This document shows, in pieces, positions 1 to 35,020 of a DNA stretch of 35,020 nucleotides (the first letter of the stretch is position 1; every line of letters begins with the position of its first letter). Source of the stretch: Lentimicrobium sp. Lineage in GTDB: Bacteria > Bacteroidota > Bacteroidia > Bacteroidales > Lentimicrobiaceae. Where the stretch lies: the NCBI GenBank assembly GCA_019429275.1, contig JAHYJC010000046.1:1-35020 (forward strand). The letters are read 5' to 3'. The position numbers and the translations under genes are program-made. A model generated the notes under the pieces. The model was given only the letters and a program-made list of their open reading frames with translations. It did not search any database and was not told the origin of the DNA.

Positions 1-23
1 TTATTAATCGAAACATTCAAAAA

Positions 24-1151
24 ATGATAGACAAATACACGAATAAAATCTTGAAAGGCGACTGTTTGGAATTATTCAAGAACATTCCTGATAATTCTGT
101 TGATGTTACCTTTGCTGACCCCCCATTCAATTTAAAAAAGAATTATACAAGTTATGGTGACAGCCTTGAATTTCAAGAGTACTTGGATTGGTGCGAAAAG
201 TGGATTTCAGAAATGGTTAGAGTAACAAAACCAACTGGTTCTATTTTTTTACATAATATCCCAAAATGGTTAACCTACTATGCTACCTATTTAAACAAAT
301 TTGCAAATTTCAAGCATTGGATATCTTGGGATGCTCCAACAGCACCAATGGGTAAATCTTTACAACCTTCACATTATGGGATTCTATTCTATACAAAAGA
401 AGCAAAAGGAGCAAAAATCAATGAATTAAGACATCCACATAAACGTGATAGAAAACAAGGTTATTTATGGAAAGATTACGGTGGAAAAAAAGATCAGCTA
501 CATCCATTTGGGCCATTGGTTTCTGATGTTTGGACAGATATTCATAGAATAAAACATAACACAAAAAGAGACCCGCATCCTTGTCAGTTACCTATTCATC
601 TAATGGATAGATTAATTTTATTGACTACTGATGAAAATGATATTGTTCTTGACCCATTTTCAGGTACGGGGACAACGGCTATTTCGGCAAAAAGACTTGG
701 TAGAAAATATATTGGATTTGAATTAGACAAAAAATATGTAGAAATATCTCAACAAAAGCTTGAAAGGACAGAACCTAATTATAAATTAGGTGAAAGTTGG
801 GTGAGTTTTTATCTGAATGATATTGTTACAATTAAAAATAATGACTGGAATAATCTTGCAAAATACTTTTCTATCCCGAATCCATTAAGGAATATTGATT
901 TTGAACGTGTAAAATTAATTGACAAAAAATTAATACCGAAAGAGCCTAATATAGAAAAAGGTGTCTTTGAAAACGAAAACAAGGCAACAGAAAAACCATC
1001 AAGTATAAATGGAAAGGAAATTATCGAGATTGAAAGCCCAACGCTAAGTCAAGCACATTTGCAAGTAGCACTAGCCAACCTAAAACCAAAACCTGCAAAA
1101 GAGCTTGCCTTCCCAAACGCACAGACAGAAATGTATGCAGCAAAAAAATAA
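24..1151 (+). CDS. Site-specific DNA methyltransferase, beta class, probably N6-adenine
   Basis: Transfers a methyl group from S-adenosylmethionine to DNA. The catalytic motif IV DPPF lies at residues 32-35 and comes before the cofactor motif DPFSGTGTT at about 210-218. That order (IV before I) defines the beta class, and DPPF rather than SPPY favours N6-adenine. After the methylase core (to about residue 265) there is a roughly 110-residue tail of unknown function. The last 30 or so residues are encoded by a copy of a hairpin repeat found elsewhere between genes (1053-1106), so the natural 3' end may have been extended by a repeat insertion. The start ATG sits 23 bases from the window edge. 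No cognate endonuclease follows, so it is either an orphan or its partner lies upstream of the window. Family certain; base specificity moderately sure. Confidence 0.9.
   Translation: MIDKYTNKILKGDCLELFKNIPDNSVDVTFADPPFNLKKNYTSYGDSLEFQEYLDWCEKWISEMVRVTKPTGSIFLHNIPKWLTYYATYLNKFANFKHWISWDAPTAPMGKSLQPSHYGILFYTKEAKGAKINELRHPHKRDRKQGYLWKDYGGKKDQLHPFGPLVSDVWTDIHRIKHNTKRDPHPCQLPIHLMDRLILLTTDENDIVLDPFSGTGTTAISAKRLGRKYIGFELDKKYVEISQQKLERTEPNYKLGESWVSFYLNDIVTIKNNDWNNLAKYFSIPNPLRNIDFERVKLIDKKLIPKEPNIEKGVFENENKATEKPSSINGKEIIEIESPTLSQAHLQVALANLKPKPAKELAFPNAQTEMYAAKK
1053..1106 (+). repeat. Hairpin repeat, copy 1 (inside the methyltransferase 3' end)
   Basis: This copy starts GCACATTTGCAAG, contains AGCCAAC and AACCAAA, and ends TGCAAAAGAGCTT. 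It matches two intergenic copies at 2709-2763 and 14309-14364. The stem is degraded here (TTTGCAAGT against ACCTGCAAA) and the sequence is read as protein. The other two copies form perfect stems. Confidence 0.75.
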
Positions 1152-1186
1152 AAGGCAGAATGACGAAAGACAAGAACGGCCAGCTT

Positions 1187-1315
1187 GTAACAGGCGGTAT
1201 ATTTTATTGCCGAGATAGTGCGTATTTCAGCGTTTCTGCATCTAATAAACTTTCGTGTAACTTGACAGGGCAGTGCTTCGAAATCGGCAACAAAAACATA
1301 CCGCCGACCGTTGGC
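1187..1315 (+). repeat. attC-like imperfect palindrome, site A
   Basis: The left end is GTAACAGGCGGTAT and the right end is ATACCGCCGACCGTTGGC. Paired arms are GGCGGTAT (1193-1200) with ATACCGCC (1298-1305), and TTGCCGA (1207-1213) with TCGGCAA (1284-1290). The interior stretch TGTAACTTGACAGGGCAGTGC followed by TTCGAAATCGGCAAC is almost the same as in site C (14533-14660). It lies just after the methyltransferase gene and in the same orientation as the other three sites. The shape (imperfect long stem with a conserved GTT-type right end) resembles integron attC sites, but the R-box does not fit GTTRRRY strictly. Confidence 0.65.
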
Positions 1316-1340
1316 GGTCATGCTGAAAAACCCTACCAAT

Positions 1341-1877
1341 ATGATAAGTAACGAGAAAATAGAATCAATTTTAATAAATCAAGGATTGTCTGATTACAAA
1401 TGGATAAATCCCAAAGAAATTGTTGTTGCTCATTGGGTCAGAGTGAAATGTACTTATGGATGTAGTGATTATGGATTAGGAACTTGTCCTCCTAACACCC
1501 CATCGGTAAATGATTGTGATAGTTTTTTCAAGGAGTATAAGAGCGGATTGATAATAAGATAAGACAAATTTGCAGATAAAACTTCTTATCCATCAGATTG
1601 GTCAAGAGAAATGACAAATAAATTATTGGATATTGAGCGTGAGATTTTTTTAACTGGATATCATAAAGTATTTTTACTTAATCAGTCATGCTGTTCACTG
1701 TGTAAGGATTGTTCACACAACAGAATAGATTGTAAAGATAAATCAAAATCAAGACCGAGTCCAGAGAGTTTTGCTGTAGATGTTTATGAAACTGTTAAAA
1801 AGGTAGGATTAGAGATAAACGTTGTTTATGAAAATCCGGCAGAAATAAATAGAATAGCGATATTACTAATTTATTAA
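1341..1877 (+). pseudogene. DUF2284 metal-binding protein gene with one in-frame stop
   Basis: Reading from ATG 1341 gives a DUF2284-like N-terminal half with WVRVKCTYGCSDYG and a GTCPPNTP motif. It stops at TAA 1560-1562. The same frame then continues without a break through residues such as CCSLCKDC and KSRPSPESFAVDV to TAA 1875-1877. Together the halves give 178 codons, the usual size of this cysteine-rich family, and the family motifs are split across the stop. The second half could only restart at ATG 1611, after essential sequence. The simplest reading is a single nonsense mutation (for example TAT to TAA); readthrough or a sequencing error are alternatives. Its function is not known beyond predicted metal binding. 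The next gene begins about 40 bases downstream. Confidence 0.75.
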
Positions 1878-1919
1878 AATAACGACACCAAATAACTAAC
1901 TTTTGTATTGAGTAGTATA

Positions 1920-2405
1920 ATGAGACGAGTAAAACAAGAAATAACGGACAAGAAAATAATTGATGAGATATTATCCACATCTGATATATGTCGATTAGGC
2001 TTTATTGATATGGACAGACCATATATTCTGCCATTTAATTATGGATATAAAGATGAATTTATTTATATCCATTGTGCTAATGATGGTAAAAAGATTGACC
2101 TGATAAAGAAAAACAATACAGTTTGTATTGAGATTGAGCAAATTGCTAAGATAGAACGATACGAAAAGGCCTGTAAATGGGCAACGACATATCGTTCAGT
2201 AATAGGATATGGAAAAGTTGAGATAATTACTGATTATGAGCAAAAACGGCAAGGATTAGATGTAATAATGAAGCACAATGGAGCTAATTTTTCACATGAT
2301 TTAAATTATGAAAAAAATCAGGTAGATGCGATGTCAATTTTAAAAGTTGAGATTACGGAGATGTCTGGAAAACAATCAAGTAATTGGAATGAAAATAAAG
2401 AATAA
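1920..2405 (+). CDS. Pyridoxamine 5'-phosphate oxidase-fold protein, NimA-like
   Basis: A 161-residue split-barrel flavin-binding protein of the Nim/PNPOx-like family. Recognisable features are the N-terminal MRRVKQEITD start, CRLGFIDMDRPYILPFNYGY, and the stretch around HCANDGKKIDLIKKN followed by CIEIE. This pattern is typical of the 5-nitroimidazole reductase (Nim) group and related small flavoproteins. The substrate cannot be read from sequence and drug resistance should not be assumed. An in-frame TTG at 1908 would add four residues. ATG 1920 is preferred because MRR is the usual family start. It lies about 40 bases after the broken DUF2284 gene and just before palindrome site B, so the two genes look like one transferred unit. 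Confidence 0.8.
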   Translation: MRRVKQEITDKKIIDEILSTSDICRLGFIDMDRPYILPFNYGYKDEFIYIHCANDGKKIDLIKKNNTVCIEIEQIAKIERYEKACKWATTYRSVIGYGKVEIITDYEQKRQGLDVIMKHNGANFSHDLNYEKNQVDAMSILKVEITEMSGKQSSNWNENKE

Positions 2406-2417
2406 AAAGCACGAACC

Positions 2418-2546
2418 GCCAACATCGTGTATAAAACATTGGGGTTTAAGTGGTTAATTCAATCGTTCTGCCCCGCATCGGCGTTTGTGGCGGCGGATAG
2501 GAACGAAGCCCGCAATCCCCAACGTTTAATACACGCAACCGTTGGC
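2418..2546 (+). repeat. attC-like imperfect palindrome, site B
   Basis: Outer arms GCCAAC (2418-2423) and GTTGGC (2541-2546) are perfect complements. Next, CGTGTAT (2426-2432) pairs with ATACACG (2529-2535), and TTGGGG (2439-2444) pairs with CCCCAA (2517-2522). The right end reads CACGCAACCGTTGGC, matching the right ends of sites A and C. It lies 12 bases after the Nim-like gene, in the same orientation as the other sites. Confidence 0.65.
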
Positions 2547-2708
2547 AACAAGTGTAAAAAGACAGACGAGCAGACAGATACGATATTGACAAAATTAAAA
2601 TAAGAAAGGATTTAGCTTTTTGACAGGACAGTGCAAATTTGATGGAAATTTATTTTGTTTTTTTCTTCCCCCGCAAAAAAAGAAGAAAGAAACCCCACCC
2701 ACATTGCA

Positions 2709-2763
2709 GCACATTTGCAAGCCCCACGAGCCAACGCTCAAAACCAAAGCTTGCAAAAGAGCT
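2709..2763 (+). repeat. Hairpin repeat, copy 2
   Basis: TTGCAAGC and GCTTGCAA form a perfect 8-bp stem around a loop of about 27 bases containing AGCCAACGCTC. It is closely related to copies at 1053-1106 and 14309-14364, and lies upstream of the hsdM promoter. Confidence 0.75.
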
Positions 2764-2795
2764 GCAATTTTGCTTACGCACCCGTGCTAAATTGT

Positions 2796-2803
2796 TACTT
2801 TTG
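2796..2803 (+). promoter_or_regulatory. Bacteroidota-type -7 box (TACTTTTG) upstream of hsdM
   Basis: TACTTTTG fits TAnnTTTG and lies 33 bases before the hsdM ATG. A TTTG at 2769-2772 could be the -33 element, although the 23-base gap is a little long. It probably drives the whole six-gene operon. Confidence 0.5.
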
Positions 2804-2836
2804 AGAAATGAATAAACGAATTGGAATTAAGATATA

Positions 2837-4909
2837 ATGCAAGGAAAACAACTTAGAAAATTAGAAGCTGAACTTTGGAGAGCAGCCGACCAGTTAAGAG
2901 CAAACAGTAAACTGACAGCAACGGAATATTCGATGCCTGTTCTCGGATTGATTTTTTTGAGACATGCTTACAACCGTTTTCAGAAAGTAAAAATTGAAGT
3001 TGAGAAAACCTTGCCATCGCATCCTCAAAGAGGCAAACGACCTTTGACCAAAAAGGATTTTGAAGAGCAAAATTCAATGTTCTTACCTGAGAAATCTCAG
3101 TTTGATTATTTGGTATCATTGCCCGAAAGTGCCGACATTGGCGAAGCCATTGACAACGCAATGAAACTGATTGAGGACGAATACGACAACCTCAAAGGGG
3201 TTTTGCCCAAGAACTTTTCCATTTTCAGTAAAGACCTTTTGCGGGAATTGCTCCGCATTTTCAATAAAGAAGTATTGCAAAAAGCTGAAGGCGATTTGTT
3301 CGGAAAGATATATGAATATTTCCTTGGCAAATTTGCCATGACAGGAGCTCAAGAAGGCGGAGAGTTTTTTACACCTATGAGTTTGGTGCAAACCATTGTA
3401 AATGTAATTGAACCAGACCACGGTATTGTATTTGACCCTGCCTGCGGCAGTGCGGGTATGTTTGTTCAAACAGGTTATTTCATAGAAAGCGAAGGACTGA
3501 AACCCGCCGAAAAAGTTACGTTTTACGGACAAGAAAAAGCCGACCTCAATACCAAACTGGCAAAGATGAACTTAACCGTTCACGGACTGGAAGGTAATAT
3601 ACAAGAAGGAAATACTTTTTACGAAGATAAACACAACCTTGTGGGTGGTGCTGACTTTGTTATGGCAAATCCACCGTTTAATGTGGATGGTGTGGACAAA
3701 GCCAAAGATGCCGTAAAGAAAGACCTTCGTTTGATGATAGACGGCAAAGTAAACCTGCCGAAAAACGACAACGCCAATTATTTGTGGATTCAGTATTTCT
3801 ATAACTATCTAAAACCAACAGGCAGAGCGGGTTTTGTAATGGCTTCGTCTGCCAGCGATGCTGGGCATAGCGAAAAGGACATTCGGGAAAAATTAGTTAA
3901 AACTGGTGCAGTTGATGTGATGATGGCTATTGGCAACAACTTTTTCTATACCCGTTCATTGCCTTGCACACTATGGTTTTTTGACAGAGCAAAAGAGCAA
4001 GATATTGAAAGAAAAGACAAAGTGTTGATGCTCGATGCCCGAAAAATTTACCGCAAGGTAACCAGTAAGGTAAACGACTTTAGCCCCGAGCAATTGCAAA
4101 ACCTCATTTGCATTGTAAACCTGTACAGAGGCAATATCCAAAAATTTGAAAGTACCGTAAAAAGATATTTGCAAATTTCTGCCGACTTAGCAAAAGAAAC
4201 AGCCAAAGCAACAACCGAACTGCAAAAGCAATTACAAAAGGTAATGAAAACTGTTTGTGATTTTGCAACCAAATACGCTAAAGAAAACAAAGAGGCACAA
4301 GCCTTTGTAGATGCCCTGAACATAGAAGAAACCGCAAGCATTTACGAGCAGCAAAACAAACTGATTGCCGAAGCGAAGAAGGCAAAACCCAACATTGAAG
4401 TTTTAGAAAGTATTGCCCACTTGTGCAAAGCACTTCGCAAACCACAAGATAAATTAATTAAACAATTGCTTGATGCTATTAGCACAGCAGCAAAAGAATA
4501 CCAACTAAACAAAAACAAAGACTGGAAAGAGTTGAACCTAAAAGAACAACTCGACCAACTGAAAGCCCTGCAACAGCAACTTAGTGGCAACCCCGATGAA
4601 GACGAATTGGGTTTATTGCACGAAACAGAATATTTCTATAAACAGGCTCATTGGCTTACAAGCCGTTTCCCCGAAGGTATTTACACCGATGTGGAAGGGC
4701 TTTGCAAAGTAGTAACCCAAGCAGAAATTGAAGCCAAAGACTGGAGCCTAAGCCCAGGCAGATATGTAGGTGTAGACACCGCCACCGATGATGATTTTGA
4801 TTACGAAGAACGCCTGAACGAAATACACATTGAGTTGGAAGGATTAAACGAAGAAGCAATTTCTTTGGCTAAAACTATTTCTGAAAACTTTAAAGAGTTG
4901 GCGATATGA
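2837..4909 (+). CDS. hsdM: Type I restriction-modification methyltransferase subunit HsdM
   Basis: Modification subunit of a type I complex (HsdM2S, or R2M2S with HsdR), methylating adenine at the site chosen by HsdS. The N-terminal helical HsdM domain starts at LRKLEAELWRAADQLR. Cofactor motif I is FDPACGSAGMF at about residue 198 and catalytic motif IV is NPPF at about 278. At 690 residues it is longer than the common size of about 500. The extra length is a lysine/glutamine-rich, helix-forming region at about 430-600, probably coiled coil, lying before a conserved C-terminal segment with SLSPGRYVGVD. The ATG overlaps nothing upstream. The stop overlaps the hsdS start by four bases (ATGA), indicating translational coupling. 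Confidence 0.95.
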   Translation: MQGKQLRKLEAELWRAADQLRANSKLTATEYSMPVLGLIFLRHAYNRFQKVKIEVEKTLPSHPQRGKRPLTKKDFEEQNSMFLPEKSQFDYLVSLPESADIGEAIDNAMKLIEDEYDNLKGVLPKNFSIFSKDLLRELLRIFNKEVLQKAEGDLFGKIYEYFLGKFAMTGAQEGGEFFTPMSLVQTIVNVIEPDHGIVFDPACGSAGMFVQTGYFIESEGLKPAEKVTFYGQEKADLNTKLAKMNLTVHGLEGNIQEGNTFYEDKHNLVGGADFVMANPPFNVDGVDKAKDAVKKDLRLMIDGKVNLPKNDNANYLWIQYFYNYLKPTGRAGFVMASSASDAGHSEKDIREKLVKTGAVDVMMAIGNNFFYTRSLPCTLWFFDRAKEQDIERKDKVLMLDARKIYRKVTSKVNDFSPEQLQNLICIVNLYRGNIQKFESTVKRYLQISADLAKETAKATTELQKQLQKVMKTVCDFATKYAKENKEAQAFVDALNIEETASIYEQQNKLIAEAKKAKPNIEVLESIAHLCKALRKPQDKLIKQLLDAISTAAKEYQLNKNKDWKELNLKEQLDQLKALQQQLSGNPDEDELGLLHETEYFYKQAHWLTSRFPEGIYTDVEGLCKVVTQAEIEAKDWSLSPGRYVGVDTATDDDFDYEERLNEIHIELEGLNEEAISLAKTISENFKELAI

Positions 4910-6045
4910 AGTGGGAATTAAAAACACTTAATGAGTTAGGATATGTTGGTAGGGGCAAGTCAAGGCATCGGCCAAGAAACGCAGAACATCTATATGGAGG
5001 TATTTATCCACTTATTCAAACAGGTGATATTCAAAAGGCAAATTTCTATATTACTGAGTATTCACAAACATATAGTGAAGATGGACTAGCCCAAAGTAAA
5101 TTGTGGAATCAAGGAACAATGGTTATTTCTATTGTTGGAGCGAACACAGCAGAAACTGCTATTCTTGGATTTGACGCTTGTTTCCCTGATAGTGTAATTG
5201 GCTTTATTCCTGATAAACAGAAAGCTGACGTTAAATTTGTAAAATACAATTTAGAATACCTAAAAAGTCATTTAAAAAGCATTTCCGAAGGGACAGCGAG
5301 AGAGAATTTGAGTCTTGAGAAATTACTATCAATTAAAATTCCAACTCCACCTTTAAATATTCAACAAAAAATATCATCAATTTTAACTGGTTATGATGAT
5401 TTGATTGAGACCAATTTGAAGCGTATAAAATTGTTGGAGGAAAAATTGATGATTGAGTATTCTTTTTTGGAAGATGAATCTAAAAATCTTAAAGAGTATG
5501 AATTTTCAAATTTTGTAACATTTATTAAAGGTATAGAGCCTGGCAGTGAAAGCTATTTATCTGAGAGATTAGAAGGAACAATACCGTTTATCAGGGTTGG
5601 TGATTTAAGTAAAAGAAATTCGGAAATATTTATTGAGCAAAACAAATCAAAAGGTATTATCTGTAATCCTAATGATGTCTTAATTTCAATGGATGGGACA
5701 GTAGGGATTGTAAGATATGGCCTTTGCGGGTGCTACTCATCTGGTATTCGTAAAGCTGTTTCAAATGGAGTTTTGAATAACGCATTTATTTTTTGCTACC
5801 TATCATCCAGTAAAATTCAAGGTGTAATTTATTCTCACTCTAAGGGTTCGACAATACAGCACGCAGGTAGTTCAATAAATCATTTTAAAATTAAACTACC
5901 GAAAGAATTTTCTTTAGAAAATTTCATTAGGCTTTCAAATCCAATTTACGATTTAATGAAAAATCTGTTAATGCAAAACATAAAACTTAGAGAGGCACGA
6001 GATATTTTATTACCCAAATTAATGAACAGACAAATAGAAGTATAA
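4906..6045 (+). CDS. hsdS: Type I restriction-modification specificity subunit HsdS
   Basis: DNA-recognition subunit that sets the target of the HsdM/HsdR complex. It has two target-recognition halves. The first ends with PTPPLNIQQKISSIL followed by the helical spacer DLIETNLKRIKLLEEKL (about residues 145-180). The second ends with the spacer near LREARDILLPKLMNRQIEV at the C-terminus. The 379-residue length fits a complete two-domain HsdS. The recognition sequence cannot be predicted by eye. It starts inside the hsdM stop codon and ends four bases before the OLD-type gene, so it sits in the middle of a coupled operon. Confidence 0.93.
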   Translation: MKWELKTLNELGYVGRGKSRHRPRNAEHLYGGIYPLIQTGDIQKANFYITEYSQTYSEDGLAQSKLWNQGTMVISIVGANTAETAILGFDACFPDSVIGFIPDKQKADVKFVKYNLEYLKSHLKSISEGTARENLSLEKLLSIKIPTPPLNIQQKISSILTGYDDLIETNLKRIKLLEEKLMIEYSFLEDESKNLKEYEFSNFVTFIKGIEPGSESYLSERLEGTIPFIRVGDLSKRNSEIFIEQNKSKGIICNPNDVLISMDGTVGIVRYGLCGCYSSGIRKAVSNGVLNNAFIFCYLSSSKIQGVIYSHSKGSTIQHAGSSINHFKIKLPKEFSLENFIRLSNPIYDLMKNLLMQNIKLREARDILLPKLMNRQIEV

Positions 6046-6049
6046 AATT

Positions 6050-7864
6050 ATGAGATTAAAAGAAGTTACAATACATAATTTCAGAGGTTATTCAAGCCGA
6101 ACAACTTTGCCTATAGACAAGTGTATTACTGGTTTTGTTGGCAAAAACGACAATGGGAAATCGAGCATCCTCGAAGCTTTGGCAGTTTTCTTTAACTGTG
6201 ATTCCGTTTCTTTAGAAAAAGACGATTTTTATATAGGCCAGCCGAATTGCTTGATTGAAATTACATGTACGTTTGACAATCTGCCCGCAGAAGTTGTTAT
6301 TGACGAAACAAATCCCACAAATTTGGCTGATGAACATCTGCTAAATGTGAATGGGGAATTGCAAATTAAAAAGGTTTATAAAAGAACCCAGTTAAAAGCA
6401 CCAACTGTATTTGTTGTTTCTCAACACCCGACAACTGAAAACTATAACGACCTTCATAAACTCGATTTGAAAGGGTTAAAAGCGAGGGTTGCTCAATTAA
6501 CCGTAAATGCTGATGCAATTGATGATAAAAGAAGAAGCGCTTCATGGAGAAATTCAATTTGGAATCATTGTGATGAACTTAGAATTGAAAATGTTGATTT
6601 AGATATTAGTGAATTTGCTGGCGATTCAAAAAAACTACAAGAAAAAATTCAGTCGCTCCTACCATTATTTGAAATATTTAAAGTAGATAGAGAAAATAAA
6701 GATAACGACCCTGTTGCAAAATCACCACTACAAGAAGCAGTTGACTTAGCAAAAAAAGAATTTTCTGACCGTATTTTACAATTAGAGCAAGAAATTAAGG
6801 ATAAGGTTATTGAAAGAGCAAATCTTACAATTGAAAAGCTCAAAGAAATGGATTCTTCGCTTGCTCAGGCATTATCACCAAAATTTAAATCACCGCCCAA
6901 ATGGTCATTTGATTTTTCAATTGATGGCGACGATGGAGTTCCGATAAATAAAAGAGGTAGCGGTGTAAAGCGTTTGATTTTATTAAACTTTTTCAGAGCG
7001 GAAGCAGAAAGAAAAGTAGCTTCACAAAATGCACCTTCTGTAATTTATGCTTTTGAAGAACCTGAAACTTCTCAACATCCCAATTATCAAGAAATGCTAA
7101 TTGAGGCATTTATAAGATTAGGACAAAAAGATAACTGTCAGGTATTACTCACAACCCACGTTCCAGCTTTAGGAGCAATGCTTCCAATTGAAGGGTTACG
7201 CTTAGTAAGAAAAACAGAACATGGGCCAATTGTAGAATATGGGAATGACGATATTATAGAGGAAATTGCCAAAACACTTGGAGTTTTGCCTGACCCAATT
7301 CCTAAAGGTGCACAAGCATTATTACTTGTTGAAGGTCCGGGAGATGTTGTTTTTTTTAAACATACATCAGAATTATTAAAGCAAAACGGACATATTCCCC
7401 ATTCGTTTGCCGAAAAAAATATTGCACTTGTAATAATGGGTGGTTGTGGTACTTTAAAGCATTGGCGGACAAAAAAAATTGCAGAGCAATTTGAAGTTCC
7501 ATACGGTGTATTTTTAGATGCAGACTTAACTAACCCAGTAAACTCACGTGTTAATAATGAACACATAACCGAACTAAGAGCGGAAGGCAAGAAAGCACAC
7601 ACAACAAAGAAAAATGAAATTGAGAATTATCTTGATGTAGCTGTTCTTGGCTTGCCTGCGGGGACAGTAAATATTACAGACACAAGTGATGCAAAGAAAG
7701 ACATTGCAAATGCAAAGCAAGTTCGACCGACAGAAGTAATGGAAAGATACTGGCCTTTAATGACAATAGAACAAATCCGTGCAAGTGAAATGTTTAACGA
7801 TGGCGTAAATTATAGATTTGAGTTAACTGAAATAATAAGTGACTTTTTAACAATGGTTCCATGA
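6050..7864 (+). CDS. OLD-family ATP-dependent endonuclease (ABC-type ATPase plus TOPRIM)
   Basis: A 604-residue protein with an SMC/ABC-like ATPase followed by a TOPRIM nuclease domain. The Walker A motif GKNDNGKSS is at residues 31-39. The segment SGVKRLILLNFFRAEAE probably contains the signature helix, and Walker B is FEEPETSQHP at about 335-344, followed by LLTTHVPALG. The TOPRIM acidic residues are seen in LLVEGPGD (Glu about 428) and FLDADL (Asp about 490 and 492). Families of this type (OLD, GajA, Ptu-like ATPases) act in phage defence and DNA-end processing. It lies four bases after hsdS, and its stop overlaps the next start (ATGA). It resembles GajA of Gabija in layout, but the neighbouring helicase is RecQ-like rather than UvrD-like. 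Confidence 0.9.
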   Translation: MRLKEVTIHNFRGYSSRTTLPIDKCITGFVGKNDNGKSSILEALAVFFNCDSVSLEKDDFYIGQPNCLIEITCTFDNLPAEVVIDETNPTNLADEHLLNVNGELQIKKVYKRTQLKAPTVFVVSQHPTTENYNDLHKLDLKGLKARVAQLTVNADAIDDKRRSASWRNSIWNHCDELRIENVDLDISEFAGDSKKLQEKIQSLLPLFEIFKVDRENKDNDPVAKSPLQEAVDLAKKEFSDRILQLEQEIKDKVIERANLTIEKLKEMDSSLAQALSPKFKSPPKWSFDFSIDGDDGVPINKRGSGVKRLILLNFFRAEAERKVASQNAPSVIYAFEEPETSQHPNYQEMLIEAFIRLGQKDNCQVLLTTHVPALGAMLPIEGLRLVRKTEHGPIVEYGNDDIIEEIAKTLGVLPDPIPKGAQALLLVEGPGDVVFFKHTSELLKQNGHIPHSFAEKNIALVIMGGCGTLKHWRTKKIAEQFEVPYGVFLDADLTNPVNSRVNNEHITELRAEGKKAHTTKKNEIENYLDVAVLGLPAGTVNITDTSDAKKDIANAKQVRPTEVMERYWPLMTIEQIRASEMFNDGVNYRFELTEIISDFLTMVP

Positions 7865-9876
7865 CCCGAAATGAAGCCGAAATACAATTACAAAAACTGT
7901 TTGGATTCAAGCAGTTCTTTGACTTGCAATGGCAGGTAATTGAAAACCTGTTGGCAGGAAAGCGTGTGTTGTTTATTGAAAAAACTGGTTTTGGAAAATC
8001 ATTGTGCTTTCAGTTTCCTGCCACCCAATTGCAAGGGGTTACCATTGTGTTTTCTCCCCTAATTGCTTTAATGCGTGACCAGGTGCGTAGTATGCAGGAG
8101 AAAGGCATTCGTGCTTCTGCTATCAATTCCAATCAGGAAGATTTAGAAAATGCCACCATCATTGCAAAGGCACAAAATAACGAACTGGATATTCTTTACA
8201 TTGCTCCTGAACGCATGGAGAATGCAACATGGATAACAGCTGCAAGGGAAATGAAAATTGCAATGGTGGTAATTGACGAGGCTCATTGTATTTCTATGTG
8301 GGGACAAAGTTTCCGACCAAATTATCGAAGGATTGTGAACCTTGTAAGGTTATTACCAAAGAATTTTCCGGTATTGGCAACTACTGCAACGGCCACACCA
8401 AGAGTTCAGGAAGATATAATTGAACAGGTTGGAACTGATTTAATTCCAATAAGGGGACAATTGTTACGGTCAAACATACGCTTGTTTGTAGTAACACTGC
8501 AAAGTGAAGATGAGAAATTCTTTTGGTTAGCGGAATATTTTCCCAAACTAAAGAAAACCGGCATTGTCTATACCGGAACACAAGCGAACACAGACATTTT
8601 TTCCAACTGGTTACAATTCCTGAAATTTAACTCGGCAGCTTACAGCGGTCGTTTGGATGCGGAAAGTCGAATGCGGGTAGAAACCGATTTTATCAACAAT
8701 AAATACGATTGCGTAGTTTCCACCAATGCGTTGGGCATGGGCATTGATAAACCCGATATTCGATTCATCATTCATACCCAAATTCCACAATCTCCAATAC
8801 ACTATTATCAGGAAATTGGCCGTTCGGGCAGAGATGGTCAGGAAGCCTTTGCCATACTGTTGTACAATCCAAACGCAGACCAAGAATTACCGAGAAGTTT
8901 TATAGATGGAAGCAAGCCTTCGGTATCAAAATACGAAAAGGTAATTGCAGTAACTAAAAAAGCTTTGTTAGGCAGAAATGAAATCATCAAAGCTACAAAT
9001 TTAAAACAAACACAGGTAAGCGTAATTCTGGCGGATTTAATTGACCAAAAAATTATCAATGAGCAAATTGTTGGTAAAAGTAAAAAGTATTTCTTCAACC
9101 CAGATGCACCAGCTTTAGACCTTTCGGCGTTTGAAATATTGAGAAATGCACAAAATCAGGAATTAGATAGGATGCTTGAATATACTGGCATTACTTCGTG
9201 TAGAATGCAGTATTTATGCAATTACTTGGGTGATGTAAGACAAGGTACTTGTGGTGTTTGTGATATTGATTCACGTCAGCATATGCGTGTAGTAGTTTCA
9301 GATGCCATGAAACAGAAATTACAGGAATTCAGGGAAACATTTTTTCCTGTTTTGGAAGTGGAAACCCAGCGTAGCAATATTATCAATGGTGTGGCTGCTT
9401 CTTATTACGGTGTTTCCAATGTGGGTGCTGCATTGAGGCATTCCAAATACGAAGGTGGTGGAGATTTTCCCGATTGGCTTTTGCGCTTAACATTAAAAGC
9501 GTTTAGAAAATACTATGGAGACCTAAAGATTGATATGATTGTATATGTTCCACCAACCGAATCAGGAGCTTTAGTGAAAAACTTTGCAGAGAAAGTATCT
9601 TCGGTTCTAAAAATTCCAATTTCTCATAAATTAGTTAAATCTTCTGCAACAGAACCTCAAAAGGTTTTTCAAAGTGGCATATCGAAAAAAGACAATGTGC
9701 ATGGAAAATTTATATATCAAAATTCTGAGGAGATTGTTGGAAAAAGTATTTTATTAGTTGATGATATTTTCGATAGTGGTTATACTATCAAGGAAATAGG
9801 TCAATATTTAACAAACATAGGTGCAGTAAAAATTGCTCCTTTAGTAATTGCAAGAACCGTAGGTGGTGATATTTAA
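7861..9876 (+). CDS. RecQ-family helicase fused to a phosphoribosyltransferase-like domain
   Basis: A superfamily 2 3'-5' DNA helicase in its first two thirds. It has a variant Walker A, KTGFGKS (residues 41-47), where RecQ normally has TGGGKS. DEAH in VIDEAHCISMWGQ is at 139-142, and motif VI is QEIGRSGRDG. A RecQ zinc-binding cysteine set follows (CRMQYLC with CGVCD, about 445-467). There is no HRDC domain. Instead, residues about 500-671 form a type I phosphoribosyltransferase-like domain with a PRPP loop, LLVDDIFDSGYT, at about 631-642. The acidic pair and DSGYT loop are intact, so PRPP or nucleotide binding is plausible. Overlaps on one side and a 10-base gap on the other tie it to the OLD-type and DprA-like genes. 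Confidence 0.88.
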   Translation: MTRNEAEIQLQKLFGFKQFFDLQWQVIENLLAGKRVLFIEKTGFGKSLCFQFPATQLQGVTIVFSPLIALMRDQVRSMQEKGIRASAINSNQEDLENATIIAKAQNNELDILYIAPERMENATWITAAREMKIAMVVIDEAHCISMWGQSFRPNYRRIVNLVRLLPKNFPVLATTATATPRVQEDIIEQVGTDLIPIRGQLLRSNIRLFVVTLQSEDEKFFWLAEYFPKLKKTGIVYTGTQANTDIFSNWLQFLKFNSAAYSGRLDAESRMRVETDFINNKYDCVVSTNALGMGIDKPDIRFIIHTQIPQSPIHYYQEIGRSGRDGQEAFAILLYNPNADQELPRSFIDGSKPSVSKYEKVIAVTKKALLGRNEIIKATNLKQTQVSVILADLIDQKIINEQIVGKSKKYFFNPDAPALDLSAFEILRNAQNQELDRMLEYTGITSCRMQYLCNYLGDVRQGTCGVCDIDSRQHMRVVVSDAMKQKLQEFRETFFPVLEVETQRSNIINGVAASYYGVSNVGAALRHSKYEGGGDFPDWLLRLTLKAFRKYYGDLKIDMIVYVPPTESGALVKNFAEKVSSVLKIPISHKLVKSSATEPQKVFQSGISKKDNVHGKFIYQNSEEIVGKSILLVDDIFDSGYTIKEIGQYLTNIGAVKIAPLVIARTVGGDI

Positions 9877-9886
9877 AAAATTTGAA

Positions 9887-11059
9887 ATGAACGAATACAT
9901 TGACAAAACATATTGGATTGCGGTAGCTCATTTACCCAAGTGGACTACAGAAAGAACAAACCGCTTTATTATTCAGATAATCCACGAAAATAAAATGTCA
10001 TGGGCTGATTTTTTTGAACTGGATAAAAAGGGTTGGAAGGAAATATTTGCCTTTACTGAAAAGGAATTGACCGACTTGGAATATGCCAAGAATGATATGC
10101 CCCGCCTTGCTTTTATAGCAGAACAGTTGCAAAACGAGGGCTTTCAAATCATCCCTATTAACTCGCCTGATTATCCAGTTGTGTTGAAGGAAAATTTGAA
10201 AATCAAAAGTTCACCGCCTGTTTTGTATATCAAAGGCAGAAAAGGTTTGCTTCAGGAAGATGCAGTGGCCATTGTAGGTTCAAGAAAAGCCGGAGCAAAG
10301 GCACTTGAATTTACAGACCATGTTGCTAAAAAAAGCGTGAAAGAATTTAAAGTTGTTGTAAGCGGGTTTGCCAAAGGTGTTGACAAACAAGCATTGGACA
10401 GCACTATTGAAGCCAATGGGAAAAGCATTATTGTTTTACCACAAGGAATTCTCACTTTCCAGTCTGGCTTTAAAAAATATTACGAACCCATTGTAAATGG
10501 GGATGTTTTAGTATTAAGTACATTTTTCCCAAAAGCTGGTTGGGCCGTTGGCTTGGCAATGGCAAGAAATGCTTATATATACGGATTAGCAAAGGAAATA
10601 TATGTTGCAGAATCAGACAGTAAGGGCGGTACTTGGGAAGGTGCTATGGATGGATTGAAGCGACAACGTAAAATTTATGTCAGATATCCTGAATCAAAGG
10701 AGAAGAATGCTAATTTAAAATTGGTTGAATTAGGTGCATTATCTGTAAACATGGATGGAGAAATTGTAGATTCAAAGGTAATGCCCTCAAAGGAGTTATT
10801 TGAACCTGTGTCTAAAAATGAAGTTAGCGAACCATCTGCGACTTATGAGGATGGTAAACGAAATATTGAAAAAGATATACTTGAATTATTAAACAAAGGC
10901 ACATACACAACGAAGGAAATATTATTGGCCTTGAAATTAGATTGGGATAGCAGAAAACTAACAAGTTTTTTAAAGAAGAACCCCAATATAAAAGCCATAG
11001 CAGGAAAACCAGCAAAGTTCACCCGAAACGATGTGATATCACCTTCATTATTTGGATAA
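9887..11059 (+). CDS. DprA/Smf-like Rossmann-fold protein
   Basis: DprA proteins bind single-stranded DNA and load RecA; relatives in conflict systems are predicted nucleotide or DNA binders. The core is recognisable: VAIVGSRKAGAKALEF (about residues 126-141), VVVSGFAKGVDKQAL (about 156-170), SIIVLPQGI, and a late ARNAYIYGLAKEIYVAES with a GGTWEGA loop. An N-terminal helical part (1-110) precedes this, and a C-terminal winged-helix-like stretch is visible (DILELLNKGTYTTKEILLAL). ATG 9887 is preferred over GTG 9863/9866, which would overlap the RecQ gene. Its position in a restriction operon rather than a competence locus suggests a defence role. It could work with the PRTase domain encoded immediately upstream. 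Confidence 0.87.
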   Translation: MNEYIDKTYWIAVAHLPKWTTERTNRFIIQIIHENKMSWADFFELDKKGWKEIFAFTEKELTDLEYAKNDMPRLAFIAEQLQNEGFQIIPINSPDYPVVLKENLKIKSSPPVLYIKGRKGLLQEDAVAIVGSRKAGAKALEFTDHVAKKSVKEFKVVVSGFAKGVDKQALDSTIEANGKSIIVLPQGILTFQSGFKKYYEPIVNGDVLVLSTFFPKAGWAVGLAMARNAYIYGLAKEIYVAESDSKGGTWEGAMDGLKRQRKIYVRYPESKEKNANLKLVELGALSVNMDGEIVDSKVMPSKELFEPVSKNEVSEPSATYEDGKRNIEKDILELLNKGTYTTKEILLALKLDWDSRKLTSFLKKNPNIKAIAGKPAKFTRNDVISPSLFG

Positions 11060-11060
11060 C

Positions 11061-14000
11061 ATGACTTGGGAATATTCAGAAGATAATTTAATAGAACAAA
11101 CAGCGATAGATTTATTTCACAATCAATTGGGCTGGGATACTGCTATTGCATACAACAAAGAAACATTTGGCGAGGGCAGTACGCTGGGCAGACTGAACAA
11201 AAAAGAAGTTGTACTGAAACGAATTTTCTTTGAAAAAATCAAAGAGTTTAATCCTAACCTACCAGAACAAGCCTATAACCAAGCAAACGAAAAACTGACA
11301 GAAGAAAGTATTACCAAGTCATTAGCTGAAATTAATTTTGAGAAACACCAATTGCTCCGCAATGGTATTCCAGTTGACTTCATCAACGAAAAAGGCGAAC
11401 AAGTAAAAAACAAAACGCTAAAGATTTTCGACTTTGATAATGCTGACAACAACAACTTTTTAGCCGTTCGACAACTGTGGATTCAGGGCAAAAGCAACCG
11501 AGAACGCAGACCCGATATTATAGGTTTTGTGAATGGTATTCCGCTTCTGTTCATAGAATTGAAAGCAGCACACCGAAAATTAGAAAACGCCTACAACGAT
11601 AATTTCACCGATTACAAAGACGTAATTCCAAAACTCTTTTATTACAACGCTTTTGTAATGTTGAGTAACGGAATAGAAAGCCGCATTGGAAGTGTTACTG
11701 GCAAATATCAGCACTTTCACGAATGGAAACGCATCACCGAAGAAGACGAAGGCATAGTTGCCTTAGATAGAATTATTGTTGGTGTTTGCGAAAAGAAACG
11801 CTTTTTAGATTTGTTTGAGAACTTCATTTTGTTTGATAATTCATTGGGCAAAGTAGTAAAACTTATTGCCCGTAACCATCAGTTTATTGGTGTAAACAAA
11901 GCCATTGAAAACATACAGCATAAAGAACAACTCTACAAACTGGGCAAAATCAGTTTGGAAGAAAAACAAAAACTTGGGGTGTTTTGGCATACGCAAGGAA
12001 GTGGGAAATCGTATTCAATGGTTTTCTTCTGCCAAAAAATACATCACAAATTTACAGGTAGTTATACTTTTCTGATTGTTACCGACCGAAACGAATTAGA
12101 TACACAGATTTACGGCACATTCAGCGGAATTGGTGCAGTTCCGCAAATAAAATCGGGTTCAAAAGATTCATTGAAAGCCAACAGCGGAAAGCATTTGAAA
12201 GAATTATTGAGTTCGGAACACCGCTATTTATTTACACTGATTCATAAATTCAACTTTGAAGAAGAAATAACAAAACGGGATAATATCATTGTCATTTCAG
12301 ACGAAGCACACCGAACACAAGGCGGAAATTTAGCAATGAATTTGCGTAATGCCTTGCCAAACGCTTCATTTATTGGCTTTACTGGAACACCACTTTTCAA
12401 AGATGATGAAATTACCAAGCGGATTTTTGGTGATTATGTTTCCCGATACGACTTTAAACGAAGTGTTGATGATGGTGCAACCGTTCCACTATACTACGAA
12501 AACAGAGGCGAGTATTTAGGGTTGAAAAATCCTGTTATCAATGACCAAATAAGAGCCGTAATAGATGCCGAAAGCGAAGATTTAGACAGCGACCAACGTA
12601 GTAGAGTTGAACAACTTTTTGCACGTGAATATCCGATACTTACCGCCAAGAAACGATTAGAAGCTATTGCCAAAGATGCAGTTTGGCATTTCTGCAACCG
12701 TGGCTACAAAGGCAAAGGAATGTTTATCGCATTGGATAAACTCACAGCCGTAAGAATGTATGATTTAATTACACATCATTGGAAACTGACCGTTGAACAA
12801 TTGGAAAAAGAAGTTTCCAAAGGGAAATATGGCGACCAGGAATTACTGGAGAAAAGCCGAGAACTACAATGGATTAAAGAAACGGAAATTTGTGTAGTAG
12901 TAAGTTCGGAGCAAAATGAAATTCAGAAATTTCAGAAATGGGATTTAGACATTGAACCACATCGGGAGAAAATGAACACCCAAGACCTTGAAACGAGGTT
13001 TAAAGACGAGGACGACCCTTTCCGTTTTGTAATTGTTTGTGCAATGTGGATTACAGGTTTTGACGTGCCCACCCTCTCAACTTTGTATTTAGACAAGCCT
13101 TTAAAATCACATACTTTAATGCAAGCCATTGCAAGAGCCAACCGAATAAGTGAAGGTAAAAACAATGGGTTAATCGTCGATTATATTGAAACTTATACTG
13201 CTTTATTGGATGCTTTGGCTATTTACGGTTCTGGCGGTGATGAAGGGGGAAACGGTGGAGACGAAAAACCCGAACCACCTGTAAAACCGAAGGAAGAACT
13301 AATCAAGCAATTAGAAGAAGCACTAGAGGCAACCGAAACTTTTTTACAAGACGAAGTAAATTTTGATTTGCAGGAATTAATCAAAGCAGATGGTTTACAC
13401 AAATTAGCTGCAATGGAAAAGGCGGTAAATGCAGTTTACACCAATGATGAAACCAAACGTAAATTTCAGATTTTAGCAAGAGAGGTTTTTAAGAAATATA
13501 AAGCCCTGCAACCTGACAAAGTATTGAATCAATATGCTTCAAGAAAAAATGCTATTGATTTTATCTACTCTGCAATTGAGAACAATGTAGAAAGTGCAGA
13601 TGTTGCCGACATAATGAAAAAAATTCAAGCCGTTGTTGATGAATCAATAGAAAATATGGTTGCCGAACCAAGCCACAACGAAGAGAAAATAATTGACCTG
13701 AGCGGATTAAATTTTGAATTATTGGAGCAGTACTTTTTGAAAACAAAGAATAAAAATACTGTTGTTCAGTCGCTCAAAGACAAGATTGAAAAGCAATTAA
13801 AACAAATGGTTGAACGAAATCCTTTGACAGTTGATTATTACAAACGCTATCAGGAAATCATTGAAGAATACAACAGAGGAAAGGACGAAGTTGTAATAAA
13901 AGAGACTTTCAGAAAACTGATTGAACTTGTAAACTCGTATTCAGAAGAAGAAGCCGACACCAAACGTGAAGGCTTGACAGACGAACAGAAAGCAATTTTC

Positions 14001-14291
14001 GATATTCTGAGACAAGGTAAAAAACTTGAAGAAAAAGAAAAGAACGAGATAAAGAAAATTTCGATTGAGCTACTTGAAGAATTGAAAAAAGAAAAATTAA
14101 GAATTGACCAATGGGCTGATAAATCAGTAACAGCAGCAGCAGTTTTTAACTATGTAAACAAAACGCTTTTTGAAGTTTTGCCTTATCCAACTTATCAGAC
14201 AGATGATATTGATTTAAGGACAAATTTAGTTTATGAACACTTGAAGCATCAATATTTCGGAGGAGGAATGAGCATTTATGGACGATATTAG
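11061..14291 (+). CDS. hsdR: Type I restriction-modification motor/endonuclease subunit HsdR
   Basis: ATP-driven translocase and nuclease of the type I complex. An N-terminal PD-(D/E)xK nuclease is visible: RRPDIIGF (Asp about 152) and FIELKA (Glu about 166, Lys about 168). The helicase core has Walker A QGSGKS at about 312-317, DEAH in ISDEAHRTQ at about 414-417, GFTGTPLF as motif III, and ARANRISEGKNNGLIVDY as motif VI. A long helical C-terminal region (about 720-1075) mediates complex assembly in this family. ATG 11061 follows the DprA-like stop by one base; an in-frame TTG at 11052 would overlap it. About 1076 residues is the normal size. Three other genes separate it from hsdMS, yet spacing shows one operon. 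Confidence 0.95.
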   Translation: MTWEYSEDNLIEQTAIDLFHNQLGWDTAIAYNKETFGEGSTLGRLNKKEVVLKRIFFEKIKEFNPNLPEQAYNQANEKLTEESITKSLAEINFEKHQLLRNGIPVDFINEKGEQVKNKTLKIFDFDNADNNNFLAVRQLWIQGKSNRERRPDIIGFVNGIPLLFIELKAAHRKLENAYNDNFTDYKDVIPKLFYYNAFVMLSNGIESRIGSVTGKYQHFHEWKRITEEDEGIVALDRIIVGVCEKKRFLDLFENFILFDNSLGKVVKLIARNHQFIGVNKAIENIQHKEQLYKLGKISLEEKQKLGVFWHTQGSGKSYSMVFFCQKIHHKFTGSYTFLIVTDRNELDTQIYGTFSGIGAVPQIKSGSKDSLKANSGKHLKELLSSEHRYLFTLIHKFNFEEEITKRDNIIVISDEAHRTQGGNLAMNLRNALPNASFIGFTGTPLFKDDEITKRIFGDYVSRYDFKRSVDDGATVPLYYENRGEYLGLKNPVINDQIRAVIDAESEDLDSDQRSRVEQLFAREYPILTAKKRLEAIAKDAVWHFCNRGYKGKGMFIALDKLTAVRMYDLITHHWKLTVEQLEKEVSKGKYGDQELLEKSRELQWIKETEICVVVSSEQNEIQKFQKWDLDIEPHREKMNTQDLETRFKDEDDPFRFVIVCAMWITGFDVPTLSTLYLDKPLKSHTLMQAIARANRISEGKNNGLIVDYIETYTALLDALAIYGSGGDEGGNGGDEKPEPPVKPKEELIKQLEEALEATETFLQDEVNFDLQELIKADGLHKLAAMEKAVNAVYTNDETKRKFQILAREVFKKYKALQPDKVLNQYASRKNAIDFIYSAIENNVESADVADIMKKIQAVVDESIENMVAEPSHNEEKIIDLSGLNFELLEQYFLKTKNKNTVVQSLKDKIEKQLKQMVERNPLTVDYYKRYQEIIEEYNRGKDEVVIKETFRKLIELVNSYSEEEADTKREGLTDEQKAIFDILRQGKKLEEKEKNEIKKISIELLEELKKEKLRIDQWADKSVTAAAVFNYVNKTLFEVLPYPTYQTDDIDLRTNLVYEHLKHQYFGGGMSIYGRY

Positions 14292-14308
14292 CCAGCGCAC
14301 AGTCGTAA

Positions 14309-14364
14309 GCACATTTGCAAGCCCGCACAAGCCAACGCTCAAACCAAAGGCTTGCAAAAGAGCT
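14309..14364 (+). repeat. Hairpin repeat, copy 3
   Basis: TTTGCAAGCC and GGCTTGCAAA form a perfect 10-bp stem around AGCCAACGCTC. It starts 17 bases after the hsdR stop and is related to copies at 1053-1106 and 2709-2763. Copies 2 and 3 therefore bracket the six-gene operon in the same orientation. Confidence 0.78.
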
Positions 14365-14532
14365 TCCGCCTCTCCAGCCCGAGTAACCGCCTTTCAGGAC
14401 GGTTTTAGGATTGCCCACGCTCAAAAAAACAAAATAAATTTGTGCTTCGTGGATAGGTTGGTGCAGTTTGACAATGACAAGAAAATAAAGTTAAATAAAT
14501 GACAAACAGTCGGATATGAATGAACACCAGTT

Positions 14533-14660
14533 GCCAACACGCGGTATAGTTAATTGCCGGTGCAGTGCGTATTCGAGCGGCACAGCTCGTATCAAAAGTA
14601 GTTGTAACTTGATAGGAAAGTGCTTCGAAATCGGCAACTAACCATACCGCCAACCGTTGG
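14533..14660 (+). repeat. attC-like imperfect palindrome, site C
   Basis: The left end is GCCAACACGCGGTAT and the right end is ATACCGCCAACCGTTGG. Arms are GCCAAC (14533-14538) with GTTGG (14656-14660), GCGGTAT (14541-14547) with ATACCGC (14644-14650), and TTGCCG (14554-14559) with CGGCAA (14632-14637). Its interior is nearly identical to site A over about 35 bases around GTGCTTCGAAATCGGCAAC. It lies downstream of hsdR. Confidence 0.68.
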
Positions 14661-14788
14661 AGAGAAATCCCTTCGGGCTTTCTCTCCAACGGCCCGGGGC
14701 TTTGTGCGGAGTCCAGCCCTACGGGACTGTCCTCCAACAAGGGCTTTAAGAAAGGCTTAAAGCCCTTCACAAAGCCCCGGGCCGTTGG
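14654..14788 (+). repeat. Large nested palindrome (multi-hairpin element)
   Basis: Three perfect stems are nested or adjacent. The arms 14654-14667 and 14679-14692 make 14 bp. The arms 14686-14706 and 14768-14788 make 21 bp and enclose the rest. Inside, AAGGGCTTTAAG (14739-14750) pairs with CTTAAAGCCCTT (14756-14767). A small AGTCC/GGACT stem lies at 14710-14728. The element begins and ends with CCGTTGG, the same heptamer as the right end of site C, as if it were an insertion or a gene-less cassette abutting that site. The first 14-bp stem and the outer stem share bases 14686-14692, so the two would compete. Confidence 0.8.
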
Positions 14789-14839
14789 GTGCAAGGCTAA
14801 GAAACCAGAGAAATCGAACAGAAAACCTTATATTATGAC

Positions 14840-14847
14840 TACCTTTG
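14840..14847 (+). promoter_or_regulatory. Bacteroidota-type -7 box (TACCTTTG)
   Basis: TACCTTTG fits TAnnTTTG and lies 30 bases before the GTG start of the next methyltransferase. No clear -33 TTTG is seen. It probably drives the three-gene type II operon. Confidence 0.5.
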
Positions 14848-14877
14848 CAGATGAAAACAAATTAAAAGAGATATAAA

Positions 14878-16170
14878 GTGAAGACGATACATAAAATAAT
14901 AAATGGAGACAGCCGACAGATGAATCTTGTCCCCGACAAGTCTGTTCATTTAGTCATAACCTCGCCACCTTATTGGCAGCTAAAAGACTATGGAACAGAA
15001 AATCAAATAGGCTATCACGAAGATTATGAAACCTATATTAATAACCTCAATCTTGTTTGGAAGGAATGTTTTCGGGTTCTTGACAATGGTTGCAGACTAT
15101 GTGTAAATATAGGCGACCAATTTGCAAGAGCTGTTTATTATGGACGTTATAAAGTTATTCCAATCCGAACTGAAATAATCAAATTCTGTGAAAGCATTGG
15201 GTTTGATTATATGGGGGCTATCATTTGGCAAAAGCAAACCACAACAAATACAACAGGTGGAGCATCATTAATGGGAAGTTTTCCGACACCAAGAAATGGA
15301 ATTCTCTCTATTGACTATGAGTTTATTTTAATTTTTAAAAAATTAGGCACTTCCAAATCAAAGGTAAGCAAAGAGATAAAAGAACAATCTAAAATGACTA
15401 CCGAAGAATGGAAAGAATATTTCGCAGGTCATTGGAATTTTGGTGGGGCAAGACAAGATGGACACATCGCAATGTTTCCAGAAGAGTTGCCTAAGAGACT
15501 AATAAAAATGTTTGCTTTTAAAGGCGAAACCGTTTTAGATCCATTTATGGGTAGTGGAACAACCTCTTTGGCTGCAAGGAATTTAGAAAGGAATTCAATT
15601 GGATATGAAATAAATCCTGAATTCATTGAAATTGCAAAGGACAAATTAAATATTAGGCAATCTGATATTGCAGGAACAACTTATGAGTTTCTAAAGGACG
15701 AAATCAACATCGACATAGAAGATGAGTTTGAGAACTTACCTTATCGCTTTGTTGATTTCCAAAACCTTGACAAGAAGATAGACCCAAAGAAACTTCAATT
15801 TGGTTCAAAAATCGATAAAAATAGTGGGCAGCGAGAAGATTACTATACAGTAAAAGAAGTTATAAGTCCAGAGTTGGTAAAACTTAATAATGACCTTATT
15901 GTAAGACTAATTGGAGTTAAAGAAAAGAAAAGTGCAAATGGTTCAGCCAAACAGTTTTTATTCGACAAGACAAAAGGACAAAAGGTTTTTATGAAATATG
16001 ACAACCAAAAATATGATGAGCAGAATAATTTAATGTGTTACTTGTATTTAAAGAATAAAACTTTTTTGAATGCTCACCTAATTAAGGAAGGATTAGTCGA
16101 ACCCGACACGGAAGCAGATTTTAAATACAAAAACAAGTTTTTAAGTTTAAACACATCAAATGGCGAATAA
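14878..16170 (+). CDS. Site-specific DNA methyltransferase (beta class, N4-cytosine type) with SNase-like C-terminal domain
   Basis: Motif IV is TSPPYWQLKDYG (SPPY at residues 29-32), the form typical of N4-cytosine enzymes. Motif I is DPFMGSGTT at about 221-229, which follows motif IV as in the beta class. The start is a GTG; NGDSR directly after it matches the usual family beginning. Residues about 300-430 look like a staphylococcal-nuclease (OB) fold: VRLIGVKEK, FLFDKTKGQKVFMKYD, YDEQNNLMCYLYL and LNAHLIKEGLVEP. The Arg of VRLIG is kept, but the Glu and the Arg expected in GEEA and YGR are replaced (NGSA, QNN). The domain therefore probably binds rather than cuts. The gene overlaps the next by 11 bases. 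With a MjaI-type nuclease two genes on, a CTAG-like target is possible but unproved. Confidence 0.9.
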   Translation: MKTIHKIINGDSRQMNLVPDKSVHLVITSPPYWQLKDYGTENQIGYHEDYETYINNLNLVWKECFRVLDNGCRLCVNIGDQFARAVYYGRYKVIPIRTEIIKFCESIGFDYMGAIIWQKQTTTNTTGGASLMGSFPTPRNGILSIDYEFILIFKKLGTSKSKVSKEIKEQSKMTTEEWKEYFAGHWNFGGARQDGHIAMFPEELPKRLIKMFAFKGETVLDPFMGSGTTSLAARNLERNSIGYEINPEFIEIAKDKLNIRQSDIAGTTYEFLKDEINIDIEDEFENLPYRFVDFQNLDKKIDPKKLQFGSKIDKNSGQREDYYTVKEVISPELVKLNNDLIVRLIGVKEKKSANGSAKQFLFDKTKGQKVFMKYDNQKYDEQNNLMCYLYLKNKTFLNAHLIKEGLVEPDTEADFKYKNKFLSLNTSNGE

Positions 16171-16813
16171 TTATTGGCTTGAGCAAGAGAAAAAATTTCT
16201 AAAAGCCATCGAAAATGTTGATGTGCCAAACGAAAAATTAGACAATGTAGATTTCATTGATTTGAAATCACATCAAGATTTGGGAAATATTGGCGTTGGT
16301 GGTGGATGTTATTGGATATGGACTAATGAGCCAGTTATTCATTCTTTGCATAAGAACCCAATCCCAAAACCTTTTGATAATGGTGAATTAATATACAATG
16401 GTATTGCCAAGGACGATGTAAAAGGAAGGGTTTTTCATCATCTTTTCGGATTTGAAGATGCGGGTTGGTCGGGTATAAGTATTGATATATACACGAAAGC
16501 ATCAAATAGTCATAGAAAAAAGGCTTGTTCACCAAATGGCAAAGTACCTTTCATCAATAATTCCCCAATAAGAAATAAGGAACAACTTTTGAAATTGCAC
16601 CTTACCCAAGAAGAAAAAGAATTTATTAACAACAGCGAGCAAAGCGTCTTTCATTTTAGAAATGGAATAAACTTAAATGACGAGAAACATAAGGATTTCA
16701 AGTTTAGGGTTTACTTCATAACAGGTCTTACAAGCCTTTATCTTGAACACATTGAAAAAGAATGGCGTAAAAATGGATTACCTAAACTTTGTTCCTATTT
16801 AACCGGTAGATAG
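16160..16813 (+). CDS. GIY-YIG-type nuclease, probable restriction endonuclease
   Basis: A 217-residue protein with GIY-YIG landmarks: GCYWIWTN (residues 49-56) as the GIY half, LIYNGIA (78-83) as the YIG half, and KGRVFHHL with a candidate catalytic Arg at 90. Late in the sequence, LEHIEKEWRKNGLPKLCSY carries a candidate metal-binding Glu at about 196. Several restriction enzymes (Eco29kI and Hpy188I types) use this fold. It sits between the methyltransferase (11-base overlap) and the MjaI-type gene (one-base gap), so it is an integral operon member. Whether it cuts DNA itself or assists the MjaI-type enzyme cannot be told. Confidence 0.7.
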   Translation: MANNYWLEQEKKFLKAIENVDVPNEKLDNVDFIDLKSHQDLGNIGVGGGCYWIWTNEPVIHSLHKNPIPKPFDNGELIYNGIAKDDVKGRVFHHLFGFEDAGWSGISIDIYTKASNSHRKKACSPNGKVPFINNSPIRNKEQLLKLHLTQEEKEFINNSEQSVFHFRNGINLNDEKHKDFKFRVYFITGLTSLYLEHIEKEWRKNGLPKLCSYLTGR

Positions 16814-16814
16814 T

Positions 16815-17447
16815 ATGGCTAAAGAATGGATTTTAAATAGTGCGATGAATCGCTTCCAACTGAACTTCAAAAGAAATGTTGGTCCAACATCAGAAAGTAT
16901 CAGACAATGTGAACCAAAAACTTTGGAAGAGTGGAGAGAATACTATTTCTCAAATGTGCGTTCCAAAGACCACATAATTGACCTTGGCAAAAAACTCTAC
17001 ATTAAGATAACAGAAGTCATTTCAGCAGAAGTTGAAGAAATCACCGAACAAGATTGCATTGACTATATGCTTCAACTTGTTATCGACAGAACCTTTGATG
17101 GTTATTGGACTGAAATAAAAACAATTTATGGTCAACTTGAGCAGGAACTGGGTTACAAAATTGAGCCAGCACCAGACAAGTGGGACAGACTTTTTAATGT
17201 TGACTTCTTCATCAAAATTAAAGAAAGATTTATTGGATTGCAGATAAAGCCAGTTAATCAAGGAATTCAACTATCTCAAATTTTCAAAGAAAAAGGTTTA
17301 CAACAAAAGACACACGAAAAATTTGAGAAAGACTTCGGTGGAAAGGTATTTTACATTTTCTCATCCAAAGCAAACGGAAAAAAAGTGATAATGAATCCTG
17401 AAGTTATTGAAGAAATAAGGACTGAAATTCACCGACTTGAACAATAA
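16815..17447 (+). CDS. MjaI-family type II restriction endonuclease
   Basis: A 210-residue protein whose opening EWILNSAMNRFQLNFKRNVG, then CEPKTLEEWREYYF and DLGKKLYIKI, matches what I recall of the MjaI endonuclease family, whose founder cuts CTAG. A PD-(D/E)xK-like centre is visible with Asp 130 (FNVDFF) and GLQIK (Gln 143, Lys 145). Gln in place of Glu occurs in other restriction enzymes. It is the last gene of the three-gene operon, is followed nine bases later by palindrome site D, and has an N4-cytosine-type methyltransferase as the likely protective partner. The family call is from memory. Confidence 0.68.
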   Translation: MAKEWILNSAMNRFQLNFKRNVGPTSESIRQCEPKTLEEWREYYFSNVRSKDHIIDLGKKLYIKITEVISAEVEEITEQDCIDYMLQLVIDRTFDGYWTEIKTIYGQLEQELGYKIEPAPDKWDRLFNVDFFIKIKERFIGLQIKPVNQGIQLSQIFKEKGLQQKTHEKFEKDFGGKVFYIFSSKANGKKVIMNPEVIEEIRTEIHRLEQ

Positions 17448-17456
17448 AGCCCAGCA

Positions 17457-17593
17457 CCCAACAGCGTGTATGTGGCAATAGCGGGTGAAGTGGTAAATCG
17501 AAGGTCTGTGCTTCTAAAAAACTTTTGTGCTAAACGGACAGGAAAGTGCTTCTAATCCGCTACTGCACATACACGCAAACCGTAGTGTTGAAC
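17457..17593 (+). repeat. attC-like imperfect palindrome, site D
   Basis: The left end CCCAACAGCGTGTATGT pairs with ACATACACGC and a distal GTGTTGAAC. Perfect arms are GCGTGTATGT (17464-17473) with ACATACACGC (17567-17576), and TAGCGG (17479-17484) with CCGCTA (17557-17562). The interior GGACAGGAAAGTGCTTCTAATC matches sites A and C. The last heptamer GTTGAAC (17587-17593) fits the attC R-box GTTRRRY. It lies nine bases after the MjaI-type gene. Confidence 0.68.
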
Positions 17594-17686
17594 TTTACCG
17601 ACCTGCAAAGGTGTTTCCTAACATGGGGATTCAATGTTTAGGTCAGAGTGTATGTTCCAGCTAAATAAGGACTGAGACTGTTAATT

Positions 17687-17886
17687 CAGGTTTATTCTGA
17701 CCAGACTTTGGTTGCTATTACGATAGTGAAAGGGAAAGAGGAAATCCGTAAAGACAATGGATCTCTTGTGAGAACGATTGGGAATGGCAATACATCTGAC
17801 GCAAGGTGGAATGCTCAGACATTGCCATTACAACTTCAAAAGGAAAAACAGAATTGAGGCAAGATGGCTATCGGAACGAAGCCTGA
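17687..17886 (+). pseudogene. Decayed 3' end of an unidentified gene (frameshifted)
   Basis: From 17687 one frame reads QVYSDQTLVAITIVKGKEE and on through IRKDNGSLVRTIGNGNTSDARWNAQT. A shift near 17820 then opens a second frame reading IAITTSKGKTELRQDGYRNEA to TGA 17884-17886. The motif AIT--KGK-E-R-D occurs in both, as in beta-strand repeat proteins. No start or upstream part remains. The rest of the 17594-18065 stretch shows no gene. Confidence 0.4.
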
Positions 17887-17894
17887 TCAGGCTT
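17879..17894 (+). terminator. Short perfect palindrome, possible terminator
   Basis: AAGCCT-GATC-AGGCTT is a 6-bp stem with a four-base loop, and it overlaps the stop of the decayed gene. The T run after it is short, so this is a weak call. Confidence 0.3.
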
Positions 17895-18065
17895 TTGAGA
17901 CAACCTCTTTTTGTGTGTAACGGGCTCTTCTTCTGATTGTAAGCTTCCAGCTTGTTTTGGCCATTCAAAATCAGCATTATACCCGCAGCGGCCGGCAATA
18001 TATCCTCCGATGTTCCATTGCCTGATGTTTCTTTTTATTTAATTGTGACAATGATTAAATCCTGA

Positions 18066-19073
18066 CTAGTCTGCTAACAGGAAATTTCTTTTTTGATTAT
18101 ACATCAGCATATAACCTCTTTTGCTCGCATCGCCTAAGAATGAACATCTTAACAGGGTCTCCATAAATGGTTTTTTCTCCATGAAAGGATTCAATAATTT
18201 TTCAACTCTTCGTTCTGCCACACCAATTCTTTTTGCAAATTCTATAAAGTCTTTTTTACATGGATGCCCACTCTTTTTGTATTGTTCACTTTTAAAGTCA
18301 TCTGCAAACAATCCATTAACCAATGCAAAATCAGAATCATCCACGTGCAAGCGGGTATTTATCAAATCGTAAGCAGGGCTTAATAAATAATCCCCTTTTG
18401 TTGATTCAAGCAGTGAAAAGTTTTTTAAGTGGGCATCTCCATTTGAAAAAAGGAAATTGAAAACCACCAATGAAAAATACTTCTCGATTTCTACCCGCCA
18501 AGCCGGAACATATTTTTGTATGAGATATCCTGCTTCCTCATAGCTGAATTCATACTTAAAACCGGCTCCTGCGCTGTCTTTTGTTTTACCTGCCAGGGTT
18601 GCAAAATCTTCTTTGCCCCATTTGCTTCCATCATCTCTTACATCAAACCGTTTTGTTATGTATGCAGGTGAACCATCCTTAAAAAATATCATGGCATTTT
18701 CAGCCGTGTTTAACTCATATACTTGCCGGGCTATTTGCATTGTCAGGTGTTCGTTTGCCGGCACCTGGTCAACTTTCTTTAAATCTGCCGGTATAGGTTT
18801 GAGTATGTAAGTTCCCTGTTCTTTTTCTTTTGTTAATCGCAATAAATTTTTATCAAGCAGTAAGCTTGATTTTTCCTGCACCCCTGAAATAGAAATTCGT
18901 TTGCGATTTTCCATAAACAGTGCGGCAACTTCTTCACTTTTCAGGGGTTGTTCATAGGGCAATATATGGCTCACTTTTTTCCCGTTGAACACATTCCGCA
19001 AACAACCCGGGCTGTAAGTAGCAAAACCTTCAGCCAAAGTACCGGGACAACATTTTAATTCATCTGCGTTCAT
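18066..19073 (-). CDS. hipT: HipT-like serine/threonine kinase toxin (HipA C-terminal domain)
   Basis: A 335-residue HipA-type kinase lacking the N-subdomain 1, which is encoded separately by the gene before it. Visible features are the glycine-rich loop RISISGVQEKSS (SIS at residues 61-63, the serine pair autophosphorylated in HipT proteins), and the ATP-binding Lys in ILKPI (about 92). The catalytic loop is NGDAHLKN (Asp 213, Asn 218) and the metal-binding Asp is in SPAYDLIN (236). All kinase residues are intact. HipA/HipT enzymes stop growth by phosphorylating an aminoacyl-tRNA synthetase; the target here is unknown. The ATG overlaps the stop of hipS by four bases (ATGA). Confidence 0.88.
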   Translation of the reverse strand: MNADELKCCPGTLAEGFATYSPGCLRNVFNGKKVSHILPYEQPLKSEEVAALFMENRKRISISGVQEKSSLLLDKNLLRLTKEKEQGTYILKPIPADLKKVDQVPANEHLTMQIARQVYELNTAENAMIFFKDGSPAYITKRFDVRDDGSKWGKEDFATLAGKTKDSAGAGFKYEFSYEEAGYLIQKYVPAWRVEIEKYFSLVVFNFLFSNGDAHLKNFSLLESTKGDYLLSPAYDLINTRLHVDDSDFALVNGLFADDFKSEQYKKSGHPCKKDFIEFAKRIGVAERRVEKLLNPFMEKKPFMETLLRCSFLGDASKRGYMLMYNQKRNFLLAD

Positions 19074-19399
19074 TTTGCTGCTATTGGCTTAATGGTTACT
19101 GCTCCTATGGTGTCATACTGTGCTGTTGCCATCATTAGTCCGAAATTATCTTCTTCATCAATCTTCAACTGTTTGCATTGTAATTTCCGGTTTACGCCTT
19201 CGCTTAACATATTAAAGAAAAACGGAAACAAAAATTCACTGCTGTATTCCTTTTGATTTTTTGGCAGCGTTAAACTGATTGCAGGTTTTAAGGAATCATT
19301 AAAATAAGTGTCGTCGTACCTGAATACAAAATGCTTGCGGGTTTCTTCTGTGAGTGTGCCGGCCAGTATCCCGCTCCGATATACTTCTGCTTTTCTCAT
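19070..19399 (-). CDS. hipS: HipS-like protein (HipA N-subdomain 1 as a separate gene)
   Basis: A 109-residue stand-alone version of the HipA N-terminal Couple_hipA domain: an early VYRSGILAGTL, then LTLPKNQKEY, the family signature FLFPFFFNMLSEGVNRKL, and a final DTIGAVTI. In HipBST systems this small protein, rather than the HTH protein, is the antitoxin that neutralises the kinase. Gene order (HTH, N-domain, kinase) and the four-base overlap with the kinase gene match that arrangement. A recent split of an ordinary hipA is the alternative. The clean, overlapping start and stop codons argue for a stable tripartite system. Confidence 0.85.
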   Translation of the reverse strand: MRKAEVYRSGILAGTLTEETRKHFVFRYDDTYFNDSLKPAISLTLPKNQKEYSSEFLFPFFFNMLSEGVNRKLQCKQLKIDEEDNFGLMMATAQYDTIGAVTIKPIAAK

Positions 19400-19406
19400 T
19401 TATTTT

Positions 19407-19613
19407 CTATTTCCTTTTAACTTCCAGAATCAGCTCCATGCCCAAAACTTCTGCCAGCTTGTTCAACACTTGCAGCGAAGGATTGCCTTGCCCCCGTTCC
19501 AGCTTATACAGCGTATTGGTACTTATTTGTGCCAATTCTGCCAGGTGTGGCTGAGTGATACTCAATTCTTTTCTTCTGTTTCTTATCGTTTCGCCTATTT
19601 GCCTGACTAACAT
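19407..19613 (-). CDS. hipB: HipB-like XRE-family helix-turn-helix regulator
   Basis: A 68-residue single-domain HTH protein. IGETIRNRRKELSITQPHLAELAQISTNTLYKLERGQGNPSLQVLNKLAEVLGMEL shows the two helices, the TLYKLERG recognition helix and the GNPSLQ turn of the XRE family. It is the promoter-proximal gene, seven bases before hipS, and presumably represses its own operon through the palindrome at 19661-19690. In ordinary HipBA systems HipB is the antitoxin; in HipBST this is taken over by HipS. Confidence 0.88.
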   Translation of the reverse strand: MLVRQIGETIRNRRKELSITQPHLAELAQISTNTLYKLERGQGNPSLQVLNKLAEVLGMELILEVKRK

Positions 19614-19625
19614 TATAGTGTGATT
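19614..19625 (-). promoter_or_regulatory. Second HipB half-site touching the hipB start
   Basis: TATAGTGTGATT here (read on the plus strand) repeats exactly at 19674-19685, the inner edge of the operator palindrome. It lies immediately upstream of the hipB ATG (19611-19613), so bound protein here would cover the translation start region. Confidence 0.55.
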
Positions 19626-19632
19626 TTTGAGA

Positions 19633-19640
19633 CAAAGATA
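19633..19640 (-). promoter_or_regulatory. hipBST promoter -7 box (TATCTTTG)
   Basis: On the minus strand TATCTTTG is a perfect TAnnTTTG. A TTG at 19659-19661 lies 18 bases further upstream and could serve as the -33 element. That TTG touches the operator palindrome, consistent with repression. Confidence 0.6.
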
Positions 19641-19660
19641 AGATTTTTTCTAATAATGCA

Positions 19661-19690
19661 ATCATAATCACAATATAGTGTGATTATGAT
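19661..19690. promoter_or_regulatory. HipB operator palindrome
   Basis: ATCATAATCACA (19661-19672) and TGTGATTATGAT (19679-19690) are perfect 12-base complements around the spacer ATATAG. It lies upstream of hipB and at the presumed -33 region. Size and position fit an XRE-family dimer site. Confidence 0.75.
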
Positions 19691-19699
19691 GTTTTTTTA

Positions 19700-20076
19700 A
19701 TGAGAGGAAAGGAAAAGTCTGTAGAATCACTTTTTAATGTAATTTAATCGTTAGAATCAGAAGCAGATCCAAAAATTATCCCGTAGATTGTTTATTGAAG
19801 TTGGTAAAGCACAAAAAGCATGACAGCCCGGGATGGATATGCTTCTGGCACGGCCCCCTGTTACTGATCAGACTTTCCGGGTCAGCCGCTAATGGAATAT
19901 TCATTTTCCGCTTTTAATGTTGTCCTGTTGTATTCATCAACCATCTATAAAACACCAGTCAGGTCAGTTGTCCGGAATGGTCATCATATCCTACATCCAC
20001 ATCGTGCAGTACGACCATATCCCGGGAACGAACGGGGGGTTACTTTGCTCATTATGAACGCATGCTTTATAAAACT
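19700..20076. other. Intergenic stretch without a recognisable gene
   Basis: Between the hip operator and the SWIM gene I see no convincing reading frame. Short open runs are broken by stops in every frame. There is a small dyad-like CCCGGG at 20021-20026 but no clear terminator. Confidence 0.5.
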
Positions 20077-21786
20077 TCAAACTTTTTGTAATTCTTCCAT
20101 CAATGCTTTTCGTTTGGGATATAGCGTTCTGAGTTGCACAATTACAGCATCTGCCTTATCCCGCGCTCCCATCTTAATCATTTTGCGAAGGTAGCGGCAG
20201 GCGTTCTGGTAATGATCACGGCCTACTTTGTTTTCCATATATTCCAGAATGGCAATCTGATACAAGCCGGAAATCTCTTCGGCATAATCTTTTATCAGAT
20301 ATTTTTCGTACGACTCAAGATTGTTGAGACTCACATTCTGTTTCACAATTTTCAGCAGTTCATCCCATTTTTCTTCCCAGATGTAAATCCGGGGGATCAA
20401 TGAATTGCCGCTCCAGTAGTCTTTTTTGGATATTTCATCAATGATCTGATTAATAAAAGTTTCCCAATTTCCAGGAGCAATGTGTTTTTTAAGCAAATCA
20501 AAATAGTATTTTTTCTCGCGGTTTGCTGATATAAACTGCTGGTGGGCATATTTTACAATGTTCTCTCTGTCGTTTTGCAGAATAGCTACCTTCAGCAAAT
20601 AATCATACCAATAATCTAAATAACCCGGGCTTTCCTTGCTATCGTAAATTATTCCGTCTTCAGCCAAAGCAATGGCTTTGGAATAATTTTTTTCGGATAT
20701 TGCTTTTTCAATCACCTCTTTTCTGAAATCCGCATTGGTAATGTTCTGCTCCATGTATCGGGCTGCTTCTTCTTCTCCTTCTGTTTTACGTATCAACAAA
20801 GCCCTGATCTGCTGGGCCTTTTGAAAATCCCAATCCCAGCTTTTACCCGAAGGTTTGATTGTGTCTAATAACGTGTGGATTTGTTTTGATTCATCTGCAT
20901 TTTTAACAAGCCTGCATGCCATGTCAAGCATAATAAAATGCCAGTCCCAGCCCTTGAATAACCCTTTTGAAAAGGCATTTAAACAATATTGTAAAAGTTC
21001 GTAACGCAATTCTTCCGGAATCGGGCTGTTTGCAACCGAATCTAATACTTCAATGGCCTGATTGATGCACCCCCCGATATCGCCGTTGCTGTCGTCAGCA
21101 AATTGCAGCGCTGTCGTCATCTCTTCCAGTACTGCGCTTGCTATGTTCAGGGCGGTTTTGTAGTTGCCTTGTTCAACCTGGCTACCTGCTCTTTCAACAA
21201 ACGACTCAATCAGCAGGCCCAACACGCGGGAATCGGAATACTCAATGAACCCGTGACGACCCGATAGCGATTTAAGGATGGCAACAATCTGTTTGGCATA
21301 CAGGGACTTTGAATCAGGCATAATCAAATGAGCATAATTTGCCATCAGCAGCTGACGAAAATTCCTGTCGCGTGAACACCGCTCACTTATGATGGCTTTC
21401 AACTCCTCAACACTCAGCTTTTCGAGTATCTCATTTACCTGATCGGCAACGGTCTTCCTTTGTGCTGGTTTTTTGGTTTCTGTTCCGCCTTTCTCTGCCT
21501 TTACTTTGATATTTAGTTGCTCCTGCTGAAGATAAAAAATCAACGCCGCCACATGTTTGCAAACAGGTCCCATATCATAAGGGCAGGTGCAGACATTTTC
21601 GATGATTACATCATTCTTTATCTTGATACGGACGGTGTAATCTTCGCTGCCTTCAACAATGGCCTCGTATTCACCGGGTTCGATTTCCTCAGGGTCATTG
21701 ACATGTCCCTTTTTAAAATACTGTAATCCGCGTTTGAGAATGGTTTCATTGATAAATTGCTCAAATTCGGGGAAAGGTATTTTCAT
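20077..21786 (-). CDS. SWIM zinc-finger domain protein
   Basis: A 569-residue protein with an N-terminal SWIM zinc finger: CTCPYDMGPVCKH (about residues 65-77) gives the C-x-C...C-x-H pattern. SWIM domains bind DNA or proteins and occur with SNF2 helicases and in stand-alone proteins like this. The rest is a long alpha-helical, TPR-like region: repeated helix pairs such as SKAIALAEDGIIYDSKES and AALIFYLQQEQL, ending ADAVIVQLRTLYPKRKALMEELQ. There is no enzymatic motif. A TATATTTG box (21892-21899, minus strand) about 105 bases upstream could be its promoter, but it overlaps a pseudogene tail. Molecular role unknown. Confidence 0.8.
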   Translation of the reverse strand: MKIPFPEFEQFINETILKRGLQYFKKGHVNDPEEIEPGEYEAIVEGSEDYTVRIKIKNDVIIENVCTCPYDMGPVCKHVAALIFYLQQEQLNIKVKAEKGGTETKKPAQRKTVADQVNEILEKLSVEELKAIISERCSRDRNFRQLLMANYAHLIMPDSKSLYAKQIVAILKSLSGRHGFIEYSDSRVLGLLIESFVERAGSQVEQGNYKTALNIASAVLEEMTTALQFADDSNGDIGGCINQAIEVLDSVANSPIPEELRYELLQYCLNAFSKGLFKGWDWHFIMLDMACRLVKNADESKQIHTLLDTIKPSGKSWDWDFQKAQQIRALLIRKTEGEEEAARYMEQNITNADFRKEVIEKAISEKNYSKAIALAEDGIIYDSKESPGYLDYWYDYLLKVAILQNDRENIVKYAHQQFISANREKKYYFDLLKKHIAPGNWETFINQIIDEISKKDYWSGNSLIPRIYIWEEKWDELLKIVKQNVSLNNLESYEKYLIKDYAEEISGLYQIAILEYMENKVGRDHYQNACRYLRKMIKMGARDKADAVIVQLRTLYPKRKALMEELQKV

Positions 21787-21890
21787 TGCGGCTGAGGGTT
21801 AATGGTTTTTTAATATGAGGGTTACCGGCAAGTTGCAAACATGACAAGGAATGTTTACAGCCTTTCAATTTACAGCTTCACCTATAATTT

Positions 21891-22445
21891 TCAAATATAA
21901 AGCAATTTTTTACCTTTTTCGGTTAAACGATACTCCTGAAAACGACTCTATGGTTTTTCGGGTACTGTCATTTTTAAAATTCCACAATTCAACAATGGCT
22001 TGATATATGCTTCAAAATTACTGGAATGATTGGCAAGTCCGGGTTCTAGCAATATCTCTTCCCTTGTTTTTCCGTTTGTTAACGCATCAATCACAAATTA
22101 TGACTTTGACACTGACTTAGATACTAAACATCCCCTGACATAGTCACAAATCCCGGGAATTTCATTATCTAATATTGTACTTAGTGATTGAAAATCAAAT
22201 CCTTCAGAAATGGAAACATCAATATCTTCAATTAAGAATATAGCCCCTGACTTAGTTACTTACTTAGTTACCGTCTTAGTTACCAGCAACTCGGGATGGC
22301 AAGGTAAAGTGACCATAAAGAGCAATTGCTGATCGCAAGTATAAAAAACCGGTTCAGGTCTGCCATTTGCTGTCATGGGATTGCGGGTAATCAGATAAGG
22401 TAATTTAGGGCATACTGACAACTTAATGTCTATGGCATACAGCAC
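21891..22445 (-). pseudogene. Remnant of an AlbA_2/Fic-type ATP-binding regulator gene
   Basis: Successive minus-strand fragments keep the C-terminal pattern of these Bacteroidota proteins. First come NPMTANGRPEPVFYT and LLFMVTLPCHPELLVTKTVTK, then a frame change to SGAIFLIEDIDVSISEGF and YVRGCLVSKSVSKS. Another change leads to VIDALTNGKTREEILLEPGL, then NHSSNFEAYIKPLL and MTVPEKP. An in-frame TAG (21948-21950) precedes SRFQEYRLTEKGKKLL and the final TGA at 21891-21893. The VTK/VSK runs are the variable linker and the end is the winged helix. At least two shifts and several stops show decay. The catalytic N-terminus is gone, replaced by the SEC-C gene. Confidence 0.6.
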
Positions 22446-23989
22446 TTTTTATACTTTTTCCCACTCCCGCAAGGGCAAGGGTCGTTGCGGCCGATTTTTA
22501 CCGAAAAGGCAGGATGGTTGGGTTCTGGTTCGTAAAAAGATGAGGTCCTTTTATCTTCTCTATAGCCCGCCCAGGTTGTCAAAATATTCTCGTACAAATC
22601 GAAAAGTGAGTTGACTTTTTTCGTTTTATCGTATTTCGGTACTGTTTGAAAGGCTTTTTCAACCTCCTCATAACTTCCACAAATATCTGGGGTAACATAT
22701 TGCTTATCATACAATGTTTTTACAAGCGGAATCAATTCCGGCAATCTGCAATCAATGGCATCGCATATCATCAGGCCGAGCAGATCGTTATCCACCAGGT
22801 TTTCATCTACAGATGATCGGGCAAATGTTTGAAATACATCTGAATACAAACCTAAGATCTCTGGGCGCCTTTCGGGATTATGCAGCAATATCTGGCAGAG
22901 GGCATCTGATGCAATTGTTTTGCTGTAGGTGTTTATACCGGGTTTCAGTAAAAATCGCCGGAGTTCATCAATTTTGTTCAGCCCTAGGGCGTACACCACC
23001 TGCCATAGGGTACTGGTTTGATGATCGCCCAGCCAGAATTCAAGAAAATCCTTGTCGGCTTCCAAAAATTCAAGTAAGCGTGGCAAGCTCTCTGTCGCTT
23101 TCAAAGCTGCAAGTAAAAACATCGCATGCAACGGAGAACTATGGGTTTCGTCCTGATTGTCGAGTTTCTCAAAATACCCGTAACGATCAACGGCATCCTG
23201 CAACACTGCTTCGAGGTCAGCAATAAGCGACGGACGGGGCAACGCGAGTATTTCTTCCAGTATAGCCCGTGGTATGCGCATTCCAAAATGATACAGGTTG
23301 TTTATTTCGTCATGGTGAAAGGCGGGTGGTGTTTTTCGGGTGGTACGTTTAATCTTTTTAATAACAGTTGGTTCAATGCGCATCTTTTGCGCCTCTTGCA
23401 TTCGCGAAAAAGCCCTCTCCATGCGCAATATATGCAAATATGATTCTGCCTGTTCTGTTATCGGTTCTTCGGGTGCGAGTTCCTGCAACAGATCCAGCTT
23501 TTCTTCAGCCATTTCAAGGTCGCCGATTACAGCGTAATACCGTATAACAACATTCAGGTAGCTGCTTAACTCACCAAAATGAAAAACATCCCTTTCGGGA
23601 TACAGACGTCTGAGATCCAGGTCGGGACCAAGCATCTCCGGGACCTTTTCAACCTCCTTTTTATCAATATAACTATTTGCCTTGTTGATGCGTGCAAACA
23701 GGTAACCGGGGTGTTCTTTAAACAGGGTATCATTAACCTCCATTGCCTTTTTATATTCACCCTGTGCACTGTAGGCAAACGACAGGTAGTTTTTAAACAT
23801 CGGGATGTCAGGATACTTATCAATCAACCGGAGTAAGCGGCCAATGATATACTTATTCTTCGGGTCCTGACATTGCATTGCGGCATCTTCCAGTTCTTTT
23901 ATGAGTACACGTCCAATACCCAGCCGGTTGTGCGTAAACAAGTGATCGGTCGAAATCCTGTATCCGTGAAAATCAAATTGATCATTCAT
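22430..23989 (-). CDS. TPR/DUF1186-like protein with C-terminal SEC-C zinc motif
   Basis: A 519-residue protein. Residues about 40-200 carry TPR-like helix pairs ([38 protein letters not shown]). The middle (about 235-440) resembles DUF1186 HEAT-like repeats, with [21 protein letters not shown] and [14 protein letters not shown]. The end is a clear SEC-C motif, [19 protein letters not shown], the zinc-binding tail also found at the end of SecA and in many orphan proteins. SEC-C tails bind ribosomes, SecB or other partners. No enzyme motif is visible. It ends within the AlbA-type remnant and starts about 34 bases before the next minus-strand gene's stop, so the two genes may be co-transcribed. 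Confidence 0.8.
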
Positions 23990-24023
23990 TTTCTTATTCT
24001 GTTATTGGTTGTTTTTATTTCGA

Positions 24024-24710
24024 TTAGCTTTTTACCCTCCGAACTGCTCCGTCACGTTCCACATCAATGCTGCCACCTTCGTAACCACAAACCCCCATCC
24101 GGGGCGAATTAACGACGGGCATACTGCTATAATCAGCGAAATCTTCACATTCTTCTTCATGCACCGCCGAACAGGCTTTGCAGTAATAGGTATAATCAAT
24201 ATCGGTTGTGCATACTGCACATAAATTAACAGCCGGCTTCTTTTTACATTTACTGCATGCGATCTCAATAGGTTCGTTACGTGAAAGGAGTGTTACATTG
24301 CCTTTCTGAATCAATTGATACTGTTTATGTCCCTTCAAAAACACCCGTGTGGTTGAACCAAAATCATAATCGTGGTAGATCTTTATCTTAGGTTCCATTA
24401 CATCCTCAACAGCATATGACATGGACACTTTGAAATTTCTGTGCCCGAAAGCACTCATGTGATCGCAGCAATCGAGCCAGATATCGCGTAAAAATACATC
24501 AATAACTTTCATTTTGGCGGAGCCTTTTACCAGCAAATGCAGGAAAAATTCCCCTGCTTCCACTTCAACATGGCAGAAATTAACGGCATTTTCACCCGCT
24601 TCAGCTTTTTCTCTGGCAGCAAGATGCGAAGCCAGATGTTTCCCCATAGTTTTTTGAGGAATCAGGGTGTTGCAATAAATGCAATAGCCCTCAGATTGTT
24701 GTTCTTTCAT
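24024..24710 (-). CDS. Zinc-finger protein of unknown function
   Basis: A 228-residue protein with an N-terminal CIYCNTLIPQKTMGKHLASH, a C2H2-like finger (C-x2-C and H-x3-H). Near the C-terminus are two more cysteine pairs, CSKCKKKPAVNLCAVC and YCKACSAVHEEEC, as in a rubredoxin-like or zinc-ribbon fold. The middle (about 40-150) is a beta-rich domain, with FCHVEVEAGEFFLHLLVKGSAKMKV and DIWLDCCDHMSAF. I do not recognise a named family; similar proteins occur in Bacteroidota near pRiA4b ORF-3-like genes. The start ATG is the first in the frame. It lies upstream of the SEC-C gene and could share its transcript. Confidence 0.65.
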   Translation of the reverse strand: MKEQQSEGYCIYCNTLIPQKTMGKHLASHLAAREKAEAGENAVNFCHVEVEAGEFFLHLLVKGSAKMKVIDVFLRDIWLDCCDHMSAFGHRNFKVSMSYAVEDVMEPKIKIYHDYDFGSTTRVFLKGHKQYQLIQKGNVTLLSRNEPIEIACSKCKKKPAVNLCAVCTTDIDYTYYCKACSAVHEEECEDFADYSSMPVVNSPRMGVCGYEGGSIDVERDGAVRRVKS

Positions 24711-25179
24711 GGTTTTTGTTCAATTATTAATCAGTTATCCCGTTTGAATCCGACTTAGCGTATATTTTATGCATGATTTATCCGGCTGAAATACAAACTC
24801 CTGATCGATTGGGTATTTTATAATGCGTTACCTGGGTTTAATCAGCATCTGGCACAATGCCAAATTAATGGCGGCAAACATTCCTCTAACCCAAAAGCCA
24901 AATGCACGAATAACTTCAGGACATAAATAACAACCGATGTTAAAAAAGAATTCAAAAATAGGCGATTTTGTCCATTACTGTTTATCAAAAATCCGAAATT
25001 ACTTATATTAAAAGGGGGACATAATTTTTTATATCCGATCAACCCCAATGGCGATTAATCGAAATTCGACATCCTCCAATATTAAAATTAATTTATCAAA
25101 ATATATCGATGTTCTTTTATCTTTGCCTTATTCAGCAGTGCATCCTAAAAACAGTGTGAACCTGTAAATCGATATTTGC
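24711..25179. other. Divergent intergenic region
   Basis: 470 bases between two divergent genes. No gene, tRNA or strong hairpin is seen. It holds the TATCTTTG box at 25118-25125 for the plus-strand giant helicase. I see no clear TAnnTTTG on the minus strand for the zinc-finger gene. Confidence 0.5.
25118..25125 (+). promoter_or_regulatory. Bacteroidota-type -7 box (TATCTTTG)
   Basis: TATCTTTG fits TAnnTTTG and lies 54 bases before the helicase start. The usual TTTG -33 element is not evident. It is identical to the hipBST -7 box. Confidence 0.5.
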
Positions 25180-28100
25180 ATGGTAATGAAACCGATTGTT
25201 TATTTCGATACAGAAATTGATGCCCATCACAAGAAAATCCGTGATATCGGTGCTGTAAATGAAAACGGCAGCTCATTCCATTCGGCGAATACACGCGATT
25301 TCATCAATTTCATCAGAGGCGCTGAATTTCTTTGTGGACACAATGCAATCAAACACGATTTGATTTATACACGTTCCGCCATTCTCGAAGCCGGGGTAAA
25401 CCCTTCCAATATTATTGATACGCTTGCACTATCACCCCTGTTATTTCCTGCCAGGCCCTATCATGCATTGCTAAAAGACGATAAACTGCAAACCGATGAG
25501 CTGAGTAATCCGGTAAATGATTCAAAAAAAGCCAGGGAACTGTTTCATGACGAGGTTTCCGCCTTTGAGCGATTGGACGACCAGCTGAAACGCACCTTTT
25601 ATCTGCTTTTAAATGAGCAGAAACAATTTAAGGCATTCTTTCTGTTTCTGGATTTTTACACGAATCAGGAAGCACCAGATGATGTGATACGAAATTACTT
25701 TCATGGAGAAATCTGTGAAAATGCCAACCTGCCCGGATTGATTTCCGAACATCCGGTTGAGCTGGCTTACACTTTAGCGCTTATTAATGCACGAAACCGC
25801 TATTCCATTACGCCACCCTGGGTTTTAAAAAACTACCCCTATGTTGAGCGAACCATGCATTTATTGCGGAATACACAATGCCTGATCGGCTGTCCGTATT
25901 GCTTTAACACACTCGACGTGAACAATGCCCTGAAAAAGTACTTCGGATTTAACAGTTACCGCACCTTTGCCGGAGAGTCCCTGCAGGAAAAAGCAGTGAA
26001 AGCCGCAGTTGCCGGAGATTCCCTGCTGGCTGTTTTTCCGACCGGAGGTGGAAAATCAATCACGTTTCAGGTTCCGGCTCTGCTGGCCGGAGAAACAACC
26101 AAGGGGTTAACCGTAATCATTTCACCGCTTCAATCGCTGATGAAAGATCAGGTTGACAATTTGGAGAAATCAGGAATTACAGATGCTGTAACCATAAACG
26201 GCCTCCTTGATCCCATTGAACGGGCAAAATCGATTGAGCGTGTAGAAGACGGTTCAGCCTCCATCCTTTATATTTCGCCTGAGTCGCTTCGATCCAGAAC
26301 AATTGAACATATGATTCTTGGAAGGACAATTGCCCGGTTTGTGATTGATGAAGCACATTGCTTTTCCTCCTGGGGTCAGGATTTCAGGGTTGATTATCTG
26401 TACATCGGGGATTTCATCCGAATGGTTCAGAATAAAAAAAACCTTGAGGAAAAAATTCCGGTTTCCTGCTTTACAGCCACGGCCAAACAAAAAGTGATAG
26501 AAGATATTTCGGCTTACTTCAGGGAAAAACTTTCCCTTAGCCTGACGATTTTCACTTCAAAGGCATCGCGGACAAATCTCCATTTTAAAGTTTTCGAAAA
26601 AGGAAATGAAGAAGAAAAATATTATACCGTAAGAGATCTGATTGAAGATAACAATTGTCCAACCATCATCTATGTTTCACGCACCCGTAAAGCATATGAA
26701 CTTGCTACACGACTGACTAAAGACGGGTATTCTGCAAAGCCATACCATGGCAAGATGGACGCAAAAGAAAAAAGCGAAAACCAGGATGCTTTTATTGCCG
26801 GCACTGTAAATATAATGGTGGCTACATCTGCGTTCGGGATGGGTGTTGACAAGAAAGATGTTGGGATGGTGATTCATTATGAAATTTCTGACTCACTCGA
26901 GAATTACATTCAGGAGGCAGGTAGGGCTGGCCGTGACGAAAGCATAACAGCTGAGTGCTATATACTTTTTAATGAAGAAGATCTGAGCAAGCATTTTATA
27001 CTACTAAATCAGACAAAACTTAATATCAATGAGATAAAGCAGATATGGAATGCGATAAAGTTCATCACCCGGTTTCGCATTCAGTCATCACATTCAGCGC
27101 TTGAAATAGCCCGGAAAGCCGGATGGGACGAAAATATCAATGAAATTGAAACCCGCGTTACCACCGCCATTGCGGCACTCGAAGATGCCGGATACGTTGA
27201 ACGCGGTCAAAATATGCCTCGCATTTACGCCAACAGCATCCTTTCAAAAACCGCCCAGGACGCCATTGAAAAAATCAAAGGCTCTAATCGTTTTTTAAGC
27301 GAGAACCAAAAAATAAATGCCATCCGGATTATCAAGAAATTATTTTCGACCAAAAGTCGCAAACATGCCAATGATGAAAATCCCGAATCCCGGGTTGACT
27401 ACATCTCTGATCATCTTGGAATCGTTAGAGAGGATGTAATCAGCATCATCAACATTCTGAGGGAAGAAAATATACTTGCCGACACCAAAGATCTTACTGC
27501 ATACATCCGTAAAGGCGAAAATGCAAACCGTTCACTTTCCATAAGCGAAACATACCGAAGCATTGAACTCTTTCTGATTGATCAGTTCGAAGAGCTCGAA
27601 AAGACCTTCAGCCTGAAAGCGCTGAAACAATTGTACGAGCATCAGGGAAACGCTGAAGTTCCGCTGAACTATTTCAGAATAATCATTAACTTCTGGGCAA
27701 TAAAGCATTGGATTAAACGCCAAACGATAGATTATTCGCGTAACCATATGGCAATTATAGCCAGACAGCCTAAGAATGTCCTGGGTGAAAAGCTCCGCAA
27801 CAGGCATCTGCTTGCCAGATTTATTACTGAATATCTCTTCACTAAATCCATTACATTTTCAGATGAGGCAGATGCAAACAAAGAAGAAGAATTGGTTGAG
27901 TTTTCGGTACATGAGTTAAAATCGGCATTCGAAAACCAAAACCTGCTGTTTGAAAATAAAATTACCATCGAAGACATTGAAGACAGCCTGTTTTATCTCT
28001 CCCGTATAGAGGCCATAAAAATTGAAGGAGGATTTCTTGTTGTTTACAACCGGCTTACCATAAACCGGCTGGAACAAAACAACAGGGTTCAATACAAAAC

Positions 28101-29988
28101 AGATGATTATCAGAAGTTAAATCAGTTTTATGAAAATAAGGTACAGCAAATCCATATTGTTGGGGAATATGCAAAAAAAATGCTGGACGACTACAAGGAA
28201 GCCCTTGTATTTGTGGATGATTATTTCCGTTTAAATTATTCTGCTTTCCTTAATAAGTATTTTCCCGGAAGCCGGCAGTCGGAAATAAAGCGCAATGTTA
28301 CGCCAGCCAAGTATCGCCAGCTCTTTGGCACACTTTCTCCGGTACAACGCGAAATTATCGACGACAAAGATTCAAAATATATTGTGGTTGCTGCCGGGCC
28401 CGGCAGTGGTAAAACAAAAGTGCTGGTGCATAAACTTGCATCGCTTTTGTTGATGGAAGATGTTAAGCATGAACAATTGCTGATGGTAACCTTCTCGCGC
28501 GCTGCCGCGACTGAGTTCAAAAAGCGGCTCATGGACCTGATCGGCAATGCTGCAGCATTTATTGAGATCAAAACATTTCATTCGTTTTGTTTCGATCTGC
28601 TCGGGAAAATCGGTAATATCGAACATTCTGAAACCATCCTTAAATCTGCCATTGAAAAAATAACCAACAATGAGATTGAACTCAGCCGGATTACCAAAAC
28701 GGTGTTGGTTATTGATGAGGCTCAGGATATGAACGCCGATGAATACGCCCTGATCAATCTGCTGATGACAAAGAATGACGATATGCGCATTATTGCCGTA
28801 GGTGATGATGATCAGAATATTTATTCATTCAGGGGATCTGATTCCCGTTACCTTTCTGCATTTATCTGCGAAAGACAGGCAAAAAAGTATGAGTTGAACC
28901 AGAATTTCAGAAGTAAAAGAAACCTGGTTGAATTTACCAACCATTATGTTGAAACCATTGGAACCCGTTTAAAGACCGAACGTATTGCATCAACCCACTC
29001 CGAAAGCGGACAAATTAAACTGGCAAAGCACAACGGCCGGCAATTGATAAGCCCAATGGTTGAAGATGTATTTACAGCCGAACTTTCGGGTACCACCTGC
29101 ATATTGACCCAGACAAATGATGAAGCGCTGCACATCACCGGGCTGCTTATTCAAAAAGGGGTACGGGCAAAACTCATTCAAAACAGCGATGAATTCAATT
29201 TGTATAACCTGTACGAATTACGCTGCTTTCTTGGTTTGCTTGAAAGGAAATCCGACTCGCTCCTGCTGGGCGACGACGATTGGGGGATGGCTAAAAAGGA
29301 AATTGTTAACCAATTCAGCAATAGCACAAAACTCGAACCGGTCGTTCAACTGATCAAGGATTTTGAAGCGATAAATCCTCGTAAAAAGTTTAAATCCGAT
29401 CTTGAGGTGTTTATACGGGAATCAAAGATTGAGGATTTTTATTCAGGAAACAGCGAAACAATCATTGTTTCAACCATGCATAAAGCAAAAGGCAAGGAGT
29501 TTGATAATGTGTTCATTCTGCTTGACCATTTCGACCACACCGCCGATGACAAAAAACGTTTGCTTTATGTGGCCATGACTCGGGCTCGCAGCAACCTTAC
29601 CATTCATTACAACCACTACTTCCCCGATCAGGTCAATGTTGATGGGCTGATAAAATCAGAAGATATTACAGACTACAAAGCGCTTAATGAGTTTTCTTTA
29701 CATTTGTCTCACCGCGATCTCAATCTGGGCTATTTCGGATTTGTACAACCACGCATCGATAAGCTGTATAGCGGTGATAAACTTATTTTTCACACCGATG
29801 AGTTGAGAAATCTGCAAGGTCAACCAGTGTTGAAATTTTCAAAGAAATTTATTGAAACGCTTGATCATATCCGCTCAACCGGATTCAGACCAACAGATGC
29901 TGAAGTTAATTTCATTGTTTACTGGAAGAATGAAAAATCCGAAAATGAAGTGAAAATTTTACTTCCGGCCATCTCGTTCGGGAGGTGA
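25180..29988 (+). CDS. DEDD exonuclease - RecQ helicase - UvrD/PcrA helicase triple fusion
   Basis: A 1602-residue protein with three enzymes in order. Residues 1-130 form a DnaQ-type 3'-5' exonuclease: YFDTEID (motif I), LCGHNAIKHDL (motif II) and NPVNDSKKA (motif III). CPYC at about 240 may bind zinc. A RecQ helicase follows, with FPTGGGKS at about 286-293, VIDEAHCFSSWGQDFR at about 387-402, and QEAGRAGRDE as motif VI. Residues about 1050-1500 form a superfamily 1 UvrD/PcrA/Rep helicase: AAGPGSGKT at about 1070-1078, VIDEAQD, GDDDQNIYSFRG, NQNFRSKRN, STMHKAKGKEFDNV and YVAMTRAR. Every catalytic motif I looked for is intact. The exonuclease-RecQ pair recalls human WRN. Start ATG 25180 or 25186. 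It probably processes stalled forks or foreign DNA ends. Confidence 0.93.
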   Translation: MVMKPIVYFDTEIDAHHKKIRDIGAVNENGSSFHSANTRDFINFIRGAEFLCGHNAIKHDLIYTRSAILEAGVNPSNIIDTLALSPLLFPARPYHALLKDDKLQTDELSNPVNDSKKARELFHDEVSAFERLDDQLKRTFYLLLNEQKQFKAFFLFLDFYTNQEAPDDVIRNYFHGEICENANLPGLISEHPVELAYTLALINARNRYSITPPWVLKNYPYVERTMHLLRNTQCLIGCPYCFNTLDVNNALKKYFGFNSYRTFAGESLQEKAVKAAVAGDSLLAVFPTGGGKSITFQVPALLAGETTKGLTVIISPLQSLMKDQVDNLEKSGITDAVTINGLLDPIERAKSIERVEDGSASILYISPESLRSRTIEHMILGRTIARFVIDEAHCFSSWGQDFRVDYLYIGDFIRMVQNKKNLEEKIPVSCFTATAKQKVIEDISAYFREKLSLSLTIFTSKASRTNLHFKVFEKGNEEEKYYTVRDLIEDNNCPTIIYVSRTRKAYELATRLTKDGYSAKPYHGKMDAKEKSENQDAFIAGTVNIMVATSAFGMGVDKKDVGMVIHYEISDSLENYIQEAGRAGRDESITAECYILFNEEDLSKHFILLNQTKLNINEIKQIWNAIKFITRFRIQSSHSALEIARKAGWDENINEIETRVTTAIAALEDAGYVERGQNMPRIYANSILSKTAQDAIEKIKGSNRFLSENQKINAIRIIKKLFSTKSRKHANDENPESRVDYISDHLGIVREDVISIINILREENILADTKDLTAYIRKGENANRSLSISETYRSIELFLIDQFEELEKTFSLKALKQLYEHQGNAEVPLNYFRIIINFWAIKHWIKRQTIDYSRNHMAIIARQPKNVLGEKLRNRHLLARFITEYLFTKSITFSDEADANKEEELVEFSVHELKSAFENQNLLFENKITIEDIEDSLFYLSRIEAIKIEGGFLVVYNRLTINRLEQNNRVQYKTDDYQKLNQFYENKVQQIHIVGEYAKKMLDDYKEALVFVDDYFRLNYSAFLNKYFPGSRQSEIKRNVTPAKYRQLFGTLSPVQREIIDDKDSKYIVVAAGPGSGKTKVLVHKLASLLLMEDVKHEQLLMVTFSRAAATEFKKRLMDLIGNAAAFIEIKTFHSFCFDLLGKIGNIEHSETILKSAIEKITNNEIELSRITKTVLVIDEAQDMNADEYALINLLMTKNDDMRIIAVGDDDQNIYSFRGSDSRYLSAFICERQAKKYELNQNFRSKRNLVEFTNHYVETIGTRLKTERIASTHSESGQIKLAKHNGRQLISPMVEDVFTAELSGTTCILTQTNDEALHITGLLIQKGVRAKLIQNSDEFNLYNLYELRCFLGLLERKSDSLLLGDDDWGMAKKEIVNQFSNSTKLEPVVQLIKDFEAINPRKKFKSDLEVFIRESKIEDFYSGNSETIIVSTMHKAKGKEFDNVFILLDHFDHTADDKKRLLYVAMTRARSNLTIHYNHYFPDQVNVDGLIKSEDITDYKALNEFSLHLSHRDLNLGYFGFVQPRIDKLYSGDKLIFHTDELRNLQGQPVLKFSKKFIETLDHIRSTGFRPTDAEVNFIVYWKNEKSENEVKILLPAISFGR

Positions 29989-30128
29989 GGATCATAGAAC
30001 ATGGAGCATGGATCATGGGGTTATTTGGCTATTATTAAAGTTGTCGTTGGGATACGTCTCTATTGCCAACAAAACAAGTTTATTGGTAAATGTGACAAGA
30101 TATTCAGCAGGTGTTATCATCACTTTGA

Positions 30129-30409
30129 ATGCCATATAACTATCTCTATCAGCAGAAGAACAATATTCAGCCTCCGGGTGAAACAGATGCCCGTTTTTAT
30201 GCCAACAATGAGGCTTTGATTAAATTACTGAATCCGGACATTGAAGAACACAAAATATTATTGGCTGAACTTTACAGTTATCAGGGCTGGTGTTTGATGA
30301 ATGTATGAAACTGCTGAAAGAGATCGGAGACAGTGAACTCGACTGGTTGACCGATGCCTTCGGCAGAGAATGTGAAAAGGGGAACAGGATGGTGTTTGAG
30401 ATTGTTTGA
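30129..30409 (+). pseudogene. Frameshifted remnant of a small alpha-helical gene
   Basis: From ATG 30129 a frame reads MPYNYLYQQKNNIQPPGETD and continues ARFYANNEALIKLL...LAELYSYQGWC, stopping at TGA 30306-30308. In a neighbouring frame the sense continues FDECMKLLKEIGDSELDWL and TDAFGRECEKGNRMVFEIV to TGA 30407-30409. Codon use looks coding in both, so one indel near 30290 probably broke the gene. The family is not recognised. It ends one base before the stop of the opposite-strand helicase gene, so the two are convergent. Upstream (29989-30128) shows only short direct repeats around GGAGCATGGATCATGG. Confidence 0.4.
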
Positions 30410-32041
30410 TCATCTTTGAACAACAAGCCCTTTCAAATACCATTCCAGAATTTCAAGCATCTCTGAGTCGTTATAAAATATTGTAACATCCTCCGCATGG
30501 TCATTCATTTCTGAAAGAAAGCCTTCGTATGCGCCAAAATCAGGATCTTCTGAGGTGTATCGGAAATACAAAATGATAAATGTGGCAGGCCTGCCATCTC
30601 TTTTGGGACGTATTATCCGACCCATACGCTGAATCATCTGTCTTTTCGTTTGACTGGCCGAAAGAATAACGCCCAGATCGGCTTCCGCAACATCAATACC
30701 TTCATCCAGGCATTTAGGCGCCGAAAGTATTTTTATATTACCACTGGCAAATTCTGCAAGCCTTTCTTTCCTTTCCACCTTGTTTAAATGACTTCCGTAA
30801 TCCAATGCTAACAGGTTATTTTGTGATAACAATTCTGCAGATTGTATAGAGGCTTCTTTTGTTTCAGTAAAAATCAGCGCCTTTTCAGCAATGAAAAACA
30901 ATGGAACCAACTTTTCAAGTGCCTGAATTTTAATAGAATTGTCTGATAACAAATCCCTACGCTTTCTGAAATGCTTCAGGTATTGACGTGCGGCTACTGT
31001 TGCATATTTATCCTCATTCCCGCCTTCGCTTAATTTTTGCACCGCTAGCATAAACTCGCCGAAAGGCTCAGCCGGGCATCCATAATCTTCTATCAGTTGT
31101 CTGCGCTTTTTTCTGAGTGAATCTTCCAAAAAGAAATATTCTTCCTGATCATCAGGGCTCAATTCAAGGCCGATCAATCCAACTCTGAATGGGGCCAGAA
31201 TACCTTCCTGCAAGCCCCTGGCGTAGCCACAGCCTTGAATTACGTTCCTTACAGATTTGCTGCCACGGATTTCAGAAGAAAAATAAGGAAGCAGTACCTT
31301 TTCAATCCCTTCATCATTCCGGTCAAAGGTAGCCGTTAACCCGAGCCTTTCCTGGAAGTTTTCTTTCAGTGATCTGGAATAAGCCGGAGAACCATATCTG
31401 TGTACCTCATCGGCAATGAGCAATCCATTTTCACCCTCAGGCAGCATGTTATGATTCATTGCTGTTTGTACTGTAACCACAACAATGTGATGCGAGTAGA
31501 TTGTATCCTTTTCACCGGCACATCGTTTCCCTATATCCAAATCGGGCAGATCATTTCTTAATGTTTTATGCCATTGTTCCAATAATTCAACGCCTGGCAC
31601 CAATACAACAACGGAAACACCTCTTGCAACAGCATCTGCTGCCGCCATAATACCTACCGCTGTTTTACCGGTACCGGTAACAGCTTCAACAACGCCTCTT
31701 CTTCCCCGGTTTATCCACTCCTGCAGGGCCTCAGTTTGCCATGCTCTGGGGGTATGGCCTCTATATAGTGAAAGATCAGCACCTGAAACATTCAGGAATT
31801 GTGTTTGATCATGAAGTTTGTTAAGATCATTAGTCCGGGCTTCCCAGGAAGGTAACGTCTGACTGTCTTTTTTGAAGAACTCAGGATTGCCATATAAAAC
31901 ACTATTGATGTCTGAGGTTGAATAATTATAAATGCCGGCGGCCTGCAATAATCCGAGAAGACTATATTTGTTCTTCTTTGGGTTCTCCACCAGTAGAGTG
32001 AATAATTTAAGGGTCAGTAATTTTCGCTCCTTGGGATTCAT
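30410..32041 (-). CDS. Superfamily 2 DEAD/DEAH-type helicase, XPB/ResIII-like
   Basis: A 543-residue helicase. Residues 1-70 form a small helical, HTH-like N-terminus. Then come RAWQTEAL (99-106), Walker A TGTGKT (122-127), LVPGVELLEQW, DEVH (211-214) with GLTATFDR (234-241), CLDEGIDVAEADLGVIL and motif VI QMIQRMGRIIRP. It resembles the XPB/Rad25 and type III Res subunits but has no visible nuclease or methyltransferase domain. It ends beside a convergent pseudogene. Upstream lies a 126-base gap and then the unknown 317-residue protein and AAA ATPase on the same strand, so it may be part of that module. Substrate unknown. Confidence 0.85.
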   Translation of the reverse strand: MNPKERKLLTLKLFTLLVENPKKNKYSLLGLLQAAGIYNYSTSDINSVLYGNPEFFKKDSQTLPSWEARTNDLNKLHDQTQFLNVSGADLSLYRGHTPRAWQTEALQEWINRGRRGVVEAVTGTGKTAVGIMAAADAVARGVSVVVLVPGVELLEQWHKTLRNDLPDLDIGKRCAGEKDTIYSHHIVVVTVQTAMNHNMLPEGENGLLIADEVHRYGSPAYSRSLKENFQERLGLTATFDRNDEGIEKVLLPYFSSEIRGSKSVRNVIQGCGYARGLQEGILAPFRVGLIGLELSPDDQEEYFFLEDSLRKKRRQLIEDYGCPAEPFGEFMLAVQKLSEGGNEDKYATVAARQYLKHFRKRRDLLSDNSIKIQALEKLVPLFFIAEKALIFTETKEASIQSAELLSQNNLLALDYGSHLNKVERKERLAEFASGNIKILSAPKCLDEGIDVAEADLGVILSASQTKRQMIQRMGRIIRPKRDGRPATFIILYFRYTSEDPDFGAYEGFLSEMNDHAEDVTIFYNDSEMLEILEWYLKGLVVQR

Positions 32042-32167
32042 ATGATTATGCTTTCATTTATTTGCTCTGAAAAGTTATCCTTCTTGAGGTATAACCTTGT
32101 TTTCAAAGCACACTGCTTTATCAAACCAAAGGAGTTTTGCGAGATGACTTACCTGCTCTACATTTTG

Positions 32168-33121
32168 TTACTTTTCAAGGCAATAGAATAATCTACTGGT
32201 AATGTCATGACCTCCTGGTATCTTTTCATGATGAGCAATGAGCGCTTTCTGCATTAAACTTAATATATCTTTCGTTTTTCTGAAGTTTACATGGTCAGTT
32301 AACGGATGTATTGAAATAGTGCTTGCATTTTTGGTTTTTACTAACCCATGAGCATCATAAACAGAAGAAAAGGAGTTACCAGAATTGATATACTGATAGT
32401 TCATAATCATATGTCTATCATGCTCATTTGAAAATTTTTCAAAATAGATAACGCCTGTGGCAACTTGCGTACCAAGAATTTCCCTAAGTTTTTGCACAAT
32501 CCTGTTAAGTGGAATGTTCTTATCTTTATCTTTCCTATTTGGTATTCTGGTAAAAACCAAAAAGCTCCGGAGCGTATCTTTGGATTTAAATAATCTTGCA
32601 AGACTGTACAGGTTGTTTTCCAGGATATTCTCATCTGCAGTATTCACAGCATAAGTGTCTACAAGAATGACATCACTCACAAATACACCAGAGTCCAGAT
32701 CTTTCCAGCTATTAAATTTTGAATCGGACTCCGGATCTCCAAGCCTGAAAAAGGGTTCTTTTATCAGTTCCTTAAATCTTTCCTCATAATTATCTATTGA
32801 AGCTGTAAAAAAGCCCGAGTCTGTTTCTTTCAAAAAATCGCCCTGGTCAGCAAAAAACAATTGGAAAGGATTTTGCTGATCAGGAATTATAGAGGCACAA
32901 GATATTTCATTTGCATGTTTAATACTTGAATCCCCCCTGCCAGCCAGCATCGCCGACAGCAAGCGGTAATCAGTTTCGGAGGGTTTACCATATAAAACAA
33001 GGTGAGAATTAGTATTTACCATATCAATAAAATCACGGGCGGGGGATTGGGTAAATATATTTAACTCAAATTTCTGTTTTGCGTCAACCAAAACTTCTAT
33101 ATCTACATGTGATGTCAGCAT
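32168..33121 (-). CDS. Unknown protein paired with an AAA ATPase
   Basis: A 317-residue protein with no family I can name. Its ATG (33119-33121) shares one base with the stop of the ATPase gene (TAATG), so the two are translationally coupled and very likely act together. Visible features are VSDVILVDTYAVNTAD (about 170-185), FLVFTRIPNRKDKDKN (about 210-225), and EHDRHMIMNYQYINSGNSFS (about 250-269). The DRH-x4-NYxxINSG pattern recalls phospholipase-D-like or MIT_C-type regions; this is only a resemblance. By analogy with ATPase/effector pairs it could be the effector or the sensor. Confidence 0.6.
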   Translation of the reverse strand: MLTSHVDIEVLVDAKQKFELNIFTQSPARDFIDMVNTNSHLVLYGKPSETDYRLLSAMLAGRGDSSIKHANEISCASIIPDQQNPFQLFFADQGDFLKETDSGFFTASIDNYEERFKELIKEPFFRLGDPESDSKFNSWKDLDSGVFVSDVILVDTYAVNTADENILENNLYSLARLFKSKDTLRSFLVFTRIPNRKDKDKNIPLNRIVQKLREILGTQVATGVIYFEKFSNEHDRHMIMNYQYINSGNSFSSVYDAHGLVKTKNASTISIHPLTDHVNFRKTKDILSLMQKALIAHHEKIPGGHDITSRLFYCLEK

Positions 33122-34809
33122 TAGTTCAGGTTTTGAGCGTTTAGAATGGCAGCCGTAAGATTGGCTGTTTCGTCATAAAATCCGGCACCAAAGCTTTCCC
33201 TTAGAATTCCATCTTTACGAACATTGATTTTGTAGTATTTTTCGCTATCAGAGCCCTGATTGAAGTACAGCAGATTAATCTGCTCCGGATCTATCACATT
33301 TTTAGCGACCAGATATTGCAAACGCTGTATCAGGTAAGTGCTGTGAGTCTCAAGAATCAGCTGAATACCAAATTCTTTTATGCAATAAAGGAATAAATCC
33401 GCCAATTTTGACTGCCAGTTCGGATGAAGAAATGCTTCGGGTTCTTCAATAAGGACTGTTTTTCTTACAACCTTTTCCGGATCCCTTCCCTGGCTTTCGG
33501 GTAGATCTATATTTTGTGACCTTTCCTTCTTCAGATTTATCGCTACTGAGCTTATCTTTAGAACCAATAATATTATACTCGCGGCTCCTTTGCCTAAATT
33601 TCCAATATTTATCCTTGGATTCGACTTCAAAATATTATAATCAATCGGGTAAAGAGGTGGCATCTCAGTGCCGTTTAAAATTATCTTTTTTTGTTTGCTA
33701 ACGACCTCCCCTACTCCGGTTATCAGATTCAACTCAAAAGAGCTATTGAGGTGATTAGTAATTTCAGTTAATCCATCTATACCGAATATTTTCAGCGCCT
33801 CATGAATAAATTCAGCACTTTCCTGCTGGGCTCTGTAGATAACCTGGAGGTATTCAGTGTTCACGTTTGCAGGAATTAATCTTGAATGTAAAATTTCAGG
33901 CGTGATGTGGATAATGTTGTAATTCCGCAGCAAATTGAGACTTTGTGAAACAGATGTTAACAACGGTCGAAAAAAATCCAGGATGAAATCCTTATAGGCT
34001 GTTTCTTCAAGTAGCCTGCTATACGAACTGGTTAAATGTTCATCCTTATCAAAGAAAATGGCTTTCCTGGTTTCAAAATCCCCCATATTAAGATAGAGGT
34101 CGTAAACAAGTTCCCTTTCAAAGTCTTTTAGGTTGAATTTTGAAAGATCATAATCTGCATAGAAATACTCATTTTCTCCGAAACACTCGCCCCACCAGTA
34201 CCCATCACTGCTGGATATTTTCCGCATCTGGCTTAAAAGTGCTTCAAACTTTTTATGAAAACCGGTGACCTTAGGAAGGTATTTCTCTAGTAACAGCAGG
34301 TTTAACCTGAAATCGACCAACCCAGGGTCAGTATTTTCATACGGAGTTTCAATGAAATTTTCTATTCTATCATCCGAACCTGCCTCTTGAGAAATTAATT
34401 GAAAGAAGAGAGTGCCTGAAGAATCGAAAATACTAAGATCGGAGAAAATTGCGTATTCTTTAAATTTATCATCATTATTATCATAACCTTCTCCGAATGT
34501 ATAAACTACCTCAAAATCTTCCTCAATACCTTTTAGCTGTGCCGGAAGTCCGATTCGAAATGTCCGCTTGCTACTATCCCGGTTAAGATTTTCAGAAAAC
34601 CTGCCCAGGTTCAAGTCTTCCGAAACCAGATTAAGCGAAGGGAAATCTGTTGACTTCAAACCCTCAGAAAACAATTTTAAGGCCTTGATAACAGTGCTTT
34701 TTCCTGAATTATTGGCTCCTGTGTAAATATTCAGGCCATTGAATGTAAAGCTGGTTTTGCCGGAAAATATCCTGAAATTTTCAAGTGATAGGTTAAAAAG
34801 TCTATTCAT
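33121..34809 (-). CDS. AAA/ABC-type ATPase, OLD-like but without TOPRIM
   Basis: A 562-residue ATPase of the AAA15/RecF-like group. Residues 1-20 form the usual FNLSLENFRIFSGKTSF opening. Walker A is GANNSGKST at 31-39, and Walker B is VLIEEPEAFLHPNWQ at about 450-465, followed by LILETHSTYLIQRL. The middle region (about 60-440) is the variable insert of this group. It lacks the TOPRIM nuclease domain of OLD and GajA, so cutting must come from a partner or not occur. The coupled downstream 317-residue protein is the obvious candidate. A TATATTTG box lies 72 bases upstream. ATPases of this kind act in defence modules such as Septu, retrons and PARIS. Confidence 0.85.
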   Translation of the reverse strand: MNRLFNLSLENFRIFSGKTSFTFNGLNIYTGANNSGKSTVIKALKLFSEGLKSTDFPSLNLVSEDLNLGRFSENLNRDSSKRTFRIGLPAQLKGIEEDFEVVYTFGEGYDNNDDKFKEYAIFSDLSIFDSSGTLFFQLISQEAGSDDRIENFIETPYENTDPGLVDFRLNLLLLEKYLPKVTGFHKKFEALLSQMRKISSSDGYWWGECFGENEYFYADYDLSKFNLKDFERELVYDLYLNMGDFETRKAIFFDKDEHLTSSYSRLLEETAYKDFILDFFRPLLTSVSQSLNLLRNYNIIHITPEILHSRLIPANVNTEYLQVIYRAQQESAEFIHEALKIFGIDGLTEITNHLNSSFELNLITGVGEVVSKQKKIILNGTEMPPLYPIDYNILKSNPRINIGNLGKGAASIILLVLKISSVAINLKKERSQNIDLPESQGRDPEKVVRKTVLIEEPEAFLHPNWQSKLADLFLYCIKEFGIQLILETHSTYLIQRLQYLVAKNVIDPEQINLLYFNQGSDSEKYYKINVRKDGILRESFGAGFYDETANLTAAILNAQNLN

Positions 34810-34880
34810 GATGGGTCCATTTCTAAGTTAATTAACAGACAGTTATTTAGCTGTCCGCCAAATCATTTTTATCATTTTTA

Positions 34881-34888
34881 CAAATATA
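34881..34888 (-). promoter_or_regulatory. Bacteroidota-type -7 box (TATATTTG)
   Basis: On the minus strand TATATTTG fits TAnnTTTG and lies 71 bases before the ATPase start. A small GACAG/CTGTC dyad lies between it and the gene (about 34838-34855). Confidence 0.45.
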
Positions 34889-34903
34889 AAATCTTGTAAC
34901 TAA

Positions 34904-35020
34904 TCAGTTTCTTTTGTAATCGGCAATGGTGTTTAATGCAAGAAAAACATTCTGGCCATTTTTTATGGCAGTATCAATAATGGATCTCAGTATGGCAAAA
35001 TTTTCAGCAGCTTCAAATAC
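34904..35020 (-). CDS. C-terminal end of a gene cut by the window, possibly an IS66-type transposase
   Basis: The last 38 codons of a minus-strand gene read VFEAAENFAILRSIIDTAIK, then NGQNVFLALNTIADYKRN and TGA at 34904-34906. The pattern RSIIDTAIKNGQNVFLALNTIA resembles the tails of IS66-family transposases as I recall them, but 38 residues are too few to be sure. If correct, the defence cluster is bounded by an insertion sequence here. Confidence 0.4.
   Translation of the reverse strand, partial: VFEAAENFAILRSIIDTAIKNGQNVFLALNTIADYKRN

Follow-up and report, generated by a model that had tools for sequence, protein, structure and literature searches.

A type I restriction-modification operon of Lentimicrobium sp. 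with a probable exchange slot for defence modules between hsdS and hsdR

Results

The operon and its hsd genes

The window analysed here is a stretch of 35,020 nucleotides from Lentimicrobium sp. Between positions 2837 and 14291, it carries six consecutive open reading frames on the forward strand, arranged head to tail, which encode HsdM, HsdS, an OLD-type nuclease, a RecQ-like helicase fused to a phosphoribosyltransferase (PRTase), a DprA-like protein and HsdR (Table 1). Profile searches bore out the domain assignments of the initial annotation and placed other restriction-modification (RM) genes on the flanks of the operon. That annotation had also given all spacings as at most 10 bases, which holds with ATG starts but not with the listed GTG start of the DprA-like gene. 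The hsdM and hsdS genes overlap by 4 bases, hsdS and the OLD gene are separated by 4, and the OLD and RecQ-PRTase genes overlap by 4. The DprA-like gene overlaps the RecQ-PRTase gene by 14 bases when read from GTG, or lies 10 bases after it when read from an ATG at 9887, which is also a possible start. It overlaps hsdR by 8 bases with the listed TTG start of the latter, or is separated from it by 1 base with the ATG at 11061, the likely start of hsdR.

Table 1. Features of the operon and of the stretch preceding it
Feature	Position	Strand	Basis
Stretch upstream of hsdM, possible promoter region	2546..2836	+	alike in some relatives
hsdM, type I methyltransferase, 690 aa	2837..4909	+	PF02384 1.3e-75, PF12161 2.8e-18; PADLOC MTase_I 5.2e-243
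hsdS, specificity subunit, 379 aa	4906..6045	+	PF01420, two stretches, 1.7e-30
OLD-type nuclease, slot module 1, 604 aa	6050..7864	+	ABC ATPase + TOPRIM: PF13175 3.9e-67, PF20469 2.5e-6
PsyrT, slot module 2, predicted toxin, RecQ-like helicase-phosphoribosyltransferase fusion, 671 aa	7861..9876	+	PADLOC PsyrT 8.2e-247, full length
PsyrA, slot module 2, predicted antitoxin, DprA-like	9863..11059	+	PADLOC PsyrA 2.5e-83 (residues 35-379), PF02481 9.7e-38
hsdR, motor + nuclease subunit	11052..14291	+	PF04313, PF18766, PF22679, PF11867; TIGR00348 5.3e-143

HsdM, an HsdS with two specificity domains and an HsdR that joins a nuclease N-terminus to a SWI2/SNF2 motor make up a predicted type I RM system, for which sequence-specific methylation and restriction are predicted. 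The five solved chains matched by HsdR are all EcoR124-type HsdR. Nucleotide likeness of hsdS to its relatives (loci and genomes are denoted below by L and G numbers) is mostly limited to about 5362-5444 and 5974-6046. Upstream of hsdM, homology begins at 2546 in L028, at 2626 in L156 and at 2754 in L027. Promoter-like matches (29 observed, 35.2 +/- 6.1 expected) and terminator-like matches (13 observed, 10.3 +/- 3.5 expected) occur at chance level, and both scans are uninformative. An RptR-regulated hsd island was rejected because the RptR gene and its promoter sites are absent upstream: between 2406 and 2836 there is no open reading frame above 58 aa (RptR has 79 aa) and the four RptR site forms (TAGCTA-type) are all missing, TAGCTA being found once in the whole window, at 20583.

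The genes between hsdS and hsdR

The RecQ-PRTase fusion (PF00270, PF00271, PF16124 and PF00156), with the DprA-like gene directly after it, is the known pair PsyrTA, a toxin-antitoxin of the RqlHI/ShosTA type, in which the roles of toxin and antitoxin are predicted. PsyrA matches structure 9vzo, the DprA-like antitoxin ShosA. According to the account of RqlHI in PMC4670107, the PRTase domain is toxic and restrained by the DprA-like partner, and the PRPP pocket is important for the toxic PRTase. The PRPP-binding motif of PsyrT (D634, D635, D638, S639 and G640) is invariant in 14/14 aligned sequences. Among the best 80 of 378 relatives, psyrA adjoins psyrT in 79, and both genes are under purifying selection (dN/dS 0.04-0.11). 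The pair was not retained as displaced housekeeping genes, given that the genome encodes other RecQ-like helicases elsewhere, the two nearest sharing 38% identity in their helicase part, as well as a single weak match to DprA. Matches to the PsyrT pattern numbered 40 on viral contigs, and none among those listed extends past query residue 469 of 671.

The OLD protein combines an ABC ATPase with the acidic residues of a TOPRIM domain (E428, D432, D490 and D492, invariant in 11/11 aligned sequences) and has no adjoining UvrD-type helicase, the next gene being the RecQ-PRTase fusion; it is a lone OLD nuclease, a type that we take to be class 1. Its closest solved structure, by sequence as well as by fold, is 6p74, the lone OLD nuclease of Thermus scotoductus, which has the same ABC ATPase and TOPRIM; however, identity is 17%, the TM-scores of the fold alignment are low (0.35-0.40) and the window protein sits inside an hsd operon. 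The best PADLOC name is AriA, with a match that spans residues 1-372, the ATPase half. PARIS was nevertheless rejected, since AAA_15 is present but DUF4435 (AriB) is absent among the ten proteins scanned; no PARIS entry is named among the 50 fold matches listed. Gabija was rejected as well, the neighbouring gene being psyrT with no UvrD-like GajB after it, and so was a Gabija-like nuclease-helicase pair of OLD and RecQ, since RecQ is part of PsyrTA and remains paired with DprA where OLD is absent. In L183, hsdS and hsdR directly flank an OLD relative, without PsyrTA, and an OLD relative is also located between PglXI-type and BrxHI-type genes. OLD matched 390 plasmid records; the relatives in the two examined adjoin Tn7-like transposition genes. 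On viral contigs, the stretches surrounding 14 OLD relatives hold no HsdS, HsdR, PsyrT or PsyrA match, and one of these contigs (L193) has a weak HsdM match.

Contents and borders of the interval in relatives

HsdR matches were found in 41/395 genomes (E 1e-150) and 23/391 (E 1e-220), the genomes being partly shared, and surroundings were taken for 20 HsdR places (the closest first, then a hand-picked distant set) and for L183. In loci with an HsdR 73-97% identical, the stretch between hsdS and hsdR has 12 different contents in 14 readable cases and is never empty. Of these 14, eight consist of the window and loci reached by way of PsyrT, so that these figures are not population frequencies. 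The interval is empty in three distant HsdR loci, and two others (L170 and L173), in which hsdM was not recognised, were excluded from the counts. Alternative occupants comprise Kiwa, McrBC, GmrSD, PDC-M64, RhuM-Fic, S68, S39 and others, with M64, S23, S02, S39, S68 and M71 as the PDC families. In L027/L028, where HsdM (95%), HsdR (94-96%) and PsyrT (95.5-96.6%) are nearly identical to those of the window, Kiwa takes the place of OLD; in L156, with an HsdR 97% identical, the slot is filled by a PDDEXK_3-like protein and McrBC, without PsyrTA. The outer hsd genes are near-constant and the inner modules vary, with homology switching at gene borders. Nucleotide homology is lost no more than 15 bases from the hsdS stop (6045) in all seven loci that match there (L027, L028, L029, L032, L040, L156 and L162). 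It resumes at the psyrT start, 7861, in L027, L028, L029, L030 and L034, at 7875/7876 in L040/L032, and at the hsdR start, 11057-11061, in L156, L157, L158, L159 and L162, or at 11072 in L160.

Copies of the hsd edges are found within the slots of four loci. Three of them carry a copy of the hsdR 5' end: L030 between psyrA and PDC-M64 (E 1e-24), L029 between McrC and psyrT (E 7e-11) and, more weakly, L161 between DUF4411 and AbiEi (E 6e-4). The slot of L157 contains a copy of the hsdS 3' end (E 6e-9). We read these copies as probable scars of stepwise exchange. An hsdR-like piece in L170 was too weak (E 0.007) to be counted, and the slot of the window has no hsd-edge scar.

Recurrence of the modules

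Co-occurrence with hsdMSR, proposed as a check alongside the initial annotation, was borne out for RecQ-DprA, which is repeatedly associated with hsdMSR in Bacteroidota relatives and in E. coli; this placement is more than chance, since it recurs between hsdS and hsdR in both. Among the best 80 of 378 PsyrT loci, hsdR follows PsyrTA within 2 kb in 8/16 of the closest and 1/64 of the others, relatedness not being removed. The search for hsd and OLD genes around PsyrT used BLASTP with the window proteins as queries (E 1e-6), which distant families may escape, and some flanks are short, ending about 300 bases (L036 and L042) or 1.2-1.6 kb (L035 and L039) after psyrA. No OLD relative was found by this search in the same 80 loci (flanks of up to 10 kb, several much shorter), and OLD adjoining PsyrTA was seen in the window only. 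PsyrTA lies beside hsdR in none of eight close loci found through HsdR, two of which reach contig ends; the two close HsdR genomes G023 and G180 carry a more distant PsyrT elsewhere (59% and 56%). In L040, HsdR is 89% but PsyrT 71% identical. The presence of hsd genes changes at least five times on the PsyrT tree (34 rows, of which 29 come from the 80 loci, 4 from plasmid records and one is the window), and that of PsyrTA at least four times on the HsdR tree, several forks being open in each. The E. coli order is M-S-RecQ-DprA-R in two records, with RecQ 31% and DprA 34% identical to the window. The pair and hsdR each occur in 53 genomes among 5426 complete ones, and with these equal numbers no exchange is seen there. 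A BREX operon carries PsyrTA as well, with pglX on one side and pglZ on the other. HsdR matched 2186 plasmid records, of which 15 were listed and 5 examined. PsyrTA has come into such slots more than once, in both Bacteroidota and E. coli, and into BREX too. That PsyrTA and OLD recur inside type I and BREX operons exceeds what plain independence would give and favours some link with methylation-based systems.

Discussion

We propose, with a probability of about three in four, that the locus is a mobile type I RM operon that takes up complete second-line defence modules, here OLD and PsyrTA, in an exchange slot between hsdS and hsdR. All six genes would be made from one transcript. HsdMSR would act as the first line, cutting unmethylated phage DNA, and OLD may work by itself as an ATP-gated nuclease that attacks the DNA of invaders or the ends of that DNA. 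PsyrA would restrain PsyrT; a phage that upsets this restraint, through single strands, antitoxin loss or counter-defence, would cause the PRTase domain to poison the cell, and the spread of the phage would stop. Recombination at the hsdS 3' and hsdR 5' edges may bring the modules in, and they would be retained for providing a second line that the operon itself controls, not as parts of one pathway. This reading is supported by the near-constant hsd genes around differing modules, the borders of homology, the scars, the separate arrivals, the modules that stand alone elsewhere, the purifying selection on psyrT and psyrA and the published toxicity and restraint in RqlHI. Against it weigh the recurrence of PsyrTA and OLD inside type I and BREX operons, the lack of a scar in the window slot, the empty interval of three distant loci and the equal numbers for the pair and hsdR in E. 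coli.

An internal slot in hsd operons has been published before (rlo genes, PrrC, DarTG2), and the window operon likewise carries genes of other kinds in line after hsdS and before hsdR. In Campylobacter, another lineage, rlo ORFs lie between hsdR and hsdS and mlo between hsdS and hsdM (Miller et al. 2005, via PMC5183652). The RRDM island of E. coli (Zhang et al. 2025, PMC12255303) also has a toxin-antitoxin module between hsdS and hsdR, but the toxin is a different, ADP-ribosylating one and there is a single module, whereas the window operon lacks an upstream RptR frame and sites. PrrC is an accessory gene of the type IC locus EcoprrI, a second line behind restriction as well, but it is a tRNA anticodon nuclease (PMC12707154), and none of the three inserted proteins is named PrrC among the profile matches listed. 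RqlHI and PsyrTA unite a RecQ-PRTase with a DprA-like protein as the window pair does, and ShosTA a PRTase with a DprA-like protein (PMC4670107, PMC9122126); the words 'hsd' and 'restriction' are absent from the main text of the RqlHI paper (PMC4670107), and the excerpted text of PMC9122126 does not place the pair in an hsd operon. Several slot occupants are PDC families, which derive, according to PMC12988326, from the guilt-by-embedding approach (Payne et al. 2024 preprint, cited also in PMC12255303). Relative to rlo, PrrC and DarTG2, the slot contents, the seamless swaps and the scars are added here.

It is conceivable, though we consider it unlikely, that the modules are guards which sense inhibition of the restriction complex, for instance by anti-restriction proteins that mimic DNA, and respond by killing or arresting the cell in the manner of PrrC. 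This hypothesis is consistent with the response of the embedded PrrC to EcoprrI inhibition (PMC12707154), with the inhibition of both RM and BREX by Ocr (PMC9122126), and with the occurrence of PsyrTA inside type I RM (Bacteroidota and E. coli) and BREX and of an OLD relative between PglXI-type and BrxHI-type genes. The change of homology at gene borders is compatible with contact or signalling between the modules and HsdMSR. However, the occupants include restriction enzymes that depend on modification (McrBC, GmrSD) and are not guards, PARIS senses Ocr without a need for RM (PMC9122126), and no hsdR lies within 2 kb in 71/80 PsyrTA loci (best 80 of 378). A broader proposition, as tentative as the guard reading itself, is that the modification-effector interval (hsdS-hsdR, pglX-pglZ) is a dedicated socket, kept open by hsdS 3'/hsdR 5' recombination and filled by modules that would answer a blocked methylation complex, PsyrTA and OLD being new guards with several independent arrivals.

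We regard as less probable still that PsyrTA serves to keep the mobile RM operon from being lost, defence being secondary: a toxin-antitoxin pair does lie in an operon whose homology to L027/L028 stops within about 300 bases of both ends, but the close hsd operons of L159 and L160 have no recognised toxin-antitoxin pair in the slot.

Proteins of the OLD, RecQ and DprA families work on DNA ends or single-stranded DNA, and the initial annotation had taken this, together with the tight gene spacing, to suggest one composite pathway in which all three process the ends or single strands that HsdR produces. Such a machine is improbable on the present comparisons: OLD is missing from the 80 PsyrT loci, PsyrTA from beside hsdR in the eight close loci, and both from some close hsdR loci; L183 has OLD without PsyrTA; slot contents differ; and RecQ-PRTase with DprA matches a toxin-antitoxin pair. 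The six genes do not make up a fixed composite. Judged by the refuting condition given with the initial annotation, the three inserted genes are neither a plain chance insertion nor a fixed set; unrelated modules occupy the same place in relatives. That the genes merely cluster in a defence island, with no meaning in their position, agrees with the flanking RM genes but is largely refuted and very improbable, given in-operon placement in distant lineages, the enrichment of hsdR near the closest PsyrT loci (relatedness not removed) and purifying selection on psyrT and psyrA.

With the exchange slot as the preferred reading, whole defence systems (Kiwa, McrBC, OLD and PsyrTA) would swap inside another system, and the scars hint at the order of events. 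Reading hsdS-hsdR intervals would offer a direct route to new defence genes. It also raises the testable question of whether embedded modules guard their host system or merely ride along, which the E. coli version makes addressable in a laboratory organism, its occurrence among the complete genomes rendering such a test feasible.

Operon architecture and identity of the encoded proteins

The operon consists of six head-to-tail open frames which, from domain matches, encode in order HsdM, HsdS, an OLD-type nuclease, a RecQ-like helicase carrying a phosphoribosyltransferase (PRTase) at its C terminus, a DprA-like protein and HsdR. The spacing of at most 10 bases claimed in the initial annotation holds with ATG starts at 9887 (DprA-like gene) and 11061 (hsdR), with overlaps of at most 4 and gaps of at most 10 bases; judged from this spacing, the six genes are likely co-transcribed. 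Promoter-like and terminator-like matches were at chance level. HsdM, HsdS and HsdR form a full type I set by domain and profile matches, and the solved chains closest to HsdR are those of EcoR124, which we take to be a type IC enzyme.

Coordinates of the features (L numbers: relatives' loci or plasmid or genome stretches)
Locus	Position	Strand	Feature
Window	24-1151		N6/N4 DNA methylase, upstream of the operon
Window	1311-1877		Pair of short open frames sharing a reading frame, stop codon between; perhaps one interrupted gene
Window	2837-14291	+	Six-gene operon
Window	6050-7864	+	OLD-type nuclease
Window	14878-17447	+	Separate type II RM set directly downstream of the operon: DNA methylase with weak staphylococcal-nuclease-like domain; 217-residue protein, no family match; MjaI-type restriction enzyme
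Window	25180-29988		1602-residue protein, RecQ-like helicase part joined to UvrD-like (GajB-type) part
L030	13202-14945		hsdR start region twice, flanking PDC-M64-like trio
L033	5326-13194		PsyrTA, 85% identical to the window's, right after a methylase (type II/III models); gene with weak type III restriction match also right ahead
L158	10445-12937		hsdM, ~840 residues against 690; ~450 extra bases, same position as in L162
L162	13423-15957		hsdM, as in L158
L184	9306-11159		OLD relative
L253	7893-11422		RecQ-PRTase and DprA genes in BREX operon

The RecQ-PRTase and DprA-like proteins match the PADLOC models PsyrT (full length, 8.2e-247) and PsyrA (2.5e-83), and the latter also matches the solved structure of the DprA-like antitoxin ShosA; the pair is called PsyrTA here. 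For the related pair RqlH-RqlI, the available text reports toxicity of the PRTase domain, loss of most of this toxicity when PRPP-binding residues are altered, and restraint by the DprA-like partner RqlI (PMC4670107), while protection against T7 and lambda is described, in the part available, for a DprA and PRTase pair (PMC9122126). The PRPP-binding motif of the window PsyrT (D634, D635, D638, S639, G640) is invariant among 14 aligned sequences. The OLD protein combines an ABC ATPase with a TOPRIM domain by domain matches, its acidic TOPRIM residues (E428, D432, D490, D492) are invariant among 11 aligned sequences, and its predicted model (mean pLDDT 78.8) has the OLD nuclease 6p74 as its nearest fold match, followed by GajA, at low TM-scores of 0.35-0.40. 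Assignment to PARIS was rejected for lack of a DUF4435 match, and to Gabija for lack of a UvrD partner.

The gene set is not kept together, and the slot is variably filled

Judged from the relatives compared, neither the six genes nor the three inserted ones are conserved as one set. Among the best 80 of 378 relatives from a genome-contig scan with a PsyrT alignment, PsyrA adjoins PsyrT in 79 (exception, locus L059). The initial annotation had looked to co-occurrence of the three central genes with hsdMSR: for RecQ-DprA this stands, since 8 of the 16 closest loci (67-97% identity) have hsdR downstream on the same strand at a distance of up to 2 kb, against 1 of the 64 others (Fisher p 4e-6, relatedness not removed). 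BLASTP at E 1e-6 detected no OLD relative in these 80 loci. HsdR searches matched 41 of 395 phylum genomes at E 1e-150 and 23 of 391 genomes of one class at E 1e-220, the two sets overlapping partly; they contain 8 close relatives (at least 73%) besides the window's own, none with PsyrTA beside hsdR, loci L140 and L161 being cut by contig ends.

The hsdS-hsdR interval (slot) could be read in 14 close-lineage loci, in which the end of hsdS and the start of hsdR are both present; it holds 12 different contents and is never empty.

Slot content in the close-lineage loci
Locus	Found through	Content
Window		OLD+PsyrTA
L027, L028	PsyrT	Kiwa+PsyrTA
L029	PsyrT	McrBC+PsyrTA
L031, L032	PsyrT	PsyrTA alone (L031 hsdS seen by its end only)
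L034	PsyrT	PDDEXK_3 protein+PsyrTA
L040	PsyrT	PDC-M64+PsyrTA
L156	HsdR	PDDEXK_3-like protein+McrBC
L157	HsdR	200-residue protein+RhuM-Fic PDC-S23, plus another S23-like piece
L158	HsdR	PDC-S23
L159	HsdR	Kiwa+PDC-S68
L160	HsdR	PDC-S39+McrBC-like genes
L162	HsdR	202-residue protein, no family

In L030, where hsdM and hsdS are unrecognised, PsyrTA is followed by a PDC-M64-like trio and hsdR. Among 11 more distant loci whose slot ends could be read (HsdR 40-50%; L163-L169, L171, L172, L174 and L183, with L170 and L173 excluded), 8 slots are filled and 3 empty (L166, L167, L174), and all 5 plasmid HsdR relatives examined carry genes in the slot, those of L246 on the opposite strand. Genes also lie between hsdM and hsdS in L029, L156, L158, L160 and L162.

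Slot content changes at gene borders, with probable scars of exchange

In BLASTN comparisons of the operon with its relatives, blocks of homology start and stop at gene borders. Homology across hsdM stops near the hsdM-hsdS border; within hsdS mainly a pair of short stretches stays alike, and the second of these, present in 7 loci, ends in every one of them no more than 15 bases from the hsdS stop. Homology restarts at the psyrT start (7861) in L027, L028, L029, L030 and L034 (at 7875 in L040 and 7876 in L032), and at the hsdR start (11057-11061) in L156, L157, L158, L159 and L162 (at 11072 in L160). In the HsdR tree, the window and L028 are sister rows (support 97/84; other nearby forks open), and their slots differ by OLD versus Kiwa.

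Profiles built from the opening 120 bases of hsdR and the final 75 of hsdS revealed additional copies of the hsd edges (scars) inside slots. Three match the hsdR 5' end: in L029 a 52-base copy is flanked by McrC and psyrT (E 7e-11), in L030 one of 107 bases by psyrA and the PDC-M64-like trio (E 1e-24), and in L161 one of 36 bases by DUF4411 and AbiEi (E 6e-4). The fourth, in L157 (E 6e-9), matches the hsdS 3' end over 46 bases and is flanked by the 200-residue frame and the S23-like piece. Neither profile found a scar in the window slot. The downstream, long hsdR copy of L030 has an interrupted start, its listed open frame beginning later. L156 has the McrBC-hsdR order implied by the L029 scar, with similar McrC-hsdR junctions. 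We read the modules as gained stepwise through recombination at the hsd edges.

PsyrT and PsyrA of L040 are 71% identical to those of the window, against 86-89% for HsdM and HsdR, so that PsyrTA was probably gained or replaced separately there; the PsyrT tree requires at least 5 changes between hsd-linked and other rows, with several forks open and plasmid rows on long branches. Comparison with L027 and L028 shows purifying selection on psyrT, psyrA, hsdM and hsdR (dN/dS 0.04-0.11). Within the stretches compared, homology to L027, L028 and L156 reaches no further than 290 bases upstream of hsdM and 95 past hsdR, so that the operon seems to be transferred as one unit among Bacteroidota families.

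Modules in other phyla and other methylation-based systems

The order hsdM-hsdS-RecQ-DprA-hsdR recurs on one E. coli plasmid and one E. coli chromosome (RecQ-PRTase 31%, DprA 34% and HsdR 46% identical to the window's). Of 5426 complete E. coli genomes, 53 carry RecQ-DprA and 53 carry hsdR, at 99% identity or more, and from these equal counts they seem to be kept together there. On an Acinetobacter plasmid (L253), the pair lies between pglX and pglZ, followed by a DUF262 gene. A search of 395 genomes gave 7 OLD relatives besides the window's own: one directly between hsdS and hsdR (L183), one matched in its ATPase half only, between hsdM-like and hsdR-like genes (L189), one with a PglXI-type methylase on one side and a BrxHI-type helicase on the other (L184), and four with no hsd match in the surrounding stretch examined. 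Modules also stand alone, as in L252. From these E. coli, BREX, OLD and stand-alone placements, PsyrTA and OLD are modules that enter methylation-based systems repeatedly, yet also stand alone. Two enterobacterial plasmid OLD relatives (L190, L191; n=2 examined, 43% identical) adjoin Tn7-like transposition genes and lie beside silver-resistance genes.

Relation to published systems and proposed function

An embedding approach to defence-gene discovery was reportedly presented in a 2024 preprint. The available text of Zhang et al. 2025 (PMC12255303) describes a toxin-antitoxin module lying in the hsdS-hsdR interval and proposes that this position is a hotspot for the recombination of defence systems, and extra genes there have long been known in Campylobacter, according to the part available (PMC5183652). 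The kind of arrangement is thus already known; neither the scars nor an hsd operon containing OLD+PsyrTA or RecQ-DprA was described in the titles, abstract openings and passages covered by the literature search, preprints and most subscription journals lying outside its scope, and this content and the scars are apparently undescribed.

Directly supported are the change of content at gene borders, the scars in four loci, purifying selection and recurrence. It could be supposed, by analogy, that the embedded modules answer to blocked restriction; this would have a published parallel in PrrC, embedded in the type IC class according to the available text (PMC12707154), and would fit the visits of modules to both type I RM and BREX, and we consider it unlikely. 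Returning to modules gained stepwise at the hsd edges, we propose that all six genes would be carried on a single transcript, that HsdMSR would provide the first line of defence, that OLD may act as an ATP-gated nuclease, and that PsyrTA would serve as a suicide or arrest module with PsyrA as its restraint.
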